Shown: positions 1 through 64,000 of the stretch, in pieces
How the letters are laid out: each line of letters opens with the position of its first letter
How positions within the stretch are numbered: the stretch's first letter is position 1
Origin: Valencia hispanica
Taxonomy: Eukaryota > Chordata > Actinopteri > Cyprinodontiformes > Valenciidae
Assembly: GCA_963556495.2 (NCBI GenBank)
Contig: OY747721.1
Coordinates: 32,722,849 to 32,786,848, forward strand
Reading direction: 5' to 3'
DNA length: 64,000 bases
Notes under the pieces: model-generated
Databases searched by the model: none
Told to the model about the DNA's origin: nothing
What the model saw: only the letters and a program-made list of their open reading frames with translations
Translations under genes and position numbers: made by a program

Positions 1-2129
1 GATTTGTACTGGAAGTCTGAGGTGTACAGAGTGAAAAGGAATGGTGAGAGTACGGTCCCCTGTGGTGCTCCTGTACTGCTGACCACCTGGTTTGACACAA
101 TTCTTCAGTCTTACAAATTGTGGTCTGTTGGTCAGGTAGTCATTGATCCAGGCAATTGTTGAGGGCTCCACCTGTGTTTTCAGGAGTTTCTGAGCAAATC
201 AGGCTGAATTGTGTTAAATGCACTGGAGAAATCAAAGAACATGATCCTCACAGTGCTGCCTGCTTTGTCCATGCTTTGCTTACTCAGGGGTGCCAACAGG
301 AATCTCTCCATGACCTTCATGATGTGGGATGTCAGGGCAACAGGTCTATAGTCATTGATGACTGATGGGTGAGTTCTCTTTGGTACTGGAACAAGGCAGG
401 ATGTCTTCCACAACACTGGAACCTTCTCCTGAGTTAGGCTAAGGTGGAAGAGGTGCTGCAGAATCCTACAGAGCTGCTCTGCACAGGCCTTCAGGACTCT
501 GGGGCTGACACCATCTGGGCCTTCAGCCTTGTTCCGGTTCAGTTTCTCCAGCTGCCTCTTCACCTGACTTTTGGAGACAGACAAGTCGGAGGGGGAGGCA
601 AAGGGGGTAGCAGCATTTCCTGACTTGGTTGAAGTCAAACTTGTGGAATTAGAAGAGTTCATGGCTGAGGTGAAGGATAAAACATCCGAGGTGTAACAGG
701 AAAGCTGTTGATCAGAGGAGAGTGGGATGTCTGTTTGGCTGGGAACAGGAGAGGGGGATGCTGAGCTAGTTCCTGAACTGAACCTGTTGAAGAATGTGTT
801 CAGTTCATTGGCTCTGTCCAGACTTCCATTTATCCAATCCTTCCTGTCCTTAAAACCTGTGATCTTTCTCATTCCTGACCAGACATCTCGGACATTGTTC
901 CTCTGTAGTTTGTTCTCCAGCTTCTTCCTGTATGCCTCTTTGCGGTCTCTGATCTTGACCTTAAGTTGCTTCTGTATCCTCCTCAGTAATTCCCTGTCTC
1001 CCTCCCTGAAGGCTCTTTTTTTCTTGTTTACCAGTTCCTTCAGGTCACTGGTGATCCAGGGTTTGTTATTAGGGAAGCATCTCACTGTTCTGGTGGGGAT
1101 GATGTTGTTCACACAGAAGTTTATATAGTCAGTCACACACTCAGTCATGGCATTGATGTCCTCTCCATGTGCTTGGCAAAGAGTCATCCAATCTGTGGTT
1201 GCAAAACGACCCTGCAGGGCTTCTTCAGCTTCCTGTGACCATTTTCTCACAGTTTTCTTTGTAACAGGTTGTCTCTGAACAAGTGATTTATATTCTGAAC
1301 AGAGAAAAACAAGATTTTGATCTGATTGTCCCAGAGGAGGTCTTGGTTTGGACATGTATGAATCCTTTACATTTGCATAAAACAAATCCAAAGTCCTGTT
1401 TTCTCTTGTGGAGCAGCTGACAAACTGTTGAAATGTTGGAAGTGTAGTAGAGAGCGAGGCATGATTAAAATCACCAGATATTGCCACAAATGCATTGGGG
1501 TGCTGTGTCTGTAGCTTAGCAACAATGGAACTGATAACATCACATGCAGTGTCAGCAACGGCTGAAGGTGGAATGTAAACAACTGCCAAAATTACACTGG
1601 TGAACTCGCTTGGTAAATAATATGGACAAAAACTCACTGCCAAGAGTTTGACATCTGGGCTGCAGAGACGACACTTCACAGTAACATGTCCGGGATGACA
1701 CCATTTGTTGTTGACAAGCACTGCTACTCCACCACCTTTCCTTTTTCTGCTCGTCTTCAGATCTCTGTCCGCTCGTACAGTCAGGAAGCCTGGCAGAGAG
1801 ACGTTGGAGTCGGGGATATGATCCAGCAGCCACATCTCAGTAAAACACATAACACTGCATTCACGGTACTCTGGCTGAGTCCTTGTAAGGGCTTGGAGTT
1901 CATCCATCTTGTTAGCCAGTGATCTTACGTTGCCCATTATGATCGATGGAAGAGATGGCTTGAACTTCCTCTTTCTCTGTCTCCTTTTCGCTCCTGCTCT
2001 GCATCCACGTCTCCTCCTTATCAACTCATCAGGGATTTGTGGCTTCAGTTGAGGTATTATTTCAGCTTTTGCTATGTTAATCAGCTGCTCCCGGCTGTAA
2101 ACCACATTGTTGCCATGGTTACGCATCAT
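1..2129 (-). pseudogene. LINE (L2/Rex/Jockey-like) endonuclease-RT ORF, damaged and running off the left edge
   Basis: A 649-codon frame opens at the ATG at 2129 and stops at 180. It begins with a basic stretch, then an apurinic-type endonuclease: the conserved Asn near residue 66, Glu 98 in FTEMW, YIPPSA near 186 and GDFN at 219-222. The usual Ser-Asp-His near the domain end reads Ser-Asp-Gln (Q271). The RT N-terminus follows (NKAEGPDGV, then NDYRPVALTS). Between the LLAPL and FFDFSSAFNT blocks only a few residues remain where this family normally has several dozen, so an internal deletion is likely. Below 180 the RT continues toward position 1 in shifted frames; a GAPQGTVLSPFLF-like block is readable near 35-75. 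Endonuclease nicking and target-primed reverse transcription are family knowledge. This copy is very probably dead. Confidence 0.85.
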
Positions 2130-2835
2130 AACAAATTGTCAAAAAGGGAAAAATTTACAGCAAAAATCCTTCCAGCTTCACAGCACCAAAAATTAGAAAG
2201 TATACAGGTAAAAAAATGCAATCTTCCTCAAGAAAAAAGAGGAACCAATGTACAAAAAACCAAAACTTAATATGTAGCCAACAGAGCCACTCCAACATGG
2301 AGCCACCCAGAGCAGCGCAAATCTGTATCTGGTAGTTCAATACTACCAGAGGCAGACCTGAAATCGCCTGACTATAACTGCTAGTTCTTGACCCCCACAG
2401 AGAATGAAAAATAGTGAGCATTGAAGGAAGTTGTTGATATCCTTGGCGTTTCCCTTCAGGGAACGCTTGATCTGATGCTCTATGTGGCTATAGTAACATG
2501 GTTACTGATGTCAGAAGTTACGAGTTGCATAATTTGATGTTGCGTGGCTAACATTCTTGAGGATTTAAGTGATAAGCAGTCGCTCCCACCACATCTGGCA
2601 CATCTGGATCTCGCCAAATACATAGACAGGAAGTGGATTAGTGGGCCCGTTGGATAGCCAAGGACAAGCCCACAGAGAATGTCTCTAATCTGCACATGCG
2701 GTGATCTAATAGAAATGCTGGCAGCAGCGTCCGCTTGGGGCGAGCAGATGTTCCTGAGACACAGCCAAAGAAGAAAGTTGAACTGTTGTAGACCCAAGAC
2801 ATTTATTTTGCATGTTGACTGAAAAAATGCTGCAT
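2130..2835. other. No gene seen; possibly LINE 5' untranslated region
   Basis: Only short overlapping frames on both strands, with no recognisable motif. The stretch up to about 2420 may be the 5' part of the LINE whose ORF starts at 2129, but I see no clear 5' boundary or target duplication. Confidence 0.4.
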
Positions 2836-3230
2836 CAGTCAATCAATCAAACTTTATTTATACAGCGCTTTTCATACAAAGATTGCAACTCAAAGGGATT
2901 TACAGATTAAAATGACCCCACATAAACCACATTCCCATCCCTCCGCCACAGATTTAAAAGCATGATCACATTTATACCCCCCTCCCCCCAACCCAATCCC
3001 CATGCACACACACACACACTCAAGAGCAACATTAACAAGGACATCTGGTCGAGTACAGATGAGCCAGGGAAGGTAACGAAATGCCATCAACGGAGCCATC
3101 TGCACCGGTAGCAGCACATCAACAGCAGCAGCCAAGGCACTGACACAGGGCGCCCAGTGGAGCCAAGGGCAAGACCCCCACCTCCACCCAAGCGCTACCT
3201 GGAGAGCACCAAGGCAGCCACAGCATCTCT
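2836..3230. repeat. Teleost interspersed repeat beginning with a CAATCAATCAAACTTTATTTAT-type tail
   Basis: The start (AATCAATCAAACTTTATTTA, then a block like GCGCTTTTCATACA) is a very common teleost retroelement terminus, normally the 3' end of a LINE or SINE read on the opposite strand. It is followed by short CA repeats near 3007-3019 and sequence rich in GCAGCC. I cannot place the outer boundary exactly. Confidence 0.5.
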
Positions 3231-4389
3231 TTCTTTGGATCCATAAAACTAATTAAGGGTTCACTGTAAACCCATGTAGGCCTAAGCTGTAATAGCAGGC
3301 AATAATGTTAAATGGCCACTCAGATTGTTTGATCATCCATGTGCATTTCAGGGTTGCTGCGTTCTCTGTAGCTAGGTCTCTTGGTATACGATGACAAAAA
3401 TAACCCCTCACAAAGCTTTAAAGCTTTTGGCCCTTCTGTTCCTGGCATATTAGGTGGGCCGTAAAGATAATTCCCTTCCAGTTTGGAATCATTGTTTAAG
3501 TACAGCAAGTGGAAGGAAAAAAAAGACAAAGTATGGCCATACAGAAACTAGGAGGAATGCAGAAATTGACAAGTTAAAGTTGGATGCCTTTCATTTGGAT
3601 TGCCACGCTGATAATTAAACACTTTATTTTTACATGTTGGCTTTTATAATAACTTGCACCCACTAATGGCTTGAAAGGGCAATGTTTGAGGTCATTAAAA
3701 ATTAGATAATTGGACAGGTTGAGCTTAAAACCAGAATGTTTACAGCTTACCTTTGGTTCTCTTTATTTTCCAAATAGAAACATTTTTATTTTATCATCTA
3801 GGGTAGTGTCAGGGTTGCTGACTGCTTCCTGATTGGGCTTCTCAAGGGTGGGGAAGGTGGATGGATGGGACGGACGGACGGACAGATGGATAGCAGCTCT
3901 TTCCCTTGATGATCCATTGCATACACCGACTACCACCATGCTCAGGAGTAGCCTCCTTTAAAATTTTCACCAGCATGGTCATGGATATACTGTCACATAA
4001 CTTTCACACAATCCATCTGACGCTCGACCGTCCATGATGGTGAAGCACCACAAGCTTTCTGCAGAGGTTTACTGCATGCTAAAAAAAACCAAGAGAACTT
4101 TCATCCTCTGCCATGTTAATGGAGAGTCTTCTACACATCCAAACAGACCTTGCCATTACCCAGCCATACTCTGCATGTCCATGTTCTGGGTGACTTTTTT
4201 ACATCATATTAGAGCCCTCATCTAGGGATAAGCTCAATTTATCGAAGATGAAGCCCCATGTAGGAAATACAGTTTATCCCCTGTGTTCAAAGGGGTTAGG
4301 GACCTGCCACCTACAAATAGCTAAAAGCTATGAATACTAGGGATCTCTTTTAAAAACACCTATTACTGATTATTGTACTAGCTCAAACA
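3231..4389. other. No gene recognised; short GGAC/GGAT satellite
   Basis: No motif-bearing frame on either strand. A short simple repeat (ggatggatgggacggacgg) lies at about 3858-3892. The rest looks like unique or decayed DNA. Confidence 0.4.
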
Positions 4390-5217
4390 GCCAACACACC
4401 TTAATACGCATTAACATGCAAAGTGGAAACCGTCCCATCTCTGCAGAAGAAACTAACATCTTCAGCCTTATTTCCATTCTTGGGGGTATTGACAATAAGC
4501 ACCAAGGAAAAGCAAAGTCTTAGAGCCCTTCGCTCTCAGACTGCAGGTTTACTTGTAGCTCCTAGGATTTCTAAAAGTAGAATGGGAAGCAGACCTTTTA
4601 GTTATCAGGCTCCTCTCCTATGGAACCAGCTCCCAGTTTTAGTCCATGAGACAGACACGGTTTACTTTTAAGGCCAGGCTTAAAACTTTCCTTTTTGATA
4701 AAGCTTATAGTTAGAGTGGTTTAGGTAATCCTGAGCTATCTCTGTAGTTATGCTGATATAGGCTTAGACTGCTGGAGGACAGACTTGCCAATGTTCTTCA
4801 CTCTGCTACTTCCTTTTCTATTACTACTCATAGAAAGTACTCTTATATCAGATCTTCTGTTCCTTCTGTGTCTCTGCTCTGTCTTCTCAAACCCCCAGAC
4901 GGTCGTGGCAGATGGCCGCTCCTACTGAGCCTGGTTCTGTTGGAGGTTTCTTCCTGTTAAAGGGGAGTTTTTCCTCTCCACCGTCGCTGCATGCTTGCTC
5001 AGTGTGAGGGATTGCTAAAGGATTGCTGTGGTTGGCAAGTCTGCATCAAAGGGGCCCAACCTCACGCGAATGACTGACGCAATCTGGTGGGAAAACTCTT
5101 TAAATGATTGGAATGTTTGTATAAATGTATTGAAAGGACTTTCTTGTAAAGTGCCTTGAGATGACATATGTTGTGAATCGGCCCTATATAAATAAACTGA
5201 ATTGAATTGAATTGACT
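4390..5217 (+). mobile_element. 3' end of a LINE (C-terminal RT-ORF fragment plus 3' tail)
   Basis: The frame around 4540-4671 encodes a GSRPFSYQAPLLWNQLPV-type block, the typical C-terminal end of teleost L2/Rex-like RT ORFs. A stop at 4669 interrupts what should continue into the 'FKARLKTFLFDKAY'-type segment, still readable in another frame near 4670-4710. A long 3' UTR follows with a TTCTTCCTGTTAAAGGGGAG block and ends in AATAAACTGAATTGAATTGA at about 5190-5217. The 5' part is missing, as is usual for 5'-truncated LINE copies. Confidence 0.7.
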
Positions 5218-5475
5218 GCTATGCAATCACCGGCAAAGAGATCGTCAAGTAGCATTATGTCTTGGTTGTTCAGGTCAAGTTGCATTTTCTTTAAAATATT
5301 TTAGATTTGCACTACAAAACAAATCTGTGCCAAATTGGGTATTCCACAGATGATTTAGAGTCAAGTTCCACAGAAAAATCTGCAAATACTGGATGCAAAT
5401 GCAACCAGTATTAATTGCGATTAATTATTTACAGTAATATTGTTATGAGTGTATGGTTTTTTTGTCTTGTATGTC

Positions 5476-5672
5476 TCTGTGTTGCCCTGCGATGGACTGA
5501 CGACCTGTCCAGGGTGTATCCTGCCTCTCGTCCTGCTACCCTGCAGAGGATAGACGGGTATAGATAACGGATGGATGGATGGATGGATGGATGGATGGAT
5601 GGATGGATGGATGGATGGATGGATGGATGGATGGATAAACGGAGAGGCGGATGGCTGGATGGATGGATAATT
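5476..5672 (+). repeat. LINE/SINE 3' tail with (GGAT)n microsatellite
   Basis: The block starting GTTGCCCTGCGATGGACTGA and continuing through CGACCTGTCCAGGGTGTATC is a widespread fish L2-type tail. It runs into a perfect (GGAT)n array at about 5569-5636, then an imperfect extension to 5672. In this family the tetranucleotide array forms the 3' end, so the insertion reads on the plus strand. Confidence 0.7.
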
Positions 5673-7290
5673 ACATGCGCCCTATGTTTTTAATTGTGTT
5701 AATCAAATTTTAAATCTTTAGCTTCACTGCTTCTGCATGTGAGTTGCCTTTAAATAAAATCTGTTTTTATGCTTTGGGCTTCTTGTGGTTGAGTTGTCAG
5801 GGGTTAACCACACCCTGAAGTGGACATTGATTGGCTGTCATTGTAGGCCTGTTTATCATTAGCTTACTGGCTTCTGTTGGAGTGGGGAGGGCAAGGTGAG
5901 GAGGAACGGTGAGTTGGAGAAAGTATTGCCAACTTAGTGATTTTGTCGTTATATTTGTTGCGTTTTTTAGACCCCTTCTAGCGACGCTTAAAAATTTTAA
6001 AAAAAGCTACTTTCTTTAGTCTTATTGGAGACACTGACGTGAAGTACATATCCTTGTTACTCTTCTCACTGAGCAGTGGTGCTGCTGTGGGCTTCCCTCC
6101 CATCCCAGAGCGCTTACAGCAGGCGACCAGTCCGCTGCAGTTCTGCCCGCCCATTAAATTAAGTACAGATCATAATTAATTAATCTCTAAGTTTGTCTCT
6201 TGACAGCACTAATTCATTGACCACAAAAAAAAAAAAGAATTCCAGTTTTGTTCAGTCCTATGAGCCTATTACAGATGACGGTAGGAACTCTGCTAACACC
6301 CAGCAAGAACAGGTGTTAAAAAAGTGGGATTCTGGGTATGCTTTGAAATTCAGATTCTTTTCTTAACTTTTGTGGCTGTCTAATAGATGCTATTCAAGCA
6401 CTTTAAACCTGTTTGTATGGATATCCAGACATATGTCCCCCCTGAAATCAACATTCTCTGTTTGTCTACCAGTCGCCATGCTAAACCAGAAGCTGCACAA
6501 CTGAAGGACATCAAACCTGGAAAATAACAGTGGAGGCTTGTGCTCGGTGATCAATTTCCTGCTTTTATTGTGGAAACAGAAAGGCAAGCTAACGTTCAAT
6601 TTGATTCCTATCTCAATGGATAATGATCAGCATTCATTCGAATTTTCTCAATCCCCCACAAACAGACTGGTTTCTTTTCTTGATCTCCAAACGCCCCAGT
6701 TTCAATATTGTGTCTTCTGTTTAAGCTTCCAAATTCTCTCTTCACTCTCCAGTACATTACTGAAGATTTATTACACCAGATGCAAATGTACCTAGAACAC
6801 GCACACCATGATGCAACCAAAACCCCGATCCAGATAAAAGAACAGAATATAACTGTACAGAGTGAGTGATGCAGTTTTGTTCCTTTTATCTCATCTGTAC
6901 TTATAAAACTACCAGCACAAGAAAATCAATCATCTGTATGAAGTCTGAGAAAGCAGAAATAATTCTTAGATGTGAAGCAGGGGTTAGGTTCTCACTTGGA
7001 GGAACACATTTTCAAAAAAATATGAATCCCAGTCATGTTAATTTCAACAGGCTGAGTTTTAATGCAATATGCCGCTGTTGCCATTAAAAGCCAAAGCTAT
7101 CAAACAGCATGAGTACTCAGGCATGAGGCTCATTAGTCCGTCAGCCTATAAAGTTTAGTGGTATGAATGTTTTTCAGCTATTTCAAGCTTAAAGTCACTT
7201 GAAAGCAAGTTTTGAGTTTGAACTTTATTCTTTTAAATGTTTTGCATCCAGAGGTTAAGCTACATACATTGGAGCTCAATATAGAATTAC
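5673..7290. other. No gene recognised
   Basis: Only short, mutually overlapping frames on both strands, no conserved motif, no clear repeat. Includes short A-runs near 6222-6235. Confidence 0.4.
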
Positions 7291-7575
7291 ACTATCTTGT
7301 AAATGTAGTAGTTCCCCTGAGTCAATACGGTGTAGAGTCACCTTTCAATAGAGGTAGTTGTGCATCAAAATTCCAGTAGATCAATGGTTTGTGAAATACT
7401 CGGTCAAAGTCACTGTAATCCCCTTTCTTTCTTTTTCTGATGCTGAGTTTGAACTTAAGCAGGTTGTCTTTACTTCGTCTAGATCCTAAATGCATCAATT
7501 CATGCTATTTGTTCCAACAATTAATCAAGTGTACCTAATAATGTGGCTGGTGAGCATATATGTTTGCAACTTATC
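7291..7575. repeat. Decayed teleost interspersed repeat ending in a GTGTACCTAATAA-type terminus
   Basis: The segments TTTGTGAAATACTCGGTCAA, TCTGATGCTGAGTTTGAACTT and the end AAGTGTACCTAATAATGTGGC match the order of a very common teleost non-autonomous repeat that ends just after this last motif. Coding capacity is absent. The name of the family is uncertain. Confidence 0.5.
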
Positions 7576-8055
7576 TTTTTGTATAATGTTCATCTGTTTC
7601 CTGTCTGATTATGTTTCCTTATCGAGAAACAGTACCAAGCCAATCCTTTATGCACCTTCCAACCTTTAAAATGCTGCAGCATAGAGCCAAACAGCAGAAA
7701 CCTTTCAACCTCAGTCTCTTTTTAAAATTTCTTATTGTTGTGCTAATGCTTCATCATCTAATCCTTCCCGCCTCCAAATACTCCTTTTCCTCCTCTCTGA
7801 TAGAACCCAAATTGAAGATGGAAATATCTCAGCAACCCCATCAAAAGCTGTAAATGACCTTCCTCTGGCTCTGGTGTTTGTGTACCACCATGAATTGAAA
7901 TGTTAAAGAGGTCACAGTCATTTCAGCTTTTTTCCCCTCTGAGACCAGCATATAAATGAGTGACTTTGTAAGTGGTTTATTTTACCTAATGCCATACATG
8001 TCAACCTCATCTCTTTTGTACAGTAGAGTTAAATTCAGAACCTTGCCTAAACATG
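7576..8055. other. No gene recognised
   Basis: Nothing beyond short frames. Confidence 0.35.
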
Positions 8056-9160
8056 GTTGGATCTCTGTATATATTCGGTACCTATAAAAAGTATTCACCC
8101 CTTTGATGTTTTACCCTTTTTATTGCTTTTACAGATCAATCATGATCAACAAAATTTAGCTTTTTTGATCAATAGAAATGATCAAAGGGGCAGTGTGGAG
8201 TGTAGGACTAGAGCGCCCGCCCCGTATAAACAGGCTATTAGTCCTCAGCGCAGCTGTCTGGGGTTCGATTCCCGACTCTGAGACCTATGCTGCATGTCTT
8301 CCCCTCTTCTCTCTCTACCCATTTCCTGTCTAAGCTGTTGTTAATAAAAGCTACTAGTGCCAAAAAAACTTTTTTTTTAAACCCTTTAATGTCAAAGTGC
8401 AAACTGATTTCTACAAAAATAATGACAAATAAAAATATTTAACATAAAATAAGACCGCAAAACTACTCATACCCTTTCAACTAAGAATTTAATAGCGGCA
8501 TATTTGGCTGAAATCATAGCACAGAGTATGTGTGGATAGGTCTCAGGAGTCAAGGTGAGGCTTTCAAACTTACTATTACACTATTTGCATGGTGGTGGCA
8601 GCATATAGTACTGGTGCATAGTGCAAAGTGGGTGGAATAAAAGAGATGGAGGACAATTTCTCAATTCCTCAACTTTATCTCAAAGAAATAGCTAAATGGT
8701 TGAATCTTGGAAACAATTTGGAGTTCAAACAGGATAATAATCCAAAACACACATCTAGAATGGTTTTGAAAGTCATGGTGCAAGCTAGTAATAAGCTTCT
8801 GGACGTCATCCAAACTGAAGGTGTATGCACCTGCTTTCCAGCTCTGTCGAGAAGAGCAATCCAATATCCATCAACAAAAAAGCCAGAAGATTGTATATCG
8901 CTTCAGAAATCATGTGATTATAACTTTCACTCTTTCAGGATTAGAACAAAAATCTACATTGAAAAAAACGTCTGCGCCGGAGTCTTGTTTTTCAAATACA
9001 CTGAAGCTTGATGTTTTGTAATTATTCCAGCCCAGAAAAAGAAACAGCAAAGGTTTAAATAAAACCTCAGAAGCAACTTAATTGATCACATCCAAACATT
9101 GTGGACTCATGTATTAAAACCCAGAGTGGAACCAAAGTGCTTGCTTTGAAATCACTGATG
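8056..9160 (+). pseudogene. Decayed Tc1-like transposon, split by a SINE
   Basis: The left end (GGTACCTATAAAAAGTATTCACCCC, about 8075-8100) resembles the common Tc1-like terminus with a spaced pentad of 'aaagtattc'. The frame at 8628-9011 still encodes the QDNNPKHTSRMV block (residues about 35-46), which corresponds to the second catalytic Asp region (DN.PKHTS) of Tc1 transposases. Upstream catalytic Asp and downstream Glu regions are not readable in frame. A tRNA-derived SINE (8168-8366) sits inside the left part. DDE/DD34E cut-and-paste transposition at TA is family knowledge; this copy is inactive. Confidence 0.6.
8168..8366 (+). mobile_element. tRNA-derived SINE
   Basis: A tRNA-like head with a B box (GGTTCGATTCC at about 8262-8272) is followed by a TGCTGCATGTCTTCCCCTCT block and CCATTTCCTGTCTAAGCTG, a body found in many teleost SINEs, and ends near an AATAAAAG plus A/T-rich tail. 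The A box region (TGTGGAGTGTAGGACTAGAG) is diverged. RNA polymerase III transcription from internal A and B boxes is family knowledge. Confidence 0.7.
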
Positions 9161-9734
9161 GTCTTTTGCTTTCTTTGCACATCAGTGTCACAAGAACACT
9201 GCAGACACAGCTTTATATAATATATGACAGCTTGTATTGGAACCCCATCTCCATAGAGTTGACGTCACTACATGCTGCAGGTTTATGTTGCTGCCAAGAC
9301 AAAAATAGAAGACCATCATTTCTTAAGCAGCAAGTCTCTGTCACCACACTCTGCTAGTCAGCCACTTCAGTGTTTAAATACGTGTCAAAACTGAAAACTT
9401 CTTTTTCTGGTTCTTTGGTACTTTTTGCATTTGATTCTTAGTTTCAGCTGCAGTATTTTTTTTTCCACATAGTTTTAGCCAGATGTGGGGAAACAGTGGG
9501 GTGGATGTCTGAATACATAACAGATTCTGGAGGTAGCCTCTGGTGGCTTGGTTTCAATCAACACTTTCCCAGTTTCAAGGTTGTGCTTTATTTATCATGT
9601 GACCGAAGCAGACAGCGAGAATGAAAAGCGGGAATCGAAGTGTACTGTAGCTAATTAAGGATTGGGATAGTTCATGTTTGTATTTTATGCATTTATTTAG
9701 ATATTGATCAGATCATTGACCAGGTCCTCCAACC
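9161..9734. other. No gene recognised
   Basis: Short frames only. Confidence 0.35.
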
Positions 9735-9924
9735 ACAGTGACTTGCCAAAAAGTTTTTACTTTATCCCATTTTGTCACATCACAACCAGATGCTTCAACG
9801 CAGTTTGAGATTTTGTGACAAAAAGAGTAGAGTGGCAGAGTAGAAGTAGAGAGCGAAGTAAAAGGGAAATGAAATCTTTTTTTAAACTTAAACGCATGAT
9901 TTTCATTTATATGCACCCCCTTTA

Positions 9925-11170
9925 GGCAAGGCGATTTCATTTGTATAGCACACTTTCAACAACAGGGTAATTCAAGGTGCTTTACATGATTAAGTGGTAA
10001 AATAAAAATAGCAGTAAAACACAGACAAAGCATTTAAAGTAAAAACAGCAATAATGCATGAAGCCCACACAGATACATCAAAGCATTACAAAGCATATAA
10101 TGTAAGAACAGCATTAAAACAAAAAGAATACACCAAACATGATACATCAAAGCATTACTCAAAGGCAGCTCTAAACAGATACGTTTTTAGTTGTGATTTA
10201 AAAGAACTCAGTGTTTCAGCAGCTTTGGAGTTTTCTGGATGTTTGTTCCAAATTGGAGGAGCATAGAAACTGAAAGCTGCTTCTCCATGTTTCTCCTGAT
10301 TCTAGGGATGTTGAGTTGACTGGATTTAGAGGATCTGAGTGGTCTGGGGGGTTGGTATAGTAACAGCAGGTCTTCAACATATTTTGGTGCTAAGCCAATG
10401 ATTTATAAACTAGTAGAAGTATTTTGAAGTATATTCTCCGAGCTACAGGGAGCCAGTGTTATGACTTTAGAACTGGGGTGATGTGTTCTGGATCAGATAC
10501 AGCTGTCTGACTTTTTAGGCAGACCTGTGAAGACGCTGTTGCAGTAATCAAACCGACTAAAGATAAACGCATGGATGAGTTTTTCGAGGTCCTGTTGCGA
10601 CATTTGTCCTTTAATTCTAGAAATCTTCAGGTGATAGAAGGTGTTATTGCCTTTATGTGACCCTGGAGGTTCAGGTCTGAGTCCATTACTACACCTAGAT
10701 ATCAGGCCTGATCAGTAGTTTCTAGCTGTATTAACTGGAGCTGTGTGCTGACTATCGATCTTTCCTCTTCAGGTCCAAAAGTAATTATTTCTGATTTGTT
10801 TCTGTTCAGTTGGAGGAAGTTATGAAAAATCCATGCATTGATTTGTTCGATGCATTTACTTAGCGTTTGGATGGGTTCAAAGTCAGCTGATGACATCGTA
10901 ATGTAGAGCTGAGTATCATCTGCATAATTATGGTAGCTAATGTTATTGGTTGTTATAATCTGAGCTTGTGGGAGCATGTAGATATTAAATAAGAGGGGCC
11001 ACAGGACGAGCCCTGGGGCACCCCACATGTGATTTCTGTTTGTTCTGATGAAAAGTTTCCTATTGAAACAAAGAAGTCCCTGTTCTTTAGGTAAGACTAG
11101 AACCAGCCAAGTACTGTACCAGAGAGTCTGACCCATCTATCCAGTTGTTCTAATAATATATCATGATCAA
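9925..11170 (-). pseudogene. 5'-truncated L2-like LINE (RT C-terminal part and 3' UTR)
   Basis: On the minus strand the frame 11136-10702 encodes RT motifs: [15 protein letters not shown] (a degraded GSVLGPLLF block), [10 protein letters not shown] (catalytic YADD) and [13 protein letters not shown] stop truncates the frame soon after, but downstream text still resembles the L2 C-terminal region (GEAAFSFYAPPIWNK-like, about 10200-10290 in another frame). The 3' end at about 9925-9935 is an AAGGCAAGGCGATTTCATTT block, equivalent to the (CCTTG)n tail seen at 29680. It sits inside a Tc1-like relic. Conclusion: inactive, 5'-truncated copy. Confidence 0.75.
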
Positions 11171-11234
11171 CAGTGTCACTCTGATGTCACAAAACCAAAT
11201 CCAGTGCAACCACTTCAGAATTCAATAGTGGTGG

Positions 11235-11600
11235 CAGCATCATTCAAATTCAATACAATTCAAAAATACTTTATTGATCCCAGAGGGAAATTAAGTGGTG
11301 GTATAGCTCATATAATTAGTTGTAGATGATGATGGCTGTGGACAGGAAGGATTTCCTGTAGCGTCTGTATTGCAGTGAAACTGAAGAAGCCTCCGACTGA
11401 AGACGCTGTGTTGTTGTATGACTGTCTCATGAAGAGGATGCTCAGGGTTGTCCATAATTTTTTGATTTTGTGAAGAATCCTTCTTTGCATCATCATCTCC
11501 AGATGTTCCACAGTTGTGCCAAGAACAGAACCAGAACCTTCTTTATCAGGTTGTTTAGCCTATTTAAATCCCTGGCTCTGGTGCTGCTACCCCAACATAT
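11235..11600 (-). mobile_element. 3' fragment of a second LINE family
   Basis: Read on the minus strand the fragment ends with AATTTCCCTCTGGGATCAATAAAGT-like sequence at 11260-11290, a typical tail of a common teleost LINE. The frame 11511-11308 keeps a LWTTLSILFMRQSYNNTASS block that belongs to the ORF C-terminus of that family. The 5' part is missing. Confidence 0.55.
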
Positions 11601-11847
11601 GACAGTCAAGATTTGAAAAAATGCTGCTCACAGACCCTTTCCATCCAAACTGACTGAGTATGAGCGTTTGTGCAAAAAAGTGCAAAAAAGTATGTGCCAA
11701 AAAAAAAATTTAAGCATGGGGCTGTGTTTGCAGCATGAGTTTATTCTACTGCTGTCGCCTTGATTATGTGACATGGCAGCACTGTTATATTCATGAAACG
11801 CTTTTCAAAGTGCATAAGCAGGTCAAAGGACTTAACTTTGTGTCTTA

Positions 11848-12113
11848 TGGTAAATGGACTGAACTTATATAGCGCTTTTCTAGTCATACTGACCACTCAA
11901 AGCGCTTTACATTGAAGCCACATTCACCCACTCACACTCACACTCGCATTCATACACCGACACCCAACATGGCTCGGTAGGACGATGTTTTTTGGGGTTA
12001 AGTGCCTTGCCCAGGGGCACATCGACATGTGACTGGAGGAAGCTGGAATCGAACCTACGACCCTCCGATTGCAAGCCAACTCTACTCTACCACTGAGCCA
12101 CAGTCGCCACAGG
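11848..12113 (-). mobile_element. tRNA-derived SINE with intact A and B boxes
   Basis: On the minus strand the head carries an A box (TGGCTCAGTGGTAGAGT, about 12087-12103) and a B box (GGTTCGATTCC, about 12047-12057). The body follows (CCCCTGGGCAAGGCACTTAA), then a tail with AAAGCGCT and TATATAAGTTCAGTCCA near 11850-11905. This order is typical of a widespread percomorph SINE. A diverged relative lies at 61385. Confidence 0.8.
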
Positions 12114-12411
12114 TCTTATGCAGACCTAAATCATGTGCTGCAGTTTAATGCTGCCTCATTCCCTCACTGTGACACACCTCACTCTATACGCTGGAATTCA
12201 AAATGTACCAATGGCATATCAGTGATTCCAACCTGTTTTGTGCATATCAAAAATAATAACACATAAAGGGGATCAAGCTATTGACAATTAAAATTGAACC
12301 GCATCATGTGCTGCATTTACACTACTATTCTGTGTTAGATACATTTTTAATTGTAGCATTGCACATTTAGAAGAAGTTCAAAGTGTATGAATACTTTTGA
12401 AAGACACTATA

Positions 12412-13285
12412 GGATGTTCATTAAAAATGTGTGGGTTAAAAAAAAAATTACAGTGTGGTCACCCTGTTTGTCTTTGAGGAATGTTACCCAGCATAGGATG
12501 TGGCAGCACTTCCTTTCTCTCTGTGGTTTTCCACACAGTTCCACTGATTAAATGTGGTCTGTGTCCCAATGCCACCTCCAAATACCAGAAACAAATATCT
12601 GCTGGCCCAAAGTTTCATAAGCAAAACAACCCTGGTCTCTCTGGAGAAGCAGCAGAGCTACCACTCGTCCCAGAGGCTCGTAAACAGCCTGATTCAGGCT
12701 GATATCGTCCTCAGAGGAGGTCAGAGGAGGAAACTGCTGCAACAAGCTGAATGACAAATGCCACAAGGCCTGGTGAAGACGAATATATGATCGCAGGGCA
12801 AAATCGCTTTGAAAATGGTCAGCTAGAGTAAGCTAGGCCATAGAAGGAAAGCACACTGGGTGAAATGTGACTTCAAAGTGGTGTTGCCTAATTTACTGCG
12901 TGCAGACAGACATGAAACAAAGGCTGATTTGAGGCTTCGCAAAAAAAATGTGACAGTTTTCTTTTACGCTGTCAAAATTAATTAAACTTCTCTTTTTCAA
13001 CCGTTTATGTAAATGTTTTGATCTACAAAGGGAACCCGGAGAAAGCCTGAGTGAGGAGTGCTGCGTGCTTTCCGCATAACGCAGCTTTTCACATTGCTCA
13101 ATTTACCCTCGTCTAAAGTTTTCCTCTGACAGGTATTTCATTCAGAGAAACCGGATTCATCTGGATCTGAATAAACAGAATGTCATTTACAAGCTAGGGA
13201 AAGCCTTCAGCACTCGGTTTCAACATATACTGTTGGTGTCAGACATTTTCATACACTAAACTCATTATGTGCATGAATATTAAAT
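12412..13285. other. No gene recognised
   Basis: Overlapping short frames on both strands around 12480-12770 are antiparallel shadows of each other and show no motif. Confidence 0.35.
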
Positions 13286-13289
13286 GAAT

Positions 13290-14420
13290 TTCAGGCTTCA
13301 GGCTCAATGATTTCTTTATCCAAAAGGCAAGGATCAAACAACAAACCACAAGAAAACTTTTCAAACCAGCCTTGCTCTAGGTGAAAAGGGAATTCCCAAC
13401 CAATTTAATAACTGGTTGTGCCAACAGCTGGCATCAAGCATTCTGACCCACTCCTCTTCGCAGGATTGTTTAAGTTCAGCCCCATTAGAGCAATTCTGAG
13501 CACTTTTTGAAGTTATGCCACATCATTTCAACCGGAAGTCCAGGATTTGATTAGGCCACTCCAAAACCTTCCTTTTGAATTCAATTTAATTAGTGCCTCA
13601 GAAAAAAAGAATTAAGTTAAATCTAAAATCAAGGTGTTGGGGGTGGGGGGTTAGTCAAATCCTGGACTTACATCCTTCCTCGTGTCCTTTAGATCATCGC
13701 CCTGCTGCATGACCTAAGAGTATTTGAATTTAAGGATGTTCCCTTCAGGATTTTCTACAAGAGAGCAGATCCCTCGTTCCAGTGAGTCAACCAGATCCTA
13801 GTTTAGCGAGGCAGCCCCAAACTATTACACAGCTACCACCATGTTTGAACGTCAGTATCATGTTACCTATTTGAAATGGGATGTTAGCTTTACACCACAT
13901 GCAACAGGACACACACCTTACGAAAACAGTTCCAATTCTCACTTTTGTCACATTAGTCCCCAAAAGTCCTGGGAATCATCCAAATGTTGTTGTTTTTTTA
14001 AAGACGTGAGTAAAGGGTGTCTTTTTAGCCACAGTGTTTTTTTTGCCTTGGAATCTACCCATGACTGTATCTACATATACACAGTCATGGATGTAGGTAC
14101 TGGTAGAGCTCATTTTAATTGGTCGGTGTTCTGGCACAGGGCCTCACTTTGAGCACGATCCACAAACTTTCAAAAGGTCCAGGTCAGAGGATTTGCTAGG
14201 TCATGTCAGAACCTTAACGCTTGCTTGCTTCCTTGCTTGCTTAGTTAATACTCAAGCCAGTTTGGATAGATGTTGCCTATCATTGTCCTGTTTGGGCCCT
14301 AACCAAGATTCAAACATTTAGTTATTGGTTTGGAGTAAAGTTAAAGAATGTAGAAGTTCTCTGTCTCAATTTGTTCACCCACTGCACTGCTCAGACCAAA
14401 GAACTGACTAAACACTGGAA
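13290..14420 (-). pseudogene. Heavily decayed Tc1-like transposon
   Basis: Read on the minus strand, segments align in order with the common teleost Tc1-like transposase: TTAGGCCACTCCAAAACCTTCC (13551), CAGGATTTTCTACAAGAGAGCA (13747), CACCATGTTTGA (13838), TCCCCAAAAGTCCTGGGAATCATC (13957) and CTTGGAATCTACCCATGA (14048), all as complement. No open frame survives. It is old, much more diverged than the element at 31687. The right part may contain a second fragment of the same family (14155-14400). Confidence 0.6.
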
Positions 14421-17396
14421 CACAATGTGCTTAACCCACTGCATGCTATAGTAGTTTTGCAACTGGTTTTGTCGGTTTTGGGTAAGGGGCAGCAATGTGA
14501 AGTCAGAAAACGTCTGAAATTTGAGATTAGTAACTATACTGGTCTCAGTTTTTTAAGAGAAGTCATTCGCCAAAACCAAGTCCCATTGCAATATTTCATT
14601 AAAACAAAGAAATTGTTTAAACTTAGCAACTTTAAAAGGGTGTAAAATACAAAACTACATTTCATCAGTATTACATTCTCTACTTCCATTCTTAACTCCA
14701 TGATGTTCCAACTGTTACCGTGTGCTAGCGTAGCTCTGGCATGTTTTCTCTTTGTTTTGAAACGACCCACTGATAATTCTGCTTGTTGTATATTTTCCCA
14801 AGGTTGCAGTTATTCATGGGCTGCCAAAACATTTTGAAGAAGTTGGTCTCCAGCTTCACAAACTTCTTTCTTTTGAACGTCACAACATTTAATGACGAGT
14901 GTTTCAGCTGCTCTCAACCTACACAAACAGCTGTCTGGACTCGACATGCAGAACAGGTCACACTGCATGGGCAAGCAGGATCTGGATGTCATGAAAACGG
15001 GTGAAAAATAAATAGAAAAAAAAAACTCTAATTAGTTCAATCAAAAAAAATAATGTGCTGTTTCAAAAGGCCTGTAAACAAATACAGGCTTTGATTTTGT
15101 TGTAACCGCATGACTTGTTCCAGATACAACAGACATAAAAACTCAATCAGCAGAATAACGGCAGGTATGGTTTAATCTTCTGATACCACTTTGAGGCGAT
15201 TCTTGGACCTATAGGTTGGGGTCCTTTTTAGCAGTGTTGGTGTTTCCCTGACCTGTGAACTTGAAATGTAGGTATCAGATTTCTCGACACAAACTGCACA
15301 GTGAACTTTCTGAAACTAAAAAACCCAACTTGGTCATCAACATGCGGGACCTCTGGATGTTTGAAGATAAACGCACGACACAAACTGAGCTTCGGAAAAA
15401 GCACTTCGTGGAAAAGTGAAGACGATTCCTCAACATCTGTAAATAACTCACAGCCAATTTACAGTGCACTCACCAGTCACACTTTTTCTTCCCCTCAAAG
15501 ACTTACATATACACACACTGAGTTTGTGTAAAGGTGGCTCGCTTCATCAGAGGAGTGTTACATTTCCAAACCTGAAATTGGCACATGAATGAGCTTCAAA
15601 ACAGGTGAATTAGAGCTCTCCTGATGCTTTTAACATGTCCTCTTCCCTCTATCTCTTCCCACCATAAACCCAAGGGCCTCTGTAAGCTCCCACTCTCTGT
15701 TTCTTTGTGAGATGAAAAGACGAAAGCAACAAGGAAGGGGGGGGGGGGGGGGACATGAAAGCTATCCCTATCGGACCAGAGGAGGGGGAAGCCTCAGTGT
15801 AACGGGTGTGCGTCACAGGCGTTTGTGCTCTGGTGACGCTCTTCTATTCCCGTGGAAAAGAGAGATCTGTTTTGTTCACGTCTTCACAAATGCTGAGAAC
15901 GTATATGGGCTCGGCCTCGCTGCGCTCAGTGGGGGGAGAAAAGCGCACTACGTAGGGAGAAAAACCATAAAGGGGTTGTGGATGGGAGGGAACGTGGCAA
16001 ATGAGAACATAAATCATCTAAATGAGACACAAGAGTCAGTAAGCAGGAATATGCATTGGATTTTACCATCAGCAACTTAGAACAGCCACCAGCTAGGGAG
16101 CTGCTGTTTTATATTGTAGGTTAATACCCACAGGCTTGGTACAGGTATCACTGTTCGACACGGTTTAAAAAGGTATGGTTTTAACACAAAAGCATGCTGC
16201 TCCTGCAGTTCTTCTGCAGGAGCAGCATGATTAGGGACCAAATGGGGGAGAAATTAGAAATGTGAAATATCAGCACCAGCTAAAAAAAATATAACTTATC
16301 TGTTAGTAGCCCCTTGAAGAGTGTTCCTTTGCACTTAATCATACGCAATCAATGGGAGCTATGCTTAATCCTGAGAATGTAGAGTCTAGATTACATGTTT
16401 TGTACAGAACTCTCCCCTGCAGTTTATCCTGCACCTGAATCTCAGATGAGATTGCATTTTGATTGACTAAAGAGGGGGCAGAAGGACACTCTGAGCAAGC
16501 ACTTTTCAAGATCCGCCTCTGCTCCTGATAATGAGTTATCAGAAATATTGCTGGAGTGACAGCAGCACTCAGCTTTATGTAGCATAGAGTACAATGCCCC
16601 TCCCCCCCTACTTGCTGCTGTGCATAGCCGGCCAGCTGACTGACAGAAGGTCAGGGCAGTTTTCCCTCACTTTCAACAAAGGCAAATGTGGTTGTTTGGA
16701 AACATTTGCAAAAAGCAAGGACATTTAATAAATGTTCCCTTTCCAGAAACCCGAGAAGTTGTCTGCGTCCATGTTTGATGCTAACTTTTATTTGTCTTGG
16801 AAGTTCAAAGCTCGAAGCTGGGAACGACGTCTTTTCTGAGTTGGTGGTGTTCTGGTTGCAATTAGAAAATGCATTGTTGTGGTGGCTAACTATTGTTAGC
16901 ATTACAAGCCAATAATACTGTCTTTCTCTTTATTTTATGCGTTAAGACACAAAATGAACATGTCCGCATATATTTTACCCCACTATTTGTGCCAGCGCTT
17001 TAAACGAGATAAATCATTATGAGTGTGAATAAACAGACATGTTCACCACATTTTATATGAGTGTGACAAGTGTTCTCCAACTTTCAAGAGATTATATTTG
17101 GTGTAACACTTGGCTTTACTTCTGACGGAAACTCCTAGCCACCCCAACACACGTTTGTTTTTTCATTTAATTGTTACTATGTAACACATTATGTGTGGGA
17201 AAAGTTTGAAAATGGTTGATTAGGGGCTAGTTTTTCCATTTTAACAGGTTTGTAGACTTTTGAGGGTCACCAAATGTGTCATGTACAGTTGCAGGGGCCC
17301 TCGTGGCATTAGGTCACAGCAGGAAGCTGTTTTCAGTTAGGCTGCTCCAAAAACTCCCTATCCACAGTGCCTAGAATATGAAACTCATAGAGAAGG
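14421..17396. other. No gene recognised; poly-G run and a perfect hairpin
   Basis: No frame with a recognisable domain. Notable simple features are a G run at about 15738-15752 and a perfect 16-bp inverted repeat with a 5-nt loop at 16193-16229. Frames near 15700-16080 are arginine- and glycine-rich because of the G run and are not credible genes. Confidence 0.4.
16193..16229. other. Perfect 16-bp hairpin, 5-nt loop
   Basis: CATGCTGCTCCTGCAG is followed by TTCTT and then its exact complement. The stem does not extend beyond 16 bp, so it is too short for a typical pre-miRNA; function unknown. Confidence 0.6.
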
Positions 17397-17400
17397 CATG

Positions 17401-17974
17401 TGTTGGCTTCTTATCATAATGTGCTCTGGAACTCACTTTTTTTTACTCAGAGAGGTGGGGGCGCCGAACTCCAAAACCCCAGCGGGAACTGTTTCAAAAT
17501 AAGACCCAGAACTGAGAGACAGAGAGTAAAACAACACACACAAACAGATATCTGTTTCAGAAAGGACGCACCTGCAGATGGGAGCCAGAACAGATCTGAC
17601 TCGCTTCTCTACAAGGGTGTACCATTTTTATTTCAGAAGAACAAAGAACATATCACATGACTCCTCTCTCCTCCTTCTACATCTTGACAGGTCATTTATT
17701 TTCTCCAGGTCTCCTGACCGTACCATGAGTACCATGAACTCGGGTTGTAACATGAACTAGAGTTATAACTGATCCTCCCTGCTTTCAGTTCATATGTTTA
17801 CTCAAGAGTTTGTTTACTTAAAACCTTAAACCCTATAAAATACTGGTAAAAGAGTCATGTTTTACTACCCTGAATAATATAAACAGGCCTATTACTTCTA
17901 AAGCTTAAAAAAGATATAATTAAAACATATGTACTGCATAATAAAAAATAGCCCCAAAAAAGTAGAATACAACA
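17401..17974 (-). repeat. 3' LTR of the endogenous retrovirus
   Basis: 574-bp repeat with TG...CA ends. It is the 3' LTR because the polypurine tract adjoins its inner edge. On the minus strand it contains AATAAA-type signals near 17625-17635 and 17692-17700. It differs from the 5' LTR at about four positions (for example near 17404, 17801 and 17825-17832). Confidence 0.92.
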
Positions 17975-17990
17975 AATCCCTCTTTCAATC
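17975..17990 (-). other. Polypurine tract
   Basis: Directly inside the 3' LTR the minus strand reads TTGAAAGAGGGATT and then the LTR's TGTTG. Polypurine tracts prime plus-strand DNA synthesis in retroviruses. Confidence 0.7.
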
Positions 17991-17996
17991 TATTTT

Positions 17997-18260
17997 TCAA
18001 ATAGATTGATCACTCCTCTGTACTTCTCCTTCAGGCTCCATGTGAGGGAGTAACAGATATTGACCTTGCATATTATCACCAACAGCTTTTTCAATACACT
18101 TTGTGAGCAATGAACGTATACAAGGAATACAGCAACATCCACATAACACCATAGTTGACACAAATACTGCTAAAGAAACCATTATAGACATTGCCAGAGT
18201 CTTCCATTTACCAAACATATTATTTAACAAATCGTCCCTCTTTCTAACATGATTATTCAA
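17997..18260 (-). pseudogene. env: env remnant: transmembrane subunit C-terminus
   Basis: An open stretch of about 88 codons with no proper ATG at its start (the first codon of the open block is TTG). It encodes a heptad-like segment, a long hydrophobic span (about residues 22-45, SIMVSLAVFVSTMVLCG) and then CCCIPCIRSLL, a cysteine-rich juxtamembrane motif characteristic of class I-type Env transmembrane subunits, with a short acidic cytoplasmic tail. The surface subunit, cleavage site and fusion peptide are not present upstream; an A-run at about 18278-18290 (minus strand) marks where similarity stops. This is the tail of env left after an internal deletion. Confidence 0.75.
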
Positions 18261-19240
18261 AGTGAGAAGAGTGTCTGTTTTTTTTTTTATCTTTACCTTT
18301 AAGCAATATTTTTTTCTAATTTATTATTATTGTTTTTTATGTTTTAACCTAATTCTCAATATTCTTTTAGTAAAAAGCAAACTCTAGCAATTGTCACCAA
18401 CCCCAAAAACATCCTACAAAAACCACATCATAATGAAAAAAGAATAAGTAAAACAAAAATTAGTAGTCAGTCAACCTGATTATACTTTAAACACTCCTTA
18501 AAATGTTTTATCTTATTACTAAAAAGTTTTATAAAACCGTAAAAACTGGATATTAAGAAAAAATCCTACAAATCGACTACTTAAAAATTCTTTGACACCC
18601 TCTTAGGCAGTGTCTAGCAGTCTGCACCTGTAAATAAAAATTGGTTAAACAACCTGTAAAATACAAGAAAAATGATTAGTAAGTGTTCAGTCTTTATTAT
18701 TTTGTTCTCTAGTCTTCGCTCTTGTTTATTTCTCTGGCAGCAGGTGGCTACCAGAGTGATGAAATGATTCAGTACAGTGGACTCTTTATTTTTCCCAAAG
18801 TTACTGTCTTTTATGCAGATCGCCCTCACTGAAATGACAGTTACTTCATTAACTGAACATTTCCCCCAATAAACACAAATGCACAGACAGGCCCCGCCTC
18901 CAATAGCTTCCCCCACCGATTGTGAGGTGGTCAAAACCTGCTGTGAAATGTGTTTGATTTCTTGCGATCTTTTCTCTTCGGTACAATCCCTCTTCGAGAA
19001 AAGCAAGTCCAAATTGTTTATCTCGCCCAATTTTTTGCACATATAGATTACACTGGATGATTACAGCAACTTCAACCAATCTTCTGGGTGGGTCAGGCCC
19101 CGCCTCCTGGCTTCGGCAGTCGACACCGCCTAGTCAGAACCGACACCACCCGCTGCAAAGAGATTCTCCCAGGTCAGCAGAGAGCTGCTGCAGCGTGAGG
19201 GACAGGAGGGGGGTCGGGAGGAAGGAGGAGACCAGGCCCT
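18261..19240 (-). other. Retroviral interior without intact gene (deleted pol/env junction)
   Basis: Only frames up to 142 codons on the minus strand (18614-19042), with no motif I can assign; the shorter one at 18849-19079 has an LYVQKIGRD-type segment that might be decayed env. This interval replaces the integrase C-terminus and most of env, so about 1.5-2 kb of the original virus is missing or rearranged here. Confidence 0.5.
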
Positions 19241-22200
19241 TCAGATGCTGATGATCACTGCGAGGGTCCGGGTCAGGGTGCGATGAAACCTGTGGTTCTC
19301 TGCCAGCTGTAACTTTAAAGTTGAATTAGAACGCTCGATGACGCCCTGAGATTGCGGATGGTAAACAGTGCCGAACTTGTGGGTTATTCCCATCTGTTCC
19401 TCAACCTGTCGGAGATGTTTATTTTTAAAATGTGTGCCATTGTCAGACCTGATCCTAGTCGGAAAGCCATGGCACGGAATCCAGTGGTTAATCAAAGATT
19501 TCACCACTGTCTGAGCATCCTCCCGTCTTGCAGGAAAAGCTGAAACCCACGAGGTCAGTGGATCAATCATCACTAACAGGTAACGGAAACCTCTAACAGG
19601 GGTCACCATATCTGTATAGTCGATAACGACCTCCTCGCCAGGCCTGCACAAGTCCTGGAAGGCGCCCATTTCTGGCTTGATAGTAGGCTTAGGATTAAAT
19701 TGACCACACACCACACATTCACTCAAAAAACGCTTAATTAAATGTGGCAGGAAGGGATGCCACCAAAAACAAAGATTACGTTTCATCTGAGTGTATGACA
19801 CATGTGCCGCACCATAAGCCTCCTGAAAAAGGGTGGGTTTTAACGCGGCAGGTAAAACCAAACGGCCATCAGGCCCACGCCAAAAGCCATCAGAAAAAAT
19901 CGCACCTCTATCCTTCCACACAGTTATCTCCTGCGACGCAGCAGCCTGCTGTGCCAACTTTACTTCCTCAGCAAAACTGTCTGACATTTCCTGTGCTGAC
20001 GTGACAATCAGCTGCGTGTGGACATGTGACAGGTAACCTGCTGCTCCTTTCGCCGCCAAGTCTGCTGCCCTATTTCCCCACGCGTCAACAGTGTCAGCCT
20101 TGCTGTGACCCTTACACTTAAGAACAGCGAGGTTAGCTGGTAACTGTACAACATCCAAAAGCTCCATAATATCTGCATGATGGTGTACAGGTTTACCAGT
20201 AGCAGTAACAAAACCTGCTCTCTTCCACTGTGGTAATTCATAATGTATAACAGAAAACCCGTAGTTCGAATCAGTGTAAATCGTGACGTCTTTATCTCTT
20301 CCCCGTTTGCATGCTTCAATAAGAGCCCTTATCTCAGCACGCTGTGCGCTCTGCTTGCCGTCCAGCTTCCCTGAAACGACAGTCTGTAGTGAATCTCCAT
20401 TTTGCTCAACAACTGCAAAACCTGATCTCAACTGGCCCTGTCCATCTCTAAAACAACAACCATCTGTATAGAGCACAAAACCTGTAGGTAAGGGATCAGA
20501 CCGTAAATCAGGACGTATTTTTTGAGCAACAGAATTCAGCCTGACACAGTCATGCTGCTCCCCAGAGGCGGTGATTTGGTCAGCCATGTTTATTCCTTCA
20601 TGCGTAAAAATAATGTTTGGTGCCTCCAAAACTCTGCTAATCCGCTGCTGACGCAAAGTAGAAAGAGTAAACGTCTCAGAATTAACCAATGCCATGACTC
20701 CATGAGATGTCAAAATATGAAGTGGATAACCCCTGACAATGTGTAAAGTTTTTTCCACTAGGTGTGCAATTCCTGCTGCATGTCTCGTGCAAGGCGGCTG
20801 TCTCATTTCAATAGCTTGCAGCTTTATGCTAAGATACATAAGAATGTATCTCTGACCATCTTTTTTCTGAAACAAAATCCCATTAACCACCCCATCTGTT
20901 TCTGATGTGTTAAGAAAAAATGGACATGTATAGTCAGGAGTGGCTAAATCAGCTGCTCGTGCTAGAGCCTGTTTCAACTTAATAAATGCCTCCTCAGCTG
21001 GTATGTCCCATTCTAATTTAGCATGCAGATTTTTCATACCATGAGCATTTACAAGAGCCCTGAGTGGTGTGGTAAGGTTTGTGTAATTAGGCACATAATG
21101 TCTGGAAAAATTTGTCAGTCCCAGAAATGACAGCATTGATTTAACAGTGAGAGGTTTAGAATGGGCCAAAATAGCATTCTTGTGGGTGTCCGTCAGTCCA
21201 GCCCCTTGAGCGGTCACCCTTCGCCCCAGGAACTGGACTTCCTGCCTGACCAACTGAAGCTTATCGCGGGAGACTTTGAATCCCTCTTTTCCCAAATGTT
21301 GCAACACAACTAGAGTAGCTTCTATGCACGTTTCAACAGTAGGAGATGCTAAAAGTAAATCGTCCACATATTGGGTCAGTACACAGCCTGGAGGGAGCTG
21401 TACAGTGCTTAATGACTGCTTCAACACCTGATTAAAAATACCTGGAGATAAAGCAAAACCCTGCGGAAGCCTACTATAACGTAGCTTCCTGCCCCTGAAT
21501 GTAAATGAAAAAATATCCCTGACAGAAGGATGGAGCGGCAAACAGAAAAATGCATTAGCCAAATCTATGCAGGTAAACCATTTTAAATCAGGAGTCAGTG
21601 ATGCCAGAGCTGTATACGGATTCGGTGTAGAAATGGGAGGGGTTCTAAGGGCCTCATTAATAGCACGCAAATCATGTGCCATTCTGTATTTACCAGTACC
21701 TTGTTTTTCCACAGGAAGAATAGGGGTGTTATATGAAGAGTTTGATGGTTCTAAAACTCCAACTTCAAGTAAGCCTGCAATAGTGTCTGCAATACCTTCC
21801 TCAGCCTGAGGTTTATGTGGATACTGCGAACGCCAGATTGGATCAGAATGTTTCATCTCAAATGTGATGGGTGTGGTTTGCACTAGACCGACATCAGTGG
21901 GACCATCTGACCACAAAGAGTCAGGCACGACCTTTAAGGCCTCCACTGCATCAGGATGATCTGTTTTTTCTCTGCCATGATTTCTAGAAAGCTGCAAATG
22001 TTCCAGAATGGTAGTATCAGAGAGCTGCGTGTCTATTTTGTACATCTGAGTAGAAGGAGAAAAAGAGACTGAAGGTATCTGGGTAGGAACCCAATCCTTT
22101 AATTCAACTCCCCTCTTAACCATTCCCCCCAAATCTTTAGCTTGATGTTTCGGATGCAACAAAAGCGATATGTGTGGAAGCGCTTCAGCTTCCATCATAT

Positions 22201-22915
22201 ACCATTTATGCTGCTCTGAAGTCAGATCAGCATACAGTGCAACACCCTCCTTCCCCACAAAGCATGGACCCGAAGCCACAGACCAACTCTGGCCTTCAAG
22301 TTCTGTTTCAAATTGTTCCTGATATAAAGTAGGATCGCTTCTCTCATAGAGGAAGGTCACATGGAACGGGTCAGGCGGTGGAACAAAAGGCTGGAGTTCA
22401 AGCAGCCAAGGCTTCCAGCATCTCAGAAATTCAGCCGCAGAAGATTCATGTGCAGACATCGTAGTCAATCTGGCCCAGAAAATATCAGCCACTTGTGAAG
22501 TGTCATCCTTCAGCAAAAATTGACCACTCATGGTATCACAGCAATGTGTATGTCCATTCGGAAAAGTCACCATAAGTCCATCAGGGGTACATAGGATCGA
22601 AGCACCCAGTTTGATAAGCAGATCTCTGCCTAACAAGTTGACAGGCGTGGTTTGAGCAATGACAAAAGGATGTGATAGTCTTTGATCTCCCACTGAAACA
22701 GGCAATGGTTGAGTGATAGGGAGAATCATTGGAGCCCCAGAGATTCCAATCACAGACACTGTGTTCCCAGAAAAATTGACGTCTGGTAAAACTCTGTCCA
22801 ACGTGCTGAAAGTAGCACCAGTGTCGACAAGGAATGGCAATGAATGTCCATGTACGTCTATTGTGAGCATCGGATCCCCCTTTGTCCTGCTCACTAAGGT
22901 ACTCTGTGGGCATTG
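19241..22915 (-). CDS. pol: Retroviral Pol: protease, RT, RNase H, integrase (C-terminally truncated)
   Basis: The frame is open from just after the gag TGA at 22916-22918; the first in-frame GTG is at 22894 and residue numbers count from it. Domains in order: aspartic protease with D24-T-G (about 10-105); reverse transcriptase with D444 in CIDLANAFF and YVDD at 509-512; RNase H with D811, E854 and D875; integrase with zinc-binding region 1027-1063 (C1060, C1063, H1031, but the expected first His is Tyr 1027) and catalytic D1092, D1151 and E1187, 35 residues between the last two. The protein stops at 1217, soon after the catalytic Glu, so the integrase C-terminal domain is lost. Being in the same frame as gag, it would be made by stop-codon readthrough. 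Long and otherwise intact, which fits recent insertion. Confidence 0.93.
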   Translation of the reverse strand, partial: QCPQSTLVSRTKGDPMLTIDVHGHSLPFLVDTGATFSTLDRVLPDVNFSGNTVSVIGISGAPMILPITQPLPVSVGDQRLSHPFVIAQTTPVNLLGRDLLIKLGASILCTPDGLMVTFPNGHTHCCDTMSGQFLLKDDTSQVADIFWARLTTMSAHESSAAEFLRCWKPWLLELQPFVPPPDPFHVTFLYERSDPTLYQEQFETELEGQSWSVASGPCFVGKEGVALYADLTSEQHKWYMMEAEALPHISLLLHPKHQAKDLGGMVKRGVELKDWVPTQIPSVSFSPSTQMYKIDTQLSDTTILEHLQLSRNHGREKTDHPDAVEALKVVPDSLWSDGPTDVGLVQTTPITFEMKHSDPIWRSQYPHKPQAEEGIADTIAGLLEVGVLEPSNSSYNTPILPVEKQGTGKYRMAHDLRAINEALRTPPISTPNPYTALASLTPDLKWFTCIDLANAFFCLPLHPSVRDIFSFTFRGRKLRYSRLPQGFALSPGIFNQVLKQSLSTVQLPPGCVLTQYVDDLLLASPTVETCIEATLVVLQHLGKEGFKVSRDKLQLVRQEVQFLGRRVTAQGAGLTDTHKNAILAHSKPLTVKSMLSFLGLTNFSRHYVPNYTNLTTPLRALVNAHGMKNLHAKLEWDIPAEEAFIKLKQALARAADLATPDYTCPFFLNTSETDGVVNGILFQKKDGQRYILMYLSIKLQAIEMRQPPCTRHAAGIAHLVEKTLHIVRGYPLHILTSHGVMALVNSETFTLSTLRQQRISRVLEAPNIIFTHEGINMADQITASGEQHDCVRLNSVAQKIRPDLRSDPLPTGFVLYTDGCCFRDGQGQLRSGFAVVEQNGDSLQTVVSGKLDGKQSAQRAEIRALIEACKRGRDKDVTIYTDSNYGFSVIHYELPQWKRAGFVTATGKPVHHHADIMELLDVVQLPANLAVLKCKGHSKADTVDAWGNRAADLAAKGAAGYLSHVHTQLIVTSAQEMSDSFAEEVKLAQQAAASQEITVWKDRGAIFSDGFWRGPDGRLVLPAALKPTLFQEAYGAAHVSYTQMKRNLCFWWHPFLPHLIKRFLSECVVCGQFNPKPTIKPEMGAFQDLCRPGEEVVIDYTDMVTPVRGFRYLLVMIDPLTSWVSAFPARREDAQTVVKSLINHWIPCHGFPTRIRSDNGTHFKNKHLRQVEEQMGITHKFGTVYHPQSQGVIERSNSTLKLQLAENHRFHRTLTRTLAVIISI

Positions 22916-24596
22916 TCAATACTGAGGCCCACTCTGTCCTCCTGGATAGGAGGGAGGAGCCATATGCTGATTCGGAGCCATATGTAGAGGTGGCTGACCG
23001 GGAGGTATAGCGCCCCCTTGTGGGTGTGGGCACTCCCTCACCCAGTGTTCATTGGAGCCACACCTGTGACAACCGTTAGCACCTGGCTGCCCTCTCCCCA
23101 TGCCTCTAAAATCCCCAAACCTGGCCCTGCCACGCGACCTGCCACGAGGCTGCCATGTCCTATAAGGAGCAGTAAATGGCGGATTCGGCGCAGCTCCAGC
23201 ATACATCACAGGAAAAGAAGGCAGCACTGTCGCTGATCCAACAGTAGGTGCTGCTTCAGCCACCATCTGCTTCACTTTTTTAGACTGATACAAGTCAGTC
23301 AATTTATTCTGAGCCTCTTTTAACTGTAGTTTTAACAAAGCAGTCTCCATTTTCTTATTCTCCTCAGCGTCCTTTAACGCAGAATCTTGCACGTCTTGTA
23401 AATAATATGTTACGTGTCTTTCCCATGTAGGCTGATCATAAATGTGTGAATCAGGATTCCGTTTCATTAGTGTAGCAACAGACTCTGGCATGCCTGCTAA
23501 AACTGCTTCTCTAAACCAAATCCGATTATTTCCCGGATCTCGAGGGTGTTCTCCAGTAACGGCAACCCATTTATCTTTACATTTTGCCATATGTTCTGCG
23601 GGAGTAACATCAGTTGACCAGGGAAATTTCAAAATTTTAGACGCGGGCGGAGTAGGATATTTTCTTCTGACCCACTCGGCAAGATCATGTGCATGATGCG
23701 TGAATGGGGCTTCATCAAGTACACATGCTAACTGGCACTGGAGCATCATCTCATTATAATCTGTCAATGTCAACATTCTACCCATAATAGCTTTCCAATC
23801 CCCCACCGCTAGGGTTTGCCCTGAAGTCAGCTGATTTAATTTATTTATCCAACAGTTTCCTCCACCAGTCAAAGCAGGGAGTTGCAGAATGATGGCAGAT
23901 ATGTCAGCCATCTTCCATGGTTTGTAAATTACTGAACCATCTGATGCTCCCACTAAAGGAAGCATTAAATCAGGGCCCCCACATGCCCCCAGTGGCAACT
24001 TAGATCTGGTATTCTTAAATGGTCCCTCACTCCCCTTGTCCCCCAACGTCTGCATATTTTCGACCTGTAGAACTGCTGCACATTCATCACGTTGACTGGG
24101 GCTGGCACTCCCTGAAAGGTCTGCAGCTTGACCCCTTACCACAGATGCTAATCTTTCCTGATCCTGCAGCACCTCATCCATCTGTCGCTGAACTTTAGTT
24201 AACCTGTGTTCGTGCTGCTCCATCTCATCCATCAATTTAGCATTATACGCCAAGAACAATTTATCGGTGTCCTGTTCTACCCCATGTTTTCCATATTTTC
24301 TCAGCTTTTAAGTGTCTCATTTTAGCACCAGTGATGCTCTTTGCTGTTTTAGCTTTATCTGCAAAACGTTTTCCTTCCTCAAAACACATTTGTGACAGAC
24401 TCCTCTTATAATCCCCTCGGGCACCATGACGAGCCCACATGGCCGTCATAAGGCCCTGGAACTGGTTTTTATCTTTTTTACCGGGCTTATCAACTAAAAC
24501 AGAATATAATTTAGAAATGTATATTAACAATTGGGCATCTAAAGTGCGCCAGTTTTGTCCCTGTGGAGCAGGGAGTGATTTATATTCGGCTGCCAT
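22916..24596 (-). pseudogene. gag: Retroviral Gag, split by one frameshift
   Basis: The best start is the ATG at 24596 (MAAEYKSLP). The first block runs to a stop at 24261 and encodes a matrix-like basic domain. The second block of 447 codons begins in another frame (its first codon, 24259, is TTG, not a start) and is open back to about 24308, so the two overlap and a 1-nt indel near 24270-24305 explains the break. The second block has a coiled-coil-like segment (residues about 8-45), a capsid-like region (about 110-290), an Arg/Gly-rich stretch and one zinc knuckle C-X2-C-X4-H-X4-C at 397-410. No N-terminal Gly for myristoylation follows the start Met. It ends at TGA 22916-22918, in frame with pol. 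Confidence 0.85.
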
Positions 24597-24620
24597 TGAA
24601 TATTCGTAACAAAAATCCAA

Positions 24621-26435
24621 AATGGATTAAAATTTAACAAAGTAGGTTATTTGTATTAACTCTATAAACTATTTATTTTAATTGATAAACTATCAATTCG
24701 TAGGCCCAAATTTATCCCAATATTAATGCAGTTAACAGTAAAGGCAGGCACAGTTTTTATTTATTTAATTTTCATTTATTTCTTTTTATAGTGAAGGGGT
24801 TTATATATTATTTATTCATGCAACATTAACCTTAATAATGTTTTAGGCAAAGCCGAAACGAAGGAAAGCTAAAAAGGTTTATAACGCACTGTTTATCTTA
24901 TCATTAATTTATTTATATACGGAGATTATTGCCGTTTCGTCTAAAAATCAAAGAATTCCTAATAGAGTCCGGCCTGCGCCAAAACTCGGGACGCACACTT
25001 CGGTGAAACACACGAAGAAATAGAATTCTCCCAATATAAAGCAATTTTTATTTATCATTAAAACATATACCGAAAGAAATACATTTAAAACTCGCTTTGC
25101 AACACAAAATCGTCAACAGTTTGCTCAAAAAAAAAAAAAAAAACTCCGCCGGACTGACAGATCAAAGTCCGGCCCAATAAAACTTCCGGGTCACACCGCG
25201 GAATGAATACGCCGGTGCACAGATGGCTAATTCTTCACTACGATGCTAAACCTAACAAACCGTACTCATAAGTAAACCAACCAAAGACAAGAACAAAATG
25301 CCTCCAACAAAACCACACTTCGCCATCAATACTCGAATGACTGTTTAACCGAGCCAAATAAATACAGTTCGGTAGCTAAGCTACCAAAGATTAGCAGTCA
25401 TCATGAGCAACCTAGCTCAACCGGAAGCCAAACGTGACCGCTCCGTTACCATAAAAAAGTTATTTTATATATATTCTAAAGAGTTTACTACCAGTTATCC
25501 ATAATAACAGTCCTATATATATGTGTTAGACAATACTTTAGACGTGTTTACGTAGTTGCACAAGGTTGAACGCCTTTATCTCCAGGCGAAACTCATCCAA
25601 ACTGTATGTTAGCCGTAAGCTAGCTTATGGTGGTACTTTAGCTGACTGAAAATGATATTCCCTTATTCCTCTACAATGTCAAGCTTCTACGCTTATTGTC
25701 TATACAAGAAGCGCGGGCATTGTCTAGGCGTTTAAGATTCGCAGAGGAATTATGGTTTTAGATTCAGTCGGTTAGTTCCCCTAAATGAGAAGTTTATATG
25801 AGGCCGGAGTGCAAAAAGCTACATGGTAGCCTTTCTTTCCGTAACCTCCACTTTCTCCAATCACACACACATTCACACTAGAAAGAAAGAAAGAACAACA
25901 ATTTTTACAATTTCATCAAACACTAACCTCTACCGGAGCCACCTAAAGCCGGACCTTTAAACACAATCCAATTCACGTGGCTCAAACGTGCGTTTGGAAG
26001 ATACGCCGGCCTCTCCAAGGGAATCCGTCGCGACACAGAGAGCACACAGGCCCTAACAAGTGTCTACCTTTCCGTTTGCCAGCCCTGGAGGATTCCGACA
26101 GCGTCCCATCGGATGCGAGCGGCCAACTCTCAAGCCCTGGTCCGCACTTCGGTCGGCCCTCAACCGAAAGAACAACACGTCAACATTAAATGGAGAACGT
26201 ATAAATCGATCAATACCTATTAATTTGGTGTTAGCGCTTTTCCAGATTGATACAAAACCACCCGGGTGTTGATTAGCAAGGATCAATCCAGTCGCTCTCC
26301 GATTCTCTGTTGAACTCAAAGAAAAAACACAAAATCACTATAATTGCCACAAACACATGTATCAATCAGTTATGCCACACTCATTACTCACACTCAATCT
26401 CTCCCAGCCCTGAGAAAACTCAAAACCAAATCAAA
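24621..26435 (-). other. Long retroviral 5' leader, no gene
   Basis: About 1.8 kb separates the primer-binding site from gag. No convincing frame; contains an A-run at about 25127-25142 and strongly AT-rich parts. It should hold packaging signals and splice donor in a retrovirus, but I cannot point to them. Confidence 0.5.
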
Positions 26436-26453
26436 TGCCCGCATCCTCCACCA
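26436..26453 (-). other. Candidate primer-binding site
   Basis: Three nucleotides inside the 5' LTR the minus strand reads TGGTGGAGGATGCGGG. It begins TGG as required to pair with a tRNA 3' CCA. The pairing tRNA tail (GCATCCTCCACCA) is close to, but not identical with, the tRNA-Ala 3' end as I know it, so tRNA identity is left open. Confidence 0.5.
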
Positions 26454-26456
26454 TTT

Positions 26457-27030
26457 TGTCGGCTTCTTATCATAATGTGCTCTGGAACTCACTTTTTTTT
26501 ACTCAGAGAGGTGGGGGCGCCGAACTCCAAAACCCCAGCGGGAACTGTTTCAAAATAAGACCCAGAACTGAGAGACAGAGAGTAAAACAACACACACAAA
26601 CAGATATCTGTTTCAGAAAGGACGCACCTGCAGATGGGAGCCAGAACAGATCTGACTCGCTTCTCTACAAGGGTGTACCATTTTTATTTCAGAAGAACAA
26701 AGAACATATCACATGACTCCTCTCTCCTCCTTCTACATCTTGACAGGTCATTTATTTTCTCCAGGTCTCCTGACCGTACCATGAGTACCATGAACTCGGG
26801 TTGTAACATGAACTAGAGTTATAACTGATCCTCCCTGCTTTCAGTTCATATCTTTACTCAAGAGTTTGTTTACTTAAAACCTTGAAACCTATAAAATACT
26901 GGTAAAAGAGTCATGTTTTACTACCCTGAATAATATAAACAGGCCTATTACTTCTAAAGCTTAAAAAAGATATAATTAAAACATATGTACTGCATAATAA
27001 AAAATAGCCCCAAAAAAGTAGAATACAACA
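26457..27030 (-). repeat. 5' LTR of the endogenous retrovirus
   Basis: 574 bp, TG...CA, same sequence as 17401-17974 apart from about four substitutions. It is the 5' LTR because the primer-binding site and leader adjoin its inner edge at 26456. Confidence 0.92.
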
Positions 27031-27034
27031 CATG

Positions 27035-29325
27035 TAATCAGTAAATATTTTAGGGCCTACCAACGATAATATGGATATTTTGCAAAACAGATAATCCCTG
27101 CTGAGTTTATGACTGAAATTTTCAAAACTTCTTTCCAGACAGGAGATTTGTAAAATCTGTGGTGTATCTGTGTCGACTGGAGATACAGACGTTATTTAAA
27201 ATGATTACATAGAGACGTAATTCATGGACAGTTTGCAAGCTCCCTTTAACGAAGACTTTTTTATGGCCCATCCCAGTTTGGTTGGACTCTTTTTTTTTTA
27301 TTAGAATTTCAAATATAAATTCAAGAAAGTCATATGACTGTAAGGAGAATATAAGCTACAATGCCAGGGGGGGATCTTTAGCCCAACACTGTAATAACCT
27401 CACACCGGATAGTTTGAAATACTATATTTATATCAAGGTTACTGCAATCCACTCTCTGGGGTTCCATTTTTTGATTGGCAACCTAATTTAGCATCAAGCA
27501 GATGCTAAATTAGCTATCAGTTGTTAATTTGAAGCTAGGTATAAATGCAGTCAATTTAATGTCCAAATTAGGCATATCTGTGAATAACTCCGACCTCTAG
27601 TTTGCTCCAAAATGATCCTTTGATTGTGTAGATTATGCAGCAGTCTGTTGCAATAGCAGCTCTCTTAGTGTTGTGTTTATCTTCGCACTTTTTGACGTTT
27701 TTGACATTTTTCTCCCTGTTACAAGTCATATTTGTAGAATTATTCTACTGCTTTAGAAGCTGAGCTGCTTTAGTGATGTAACACAGACGCTTATTACAAC
27801 ATTTATTACGTATCTTATATATAAAAGTAAAGCAGGATAAATTACCAAGTTCTATTAGATGTTAAAAAAAAAAATCACAGTCGCATGAATAATTTAAAAA
27901 TGATAGATTTAATAGCTAAATATCAGTGGGCGATGTTGCTCTGCTGGAAAGAAATAAAATTCCTGTGAGTTTTGCTTTCAGTCAGAAGATAGGCTTTATT
28001 AGAAAGGCTGAGTTTTTAAGGGTCTCCGTTTGTGTGGAAGGGCATTACTGACAGCCATATCTGACCCTGGGCAGCTGTCCCCACCAGATACGACTGGCCT
28101 CGCTGTCAGCCAGTGTAATTCTCAGCCGACAGCAGTTTTGGGATGGACCCTCACCGCCTTTTCATGACACTGGAATCATGAATTTTTTTTGATCGACCTT
28201 CAGGGGGGGTTTAGCCTTAAGGCTGGAATCTAATGTGTCTATGACTGTGCGTGGGTGTTAAGGTAATCCTATTGGAATCTGGATACACACTGATGGCTAG
28301 CCACAGACAGACGTGGAGCCATATCAGAGGAGTTTTCCCTCTGTGGAAATATTAAGTCAGCACTTATGTAACAGATGCATGGATGTATACATCATCCCAC
28401 TATCACCATCTCGCACTGACTTTTCCCCTCTCTCTCTCTGTCTGCCGCTCACACACTCTCTCTCACTCCTACACTCACTGGACGTGCAGCTCTGGGAGAG
28501 GTTAATATATTATGACCATTTGCAATTTCAACCTACACAGAAGCCTCAAATAGACCCAGGAGCTTGAGCAGGGAGAGCTAAAAAAAAATTAGCCTTGAAA
28601 CTATGTACAGAAAACATAATCTCACCACTTGAAACAAGCAACATAATAGTTGGAAAAGAATTATGTTTTGACTTTTTGATCGGAAAAAGCTCTCTGAACA
28701 ATGGCATCTGGTAAAATCTGCATTAAATACCATGTTACAAGGTTCGTGAACCATTTCTGTGTTGATTTAAACACATTCAGATCCTTATCCTGCAAAGAGA
28801 TTTTCAGTTTCAGAGGTCATTAGATTATTATTCATTTTCTCCTGGTGTTTCTAAGAGTTCTTAATAACATGGCTAACTGAATCCTCCCAATCCCACTCAT
28901 CTGTACTCGTCTGCATGCAGCCCAGATTTTTGTAACCAGTCCAGATGTGCACACTGACATCAGCAATAACACTCCCATTCAATGGGTGGCGCCAATCTTA
29001 CAGAAACTTGCCACAGACTGAAAAAAGGAATTTTATTTTTATTTTTTTCATTTTTCTCTCTTCAAAAGTAGACCAGCCATTGTTCATGTTTATTGAGCCT
29101 TGGAAAACACATTGAAAATTAGACGTGTTTTGGCCCACACATGATGTCACCCTTTAGACTAAATGTAAACATTTCGCTCAAGAAGCAATATCCAGTTGCT
29201 CTTAGCAAGTGACTGTCATCTGGTGTAGTATGTGTAAGCTATTATAATGAACACCATAGATTAAGGCTACCCACTCTTGTATCTTTAAAACTCTTATTTT
29301 GAAGTAAGAAACAAATAGTTTACCT
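27035..29325. other. No gene recognised
   Basis: Short frames only; a CT-rich stretch at about 28425-28475 makes low-complexity shadows. Possibly unique intergenic or intronic host DNA. Confidence 0.4.
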
Positions 29326-29690
29326 TAAGAGGGTTGGTGGTAACTGTAGTCTACTCACCATCCCTAGAATTAGAACCAAACATGGAGAAGCAGCTTTCAG
29401 TTTCTATGCTCCTCTAATCTGGAACAAACTTCCAGACAACTGCAAAGCTGCTGAAACACTGAGTTCTTTTAAATCAGAACTAAAAATGTATCTGTTTAGA
29501 GCTGCCTTTGTTAATGCTTTGATGTATCATGTTTTGTGTGTGCTTCATGCTTTCTTGCCCTTTTTACTTTACATGCTTTGTCTGTGTTTTACAGCTATTT
29601 TTATTCTACCACTTAATTATGTAAAGCACCTTGAATCACCTTGTTGTTAAAAATGTGGTATGCAAATAAAATAGCCTTGCCTTGCCTAAT
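29326..29690 (+). mobile_element. 3' end of an L2-like LINE (same family as 9925-11170)
   Basis: In the plus frame the text reads RTKHGEAAFSFYAPLIWNKL and then LSSFKSELKMYLFRAAF, the C-terminal end of the L2-type RT ORF, followed by a short 3' UTR with AATAAA near 29665 and a CCTTGCCTTGCC tail at about 29677-29688. It is the plus-strand counterpart of the tail at 9925. Confidence 0.75.
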
Positions 29691-29699
29691 GTCATATTT

Positions 29700-30180
29700 C
29701 ACTAGTGTATTAGGGGTTTTGTTTTCTTTGTTGATAATTTTTGTAATTCGTTGGGGTCTTTTTTATTCTTTATTTGAGATTCTCTCTTGTAGCCACATTG
29801 AATTTATATCTAGATTCATAGTCTCTGCATTAGTTTTCCTTCTTCGTATTTTTCTTAGGTCATTTCTGTCTTAGGTTCCTGTTTATTCTTTTCTGTGTTA
29901 GTTATACTTTCTGCAAAGTCCTTGTTCTGTCAGGTTATTCTATTTGCTCTTTCTTTATGTTAGCCTTTTTATTTAGTTACTTACTCTGTCATTATTGTCA
30001 ATGCCTAGTTTTACAGCATTTTAGTTTTGCTTATATAAAGTTACCATTCATTATTTGTCATCTTAGAATACTAGTTTGTTTATATTTTTGTTTCTTAGTT
30101 TCTTTTATTACAGATTCCTAGTATTGGTTCTTTTCATATTTGTTTAGTTCACCTTTTTCAGATCCTGTTTCCCCATTAAG
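29700..30180. repeat. Pyrimidine-rich repeat-like stretch
   Basis: About 480 bp with strong T/C bias on the plus strand and recurring TTAGTTTT, TTCTGT and CTTAGG words. The complement resembles the purine-rich block at 34610-35290, suggesting two copies of one repeat family in opposite orientation. Family unknown. Confidence 0.35.
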
Positions 30181-31607
30181 TTTCCAATCATTTTCAGCAT
30201 CATTATTTGTCTTTTATTGCTTTGGAATATTTCACCCGCGGGTACCCGCCCCATTGCAGGACTCTGAACTGTTAGTTAAAGTTTCCCCGCACAGAACAGC
30301 AAGAGTTGTAAAGGGAACGCGTTTTATTATTGCACATATAGCCTATATAGCCAACATTGTTCTTTGCGATGATGATTCTTGCAGCCCAACAGCCTAATGA
30401 TAGTTTTCAGTGCCTTTTCCAAAACAAAACGCATAAGCTTATGACTTTCAACTTTTATTGATTGAATAAAGACACGATTTTTACCACCTGTTTATACATT
30501 GCAGTGCATGTTGTAATGAAACCTGAAAAGGATGAATTGTTATAGGCTATATCAATAATTAATAATTATGGTCCCCAGCAATTCTTAAACCACACTAAAG
30601 TTTATGGTTATTGTCCCCCTTGTTGAGGGGGAAACCTTGGAACATTGCATACACAGAGCACACTGCCATCTAAAGGCCGGGCATTGGTGCTATATCGTTT
30701 TCCATCGCAAGCCCTGAAGGAACAGAATAGAAACGCAGTGCGTTTTCACCCGCATATTCAAACAAAAACGACAATGTTGTCATGTAAACAGGCCCTAAGC
30801 CTCTCATCTCCCTGGCAAAGGCTCACTTGAATGGTCCTTATGTCTGAGAATCAAATTGTGTAACTCCGGAAACATGTCAAGTACGCCCGGAGAAGGGCTT
30901 TCATGACCCTCTTTAGCCAAAGAGGCAAAATTAGCATTGCTTCTTGAAAGTATTCTGCCTACGAGTCAAACAAACAGCAAAAGCCAAAGAATGTCGCCAG
31001 GCGCTAATGCAAGCCTTGCAAGTGTTCCGAGTGCCGGTATATACAACCCTGAAGTTTTGATGTATTAAACATGTTGGAGAGTATCAGTCAACATTAGCGG
31101 TTTCGATATTCGCAACTTCCTGTTAGCCCCATTATGGCTCCATTCTTCTCCAAGTAAGAACTGACACATGACTGCTGCAAAAAGTCTAGCAGCAGACACT
31201 TTATTTGGTGTTTTCTTGTATAAATCCACAAAGGTAAACATTGGTGAAGTATTTACCCTGGCGATGTTACGATGTGTGCCGAGGGTATGTCGACCAGTGG
31301 ACGTTTCCGCAAAGCGCGCATGGAAGCCTGCTTCATTTAAGGGAGGAGCCGAAAACGATGACGTCTAAAGCCCCGCTGCCCGGCTGTACCACGTGAAGCT
31401 TCAGGAAGTGGTTCAGAGTTTGCGGAGTGGTTTGACAGCAATATAAATCCCCTCAGGCTCCATTCAAAATGTGGGTTTGTGTAGGAGAGTTGCAGTCAGT
31501 TTGGAGTTTGGACAGGAGAGTTTGGTTAGTGTTTATATAATTTGGAGAGTATAGAGACAGATAGTTTGAAGTTTTAGGAGAGTGAGGAGAGAAAGATCAG
31601 ATTTGGG
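30181..31607. other. No gene recognised
   Basis: Contains a GC-rich patch CACCCGCGGGTACCCGCC at about 30233-30250 and GAGAGT-rich text near 31480-31600, but no motif-bearing frame. Confidence 0.35.
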
Positions 31608-31686
31608 CAGGGTGACCAACTGTCCTGTTTTCCCTGGACATGTCCACTTTTCACTTGCTGTCCAGGGCGTCCGGGGGGATTTCATA

Positions 31687-33086
31687 CAGGTCCTTCTAAA
31701 AAAATTAGCATATTGTGATAAAGTTCATTCTTTTCCATAATGTAATGATAAAAATTTAACTTTCATATATTTTAGATTCATTGCACACCAACTGAAATAT
31801 TTCAGGTCTTTTATTGTTTTAGAACTGATGATTTTGGCAGCTCATGAAAACCCAAAATTCCTATCTCAAAAAATTTGCATATTTCATCTGACCAATAAAA
31901 GAAACGTGTTTTTAATATAAAAAAAAGTCAACCTTCAAATAATTATGTTCAGTTATGCACTCAATACTTGGTCAGGAATCCTTTTGCAGAAATGGCTGCT
32001 TCAATGCGGCGTGGCATGGAGGCAATCAGCCTGTGGCACTGCTGAGGTGTTATGGAGGCCCAGGATGCTTCGATAGCGGCCTTAAGCTCATCCAGAGTGT
32101 TGGGTCTTGCGTCTCTCAACTTCCTCTTCACAATATCCCACAGATTCTCTATGGGGTTCAGGTCAGGAGAGTTGGCAGGCCAATTGAGCACAGTAATACC
32201 ATGGTCAGTAAACCATTTACCAGTGGTTTTGGCACTGTGAGCAGGTGCCAGGTCGTGCTGAAAAATTAAATCTTCATCTCCATAAAGCTTTTCAGCAGAT
32301 GGAACCATGAAGTGCTCCAAAATCTCCTGATAGCTAGCTGCATTGACCCTGCCCTTGATAAAACACAGTGGACCAACACCAGCAGCTTCTGCCGCTGTTT
32401 CTGGTTCAAAAGTGGCTTGACCTGGGGAATGCGGCACCTGTAGCCCATTTCCTGCACACGCCTGTGCACGGTGGCTCTGGATGTTTCTACACCAGACTCA
32501 GTCCACTGCTTCCGCAGGTCCCCCAAGGTTTGGAATCGGTCCTTCTCCACAATCTTCCTCAGGGTCCGGTCACCTCTTCTCGTTGTGCAGTGTTTTCTGC
32601 CACACTTTTTCCTTCCCACAGACTTCCCACTGAGGTGCCTTGATACAGCACTCTGGGAACAGCCTATTCGTTCAGAAATTTCTTTCTGTGTCTTACCCTC
32701 TTGCTTGAGGGTGTCAATGATGGCCTTCTGGGCAGCAGTCAGGTCGACAGTCTTACCCATGATTGCGGTTTTGAGTAATGAACCAGGCTGGGAGTTTTTA
32801 AAAGCCTCAGGAATCTTTTGCAGGTGTTTAGAGTTAATTAGTTGATTCAGATGATTAGGTTAATAGCTCGTTTAGAGAACCTTTTCATGATATGCTAATT
32901 CTTTGAGATAGGAATTTGGGGTTTTCATGAGCTGTATGCAAAAATCATCAGTTTTAAAACAATAAAAGACCTGAAATATTTCAGTTGGTGTGCAATGAAT
33001 CTAAAATATATTAAAGTTAAATTTTTATTACATTATGGAAAAGAATTAACTTCATCACAAAATGCTAATTTTTTGAGAAGGACCTG
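31687..33086 (-). mobile_element. Tc1-like element with about 200-bp terminal inverted repeats
   Basis: A 1400-bp unit begins CAGGTCCTTCT and ends in the complement, flanked by TA on both sides (31685-31686 and 33087-33088), as expected for Tc1/mariner insertion. The inverted repeats extend about 200 bp (31687-31895 and 32880-33086) and share blocks such as ATTCATTGCACACCAACTGA and CTCATGAAAACCC. A broken transposase is inside. Confidence 0.9.
31961..32760 (-). pseudogene. Tc1-like transposase, internal deletion removes first catalytic Asp
   Basis: The N-terminal part starts at ATG 32760 (MGKTVDLTAAQKAIIDTLKQ) and has two helix-turn-helix regions, the first around residues 8-45 (EISERIGCSQSAVSRHL), the second around 65-110. 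After KPLLNQKQRQK the frame is lost. The C-terminal part (about 32390-31961, other frame) has FQHDLAPAHSAK, the second catalytic Asp region, and SPDLNPIENLWD with the catalytic Glu, ending GFLTKY. The block that normally holds the first catalytic Asp between the two parts is missing, about 75 codons judged from family layout. Binding of its own ends might persist; cleavage cannot. Confidence 0.85.
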
Positions 33087-33820
33087 TAGATTGATGTAAA
33101 TGTCCAGGTTTTCATGGTTTTTAAAAGGGACTAATAAGCATCTATCATTCTCACTGAAAACAATAGATGCTTTCGTGGATGGTTCTGAACTGTAGACACA
33201 AGACAGCGGGCTTTGATGCGCTGCACCACTTTTCCCTTCATCGTGCTGCGCGCACGGTGTTGCGACTGTTTACAAGATATTAAAGCGCAAGTGTAGCTTT
33301 ACAGAAAAACAGAGCTGGCATATGAGTTTGTGTGTGTGACAAAAGTGGTCTAAGATCTAGTAGGTCCACATGGAAACGAAATCTATAATAATTATTCACC
33401 TATAAACTGACTGAGGAGGATGAAGATAAAATCTAAAAAATGAAGCAGGCATTGTGTTTGAGACTGCTGCTGTTTAATTTTATTATTACATTGAAAAGAA
33501 AATAATACCAGTTTTCTCAGAACGTTATTTCAGATTTTTGTTGAATTTTTGTCCAGTAAAGCGAACTATTACTGTTTCTGGTACATTTTCTAATTCGGAA
33601 GACTAATTATTTCTGTTATGAATTAATTTCTAGAGATTTTAAAGTCATTTTTGCACTTGTGAAAGCCTATCTAAAGTTTGTTATTAAACTGTTCATTCTA
33701 ACCACATGGAAAATGCATGCTTTGAATATGTTAAAATCAAAAGTCTGGTCACAGTCATGACAGTGTTTCAGGACTGGGCCAAGTGTCCTCTTTTTTTAGA
33801 AATCTAAATATGGTCACCCT

Positions 33821-34600
33821 AATTTAGGAGAGTGAGGAGAAATTGATAAGTGAGAGAATGGAGCCAGCTAGGAAGATGAGGATTTCCCCTGTGTGGGAGC
33901 GAAATATTAGCAGGCTGGAACCCCCCCTGGAGTATTGGGAAATCAAAAATTGTAGTACCCCAATTTATATAGTCTAACACTTGTGTTTTTGTGTACGCCA
34001 GCATCTTCTGTGCCTTGTGAAAGAGTGTTTTCGAAGGCTGGTGAGATGGTGTCAAGAAAAAGGAATTGCTTAAAACCTAAAACTGTTGAGAAACGGCTAT
34101 TTTTGAATAAAAATGCTTTCCCCCTGTTTTGTACATCATTGCCCAAGTTACACAATCTTCCTAGTTCCACAAGAATTTTCACTTTCCTCTGCCTGCTTAA
34201 GTCCATGCTTTTTGCCTCAAGTAACAGAAAAACATTATTACACCACCTGCCATAACATTTGATACTACCATTTTGGGATAATTGACAGACGGAATACATT
34301 CAAAAATATTTTTATTATTCACATTTGTACTATTTTATATAGAGAAATTCTTTTTTTGGAACTCATACCCATTCCCAAGAACCATAGCAGACTTACAATT
34401 TTAATGCATCACACATTAAGTGGCTAAGAGCTACAGCTGCCTGTGATTATGTACCTGGCCAGTAGGGGGGGTTGTGTTCACATGAAGCCCCGTGAGATGA
34501 ACCCTTCCTTCCTTGAACTAATTGGCTCAAGTGGTTCAATGCCTCATGCTTCATCTCACCATCACTAATGTACCCCTTTGGGGAACGATATGTATATGGA
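33821..34600 (+). pseudogene. hAT transposase relic (C-terminal dimerisation domain)
   Basis: The plus frame around 33983-34140 reads PASSVPCERVFSKAGEMVSR followed by a KPKTVEKRLFLNKN block, the hAT C-terminal dimerisation domain (A-T/S-S-x-P-x-E-R-x-F-S). Upstream PPLEYWEI at about 33920 (stop codon in between) is the preceding conserved block. The N-terminal BED finger and catalytic core are absent. The part to about 34600 may be the 3' non-coding end. Dead copy. Confidence 0.8.
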
Positions 34601-34609
34601 CTTTGTTAA

Positions 34610-35290
34610 TGTCATGTTTGGTAGATTTAAGGACCCAAAAGCAGCAAAATAAAACTTACAATGTTTTAATGGTAACAAAAACAAGGCGAATGAACTTGCA
34701 TAACTTAGGAGAACCAACAAATACAGCGATGAGGAAAAAACAGGAACCAGACAGGGAAAGAATGACGACAGACCAGCGAGTAGTGACTGAATGAGAGAAG
34801 AATATATACTGGGGAGGAAATGAGGAAGTGAGAGGAGACCAATGACCAATTAGAGGAATCAGATGCAGGTGTGAGGGAGAGAGCAGGTGGAAACAATCAA
34901 CAGCTGGGACAAGAGGTAGAATGGCTAGAAAGACAGAAAACTCTTAAGAACCTAGAAACTAAAGATAATAAGTCTAGGAAGGAAACCTAAGGAAATACTA
35001 GAGAGCAGAAGGAAGAAATAATTTAGGAAACTATCTAGAGGGAATAAACTAAGGAAACAAATGAGGACACAAACAAAAGGTGAAAACATCTAAGAGCAAG
35101 AAGATACAGAAACAAGGAAGTGCCAGAATAAACCAATAAAGACGAGGAATAACCTAACATGATAAAACTAGATAAGGAAGAAGTTTAAACACAAACAGGA
35201 GGGACAAAACAAGAGAGCAGCTTGGGGTACAGAGGGGAAGGAAATGAAGTGGAAGGAAAAAAGCAAAATATCCACGGAACCTGACAGTTA
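34610..35290. repeat. Purine-rich interspersed repeat
   Basis: Begins near AATGTCATGTTTGGTAGATT and ends near CCTGACAGTTAATGTC. Strong A/G bias on the plus strand over about 650 bp, no coding capacity. Likely a non-autonomous DNA transposon of a kind common in fish; family not assigned. Similar text in opposite orientation at 29700-30180. Confidence 0.45.
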
Positions 35291-35359
35291 ATGTCTAACT
35301 GATTTCATATATAATGGTGCTATCATGGCTGCAGAAATTCTAAATATTCAGGTGTAAAT

Positions 35360-35390
35360 CTCTATTGTTACCTCCACCACGGAGGTTATG
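35360..35390 (+). repeat. Left fragment of fish repeat used as target by the palindromic element
   Basis: TTACCTCCACCACGGAGGTTATG ends with the target duplication GTTATG (35385-35390). The same repeat resumes after the element at 50470 (GTTATGTTTTCGCCAGGGTT), and again after a solo LTR at 50964 (TAACTCAAAATGTTATTGAC). Joined in that order they match a very common teleost repeat. Confidence 0.75.
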
Positions 35391-35436
35391 AGAGAAAGTA
35401 TAGACCACTAGCTGTCAAAATGCAAATGAGACCACG

Positions 35437-35613
35437 CCCCTTCCGGGTACGCCCCTTCCGGGTACGCCCACTTCCGGGTACGCCCCTTCCGGGTACGCCC
35501 ACTTCCGGGTACGCCCACTTCCGGGTACGCCCACTTCCGGGTACGCCCATTTCCGGGTACGCCCATTTCCGGGTACGCCCCTTCCGGTTACGCCCCTTCC
35601 GGTTACGCCCACT
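35437..35613. repeat. Left terminal tandem array, 15-17 bp unit
   Basis: About eleven copies of CC(A)C(C/T)TTCCGGGTACGCC. In complement each unit reads GGCGTACCCGGAAGTGG or a variant, which includes the ETS-type core CCGGAAGT in about four units. Mirror copy at 50247-50423. Confidence 0.9.
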
Positions 35614-35639
35614 TTTGCAGGCTCCCTGGTTGCCGTGAC

Positions 35640-35965
35640 AAGCTCCGCCCTGTCATAATAAGCTCTGCCCCCTGATGGCCACGCCCACCTGTCACAATAA
35701 GCCCCGCCCCCTGATGGCCCCGCCCACCTGTCAAAACGGGATACGCCCCCTGGTGGGCACGCCCACCTGTCAAGATAGGACACACCCACCTGTCAAAATG
35801 GGGTACGCCCCCTGGTGGCCACGCCCACTTGTCAAAATAGGACGCGCCCACCTGTCAAAATAGGGTACGCCCCCTGGTGACCACGCCCACCTGTCAAAAT
35901 AGGACACGCCCACCTGTCGAAATAGGGTACGCCCCCTGATGGTCACGCCCACCTGTCAAAATATG
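35640..35965. repeat. Left minisatellite with CTCF-like cores
   Basis: Imperfect units containing CACGCCCACCTGTCAAAATA and ACGCCCCCTGGTGGCCACGC. The second, in complement, matches the vertebrate CTCF core (CCACCAGGGGGCG) closely; six such cores. Mirror at 49895-50220. Confidence 0.85.
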
Positions 35966-36422
35966 GCACTAAATGGCTCCCTCTAGTGGTTCTACAATTA
36001 AACTAAATGCAAAAAATGAAAATACCTCCCCCTAGTGGCCCAATAAATACTATTACACCAAAACTTATAAATGCCTCCCTCTAGTGGTTCAAAATTAATA
36101 TAACAGCCTATTGTATAATTGGCCCCCTCTAGTGGATCAAAGTAACATTACATGCAAATCTAAAAATACCTCCCCCTAGTGGCTCTAAAATTAAATGACA
36201 TGCAAATATGAAAATACCTCCCCCTAGTGGCCCAATAAATAGTATTACACCCAAATGTGAAAATACCTCCCTCTAGTGGTTCAAAATTAATATAACAGCC
36301 TATTGTATAATTGGCCCCCTCTAGTGGATCAAAGTAACATTACTCCCAAATGTGAAAATACCTCCCCCTAGTGGCTCAAAAATTAAATTACAGCCTATAG
36401 TATATATAGCGCCCCCAATGGT
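35966..36422. repeat. Left array with CCCCCTAGTGG cores, 192-bp higher-order unit
   Basis: Ten CCCC(C/T)CTAGTGG-like cores spaced roughly 40-50 bp. Two long units (starting near 36021 and 36213) are near-copies 192 bp apart. Mirror at 49438-49894. Confidence 0.85.
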
Positions 36423-36852
36423 TTGAATCTAACTCCTCAGTGTCATCAGAACATGTCCGAACAAGTCCCTTTAATATTATACGGTCTGGGCTCTGTCTCA
36501 ACATGACTCCTTGAGCATTCCATTTTATTTTAAACAGTTAAAAGGTGCTTTTTAGCTTCCTGACTTTAATTTAAAACCACATTAGCTCCAACACTCTAGA
36601 GACACCATTACATCTGATTCTAACAATTCAACCATGATAAATTAAACTTGTAAGAGCACTAAAAAGAGAATTTATTCACCCACAGCTATGTTGAAGCAGA
36701 TGCTCATCCTTTTGTTGATTTTAAAAATGCACCATTACACAGTCTTTAAAAACAGATAAGGATTTTAAAAAACATCACTTTAAACCTGGGTGCTTTAAGC
36801 TGGAAATAAGAAATCTATCAAACTACTAAAGTTACTGATAAAAAACAGTCCA

Positions 36853-37020
36853 CCAATCAGCGTTTGACACGCCCCTGCTCTGCTTTGTATTCGCTGTATT
36901 TATCACGCCCCTGTCTTCACCTACGTCCGCAAGTCGGGTAAACCGGTTTGGGCGGTGCTCACCGGGCGGCATTTACCTGTATAAAAGGCTGTCGGAAAAC
37001 GGTTAATCTCTACAGCATGC
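36853..37020 (+). promoter_or_regulatory. Left-arm promoter: CCAAT box and TATA box
   Basis: CCAAT at 36853-36857 and TATAAAAG at 36980-36987 precede the polymerase gene on the correct strand, with GC-rich sequence between. Transcription would start near 37010-37020. Mirror: ATTGG 49003-49007 and CTTTTATA 48873-48880. Confidence 0.7.
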
Positions 37021-37457
37021 TGGAAGGACCTCATTCAACAATCCGACCTTAAGGACACGGAGCGCGGTGCTGCGACGAACAAAGAAAACAGCGGTTTCAC
37101 GAAGACTGTATCACCGGCTTCATTCGAGGGGAATCCCAGAAGCCCGCGTCATTGTCAGACCGCGTCAGAGCTGAGTCCAGGCGGGATTCCCGAGCTTCCC
37201 CTGCTAAGAGCTGGAGTTACGGGTTCAGCGAGGAAATCAACTTCACATCGACTACAGGAAGTCTTCACATCGGCGACCTGTATTATCGGTTTGGAGCGAG
37301 GTGAGTAAATGTTTTTTTTAGCTCGCAATTGTGCGGTCGTCTACGGATGTTTGATAGCACCAAGATGGATTCGGTGCTGGCTTATCGATAGATTCACCGT
37401 AGCATACATACTCTGTTACAGCTAGAAGTATCGCTCAACTGCAGTTACTGCTCTGAG

Positions 37458-38046
37458 CTGGTTTTGGGCTGGAGCGGGAAAAAGGCGGTGGAGATTGTTA
37501 CAAAGCGAAACTCCACTCTGAGGTGAGTTTACTTTTTTTTAAATTATGTTGACTGTTTAGATACGGGTATTACCGTATTTTTATTTATTTTATTATATTC
37601 CTGACTTTTACCTGCGTTTTATCATAGATCGTGATCGAAGCGCGGAGCTGTTTTCAATTGGATCTCAGCGGATCTGCCCAACGCCCGCCTCGCTACTTCA
37701 ATTAACAGTGAGACTGTCTGGAGCTTTCTCCAACTTGTGTATTGTCTGACTCTGGTTTCGGGCTGGAGCGGGAAAAAGGCACTGGGGTTGTTACAAAGCG
37801 AAACTCCGCTCTGAGGTGAGTTTACTGTTTTTAAAATTATGTTGACTGTTTAGATACGGGTATTACCGTATTTTTATTTATTTTATTATATTCCTGACTT
37901 TTACCTGCGCTTTATCATAGATCGTGATCGAAGCGCGGAGCTGTTTGCAATTGGACCTCAGCGGATCTGCCCAACGCCAGCCTTGCTACTTCAGTTAACA
38001 GTGAGACTGTCTGGAGCTTTCTCCAACTTGTGTATTGTCTGACTCT
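37458..38046 (+). repeat. Tandemly duplicated leader (2 x about 294 bp) with splice-like signals
   Basis: Copies 37458-37751 and 37752-38046 are about 95% alike by eye. Each has GAG|GTGAGT (donors at 37523 and 37816) and a T-rich TTTATCATAG (acceptor ends 37627 and 37920). Another donor lies at 37301 (GAG|GTGAGT), and TTTAAATAG at 38092 is a last possible acceptor before the ATG at 38111. Together they suggest a spliced 5' UTR in which one exon-intron unit was duplicated. Confidence 0.65.
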
Positions 38047-38110
38047 AAATGTTTTTTCATGTCCTTTTTTTTCTGATCGTGTGTTTAAATAGCAACATCA
38101 ACCAGTCACT

Positions 38111-41100
38111 ATGAATGTCTCACAGGAGCTAAATAGTCCTCAACCGTCTAGTCAGGAAGATGAAGAATTTCAGATCAATGTACGTGACGAATTCAATAAC
38201 ATAGAGATCCGACACAACTTTGTCCGGCCTGAGGGTGATCATCCGTGTCCGTATGAATTTCATAATCACATATTGAATTTGCTCAGGGGTTTATCAGACC
38301 GGGTGACACCGCTGGTTAACACTAACGATATTGTGCAGATAGAGGTTAATGGACCCGGCGTGTCTCGCAGCGTAACTTTCTCTGTCGATGAAGGGGGGAG
38401 TAACGTCATGCACCAGTTCGAAACGTTTTTAGATGATCTGATGCAATCCAATGCTGAAATAGCCTCAACAGAGCGTTTGGAGTTTGTAATTCAAACAGTG
38501 CGTGATCTTAGCGGGGGAGCTAGACGAAAAGCTGAAATGTCTCTCGATTGCGAGCTTATACACAAGAAGAGACGCCACCTATACATTGTGAACAATGATC
38601 GAGATGATAAACTGTGTTTTGCTATTAGCTTAGCCTGTGTTGCAGACCCTAGCCTCGGCTCCGATGCGGCTATACAGCTCGGTAGAGAGTTGCAACAGCG
38701 TGCAGGCCTTTCAGAACACACCCCCGTCAGATCAGGCGATATCCACAAATTTGAGAAGTTGTTGAACAGAAAAATAGTTGTTTTTATCAGAAGTGAGGGA
38801 GAGAGAGCTCTAGGGAAGATTCAGACCAACTTTGAGGACCGAAGCAGGACTGTTTTTCTATTGCACTTCCGAGACCATTACTACGGGATCAAAAACTTGA
38901 AGGGTTTTATAGGGGCTCGGGATATTTGTCACTACTGTTTCGATCCTATAGGGCATAAATACAATCATGTATGCAAAGGTTCGTGCGCTGTCTGCAATGA
39001 TGCAGCGTGTGCTCAGGGGGTTACAAATCCGATTCTTTGTCATGACTGTAACAGATATTGCAAGAACCAGACGTGTTACGATAGACATAAAGTACCTGAG
39101 CTAAAACCCAGGGCGCGTGTGATGGTCAGTCATTGTGATCAGGTGAAGAAATGTCCCAACTGTGGGTTAAACTATAACCAGAGTCTCACAACAGGCAAGA
39201 AGCATGTGTGTCAAGGGAAGAAGTGTAGGATTTGTGGGGGTAAGCTTGACAAGGACCAGCCAGCATCGGACCATAAATGTTATATCCAAACATGCTCTGT
39301 CGATACCGAAATAAGTGACAAGGTGATTTTTTACGATATTGAAACTTTCCCTGGTGCGCAGGGTGAGCATGTTCCATTTCTGATCTGTTCAAAGTCCACA
39401 TCTGGCGAGGAGTGGTCAGCCTACGGTAGTGATTGTATTCGGGAGTTTATTCGTGAAATCAGGAGGCCGGGCCGTCGGAATTACACATGTGTAGCCCATA
39501 ATGCTAGAGCTTTTGATTCCTACCTTGTTCTGAATTCAATGACGGAGATGGGTTTAAATCCTGACATCATTATGCAAGGGTGTAAAATTCTGAGCATCAC
39601 TGATCCTGATTACGGTTTGAGGTTCATTGACAGCCTATCTTTCCTTGCCATGAAGCTTAGTAAAATGCCTGAAGCCCTCGGTTTTCCTGACCATAGCAAG
39701 GGCTATTTCCCACACCGTTTCTCATCCTCTGATAATCTGAGCTATGTAGGTTCTTACCCGCTGCCATCATTTTACGGTGTTGAGCGAATGAATCGTGCTG
39801 AGCAGGAGGAATTCTATACATGGTACGCTGAGGTTAGCAAGGGCGTGTTTGACTTTAAAAAGGAGGCTCTCTTTTACTGTAAGAATGATGTGGAGATACT
39901 CCTACAAGGATGTACAAGGTTTCGTCAGGAGTTTTTTAACGACAGTCAGATTGACCCTTTTAACAGGATCACCATCGCAAGTGCTTGTATGAAAGTGTTT
40001 CAAAGCAATCATTTGAAGGCAGACACTCTCGCTGTGCCTTCACCTACAGACTACAGCGAACAGTTTAAAAAGTTTTCCACAGCTTCCGTTGAATGGTTGG
40101 AATATGTTTCACATACATGGAGGGTTGGAATACAGCATGCTCTAAGAGGTGGTGAGAAAAAGATTGGATCATATTTTTTAGACGGTTACCTGGAGGTAGG
40201 GGAGCGTAAAATAGGGTTTGAGTTCCATGGGTGTGAGCATCATGGCTGCAGCACCTGTCGCTATCCAACAGCTGAGAGTCCATTGACCGGTGTGCCTTAT
40301 GGGCAGCTCTACGCTGCCACCATGGAGAGGGAGCATGTGCTGAGGACTGTGTACGGTATAGAGCTCGAGGTGATGTGGGAACATGTGTGGGAAGAAATGA
40401 AGAAGAGTAACGCTGATGTGAAGCAGTTCATGATGACCTACCAGGCTCCTGCACCACTTACCCCCCGTGAAGCGCTTTTTGGAGGGCGTACATGTGCAGT
40501 CAGGTTGAGGTACTCTGCAGCCCCCGGTGAGCAGGTTCTTTACCAGGACGTGTGTAGTCTTTACCCATTTGTTCAGAAGACAAAAAGCTTTCCTGTAGGG
40601 CACCCGATCATAATCAGGGAAAACTTTGATGATCCTAGAAATTATTATGGATTTATCAAAGCAGTCATTTCACCACCTCGTGGTCTTTATTTCCCCATTC
40701 TACCATTCAGAACAGATCATGGAAAGCTTGTATTCACCCTTTGTCGCACATGTGCATTGGAGAACAATCAGACACATAGTTGCACCCACACTGACACTGA
40801 GAGAGCCTTAACAGGTGTATGGGTGTCTGAAGAGGTTAAAGAAGCCCTTTCACACGGCTACAGAATCGATCAGATCGTTGAGGTGTGGCACTTTGAGCAG
40901 CATAGTGATCAGATCTTTGCAAAGTATGTCAACTCCTTTTTGAAGACCAAGCAGGAAGCTTCAGGTTATCCTGAGGGTGTAGAGAGCGAGGAGGACAAAC
41001 AGAAATACATCCAGGATTTCATGATGAATCAGGGTGTAGAGTTAGACCCTGAAAAAATTAAAGTAAACCCGGCAAAACGTCAAGTAGCCAAACTGTGTTT

Positions 41101-41806
41101 GAATTCGCTTTGGGGGAAGTTTGCTCAAAAAAATGACCAAACCCAAACCTCAATCATTAAACACCCTGACAAGTTTTTTGAGTTCCTGTTTTCAGGGAAG
41201 TTCGTTGTGACATACTTCAGCTTTCTGAACCCCAAGATGGTCATGATTCAATGGAAGTACAACAAAAACTGTGTAACGCCCCCTAACAAAACCACCAATG
41301 TCTTCGTTGCCGCATTTACAACAGCTTACGCACGACTAGAGTTATTCAGATACCTACACCAACTCCAAGAACGGGTACTCTACCTTGACACAGACAGTGT
41401 GATCTATGTTGTGCGTGAAGGCGAGAGCTCTCTGCCGACAGGTAGCTATTTAGGTGACTTGACAAACGAGCTCCCACCAGGGGACACCATTCAGGAGTTT
41501 GTTGCCGCAGGGCCAAAGAGTTACTCGTATCAGACAAAGCACAGGGGGAAGGTCGTGATGAGGGCAAAGGGGATATCGCGAACCATAGAATGCTGTGAAA
41601 GGGTGAATTTTGATACAATGACAGGACTTGTTGACGGTTACCTGGGTGGTGAGAGAGGCGAGGTACTCAAAGCACCGCAGCATTCCATCAAACGTGATAA
41701 AAACGGGTTCCATCTGAGGAATCACTCATTTACCAAAACTTTCAGGGTGGTCTATGACAAGCGGAGGTTGTTCCCAGACGGAACGACGCTACCATTTGGT
41801 TTTTGA
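38111..41806 (+). CDS. polB: Protein-primed family B DNA polymerase, left arm
   Basis: 1231 aa. Replicates the linear element from a protein primer (family knowledge). Residues 1-140 are unassigned. Residues 155-260 look OTU-like: D165-K-L-C168 and later H256-Y-Y. A Cys/His-rich, probably zinc-binding region spans 273-390. The 3'-5' exonuclease has YDIET at 408-412 (D409, E411), N464/D469 in HNARAFD and YCKND with D593. The palm has motif A DVCSLYPF (D813, Y818), motif B KLCLNSLWG (994-1002), motif C YLDTDS (D1093, D1095) and GPKSY with K1136. Residues 820-970, between motifs A and B, hold the TPR1/TPR2 insertions expected of protein-primed enzymes. No catalytic residue is missing. The ATG at 38111 has A at -3. 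Stop is 8 nt before the next gene. Confidence 0.95.
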   Translation: MNVSQELNSPQPSSQEDEEFQINVRDEFNNIEIRHNFVRPEGDHPCPYEFHNHILNLLRGLSDRVTPLVNTNDIVQIEVNGPGVSRSVTFSVDEGGSNVMHQFETFLDDLMQSNAEIASTERLEFVIQTVRDLSGGARRKAEMSLDCELIHKKRRHLYIVNNDRDDKLCFAISLACVADPSLGSDAAIQLGRELQQRAGLSEHTPVRSGDIHKFEKLLNRKIVVFIRSEGERALGKIQTNFEDRSRTVFLLHFRDHYYGIKNLKGFIGARDICHYCFDPIGHKYNHVCKGSCAVCNDAACAQGVTNPILCHDCNRYCKNQTCYDRHKVPELKPRARVMVSHCDQVKKCPNCGLNYNQSLTTGKKHVCQGKKCRICGGKLDKDQPASDHKCYIQTCSVDTEISDKVIFYDIETFPGAQGEHVPFLICSKSTSGEEWSAYGSDCIREFIREIRRPGRRNYTCVAHNARAFDSYLVLNSMTEMGLNPDIIMQGCKILSITDPDYGLRFIDSLSFLAMKLSKMPEALGFPDHSKGYFPHRFSSSDNLSYVGSYPLPSFYGVERMNRAEQEEFYTWYAEVSKGVFDFKKEALFYCKNDVEILLQGCTRFRQEFFNDSQIDPFNRITIASACMKVFQSNHLKADTLAVPSPTDYSEQFKKFSTASVEWLEYVSHTWRVGIQHALRGGEKKIGSYFLDGYLEVGERKIGFEFHGCEHHGCSTCRYPTAESPLTGVPYGQLYAATMEREHVLRTVYGIELEVMWEHVWEEMKKSNADVKQFMMTYQAPAPLTPREALFGGRTCAVRLRYSAAPGEQVLYQDVCSLYPFVQKTKSFPVGHPIIIRENFDDPRNYYGFIKAVISPPRGLYFPILPFRTDHGKLVFTLCRTCALENNQTHSCTHTDTERALTGVWVSEEVKEALSHGYRIDQIVEVWHFEQHSDQIFAKYVNSFLKTKQEASGYPEGVESEEDKQKYIQDFMMNQGVELDPEKIKVNPAKRQVAKLCLNSLWGKFAQKNDQTQTSIIKHPDKFFEFLFSGKFVVTYFSFLNPKMVMIQWKYNKNCVTPPNKTTNVFVAAFTTAYARLELFRYLHQLQERVLYLDTDSVIYVVREGESSLPTGSYLGDLTNELPPGDTIQEFVAAGPKSYSYQTKHRGKVVMRAKGISRTIECCERVNFDTMTGLVDGYLGGERGEVLKAPQHSIKRDKNGFHLRNHSFTKTFRVVYDKRRLFPDGTTLPFGF

Positions 41807-41814
41807 GGGGGAAA

Positions 41815-42498
41815 ATGCAGCATCAGGGTGAACTGGAAGCGATTAACTTTGATCCAAGATTTAAAACTCCTTTTTCAAGTCTTGTGGTAGGCCCGAGTGG
41901 CTGTGGGAAGTCTTTTTTTGTAAAAAATGTTTTGATTAATTGTCTACATGTGATGGATTCTGTACCTGAAAATATTGTTTGGATCTACACTTCATTCCAA
42001 CCATTGTATACGGAATTGATGAAGATTAATAAATCAATTAAATTCATCGAAGGATTGCCTCATTCCTTTGAAGATGATGTTTTATTCCCCCCAGATCAAT
42101 CGCATCTATTGATTCTCGATGATGTACTCTTTCAAGCAGCTGAGCATCCAGAGGTCGTGAAAATATTTACACAATATCGACACCATAGAAACATGAGCGT
42201 TATGATGTTGACTCAGAATGTGTTTCTCAAGGGGAAACATACTCGAACTATCAGTCTTAATTGTAATTATATGGTCTTGTTTAAAAACCCACGTGACAGA
42301 TTGCAGGTAGCAAATTTAGCACGTCAAATTTTCCCTGGACAGAAACCCTTTTTCATGGAGAGTTTTGAAGATGCTACGAGCCAACCACACGGCTATTTAT
42401 GTGTAGACCTAACCCCTGACACACCAGACCAATACAGGCTCAGGACAGGTTTACTTCCTGGACAGTGGCCGGCTGTTTACATAGCTAAGAACAAGTGA
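41815..42498 (+). CDS. A32/FtsK-HerA-like packaging ATPase, left arm
   Basis: 227 aa from the ATG at 41815 (MQHQGELEAINFD), which has A at -3. The open frame extends 12 nt further up only through a TTG. Counting from that TTG, the Walker A motif is GPSGCGKS at 30-37, Walker B LLILDD at 102-107, followed by a QYRHHRN segment and a LTQN sensor-like motif near 145. Size and motifs fit the genome-packaging ATPase shared by Polintons, adintoviruses and poxvirus A32 (family knowledge); it would pump DNA into capsids, yet no capsid gene is present here. ATG is 8 nt after the PolB stop; stop is 5 nt before the next ATG. A non-packaging role is possible if capsids come from elsewhere. Confidence 0.9.
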   Translation: MQHQGELEAINFDPRFKTPFSSLVVGPSGCGKSFFVKNVLINCLHVMDSVPENIVWIYTSFQPLYTELMKINKSIKFIEGLPHSFEDDVLFPPDQSHLLILDDVLFQAAEHPEVVKIFTQYRHHRNMSVMMLTQNVFLKGKHTRTISLNCNYMVLFKNPRDRLQVANLARQIFPGQKPFFMESFEDATSQPHGYLCVDLTPDTPDQYRLRTGLLPGQWPAVYIAKNK

Positions 42499-42503
42499 CC
42501 AAC

Positions 42504-42842
42504 ATGTCGGCACGCATAAAAAGAAATGCACCGTTACTAGGGGCTCTTTTTCATTCCACACCCCAGAAACGTAAAGATATCCTAACTCATTGTTCTCCCG
42601 ACTTTCTACAAACCTTGTGCGAGATTGCTTTAAATGTGCTGAAAGGGAACATCAAGCTGTCCACAACACAATACAACAGACTTAAGAAGCAGAAAAAAAT
42701 CCTCAGGCTGTTGGCTGATCGGAAGGTGGGGTTAAAGCGCAAACGACAGACATTGAAAACCCAGACAGGAGGAATTCTCCCACTGATTGCAGCTGTAATA
42801 CCGTTTCTCGGAGAATTGGTGGCTGGAATATTCCGCCGGTAG
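42504..42842 (+). CDS. Small basic Polinton protein with hydrophobic C-terminus, left arm
   Basis: 112 aa from ATG 42504 (MSARIKRNAPLLGALFHSTP), good -3 A; a GTG-started extension to 42495 is not credible. Layout: an N-terminal helix-forming region with STPQKRKDIL; LCEIALNVLKGNIKLS at about 38-53; a very basic stretch 60-86 rich in Lys and Arg; a Gly-Gly; then a hydrophobic segment 91-110 ending RR. Proteins of this shape follow the ATPase in many animal Polintons and related viruses; their job is unknown to me. The hydrophobic tail could be membrane-active and the basic part could bind DNA, both inference. Lies 5 nt after the ATPase stop. Confidence 0.8.
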   Translation: MSARIKRNAPLLGALFHSTPQKRKDILTHCSPDFLQTLCEIALNVLKGNIKLSTTQYNRLKKQKKILRLLADRKVGLKRKRQTLKTQTGGILPLIAAVIPFLGELVAGIFRR

Positions 42843-42849
42843 AGGTGTA

Positions 42850-43008
42850 TTATGACACTGAGAGCATCACAGAAAATGTTTCTAGTCTCACCGCATCAGT
42901 GTCATCCTGAGCCTTCTGTCGTATGGTTCCGGAGTTATCCCGTTGCTTCAGACGATTTAATTGATGCGGTGAGACTAGAAACATTTTCTGTGATGCTCTC
43001 AGTGTCAT
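42850..43008 (-). pseudogene. Truncated start of a fourth Polinton gene crossing the palindrome centre
   Basis: On the minus strand ATG 43008 opens 9 nt after the small-protein stop and reads 16 codons shared by both arms (MTLRASQKMFLVSPHQ), then 21 codons through the unique spacer (beginning LNRLKQ, rich in Arg, Gln and Asp), and then runs into the inverted arm and stops after 52 codons. The spacer reading resembles the N-terminus of the gene that follows the small protein in other Polintons (recollection of the family, not a search). On the plus strand (42852-43010) the same 16 codons continue with unrelated residues. So only the minus strand keeps the native continuation. Confidence 0.65.
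42899..42961. other. 63-bp unique spacer at the palindrome centre
   Basis: The only non-palindromic part of the element. Left arm ends CCGCATCA (42898), right arm starts TGATGCGG (42962). Length is a multiple of three and open on both strands. Confidence 0.9.
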
Positions 43009-43017
43009 AATACACCT

Positions 43018-43356
43018 CTACCGGCGGAATATTCCAGCCACCAATTCTCCGAGAAACGGTATTACAGCTGCAATCAGTGGGAGAATTCCTCCTGTCTGGG
43101 TTTTCAATGTCTGTCGTTTGCGCTTTAACCCCACCTTCCGATCAGCCAACAGCCTGAGGATTTTTTTCTGCTTCTTAAGTCTGTTGTATTGTGTTGTGGA
43201 CAGCTTGATGTTCCCTTTCAGCACATTTAAAGCAATCTCGCACAAGGTTTGTAGAAAGTCGGGAGAACAATGAGTTAGGATATCTTTACGTTTCTGGGGT
43301 GTGGAATGAAAAAGAGCCCCTAGTAACGGTGCATTTCTTTTTATGCGTGCCGACAT
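43018..43356 (-). CDS. Small basic Polinton protein with hydrophobic C-terminus, right arm
   Basis: Exact inverted copy of the plus-strand gene at 42504-42842: 112 aa, same start context, basic middle (60-86) and hydrophobic end (91-110). Its stop lies 9 nt before the ATG of the truncated fourth gene, and here the native continuation of that gene is preserved, making this arm the likely parental one. Nothing distinguishes its product from that of the left arm. Confidence 0.8.
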   Translation of the reverse strand: MSARIKRNAPLLGALFHSTPQKRKDILTHCSPDFLQTLCEIALNVLKGNIKLSTTQYNRLKKQKKILRLLADRKVGLKRKRQTLKTQTGGILPLIAAVIPFLGELVAGIFRR

Positions 43357-43361
43357 GTTGG

Positions 43362-44045
43362 TCACTTGTTCTTAGCTATGTAAACAGCCGGCCACTGTCC
43401 AGGAAGTAAACCTGTCCTGAGCCTGTATTGGTCTGGTGTGTCAGGGGTTAGGTCTACACATAAATAGCCGTGTGGTTGGCTCGTAGCATCTTCAAAACTC
43501 TCCATGAAAAAGGGTTTCTGTCCAGGGAAAATTTGACGTGCTAAATTTGCTACCTGCAATCTGTCACGTGGGTTTTTAAACAAGACCATATAATTACAAT
43601 TAAGACTGATAGTTCGAGTATGTTTCCCCTTGAGAAACACATTCTGAGTCAACATCATAACGCTCATGTTTCTATGGTGTCGATATTGTGTAAATATTTT
43701 CACGACCTCTGGATGCTCAGCTGCTTGAAAGAGTACATCATCGAGAATCAATAGATGCGATTGATCTGGGGGGAATAAAACATCATCTTCAAAGGAATGA
43801 GGCAATCCTTCGATGAATTTAATTGATTTATTAATCTTCATCAATTCCGTATACAATGGTTGGAATGAAGTGTAGATCCAAACAATATTTTCAGGTACAG
43901 AATCCATCACATGTAGACAATTAATCAAAACATTTTTTACAAAAAAAGACTTCCCACAGCCACTCGGGCCTACCACAAGACTTGAAAAAGGAGTTTTAAA
44001 TCTTGGATCAAAGTTAATCGCTTCCAGTTCACCCTGATGCTGCAT
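43362..44045 (-). CDS. A32/FtsK-HerA-like packaging ATPase, right arm
   Basis: Exact inverted copy of 41815-42498: 227 aa from ATG 44045 with Walker A GPSGCGKS, Walker B LLILDD and the LTQN motif. Same 8-nt and 5-nt spacing to its neighbours. The minus-strand frame is open up to 44057 only by a TTG codon, so the ATG is preferred. Identical amino-acid sequence to the left copy, so there is no sign of decay or divergence between the arms. Confidence 0.9.
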   Translation of the reverse strand: MQHQGELEAINFDPRFKTPFSSLVVGPSGCGKSFFVKNVLINCLHVMDSVPENIVWIYTSFQPLYTELMKINKSIKFIEGLPHSFEDDVLFPPDQSHLLILDDVLFQAAEHPEVVKIFTQYRHHRNMSVMMLTQNVFLKGKHTRTISLNCNYMVLFKNPRDRLQVANLARQIFPGQKPFFMESFEDATSQPHGYLCVDLTPDTPDQYRLRTGLLPGQWPAVYIAKNK

Positions 44046-44053
44046 TTTCCCCC

Positions 44054-47000
44054 TCAAAAACCAAATGGTAGCGTCGTTCCGTCTGGGAACAACCTCCGCT
44101 TGTCATAGACCACCCTGAAAGTTTTGGTAAATGAGTGATTCCTCAGATGGAACCCGTTTTTATCACGTTTGATGGAATGCTGCGGTGCTTTGAGTACCTC
44201 GCCTCTCTCACCACCCAGGTAACCGTCAACAAGTCCTGTCATTGTATCAAAATTCACCCTTTCACAGCATTCTATGGTTCGCGATATCCCCTTTGCCCTC
44301 ATCACGACCTTCCCCCTGTGCTTTGTCTGATACGAGTAACTCTTTGGCCCTGCGGCAACAAACTCCTGAATGGTGTCCCCTGGTGGGAGCTCGTTTGTCA
44401 AGTCACCTAAATAGCTACCTGTCGGCAGAGAGCTCTCGCCTTCACGCACAACATAGATCACACTGTCTGTGTCAAGGTAGAGTACCCGTTCTTGGAGTTG
44501 GTGTAGGTATCTGAATAACTCTAGTCGTGCGTAAGCTGTTGTAAATGCGGCAACGAAGACATTGGTGGTTTTGTTAGGGGGCGTTACACAGTTTTTGTTG
44601 TACTTCCATTGAATCATGACCATCTTGGGGTTCAGAAAGCTGAAGTATGTCACAACGAACTTCCCTGAAAACAGGAACTCAAAAAACTTGTCAGGGTGTT
44701 TAATGATTGAGGTTTGGGTTTGGTCATTTTTTTGAGCAAACTTCCCCCAAAGCGAATTCAAACACAGTTTGGCTACTTGACGTTTTGCCGGGTTTACTTT
44801 AATTTTTTCAGGGTCTAACTCTACACCCTGATTCATCATGAAATCCTGGATGTATTTCTGTTTGTCCTCCTCGCTCTCTACACCCTCAGGATAACCTGAA
44901 GCTTCCTGCTTGGTCTTCAAAAAGGAGTTGACATACTTTGCAAAGATCTGATCACTATGCTGCTCAAAGTGCCACACCTCAACGATCTGATCGATTCTGT
45001 AGCCGTGTGAAAGGGCTTCTTTAACCTCTTCAGACACCCATACACCTGTTAAGGCTCTCTCAGTGTCAGTGTGGGTGCAACTATGTGTCTGATTGTTCTC
45101 CAATGCACATGTGCGACAAAGGGTGAATACAAGCTTTCCATGATCTGTTCTGAATGGTAGAATGGGGAAATAAAGACCACGAGGTGGTGAAATGACTGCT
45201 TTGATAAATCCATAATAATTTCTAGGATCATCAAAGTTTTCCCTGATTATGATCGGGTGCCCTACAGGAAAGCTTTTTGTCTTCTGAACAAATGGGTAAA
45301 GACTACACACGTCCTGGTAAAGAACCTGCTCACCGGGGGCTGCAGAGTACCTCAACCTGACTGCACATGTACGCCCTCCAAAAAGCGCTTCACGGGGGGT
45401 AAGTGGTGCAGGAGCCTGGTAGGTCATCATGAACTGCTTCACATCAGCGTTACTCTTCTTCATTTCTTCCCACACATGTTCCCACATCACCTCGAGCTCT
45501 ATACCGTACACAGTCCTCAGCACATGCTCCCTCTCCATGGTGGCAGCGTAGAGCTGCCCATAAGGCACACCGGTCAATGGACTCTCAGCTGTTGGATAGC
45601 GACAGGTGCTGCAGCCATGATGCTCACACCCATGGAACTCAAACCCTATTTTACGCTCCCCTACCTCCAGGTAACCGTCTAAAAAATATGATCCAATCTT
45701 TTTCTCACCACCTCTTAGAGCATGCTGTATTCCAACCCTCCATGTATGTGAAACATATTCCAACCATTCAACGGAAGCTGTGGAAAACTTTTTAAACTGT
45801 TCGCTGTAGTCTGTAGGTGAAGGCACAGCGAGAGTGTCTGCCTTCAAATGATTGCTTTGAAACACTTTCATACAAGCACTTGCGATGGTGATCCTGTTAA
45901 AAGGGTCAATCTGACTGTCGTTAAAAAACTCCTGACGAAACCTTGTACATCCTTGTAGGAGTATCTCCACATCATTCTTACAGTAAAAGAGAGCCTCCTT
46001 TTTAAAGTCAAACACGCCCTTGCTAACCTCAGCGTACCATGTATAGAATTCCTCCTGCTCAGCACGATTCATTCGCTCAACACCGTAAAATGATGGCAGC
46101 GGGTAAGAACCTACATAGCTCAGATTATCAGAGGATGAGAAACGGTGTGGGAAATAGCCCTTGCTATGGTCAGGAAAACCGAGGGCTTCAGGCATTTTAC
46201 TAAGCTTCATGGCAAGGAAAGATAGGCTGTCAATGAACCTCAAACCGTAATCAGGATCAGTGATGCTCAGAATTTTACACCCTTGCATAATGATGTCAGG
46301 ATTTAAACCCATCTCCGTCATTGAATTCAGAACAAGGTAGGAATCAAAAGCTCTAGCATTATGGGCTACACATGTGTAATTCCGACGGCCCGGCCTCCTG
46401 ATTTCACGAATAAACTCCCGAATACAATCACTACCGTAGGCTGACCACTCCTCGCCAGATGTGGACTTTGAACAGATCAGAAATGGAACATGCTCACCCT
46501 GCGCACCAGGGAAAGTTTCAATATCGTAAAAAATCACCTTGTCACTTATTTCGGTATCGACAGAGCATGTTTGGATATAACATTTATGGTCCGATGCTGG
46601 CTGGTCCTTGTCAAGCTTACCCCCACAAATCCTACACTTCTTCCCTTGACACACATGCTTCTTGCCTGTTGTGAGACTCTGGTTATAGTTTAACCCACAG
46701 TTGGGACATTTCTTCACCTGATCACAATGACTGACCATCACACGCGCCCTGGGTTTTAGCTCAGGTACTTTATGTCTATCGTAACACGTCTGGTTCTTGC
46801 AATATCTGTTACAGTCATGACAAAGAATCGGATTTGTAACCCCCTGAGCACACGCTGCATCATTGCAGACAGCGCACGAACCTTTGCATACATGATTGTA
46901 TTTATGCCCTATAGGATCGAAACAGTAGTGACAAATATCCCGAGCCCCTATAAAACCCTTCAAGTTTTTGATCCCGTAGTAATGGTCTCGGAAGTGCAAT

Positions 47001-47749
47001 AGAAAAACAGTCCTGCTTCGGTCCTCAAAGTTGGTCTGAATCTTCCCTAGAGCTCTCTCTCCCTCACTTCTGATAAAAACAACTATTTTTCTGTTCAACA
47101 ACTTCTCAAATTTGTGGATATCGCCTGATCTGACGGGGGTGTGTTCTGAAAGGCCTGCACGCTGTTGCAACTCTCTACCGAGCTGTATAGCCGCATCGGA
47201 GCCGAGGCTAGGGTCTGCAACACAGGCTAAGCTAATAGCAAAACACAGTTTATCATCTCGATCATTGTTCACAATGTATAGGTGGCGTCTCTTCTTGTGT
47301 ATAAGCTCGCAATCGAGAGACATTTCAGCTTTTCGTCTAGCTCCCCCGCTAAGATCACGCACTGTTTGAATTACAAACTCCAAACGCTCTGTTGAGGCTA
47401 TTTCAGCATTGGATTGCATCAGATCATCTAAAAACGTTTCGAACTGGTGCATGACGTTACTCCCCCCTTCATCGACAGAGAAAGTTACGCTGCGAGACAC
47501 GCCGGGTCCATTAACCTCTATCTGCACAATATCGTTAGTGTTAACCAGCGGTGTCACCCGGTCTGATAAACCCCTGAGCAAATTCAATATGTGATTATGA
47601 AATTCATACGGACACGGATGATCACCCTCAGGCCGGACAAAGTTGTGTCGGATCTCTATGTTATTGAATTCGTCACGTACATTGATCTGAAATTCTTCAT
47701 CTTCCTGACTAGACGGTTGAGGACTATTTAGCTCCTGTGAGACATTCAT
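44054..47749 (-). CDS. polB: Protein-primed family B DNA polymerase, right arm
   Basis: Exact inverted copy of 38111-41806, 1231 aa with identical residues throughout, including exonuclease (D409, E411, D469, D593) and polymerase (D813, K994, D1093, D1095, K1136) positions. Each arm therefore supplies a full polymerase, and the two genes are transcribed toward one another. Having two identical copies tells against long residence in the genome, unless gene conversion between arms keeps them alike. Confidence 0.95.
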   Translation of the reverse strand: MNVSQELNSPQPSSQEDEEFQINVRDEFNNIEIRHNFVRPEGDHPCPYEFHNHILNLLRGLSDRVTPLVNTNDIVQIEVNGPGVSRSVTFSVDEGGSNVMHQFETFLDDLMQSNAEIASTERLEFVIQTVRDLSGGARRKAEMSLDCELIHKKRRHLYIVNNDRDDKLCFAISLACVADPSLGSDAAIQLGRELQQRAGLSEHTPVRSGDIHKFEKLLNRKIVVFIRSEGERALGKIQTNFEDRSRTVFLLHFRDHYYGIKNLKGFIGARDICHYCFDPIGHKYNHVCKGSCAVCNDAACAQGVTNPILCHDCNRYCKNQTCYDRHKVPELKPRARVMVSHCDQVKKCPNCGLNYNQSLTTGKKHVCQGKKCRICGGKLDKDQPASDHKCYIQTCSVDTEISDKVIFYDIETFPGAQGEHVPFLICSKSTSGEEWSAYGSDCIREFIREIRRPGRRNYTCVAHNARAFDSYLVLNSMTEMGLNPDIIMQGCKILSITDPDYGLRFIDSLSFLAMKLSKMPEALGFPDHSKGYFPHRFSSSDNLSYVGSYPLPSFYGVERMNRAEQEEFYTWYAEVSKGVFDFKKEALFYCKNDVEILLQGCTRFRQEFFNDSQIDPFNRITIASACMKVFQSNHLKADTLAVPSPTDYSEQFKKFSTASVEWLEYVSHTWRVGIQHALRGGEKKIGSYFLDGYLEVGERKIGFEFHGCEHHGCSTCRYPTAESPLTGVPYGQLYAATMEREHVLRTVYGIELEVMWEHVWEEMKKSNADVKQFMMTYQAPAPLTPREALFGGRTCAVRLRYSAAPGEQVLYQDVCSLYPFVQKTKSFPVGHPIIIRENFDDPRNYYGFIKAVISPPRGLYFPILPFRTDHGKLVFTLCRTCALENNQTHSCTHTDTERALTGVWVSEEVKEALSHGYRIDQIVEVWHFEQHSDQIFAKYVNSFLKTKQEASGYPEGVESEEDKQKYIQDFMMNQGVELDPEKIKVNPAKRQVAKLCLNSLWGKFAQKNDQTQTSIIKHPDKFFEFLFSGKFVVTYFSFLNPKMVMIQWKYNKNCVTPPNKTTNVFVAAFTTAYARLELFRYLHQLQERVLYLDTDSVIYVVREGESSLPTGSYLGDLTNELPPGDTIQEFVAAGPKSYSYQTKHRGKVVMRAKGISRTIECCERVNFDTMTGLVDGYLGGERGEVLKAPQHSIKRDKNGFHLRNHSFTKTFRVVYDKRRLFPDGTTLPFGF

Positions 47750-47813
47750 AGTGACTGGTTGATGTTGCTATTTAAACACACGATCAGAAAAAAAAGGACA
47801 TGAAAAAACATTT

Positions 47814-48402
47814 AGAGTCAGACAATACACAAGTTGGAGAAAGCTCCAGACAGTCTCACTGTTAACTGAAGTAGCAAGGCTGGCGTTGGGCAGATCCGCT
47901 GAGGTCCAATTGCAAACAGCTCCGCGCTTCGATCACGATCTATGATAAAGCGCAGGTAAAAGTCAGGAATATAATAAAATAAATAAAAATACGGTAATAC
48001 CCGTATCTAAACAGTCAACATAATTTTAAAAACAGTAAACTCACCTCAGAGCGGAGTTTCGCTTTGTAACAACCCCAGTGCCTTTTTCCCGCTCCAGCCC
48101 GAAACCAGAGTCAGACAATACACAAGTTGGAGAAAGCTCCAGACAGTCTCACTGTTAATTGAAGTAGCGAGGCGGGCGTTGGGCAGATCCGCTGAGATCC
48201 AATTGAAAACAGCTCCGCGCTTCGATCACGATCTATGATAAAACGCAGGTAAAAGTCAGGAATATAATAAAATAAATAAAAATACGGTAATACCCGTATC
48301 TAAACAGTCAACATAATTTAAAAAAAAGTAAACTCACCTCAGAGTGGAGTTTCGCTTTGTAACAATCTCCACCGCCTTTTTCCCGCTCCAGCCCAAAACC
48401 AG
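47814..48402 (-). repeat. Duplicated leader with splice-like signals, right arm
   Basis: Mirror of 37458-38046; both copies and all donor- and acceptor-like signals are present, so the tandem duplication predates the palindrome or was copied with it. Confidence 0.65.
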
Positions 48403-48839
48403 CTCAGAGCAGTAACTGCAGTTGAGCGATACTTCTAGCTGTAACAGAGTATGTATGCTACGGTGAATCTATCGATAAGCCAGCACCGAATCCATCTTGG
48501 TGCTATCAAACATCCGTAGACGACCGCACAATTGCGAGCTAAAAAAAACATTTACTCACCTCGCTCCAAACCGATAATACAGGTCGCCGATGTGAAGACT
48601 TCCTGTAGTCGATGTGAAGTTGATTTCCTCGCTGAACCCGTAACTCCAGCTCTTAGCAGGGGAAGCTCGGGAATCCCGCCTGGACTCAGCTCTGACGCGG
48701 TCTGACAATGACGCGGGCTTCTGGGATTCCCCTCGAATGAAGCCGGTGATACAGTCTTCGTGAAACCGCTGTTTTCTTTGTTCGTCGCAGCACCGCGCTC
48801 CGTGTCCTTAAGGTCGGATTGTTGAATGAGGTCCTTCCA

Positions 48840-49007
48840 GCATGCTGTAGAGATTAACCGTTTTCCGACAGCCTTTTATACAGGTAAATGCCGCCCGGTG
48901 AGCACCGCCCAAACCGGTTTACCCGACTTGCGGACGTAGGTGAAGACAGGGGCGTGATAAATACAGCGAATACAAAGCAGAGCAGGGGCGTGTCAAACGC
49001 TGATTGG
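48840..49007 (-). promoter_or_regulatory. Right-arm promoter: CCAAT box and TATA box
   Basis: Mirror of the left promoter: CCAAT on the minus strand at 49003-49007, TATAAAAG at 48873-48880, start expected near 48840-48850. Confidence 0.7.
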
Positions 49008-49437
49008 TGGACTGTTTTTTATCAGTAACTTTAGTAGTTTGATAGATTTCTTATTTCCAGCTTAAAGCACCCAGGTTTAAAGTGATGTTTTTTAAAATCC
49101 TTATCTGTTTTTAAAGACTGTGTAATGGTGCATTTTTAAAATCAACAAAAGGATGAGCATCTGCTTCAACATAGCTGTGGGTGAATAAATTCTCTTTTTA
49201 GTGCTCTTACAAGTTTAATTTATCATGGTTGAATTGTTAGAATCAGATGTAATGGTGTCTCTAGAGTGTTGGAGCTAATGTGGTTTTAAATTAAAGTCAG
49301 GAAGCTAAAAAGCACCTTTTAACTGTTTAAAATAAAATGGAATGCTCAAGGAGTCATGTTGAGACAGAGCCCAGACCGTATAATATTAAAGGGACTTGTT
49401 CGGACATGTTCTGATGACACTGAGGAGTTAGATTCAA

Positions 49438-49894
49438 ACCATTGGGGGCGCTATATATACTATAGGCTGTAATTTAATTTTTGAGCCACTAGGGGGAGGT
49501 ATTTTCACATTTGGGAGTAATGTTACTTTGATCCACTAGAGGGGGCCAATTATACAATAGGCTGTTATATTAATTTTGAACCACTAGAGGGAGGTATTTT
49601 CACATTTGGGTGTAATACTATTTATTGGGCCACTAGGGGGAGGTATTTTCATATTTGCATGTCATTTAATTTTAGAGCCACTAGGGGGAGGTATTTTTAG
49701 ATTTGCATGTAATGTTACTTTGATCCACTAGAGGGGGCCAATTATACAATAGGCTGTTATATTAATTTTGAACCACTAGAGGGAGGCATTTATAAGTTTT
49801 GGTGTAATAGTATTTATTGGGCCACTAGGGGGAGGTATTTTCATTTTTTGCATTTAGTTTAATTGTAGAACCACTAGAGGGAGCCATTTAGTGC
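49438..49894. repeat. Right array with CCACTAG(A/G)GGG cores
   Basis: Mirror of 35966-36422. On the plus strand ten cores read CCACTAGGGGGAGG or CCACTAGAGGG; the innermost is CCATTGGGGGCGCTA at 49439-49453. Confidence 0.85.
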
Positions 49895-50220
49895 CATATT
49901 TTGACAGGTGGGCGTGACCATCAGGGGGCGTACCCTATTTCGACAGGTGGGCGTGTCCTATTTTGACAGGTGGGCGTGGTCACCAGGGGGCGTACCCTAT
50001 TTTGACAGGTGGGCGCGTCCTATTTTGACAAGTGGGCGTGGCCACCAGGGGGCGTACCCCATTTTGACAGGTGGGTGTGTCCTATCTTGACAGGTGGGCG
50101 TGCCCACCAGGGGGCGTATCCCGTTTTGACAGGTGGGCGGGGCCATCAGGGGGCGGGGCTTATTGTGACAGGTGGGCGTGGCCATCAGGGGGCAGAGCTT
50201 ATTATGACAGGGCGGAGCTT
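49895..50220. repeat. Right minisatellite with CTCF-like cores
   Basis: Mirror of 35640-35965. Six cores, the best being GTGGCCACCAGGGGGCGTAC at 50038-50057. Confidence 0.85.
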
Positions 50221-50246
50221 GTCACGGCAACCAGGGAGCCTGCAAA

Positions 50247-50423
50247 AGTGGGCGTAACCGGAAGGGGCGTAACCGGAAGGGGCGTACCCGGAAATGGGCG
50301 TACCCGGAAATGGGCGTACCCGGAAGTGGGCGTACCCGGAAGTGGGCGTACCCGGAAGTGGGCGTACCCGGAAGGGGCGTACCCGGAAGTGGGCGTACCC
50401 GGAAGGGGCGTACCCGGAAGGGG
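50247..50423. repeat. Right terminal tandem array, 15-17 bp unit
   Basis: Mirror of 35437-35613; on the plus strand the units read GGCGTACCCGGAAGTGG or GGCGTACCCGGAAGG. Confidence 0.9.
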
Positions 50424-50469
50424 CGTGGTCTCATTTGCATTTTGACAGCTAGTGGTCTATACTTTCTCT

Positions 50470-50512
50470 GTTATGTTTTCGCCAGGGTTTGTTTGTTAAT
50501 TAGCAACATAAC
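50470..50512 (+). repeat. Target repeat, middle fragment, starting with the second GTTATG
   Basis: GTTATG (50470-50475) is the right-hand target duplication of the palindromic element. The text TTTTCGCCAGGGTTTGTTTG that follows is the normal continuation of the repeat broken at 35390. Confidence 0.8.
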
Positions 50513-50963
50513 TGTGGTGGGAATATTCCTATGTAATTAGGATTTATGTACATATTCTCTGTCTAGTGAATGTATCCAGGGCGAGATGACAAAGTTAGGG
50601 GAAGCAAGGTTATGTTCCTGATAGAGATGTCACAGATCACCAGAGAGACAGACACCGGAGCAGCAAGATAACTACGGAGCAGTCTGATCTGGAATGTGCT
50701 GGTTCATGCTTTACAATCTGACGGGCATGAACCAGTTCTCCAGAAGCTGGACGTAAAGATTGGAGAAGACGTGCTGCAGCGATAAACAGCGATTGCTGAA
50801 TACTATTTAAACTGTTAGTCAGAAAGGTTGGGTAGGGCGATGCATGAGTAATCTCTGTCCCCTCCATGTTTTTGCCAGACATGTTTGTATTAAATACTTA
50901 AACGCCTTCTGGGACTCAGTCTTCTTTTATTATGGAAACCCTGAAGTATTTTTTTCCATTACA
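50513..50963. repeat. Probable solo LTR
   Basis: A 451-bp block starting TGTGGTGGGAATATTCC and ending TTTTTTCCATTACA interrupts the same target repeat and is flanked by TAAC on both sides (50509-50512 and 50964-50967). TG...CA ends, a 4-bp duplication, a TATTTAAA (about 50807) and ATTAAA (about 50890) fit an LTR. No coding capacity. It does not resemble the LTRs at 17401 and 26457. Confidence 0.7.
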
Positions 50964-51075
50964 TAACTCAAAATGTTATTGACGGATTTTGATGAAACTT
51001 TCAGGAAATGTCTGCAATGGGACCAGGAACAAGTGATTAGAATTTGGGGGTGATCCAGACCACCTCTTTTGTCAC
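50964..51075 (+). repeat. Target repeat, right fragment
   Basis: TAACTCAAAATGTTATTGAC onward, through TGATGAAACTTTCAGGAAAT and GGTGATCCAGACCACC, continues the common fish repeat started at 35360. Confidence 0.7.
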
Positions 51076-51079
51076 ACAC

Positions 51080-51456
51080 AGAAACAAATATGGCAGCTAT
51101 GTTCACTCATAAACCTACACTTGAGTGTTGACATCTTGTAAACAGCCGCTGCACAACGCAACGCAGTGCTGCACAGTGCACTGCGGCACAATATGACACA
51201 ACGAGACAGCTCAATACATCGCTTCTGTTCAGTCTATGAACAGATCAGAACCACCCACAAGGCAGCAGCTCGGGGAGGACGTCAGATGAGAGAAAGGCTG
51301 TCATATTCCATGCATCTCATCAGTCAGTTTAAGTATGCTTCCCTGAAAAACAACAAAAACTCAGACATTTTCGTCAGTCTTAAAATCACCCCGGATGCCC
51401 CAGACAACACGTGAAAAGTGGACATGTCCAGGGAAAAGAGGACGGTTGGTCACCCT
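51080..51456. mobile_element. hAT-like terminal fragment
   Basis: Ends with ACGTGAAAAGTGGACATGTCCAGGG and GACGGTTGGTCACCCT at 51448-51456, the near-exact complement of the terminus at 31608-31655. Only one end is seen. The plus-strand frame 51166-51414 has no recognisable motif. Confidence 0.5.
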
Positions 51457-51989
51457 AACTTACAGGCTAATTAGCCCAGGAGCCCAGTAACACTTTGAGC
51501 CTTTTACACAAGTCCATTAGAGAGCTTGTGTGTGCACAAACACACACAGACAAGAGCACTCAGATTAGATGTTGTCAAACCATTCAATGTGATTGCTGGA
51601 ATGTGGAAAGGGTTTCCTCATATAATGCAACTAAAATTAGGAAGTGGCATCTCCTCCTGAGGGGGAGTTGAACATAAGACAGAAGTCCTGACCACAGGAC
51701 CCCTTATACACTCACACACATTTACTCACACTGAGCAACTGTGCATTACAAAACAATCGTTTGAGCTTCCACTCTAAGGGTGCACATTCACATAGGTGGA
51801 TGGTAACACTTGAAAATCCTAGCCTTGTTTCTGCAGCTCCAAATGCCCCTGAAATCACCATGATTGAGATGTTAAACAAAAAGCCTGACTAGATATTGAT
51901 ATGAGCTTTTATCTTCAGGTTTTTTTATACATTTGCAGTTACATCAGACGTCAAATGTCAGATCATATATGATGTCATATTCATTATCA
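51457..51989. other. No gene recognised
   Basis: Short frames only; CA-rich text near 51535-51550 and 51710-51725. Confidence 0.35.
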
Positions 51990-52600
51990 AAGATTGCTAT
52001 GCCCAGTAGAGTTCCCAGCCCAGAACGAATATTCAGCAAGTTCTTGTTTCCAGGGGATCTCCTCCCTGTGGAATGTGTCCCAGTTGAATCCTGATCAGAT
52101 GCTAGAACTACCTCAGCAGACTCCTATTACTGCAGAAGACAGAATCTACTTCACACTACCTCTGGATGATATTGTTCTTCGCCTTATTTTGTAGGCTGAG
52201 TGCAAGTACCCACATCCTTTGAGATGTGGCACCAATACATATGGACGAATTTAAGATACCTAAGTGCCTCCATTGGAGTCAAGGACTGAACCTTTGCCTG
52301 GAGGCAGCAGTCGATACTTTGAGAACCATGGTCTCCTATTTAGAGTAGATGACTCTCATCCTTACCACTTCACACTCAGCTGGGAACCTCTCCAGTGCAA
52401 ATGCAAGGTCACTGCTTGAAGGTTCTGTCAACAGAACCAGATCATCTACAAGGAGAAACCCTGAGACCCTGAGATTCCTAGACCACAAACCTCTCTCGCC
52501 ACAACTATTTCTTGAGATGCTGTCTATTACCACTTTGTCTCGAGGATCAGAAACAGGCAGCAACCAGAATTGTATCAGTTAAATCTGCTGCTGTCATTCC
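51990..52600 (-). pseudogene. Decayed LINE reverse-transcriptase fragment
   Basis: The minus frame 52563-52336 reads GFLLVDDLVLLTEPSSSDLA and ERFPAECEVVRMRV, the region around the catalytic (F/Y)ADD box of a common teleost LINE, here VDD with the first residue changed. On the plus strand GATCAGATGCTAGAACTACC (about 52093) belongs to the same family. No long frame survives. Confidence 0.6.
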
Positions 52601-53697
52601 ATTTAACCACAGAGGGTGTTAGGAAAATATAGTCTTCAGTGAGAAAGCAATCTAAAACGTAGAAATTACTTTGAGCTACCAAGCAAAACATCTAATCGTC
52701 TCATAGTGTAGGTTTCAAAGATGCAGCATACTGTATGTAATCTCTTTATATCATAGATATCGGATCTCTGAAAATGTTTTCAGTGGTATCTGCATCAGGA
52801 TGTTTGCCTTTTTTAACCTCTCACAAATTACTGCTTTAGGTCATTCGCCACTGATAGAGCCAGTCTTTATTCTCAAACCCACTTTTTTGCACTCTAGAAA
52901 TGCCTCAGTGATCTTCTGACACCAACATTTCTTTGCTACTTTAGGTGTCTTCAGTGTATGAAGGAACAGAATAAAAAAACAACCTCAATCATTATTTCTT
53001 TCAGTTTAGACTTGTTGGTCAAGGAAAGAAAGATCACCTTTTACTTATGGCTCCTCTGCAAAAGTTAATCACAACTTTTAGCGCTTTCTTTTCTAAACTG
53101 CTACCCTTGTTGGCCTTAACACAAAAGCTCTACTTTAGTCTTAAGTTTGCTGAGAACTAATCCAGCACTCCAATCTTGCTCCAAGTCAGAGTGTCAGGCT
53201 GTAAATATCTTGCTTGCTTGGTGTTTTGTCAGCAAGCCCTGACCTTAGCTAACCCATCAAATTGAGTTTTCTCAAAGACTGAGATTGAACTCTATACATT
53301 TACTTTTGCTCAATGCATTTTGATTTTTCTTTTATGATGCAAGATCCCTAAAGTATGGTACATATACTTAGATATTAATAGACAGTATGCCCAACAAGAT
53401 CAAAGCATTTAAGTTCATGAAGTTTTACTTAAGGTTGCCTCTGCATAGAGGTGATGGCCAAAAACCTAAACTCTGGCAGAACAGTGGAGAAGAGATACTT
53501 TACTATTAATTTATCGTCCTTTTAATGCTCTGCTGTACCAACAGAATGGCTGTGGGAGGCGAGGAGGGTCCCTGATGACACTGGAAGAGAGAGGTGAAAT
53601 GTTGCAGCAGCTCGGAGGACAGCACTGGAGTCCATCTCATCACTTAATTACTGCCGTCTCCTAGACCCAGAGGGCTAATGACTGGCCCGCTACTGCA
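52601..53697. other. No gene recognised
   Basis: No frame with a motif and no clear repeat. Confidence 0.35.
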
Positions 53698-53716
53698 GCG
53701 AGCGAGCGAGCGAGCG

Positions 53717-53793
<77 letters not shown>
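53698..53793. repeat. (GCGA)n-(GA)n microsatellite
   Basis: About five GCGA units followed by a long perfect GA run of about 75 bp. Frames through it (serine-leucine repeats) are artefacts. Confidence 0.95.
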
Positions 53794-53794
<1 letters not shown>

Positions 53795-55735
53795 GGAGAC
53801 AGTTCATTGTCAGCCAGAACAGAAAGTGCTCAACAAGCCCTTTCTTGACCATCTGGAACAATGCAAAGCATGCCTCATGCACACTTTATTTTGGTCAAAA
53901 CACCGGACATGCTCCGCCCTGTTCCAAGTCACAGCTGATTTGTAAGAACATTTGTCATTATCACCACCTCTCAAAGCCTCTATTAGGTATGGCACGAAGC
54001 CAGCAGTGTGGATACCTGGTCCAGGAAGTTCTAAATGTGTGCTGCTGTACGCTCAACAAAACATGCCTGTCACTATTAGCATCAGGATTATTACTGCACA
54101 GAAAAAGTCCTGTCCTCACTGTAAATAGAAGGTCATGACTGTAAATACACACAGCTTTAACATGGTTGGTCCACACAACTGCGTTGGCACTTCCCCTTTT
54201 CTGATACGGGTGGATGAGGATCAATGACAGATACGAGCTAGTATTAGTACGGACACGAACTCAGCTTATCTGCTTAACTTTCTGAGACACCCCTCTCAGT
54301 GCACACACACACACAAACACACACCTGCACACAAGCTGACCTCAATCTGGTGCATTCTCCAGGCCTGTGGATCCAAAGGGGTAGGGCTTTTGAGAAGCCA
54401 GTTGCTGAAACAATAGTTAGAGAGTTTTTTGGTGCGTGTTCGGAGCCACCTTGGATCATAAGATTAGGGTTAGCGTCACTCCTTTTAGTTTTGGGCTGAA
54501 ATATCTTGAACTTAAAATGAAGCAAAAATAATTCATTACAAGACGACGGAACAGACACAAACACAGTTCAGGCTTATTTTTCATCTCGTGTTCCAGCCAC
54601 ACCTTCTGCAACTTTCTAGTTTGCTATTTCAAACAAGATTTAGGTAATCTTGGGTTCGGCTGCATAGTTTGCAGCTGAATGTGTTCATACGTCTTCTTCT
54701 CACTGCAAGAACAGCAACCTCGCATGCCGTGTTTTTCTGGCCAAAGACCCGCAGATGCTTCTTAATTAAATAAAAAAAAAAAAATCATACTTTCGGGTGT
54801 AATGACAACCTCTTTTTCTCAGTTCATTTGAAGACGTGAACTTTGGCAAACCTCAAATTACAATCCCCAGTTAAAACAATGACCCAGAGATCCATCAGCA
54901 TCCCTGACGTGGCACAGATAAGTATAGTTGATCCCTTCCAGTTCACAGTCTTTGTCTCTGTCTCACATTTTGAAGCCCCGCCTCGGCACAGTCTTTCCAT
55001 CTCTCATTAATGCTTGATAGCGCTGCCAGCTGCTCTCCAAGTCTGAGGGTGGCACGTGTTCTTCCTCACAAACAAAGAACCACATGTGTGTCCAATGAGG
55101 GGGGAAAAAGACACTCCACCATTTCAAAGACGGTGGTACTGTTAAGCAGGAATATTATGAGGCATGCATTCACAGAGTTATTCTAAATGTATAGAAAAGT
55201 CATTGTTTTGTGTCCAAATGCAGCAAACAACGGTGTCTCAGTCATTTCAAGCATCTTTCACACATAACGTGTGGGCAATATTCCCTCCCACACAAATCAC
55301 CCCGACTGTGATTTTGCACTCAGCCATTTCATTTGCTAGAGTTTCTCTTCTATTGTTGTTTTCAACATATAATGAAGCATTGTTCATCACGAATTCATGA
55401 GTGGCTGTTTGCTTTTACACGTCAGCAGAAGATGTTGGTGGGTTTCTTCACATAAATAAAGCATTTCTGAATTTGGATGTGAAACTAAAGCAAGATAAAA
55501 AAAAGACCAAAAACACAACCATGAACTGTGTTTGGACCATGAGCAAAGGTTGATTTTTAGTGATCAATCAATCACATTTATTGCAATATGCAACAGGAAA
55601 AACAGTTCCTGTTGTAATGAAATTCAGAGATGCAATGGCAGTTGGAATTCAGGCTAAATAGCCTGCAGTCGTTAGCATCAGTGCTAATAAATCAGGTAAT
55701 TGTTGCCAGCAGTTATTGTTCACCTATACTCATAT
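53794..55735. other. No gene recognised; short CA repeat
   Basis: A (CA)n tract at about 54301-54326 and an A-run at 54771-54784. No motif-bearing frame. Confidence 0.4.
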
Positions 55736-55739
55736 GGAT

Positions 55740-56360
55740 TCTCTCAAACCAATGAGAATTATGAGATTCAAATTCCTTCATTCAAGTAGGCTGTGAGAAA
55801 GTATTGGCCCTTCTACACATTTCTTCATTTTTTAAATCTCTCTTGAATGTTTCAGATTTTGAGATTAAATTTGATATCAAAACACAGATAACCTGAGCAC
55901 ATACAAAACAAATGCAAAAAGCATTCTCCTTTAAGATTATATGCTAGAGAGCAGAGTTTATAATTCCAGCAATCGCTGCAAGTCAATCATGTGTCAAATA
56001 AGCGACGCAGCAACTGACCGTCACACTCCCACCACCATGTCTGACCGTTGATTGATTGTATGACGTTCTTTTTCTGAATGCTGTGCTAGTTTTACACCAG
56101 ATGTAATTGGATGCACACTTTCCATATCTTTTTGTTCAGTGGTTGTTGCTTGGATCACTCCCATCGACACCATTTTGGCCAACTTTTTTTTATTTGTTGA
56201 ATTATGAACACTGACCTTAGCTGAGGTAAGCAAGCTCTGCAGAGCTTTAGATGTTCTGGATTGTTTTGTGACCTCATGGAGAAGTCACTGATGCACTCTT
56301 GGAGTAATGTTGGTAGGCCGGCAACTCCTGGGAAGGTTATCCATGTTTTTCCCACATGAC
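55740..56360 (-). pseudogene. Decayed Tc1-like transposon (same family as 13290-14420)
   Basis: As complement, the order ACCACCATGTCTGACCGTTG (56031), GTTCTTTTTCTGAATGCTGTG (56066), TTTTACACCAGATGTAATTGG, GAATTATGAACACTGACCTTAGCTG (56201) and GGCAACTCCTGGGAAGGTTAT (56319) follows the transposase of a widespread Tc1-like family from its core to its N-terminus. An internal deletion joins core to N-terminal part. Frames are broken. Confidence 0.65.
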
Positions 56361-59319
56361 AATAAAAGGCAACTACGTCATATTCTGCTTGAGTACAGAT
56401 GTTTGTCTGGGACTACTTAATTTCTCTCTGGGATCAATACATTTTGGAATTTGAATTGGAGACTCTGTTGCAGTCACTAACTGCTTCTCATCAAGCTTCT
56501 CAGTAGCAGTAGTGGAGTGATTGGAGAGGCAGAACAGGAGGAAGATCGGCAGATTATTCCTGGATCGGTGCTGGTGCCAGAGCCCGTGGTAGGTCGATTC
56601 TTTCAAAGAACCCGTTGCCTTTCCACTGACCCAAGGCCTACTCAGTGCTACATCATACTGTCATCTAAAGCGTTGCAACACAACTGTATACGCCCACATG
56701 CAGAGAAGAAAACAGGTATTGCACATACAGAGATTTTAACAACCAAGGGGTTGAGCATCCTCTTCAAGTGCTGTTGTTGTGCTTCAACATGTTGCAGGAT
56801 TTGCAAGGATGTGCAAATAACCTGTTCTTGCTGCACAGTCAACAGTTGATTACAAGGCGCAGAGAGTGGCGACTACGTTTACTGAAAAAGGTACTGTAAA
56901 TATGCAACATCACTTCAACGTCACCATGTGGGCAGGGGGGAGAAAGCGGTTCTTAGCTAGCTGCAGCAAGGAGTTGGTGCTACAATGGTTTGAAACCAAG
57001 AAGATGTCAGGACCTGTCCACACTAACACAGACGGTAAGCACAGTGGACATTTTCTGCTATGTTTGCACCTCCTACCAAGATGCAAATAAGGTTTTTAGT
57101 GACAAGAACAGACATTATTAAAACCCCTTCCCCAGTAGAGATTTGGGAAGTGACCATGTGGACTGGATACTCTGAGGTCATTAAAAATATTGATCTAGAA
57201 ACCCACTTCCCACATTTAATAGTCATTTAGGTTTCTTTGCAAGAAGCCTCAGCAACAGGATTTTTCGAGCTAAAATGCTTGAAAGAATAGTTTGTTTCTT
57301 TAGACTAGCCCTAATTTTGGCCATGATCAGATTGCTCTTCTTTTGGAGTTTGATTTCAGTTATGTTGACATTGTCGCCTCATACTGGAGCAGTAGGATGT
57401 AATATGTATTACATCCTTTTCTGAGTGGAATCCCAGAGAGCATGTAGACACAGATTTTCAAAAACGGAAGAACATTTTTAAAAACACAATCCAGAGGAGT
57501 GAAGCTGGGGCCAAGTGAACATTATAAATTTGTTACTGTTTTCTTCCGACCATTCTTGAATAACATCTGTAGTGTTCCAGATTACAGGAATAACCTTGGA
57601 GCAGTTTGAGCTGTGGTAGCATTACTTTTAAATCTAACAACACAGAATAGAAAAAAAAAAAAGGCTTTGAACACTAAGCCTGGCGGGCAAAGTTTTTCTA
57701 ATTTCTGAATGGAGCAAATTCAGCTGTATAATTATCTCTCAATAGGTAACATTTTCTGATTTAAACATTAATGGTTTTTAAAGAATATATTACGCACAGT
57801 CTGGGGGGAAAAAAACAAAAAAAACTCCCCCTTATAGTCCAATTAAAGCTCATCTCCCCTCACTGCGTCTCCAGTTTCCCAAGCTAATCTGCTCTCCACC
57901 AACATATTCCAGACGACAGAACTGGGCCATGGTGAACCTGAGGCCTGGAGCTCTGGTTACCTCACCTACAGAGTCAGGACCTCAAAACCTCAAATAGGAG
58001 TCAAACGTCAAAGTTAGTCTCACACAGCTGACTACTATGGTCTGTACACCTGACAGACAAAGCAGTTCATATAGATAATTAGTTTTTGAGCTATCTGGGG
58101 GTTGGTACCATTTTCCTACTAGGATCGAATGATTGTGAAATGAGCTCAGTGTGTTTATGTGGGTCATTGCTTCTACCTCGTTTATCTGTTGATCAGCCAT
58201 CTGCTTTCTTTTGACTCCTGCTAAATAACAGAGATACTATAACATATAAAATAACATTAGCCCACCGCTCTTGTTGGTGGAAATTAGGTTTCTACACATT
58301 TCTTCTATTTTACAATGAGGTGTTGTAAAGTAATAAAAAACTCCCAGGCCTGACAGTCATTTGACAGACTTTGAAAGACGCTTCAAATAAAATGTATTAT
58401 TATTAGTAGTAGTCATTACATGAATCCTTCTGGGTGTGTTCAGAATAAAAGCAGTGGAGAGTTCAATCAGTGGGTGTAGTCTATGAAAAAGCAGGATTCG
58501 AACAGGGGGCACTTATTTAAGAATAAAGGCCGCAGATGTTGGACATCCTGATTCCTCTCTGAAAATCGGAGTAAAATACGTAGTTCCAGATATTGCTCAG
58601 AGGAACAATATCTGGAACAGTGTACTTTGAAGAAAAGGTTACTGGGAGATGTTAAAACGTAGCAAAGTGCAGAGAATGTTAGGTTGCACAGCTAAAAATC
58701 TTTTAAAATGAAAATGAAAACCAGAATGGGTGGAAAGAAATTAGAAAAACCATTTGAATGGATCAAACAATCCGAAGAGACTCCAGGGAGATAAACGAAG
58801 GTCTGCAGTTACCTGGGAGTAATCTTGCCCTCTGTTCTTCCTGGCACCGCCCACTTTGTAGAATTTTTTAATGTTGTCTGGGGGCGGGGTTATGAAATTT
58901 CAGGGGGTTCAGTTACACTTTAACCACAGCTCCCGCAGAGCGACAAAGATCTTCTATAAAGGAAGATGGCTCACTCACATACACAGTAGGATCGTGACAG
59001 TGGCTCAACCTTTCGGAGAAAAAACAAACGTTCTGACCACCGATCTAGAACAGAGCGATCATCGTTTGGAAAAACTCCAGAACCTACCTCAGCCAGTCCC
59101 TTTCTAAATGATGTATTATATAAATATTTACATAGAAAGAGTGTCAAAAAGGGCCGTTTTGACCCGGAAATATGTAACACACTGCCAACGGGAGGTAAAA
59201 ACGTTAAGGGGTTAAATAAAAACTGGGCCCCCCCAAAATAAGCTGTGCCCCCCCCAGCTAAATTGCCCTGGCGCCGGGTCTGGTGGTAACCTAAGCTATT
59301 TCAAAGAAGTTCCCATAAA
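56361..59319. other. No gene recognised
   Basis: Contains only short frames. A short LINE-tail-like text (TCTCTCTGGGATCAATACAT) is at about 56423, A-runs at 57650-57662, and C-runs at about 59228-59260. Confidence 0.35.
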
Positions 59320-59620
59320 ATCCTATTGTTGAATGAACAACCGCAGAGAATTTCTCAGATGATCTTAAATGCTGAATCCAAGCCTCAGCACACTGTAAAG
59401 CATGGTAGTTCAGGCATCATGATGTGGGAATGTTTCGCTTACTTTGGTGTTCGATCTATTGAACACATACAAGTGCTTGTGGATCCATTTGAATACACTA
59501 AAATGCTGGAAGGGGTTCTGTTGACCTCAAACATCAGTAAAAGAAAGCATCGTCTCGGTTTCAGACCAATGAGACTAACATTATGGAGTGATCACTCCAA
59601 AACCGGGACCTCGGTTTAAA
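59320..59620 (+). pseudogene. Tc1-like transposase fragment
   Basis: The plus frame from 59326 reads KPQHTVKHGSSGIMMWECFA and then DPFEYTKMLEG, matching the middle of Tc1-like transposases (P-T-V-K-H-G-G-S-x-M-x-W-G-C-F). The catalytic Asp regions are outside the preserved part. Confidence 0.7.
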
Positions 59621-61265
59621 AGAACGCTTTTGGAGGCTAAACCAAGAAATGCTAAGATACTGTGAAGGTAGTCTAACTTCCACTAAGCAGTACAGCAAGG
59701 GTCAGTGCCGTTCGCGACGCTATTTTGTCTGTTTCCATTGTAAAAGTGACCCATACGACTGACTCGTACAGCACCAATCCTGGGGCTCCTTCAACTGTAG
59801 ATCCACAGGACAATGGTACAGTATGGTAAGGGGTAGAGCTACTGGCGTCACACAACACAGTCCATTGATTGGGGGACAGAAACGCGTCAAGCACGAGACA
59901 TATACAGTGCGTCAAGCTTGTCGTCGCACAAGTTAGCCGCAGTGGTAGTCCAGCTGGCGGTGGAAACACTCTCCTGAACACACCGGATCATACAATAGCG
60001 TACCAAACCACACCAACCCGTGCTTTATTATACCATTAGAAACGAGGCGTATTCGTCCTGGGTAGGAATACCTGTATACAGGAATACCTGTTTACAGGCA
60101 CAAAAGGTTGGTCAACTCAATTCAACACAGACTCTGATTAACAGTGCTTACACAGCGAAATATTAGGAAAAGGGAATTCTCCAGCAATAGTTTCTGAACA
60201 GCCTGATATATTCCCTTCTCCGCATTTTCAGTAGATTGATAACAAATGTGTTCCCAGTGTATTTGCCTGTATGGAAAATAAAAACTGTTATAAACAGCTA
60301 TTCATTTGAAAACAACTGTAAATGCCAGCTTTGTTAATTCATCAAACTATACAGAACAACATGAAATCCTACATTCGACATGTTCTACTGACAACATAAT
60401 GACCACAGGCTTCAGCACGTTAGAGAATTTCAATCAGAATCTCAAGTGTTTCCTTCAATAGCTGCTTTGGTATAATGTTGCCCAATCAGTTCAGTGACGC
60501 ATCACCGAGGCCAAGCAGGTAAACAAATAATAAAGCAATTGCAAAAATTACTGCTTATTGTGTAAAATCCACATGCTTAGTCTTGTGTCAGCATGACATC
60601 TCTCACTGGGGTCACTTGAATCGTACACAAATCAGAGGTTTAACTCACCAGATTAATGCTGCAGCCCGGGAGAGCTGGTGGGACTATTTTAAAGCCTGCT
60701 TTCAACCAAAGCTTCCATTGAGACAGGTAACATTTACATGCACAGACATAAGGTAGGAATAAAGGCTTCATTATGCAACCTGTGATGGTACATTAGGAAG
60801 ATCTATCCTAAAGGTTGCAGCCAAACATTTTTGACCTTGGAGATAAAAAATGAACCCAGTATCGTCTTGCCCCGTCACCCAACTAAATGTTTTTATTTAT
60901 GAATGGTTCTGATGAGTTATATATCAAAGAGTTGATGCTTATTGCAGAATGTGCATGTATGTTGAGTTTGAAGATGCTGCTTTGGGTATGGGTGTGTTGG
61001 CTTCAGGAATTACTTGTCCAGGGGAAAAAGCAGTTTCCAAATGTCGGTTAGGCTAAATACTGGTGGGGGGGGGGGAAGACACATTATTACGAGATTGTTG
61101 AACGTTTTTAAACTAATATTAACATCCTCTCCACCAGTCACAGTCTTTAAGACTGCGATGTGTTTGCACTCAATGTGATGCTGGAAAAAATTCAGCTTTC
61201 TAGCTGCCAGCTGAAAGTGCTTCTGGCCAAAACTAACTTATTTCACTTTAACAAAAAATTCTGCT
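59621..61265. other. No gene recognised; possible MITE at 59690-60110
   Basis: The GC-richer block 59690-60110, with GTTTCCATTGTAAAAGTGACC and ACCATTAGAAACGAGGCG, looks like a non-autonomous DNA transposon but I cannot match its ends. G-run at about 61064-61074. Confidence 0.35.
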
Positions 61266-61269
61266 CTTT

Positions 61270-61384
61270 TTGTAAGTAGGAAAAAGTAATCCCAGAGCAT
61301 GATGCTGCCACCACCATCTTTCACCGTGGGTATGGTGCTCTTTTACTGACGTGCACTCTTGCTTTTGTTCTTAAGATGCCATTT
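61270..61384 (-). pseudogene. Short Tc1-like fragment
   Basis: CCCAGAGCATGATGCTGCCACCACCATCTTTCACCGTGGGTATGGTGCTC, read as complement, is the VKHGGGS-type core of a Tc1-like transposase. A SINE adjoins it at 61385. Confidence 0.5.
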
Positions 61385-61600
61385 TGGCTCACCAAGAGGA
61401 GGTTTTATCGTGCAATCGGAAAAGTTATGGGTTCGATTCCAGCTTCCTCCCTGCCACATGTCAATACAACCTTGAGCAAGGCTCAAAACCCCCAAACATT
61501 TACAGATATGATAGTCAGTGTTTTAATATGTTTGTGAGTGTGACTCTAATGTACAGGCACTTTGAGTGGACTAGAAAAGGGTTTATTTGGAATTATGGCA
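61385..61600 (+). mobile_element. Diverged tRNA-derived SINE
   Basis: B box GGTTCGATTCC at about 61430-61441 followed by AGCTTCCTCCCTGCCACATGTC, CTTGAGCAAGG and a CACTTTGAGTGGACTAGAAAAG tail: same body as the SINE at 11848-12113, read in plus orientation. The A box is degraded. Confidence 0.65.
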
Positions 61601-63599
61601 CAATAAAATCGTTGTTTGGTTCCATCAGATCAGAACAGATTTTCCCCCTTAAGGAAATTTTAAGATTTTAGCCAGGTCTGAAAATAATCGCTTCTGTCTG
61701 TCAATCATTAATCCAGATATATAGAAAATACTGGAGAAGGCAACACACACTTGTAGAAGACGACCTGCAGCTCGTTCGGTGTTGCTGTGGATCTCTTCAG
61801 CCCTCTTGACCAGTTTCTCTCTCGTTTTCTCATCAGATTTTGAGATCGTCATTATTTTCCTATGTCTTGATATTTTCTCCCTTCTGCTGACTGATAACTT
61901 TGAAACAATGCTTTTTTCTTTTGATCCTTTGCAACCTTTCAGCAAACTTTGATCTCAGCAGGAGGATTGCAAATGAGTAAAAGTCAGGAAAATCCTTTAT
62001 TTCAGGTTCATCAGAATGAGTATAAGTGATGGGTTGGTGTGAACTCCGGAACACGTTTCAGGGTGTGCACCTTTATGCAACAAGGTCTTTGCAGCTTTTT
62101 GTTTTTTTCTTACATAACCACCTGTAATACATGTTTTTCACTTGAATCAAAAGGAATAAATGTAACATTATGCTCGGGTCAGAAGACAGCTCACCATGGT
62201 GACAGAATCCAGGCCGTAAAGAGCGTATACATTAGTGACTGTGTGAAACTCCACCGAGCGTGTGGACGGGTAGAACATCTGTCCCTGCACCATAACGGCG
62301 TCCTGGTGAGGACACGCAGCGCTGCATGTGATGGGACGCGACTACCTCTGGGAGATTCATGCATAAAAACCAGAGGGTGATGGGGCCTGCCCTCTGTCTG
62401 TTACATAACAGAGCCAGGATCCCACCCGGTGGAGCGATGTTCACAGAGTACTGCGGCCGAGAAGGAAGGCTGCCAGACTTCGAGAGACTCATTGTTGCAG
62501 TTCAGAGGCACTTGGAAATATGTAATAGTCCCTTTCTAAAGGTTACATTTGGTCATGCTGCGAGTGAAGACTCATGCCGAGCTCCACAATAGCACTTTGT
62601 ACAGCTGGCAGGTTGAGTGCAGCACTCGTATGTTTGAGTGTGTGAACCCATGCGTGGATGAACGTTAGAGTTGAGCGGAGTGAGAGGCCAAGGACGAGGT
62701 GTGTGTGTGTGTGGGAGAAGCTAAATTGATGTTTGTCCAGAGGACGTGTAAGACCCCATGGAGCCCAGTGGGTTTCAGGGGGGTAGGGACTCGTCTCACC
62801 CTCTGGCCCGTCCTCCAAAACGTTTTATGTTTCCTCATTTTCTTTCTCACCTTTTACAGCTCGTTTTCAAGCTCTGTTAGCAAAGTTTCCTTTAGAATGA
62901 TCTTTCAACCAGGGTAGTTTTCAAGCGTCAAGCCTCGGTTTTCAAAGGAGGCGAGAGGAGTGAGGGAGATAGGCAGACGGGCTGACTGACGGGTAGAGAG
63001 TGGGGCGAACGCAAAGGGCTAATTCATCCTGACAGTGATCCGTGGCATCAGTCAGAGGAAACACAGAGACAGAGGAGACGACTGAGTCACAGATCAGTCT
63101 GAGCAGCTTCAGCCTTCCTGCTGAAGTTCCTCATTACAATCCATGCCTTCCCTGCCGCACAATGACTAGCCTGTGCGTCTGTGGATAGCATGATACGACG
63201 AGGTGCAGGAGCTTGGAGTGAGACGAGAGCGTAGTTGGGGTCATTGCTAAAGAAAGGTTGCATGCTACCAATATTTATTTTTCAGAACCAATAAGAAAAT
63301 AAGTTTTGGTTATAAAAGGCCTAGTCATGAAAGTAGTTATTTACACTGTTAAAGCAGCATCTCCAAAGACTACAAGCATCTGCAGGGCGATCAGAACATT
63401 AGAGGAGAAAGTGTTATGTTTTGAGGGACACCCCGTTTTGTTTTTTTGGGAGAGAATTATCTGGGCAGAGTGAGAAATGAAGGAAACGCCAGATAAGAAC
63501 ACTGTTTTCAGTCATCAAGTAAGCTACCCCTATGAGGCAAACCAGTTGTGTAGAAATGTCTAGTTGTAGACTTTCCTCGCTACTTAATCTTCAGGTGTT
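61601..63599. other. No gene recognised
   Basis: Short frames only. GT repeat at about 62699-62713. Confidence 0.35.
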
Positions 63600-64000
63600 T
63601 GTAGCATTATGATCAAGTGGAAGTAACTGGGAACAACAGCAACTCAGCCATGAAGTGGTAGTCGATGTAAAATCTCAGGATGGTGGATGCTTAGGTAACA
63701 AGGTGTGCAGAGCTCAGCAACGTTCTGCAGACTCAAAGCTACAGGACCCAAATTTCATAATCAGCTCAAGAGCAGTGCTTAGAGAGCTTCATTGAATCCC
63801 CAAGTACAATGCAGTGTTGGATGTGGTGGTGTAAAGCGAACTCCCACTGGACTCTAGAAGACTGGAGACGAGTCCTCTGGACTGACAAATCATGCTTCTC
63901 TGTCTGGCAAGCCAATGGACCAATCAGGGTTTGGCAGTTGCCAGTAGAACATCCCTTGCCCGAACACACTGCATCAAGTGTACATTTTAATGCTCAAGGG
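63600..64000 (+). pseudogene. Tc1-like transposase, partial, running off the right edge
   Basis: The text follows a well-known teleost Tc1-like family: ACAGCAACTCAGCCATGAAG (63637), CAGACTCAAAGCTACAGGAC (63727), TAATCAGCTCAAGAGCAGTG (63758), TAGAGAGCTTCATTGAAT (63780), then a frame reading WTLEDWRRVLWTDKSCFSVW with the first catalytic Asp in WTDKS (about 63880), and GPIRVWQLPVEHP. A deletion of the middle N-terminal part (after 63797) and frame breaks make this copy inactive. The second half lies beyond the window. Confidence 0.75.

What the first reader, a model, noticed from the sequence alone, without database searches (positions are those of the whole stretch)
35391..50469. A Polinton that is almost entirely one giant palindrome
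Two 7508-bp inverted arms surround a 63-bp spacer, and each arm has its own intact PolB, ATPase and small protein. Ordinary Polintons have terminal inverted repeats of roughly 0.1-1 kb around one unique gene set. Here the inverted repeat is the element. The closest known parallel is the symmetrical left-end or right-end duplications (snap-back, defective-interfering genomes) that form from linear protein-primed genomes such as adenovirus DNA. I know of no described Polinton of this structure.
Basis: partly seen in the sequence, partly recalled or inferred. Interest (0 to 1): 0.95.

Follow-up and report, generated by a model that had tools for sequence, protein, structure and literature searches.

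The report
Fish Maverick folded into perfect palindrome
In a vertebrate (probably fish) genome, a virus-like mobile element appears to have copied itself back to front while replicating and to have inserted as one perfect palindrome; a few more fold-back copies sit elsewhere in the same genome, like the defective genomes known from some DNA viruses.

Summary
Arms 35391-42898 and 42962-50469 are identical over 7508/7508 bases with a 63-bp spacer. A 6-bp target-site duplication (TSD), GTTATG, abuts both ends. Each arm holds PolB (1231 aa), packaging ATPase (227 aa) and PM (112 aa), the left module of a vertebrate Maverick/Polinton. The spacer is the start of the next gene, PZ, in native orientation on the minus strand. 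The right module (integrase, protease and more) is absent.

The same genome holds the parents: 30 of 38 sampled loci look conventional (ten judged by one 500-base piece each). The parent strand reads CATCA, 63 nt, TGATG; the palindrome turns exactly at this 5-nt microhomology. Six loci carry left fold-back junctions of five kinds. Four of them, the window included, run to a second terminus with their own 6-bp TSDs. Two loci share one junction to the base. Assembly artefact is therefore very unlikely.

Best reading: a snap-back (copy-back) defective genome made during end-initiated replication and integrated in trans by intact relatives. Formation on the chromosome is the main rival. Five literature searches on Polintons listed nothing like it. 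New variant of a known kind.

The parts
35385..35390 (.). left target-site duplication GTTATG
   Evidence: sequence
50470..50475 (.). right target-site duplication GTTATG
   Evidence: sequence
35391..42898 (+). arm 1 of the palindrome (7508 bp)
   Evidence: 7508/7508 identical to arm 2 reversed
42962..50469 (-). arm 2 of the palindrome (7508 bp); together with the spacer it is colinear with the native element
42899..42961 (-). 63-bp spacer = native codons of the PZ gene (minus strand), the loop of the fold-back
   Evidence: (6 of 6 other copies carry it in this orientation)
42894..42898 (-). TGATG half of the 5-nt microhomology at the turn
42962..42966 (-). CATCA half of the 5-nt microhomology at the turn
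35391..37182 (.). stretch corresponding to the ~1.79-kb terminal inverted repeat of conventional copies; terminus AGAGAAAG; tandem repeats
48678..50469 (.). the same at the right end
   Evidence: mirror of the left
38111..41806 (+). PolB, 1231 aa, organellar/viral-type B polymerase
   Evidence: PF03175 E 3.7e-56; 38% identity to L001 PolB in a two-sequence alignment
44054..47749 (-). second PolB copy, identical
41815..42498 (+). packaging ATPase, 227 aa
   Evidence: PF02456, E 7e-06, above its cut-off; 70% to Larimichthys croaker adintovirus FtsK
43362..44045 (-). second ATPase copy, identical
42504..42842 (+). PM, 112 aa
   Evidence: 47% to the L001 ORF between ATPase and PZ; a similar stretch follows the ATPase in Astyanax P0055
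43018..43356 (-). second PM copy, identical
42850..43008 (-). truncated PZ: about 38 native residues then chimeric tail (52-aa ORF); PZ in conventional copy L010 is 215 aa
42852..43010 (+). truncated PZ start of arm 1 (first 16 residues native, then antisense of the spacer)

Best explanation
The element is an integrated snap-back (copy-back) defective genome of a young, high-copy Maverick/Polinton family. SHOWN: arms, spacer, TSD, parental sequence at the turn, microhomology, lack of the right module, further fold-back loci with other junctions. INFERRED: (1) an excised or infecting linear Maverick DNA was replicated from its left end by protein-primed, strand-displacing PolB; (2) near mid-genome the new strand's 3' end ...TGATG left its template and paired with CATCA 63 nt upstream on itself; (3) it copied itself back to the 5' end, giving a hairpin; (4) copying of the hairpin from its origin gave a 15,079-bp linear duplex with functional ends on both sides; (5) integrase supplied by an intact copy inserted it with a 6-bp TSD. 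It would then carry two complete PolB-ATPase-PM sets but would need helpers for integration and capsids.
For: Arms identical to the last base, outer repeats included. Those outer ends vary: in the one conventional copy with both ends read (C26) they differ by 13 substitutions and 6 gap columns in 380 nt, and no pair among the 12 ends compared came within 4 substitutions and 90 gap columns. So arm 2 was probably copied up to a physical DNA end; a chromosomal copy would be expected to run on into the flank. TSD GTTATG. Spacer = native PZ, the parent continuing TGATGAGG where the palindrome reads TGATGCGG: 6 of 6 other copies; all 39 other scored places (of 228 candidates, 40 scored) match only as far as the parent does. 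Four simple junctions have 5, 5, 8 and 5 nt of microhomology; 5 or more arose in 0.55% of 200,000 random pairs. Three further palindromes have their own TSDs: CACGTA, CCCATG, AACATG. One junction recurs at two sites 14 Mb apart with unlike left flanks, as expected if a palindromic molecule multiplied. Open integrase (rve + chromodomain) and protease ORFs exist in a conventional copy. The length lies within the published 12,723-24,620 bp (mean 16,862, SD 1,678).
Against: No reads, transcripts or extrachromosomal DNA were seen; steps 1-5 are inferred. In C7 the arm differences (3 substitutions, 177 gap columns by MAFFT; BLAST counted 7 mismatches and 41 gap columns) lie in the outer 497 nt by the MAFFT alignment, and the ends of C17:36.84M and C3:4.56M differ too, so those may have got one end from another TIR, as a chromosomal repair model would also give. 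Microhomology is not universal: the C9 inverted duplication has about 1 nt, and C3:4.06M has a complex junction. The window's own junction was found only once.
Confidence: 0.74

Rival explanations
1. Change in place: a conventional Maverick at this site broke near PZ; the left broken end folded back at the 5-nt microhomology, copied the left arm outward, and was joined to the right TIR by homology, replacing the right module.
For: Explains microhomology, TSD and lost module as well. In C7, C17:36.84M and C3:4.56M the two outer ends differ, as if one end came from the original right TIR. C9 carries a 2.4-kb inverted copy of part of the right module joined into a TIR.
Against: In the window both ends are identical to the last base, whereas the two ends of the one conventional copy examined differ. 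One junction occurs at two sites with unlike left flanks, which suggests mobility after formation. How often other inverted-repeat loci of this genome fold back was not measured.
Confidence: 0.17
2. Palindromic Mavericks are a regular, selected form of the life cycle (a programmed replication-only stage or satellite) and not accidents.
For: Six loci with left fold-backs, five junctions. Breakpoints at 7.57, 7.58 and 7.97 and about 8.69 kb (derived) from the left end. C7 and the window keep two complete PolB-ATPase-PM sets. The four complete palindromes are 13.0-15.9 kb long.
Against: Junctions differ from copy to copy, and C17 and C3:4.56M break the second PolB, so no fixed site is used. The PolB probe could only sample turns beyond 6.6 kb from the left end.
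Confidence: 0.06
3. Assembly or amplification artefact (missed hairpin adapter, chimeric amplification, misjoined TIRs).
For: Long perfect palindromes are a classic artefact; no reads could be examined.
Against: The two flanks differ and carry a 6-bp TSD. The 29-contig, 1.29-Gb assembly has six left fold-back loci with five junctions, three of the others with their own TSDs. C7 arms differ at their outer ends, so they are not one read folded on itself.
Confidence: 0.03

Closest known systems
Vertebrate Maverick/Polinton (PMC8097293; section 7 and passages seen)
   Same: PolB-ATPase-PM-PZ order, 6-bp TSD, AG-rich terminus, similar length
   Different: second module (integrase, capsid genes, protease) absent; inverted repeats of 7508 bp against 46-1,447 bp in the intact elements of that survey, and one gene set duplicated in inverse
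AAV symmetric/asymmetric snapback genomes and genome-deletion mutants (PMC8235507; passages seen)
   Same: left-half inverted duplications with short or long loops, plus internal deletions, as found here
   Different: AAV is a Rep-nicked parvovirus seen as packaged molecules; here the forms are integrated, and replication is expected to be protein-primed
Adenovirus left-end symmetrical variants and yeast pGKL1 inverted-dimer deletion plasmids (recalled, nothing read; the listings showed no paper on them)
   Same: protein-primed linear DNAs giving left-end palindromes (recalled)
   Different: not integrated with target-site duplications (recalled)
Adintoviruses (PMC11071296; passages seen)
   Same: closest named ATPase (70%); an Astyanax adintovirus ORF is PZ-like
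   Different: hexon and integrase, defining genes there, are absent from this element

Membership tests
Maverick/Polinton (vertebrate) | protein-primed-type PolB | tested here: met
   PF03175 E 3.7e-56; protein priming itself not tested
Maverick/Polinton (vertebrate) | packaging ATPase beside PolB | tested here: met
Maverick/Polinton (vertebrate) | 6-bp target-site duplication | tested here: met
   GTTATG
Maverick/Polinton (vertebrate) | 6-bp end motif (AGT)2, (AG)3 or (AC)3A | tested here: inconclusive
   AGAGAA, 5 of 6 positions of (AG)3 (motifs)
Maverick/Polinton (vertebrate) | integrase, capsid proteins, protease in a convergent second module | tested here: not met
   the arm has no blastn match in L017, which holds that module of a conventional copy; in that copy protease and integrase were identified by Pfam, three other ORFs had no Pfam match
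Snap-back/copy-back defective genome | inverted duplication of one genome end with loss of the other | tested here: met
Snap-back/copy-back defective genome | turn at short microhomology in the parent | tested here: met
   CATCA/TGATG
Snap-back/copy-back defective genome | parental helper present | tested here: met
   30 of 38 sampled loci conventional (ten by one 500-base piece each); their activity is not tested
Snap-back/copy-back defective genome | replicates as a free molecule, interferes with the parent | not testable with these tools
   needs DNA/RNA from the animal
Adintovirus | hexon plus integrase | tested here: not met
   no such ORF among those listed or scanned in the element; hexon was not searched by a profile of its own

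The most novel reading that the evidence does not exclude
Folded, integrase-less Mavericks are a recurrent parasitic class: they form repeatedly near mid-genome, multiply as free palindromes with doubled replication genes, are integrated by intact relatives, and, through convergent transcription of identical arms, may feed small-RNA silencing of the family.
Probability: 0.3. Interest if true: 0.92.

Novelty: new variant of a known kind. Interest (0 to 1): 0.86.

Why it matters
How Mavericks replicate, whether they exist as free linear DNA and whether they behave as viruses are open questions. Chromosomal copies that look like snap-back genomes, with parents and turn points readable to the base, are indirect physical evidence of end-initiated strand-displacement replication and of integration in trans. 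A published survey that demanded integrase near PolB (PMC8097293, passages) would be expected to skip such elements, so the class may be overlooked. Identical 7.5-kb arms in convergent orientation also bear on palindrome stability and on small-RNA control.

Tried and rejected
Viral-contig scans with PolB and three ATPase alignments found no relatives. A PZ search with a 42-residue region found nothing; a search with an alignment found 64 proteins at E up to 1. PHROGs and Pfam gave nothing useful for PM and the PZ fragment. A PDB search with PolB gave five weak matches to 'Cake' chains, which I take as chance. The PZ fragment matched the PZ of L001 only, not those of L002, L003 and L004 (1 of 4). 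DNA folding of the turn region was unremarkable (z -1.05), so no hairpin explains the nearby breakpoints. The joined flanks (empty site) matched no other place in the window or the loci fetched by then. I considered and rejected: hairpin-adapter artefact (different flanks, TSD), inverted dimer through a terminal hairpin (the turn lies inside PZ, not at an end), and the plus-strand reading of the spacer as the native one. A search for right-module palindromes did not complete, nor was an N-terminal PolB probe.
Full report
OBSERVATION. The inverted repeat is real and perfect: 7508 of 7508 positions, 63-bp spacer, no extension in or out. The element 35391-50469 is 15,079 bp. The six bases before it and after it are both GTTATG, and the adjacent flanks differ. 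So the palindrome itself is the inserted unit, or was completed between existing ends.

GENES. Each arm encodes PolB of 1231 aa (PF03175; 38% identity to the PolB of L001), a 227-aa packaging ATPase (PF02456; best named relative Larimichthys croaker adintovirus FtsK at 70%, where 120 of 394 hits are listed) and a 112-aa protein. The last is PM: L001 has it between ATPase and PZ (47%), and an Astyanax gene model has a similar stretch behind the ATPase (P0055). A published survey gives the order ppolb-atp-pm-pz for the first module of vertebrate Mavericks, with integrase, capsid genes and protease in a second module on the other strand, both pointing to the centre (PMC8097293 section 7). The arm has no match in L017, which holds the second module of a conventional copy of this genome. 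There Pfam names a protease and an integrase; three other ORFs (435, 148 and 120 aa) got no Pfam match.

THE SPACER. Read on the minus strand, 43008 to 42850 gives the start of PZ: an ungapped 33-residue match to the PZ of L001 that runs through the spacer (score 66; best of 500 shuffles 41). Spacer residues alone score 33, reached by 2 of 2000 shuffles; the plus-strand reading of the spacer scores 22, reached by 156 of 2000. The more distant PZ proteins of L002-L004 gave no signal. L001 is a contig filed under a Photobacterium bin; its Maverick genes suggest animal DNA contamination (inference).

PARENTS IN THE SAME GENOME. The window lies at C26:32722849-32786848 of a 1.29-Gb, 29-contig genome; a PolB probe gave 272 first-look candidates, of which 40 were scored. 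Six fetched copies other than the window all carry arm, the same 63 bases, then TGATGAGGACATG; the palindrome has TGATGCGGTG. The parent thus contains CATCA, 63 nt, TGATG, and the turn is exactly there. A junction probe matched end to end only at the window; the 39 other scored places (40 scored of 228 candidates) matched only 53-183, the native side, plus the arm part on the other strand. Those 39 places include both sides of C7 and of C3:4.06M.

COUNT. The 40 hits are 38 loci. Thirty look conventional. Twenty of these were seen in pieces of 8.9-9.9 kb: L017 (with L018, 7.2 kb), L019-L025, L027-L029 and L031-L039; the right terminus was found in 19 of the 20, L022 being the exception. Ten were sampled by one 500-base piece each, which cannot exclude other rearrangements. 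Five have a left fold-back junction: the window, C7, C17:36.84M, C17:22.83M and C3:4.56M. One (C9) has a 2.4-kb inverted copy of part of the right module with a 113-bp spacer. One (C24:42.46M) lacks most of the right module. One (C1:11.84M) is unresolved. A sixth left fold-back, C3:4.06M, came and not from this sample; only 1.4 kb around its turn was read, and its junction is complex, spacer 558.

JUNCTIONS. Window: 63-nt loop, TGATG. C7: 15,944 bp, TSD CACGTA, loop 647, TCTGG, with both complete PolB-ATPase-PM sets and one 215-aa PZ. C17:36.84M: 13,017 bp, TSD CCCATG, loop 1973, CTCAGGAT. C17:22.83M: the same junction to the base (697 bp shared with 2 mismatches), unlike left flank, reversed arm cut after 284 bp and no second terminus seen. 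C3:4.56M: 14,020 bp, TSD AACATG, loop 1795, CCTCA. C17:36.84M and C3:4.56M were read in pieces, not throughout. In C17 and C3:4.56M the second PolB is incomplete (re-entry at window 40975 and 41563, inside PolB). Microhomology of 5 or more arises in 0.55% of random fold-back pairs. Against this, the C9 duplication has about 1 nt and C3:4.06M was not scored. The last native base lies at 7.566, 7.576 and 7.973 kb from the left end, and about 8.69 kb in C7 (derived). The first two are 10 bases apart, and C3:4.06M breaks at the same GGCCTCA as C3:4.56M. The sample is small, and the probe could not see turns before 6.6 kb.

ENDS AND AGE. Conventional copies have TIRs of about 1.79 kb; the C26 copy has TSD CATGTG on both sides. 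The outer 380 bases vary between all 12 ends compared and between the two ends of the C26 copy, the only conventional copy with both ends read; yet the window's two ends are identical. In C7 the arms differ only in the outer 497 nt (MAFFT). Zero differences in 7508 bases puts the arm divergence below about 4e-4 (rule of three), so the window element is very young, unless arm-to-arm conversion keeps it identical.

MECHANISM. The simplest account is copy-back: during replication from the left end the new strand slipped, paired with itself at a 5-nt repeat, and copied itself to the physical end; the resulting linear palindrome was integrated in trans. Identity to the last base and the shared junction at two loci favour this over change in place. 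End differences in the other palindromes keep the in-place rival alive. Protein priming rests on knowledge of the relatives and is not shown here. The same range of forms, symmetric and asymmetric snapbacks and internal deletions, is described for packaged AAV genomes (PMC8235507, passages).

NOVELTY. Five searches with Polinton, Maverick or adintovirus words of an open-licence library listed no paper whose title or abstract start speaks of palindromic or snap-back Polintons; I saw 20 of 44, 20 of 29, 20 of 71, 15 of 51 and 12 of 115 rows. PMC8097293 has none of the words palindrom, fold-back, snapback or interfering. Subscription papers are mostly not held. The vertebrate survey required integrase within 4-40 kb of PolB, which would be expected to pass over such copies.

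Noticed in passing
window 17401-26756: Ty3-type LTR retrotransposon with two identical 300-bp repeats at its ends, a long pol ORF (protease, RT, RNase H, integrase) and an ORF with a zinc knuckle.
   Followed up: no
window 31961-32859: Tc1-like transposase ORFs split over two frames, with nearby inverted repeats 31748-31839/32937-33028.
   Followed up: no
L030 (G000:C9:11459720-11468620): Maverick copy whose integrase side carries a 2.4-kb inverted duplication with a 113-bp spacer, then a jump into the TIR.
   Followed up: partly
L040 (G000:C24:42462243-42472143): Maverick copy lacking most of the right module, TIR retained: an internal-deletion form.
   Followed up: no
L017/L018 (G000:C26): Maverick copy with a 415-bp sequence repeated at both sides of an interruption (L017 5357-5771, L018 831-1245), looking like LTRs of an inserted retrotransposon.
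   Followed up: no
L001 (CAMQXY010000166.1): Photobacterium bin contig that encodes PolB, ATPase, PM and PZ of an animal-type Maverick: probable contamination of a bacterial genome record.
   Followed up: partly
window 42956-42966 equivalents; L062, L064: Different fold-back junctions reuse nearly the same breakpoints (10 nt apart, and GGCCTCA twice); no unusual DNA fold at the first.
   Followed up: partly
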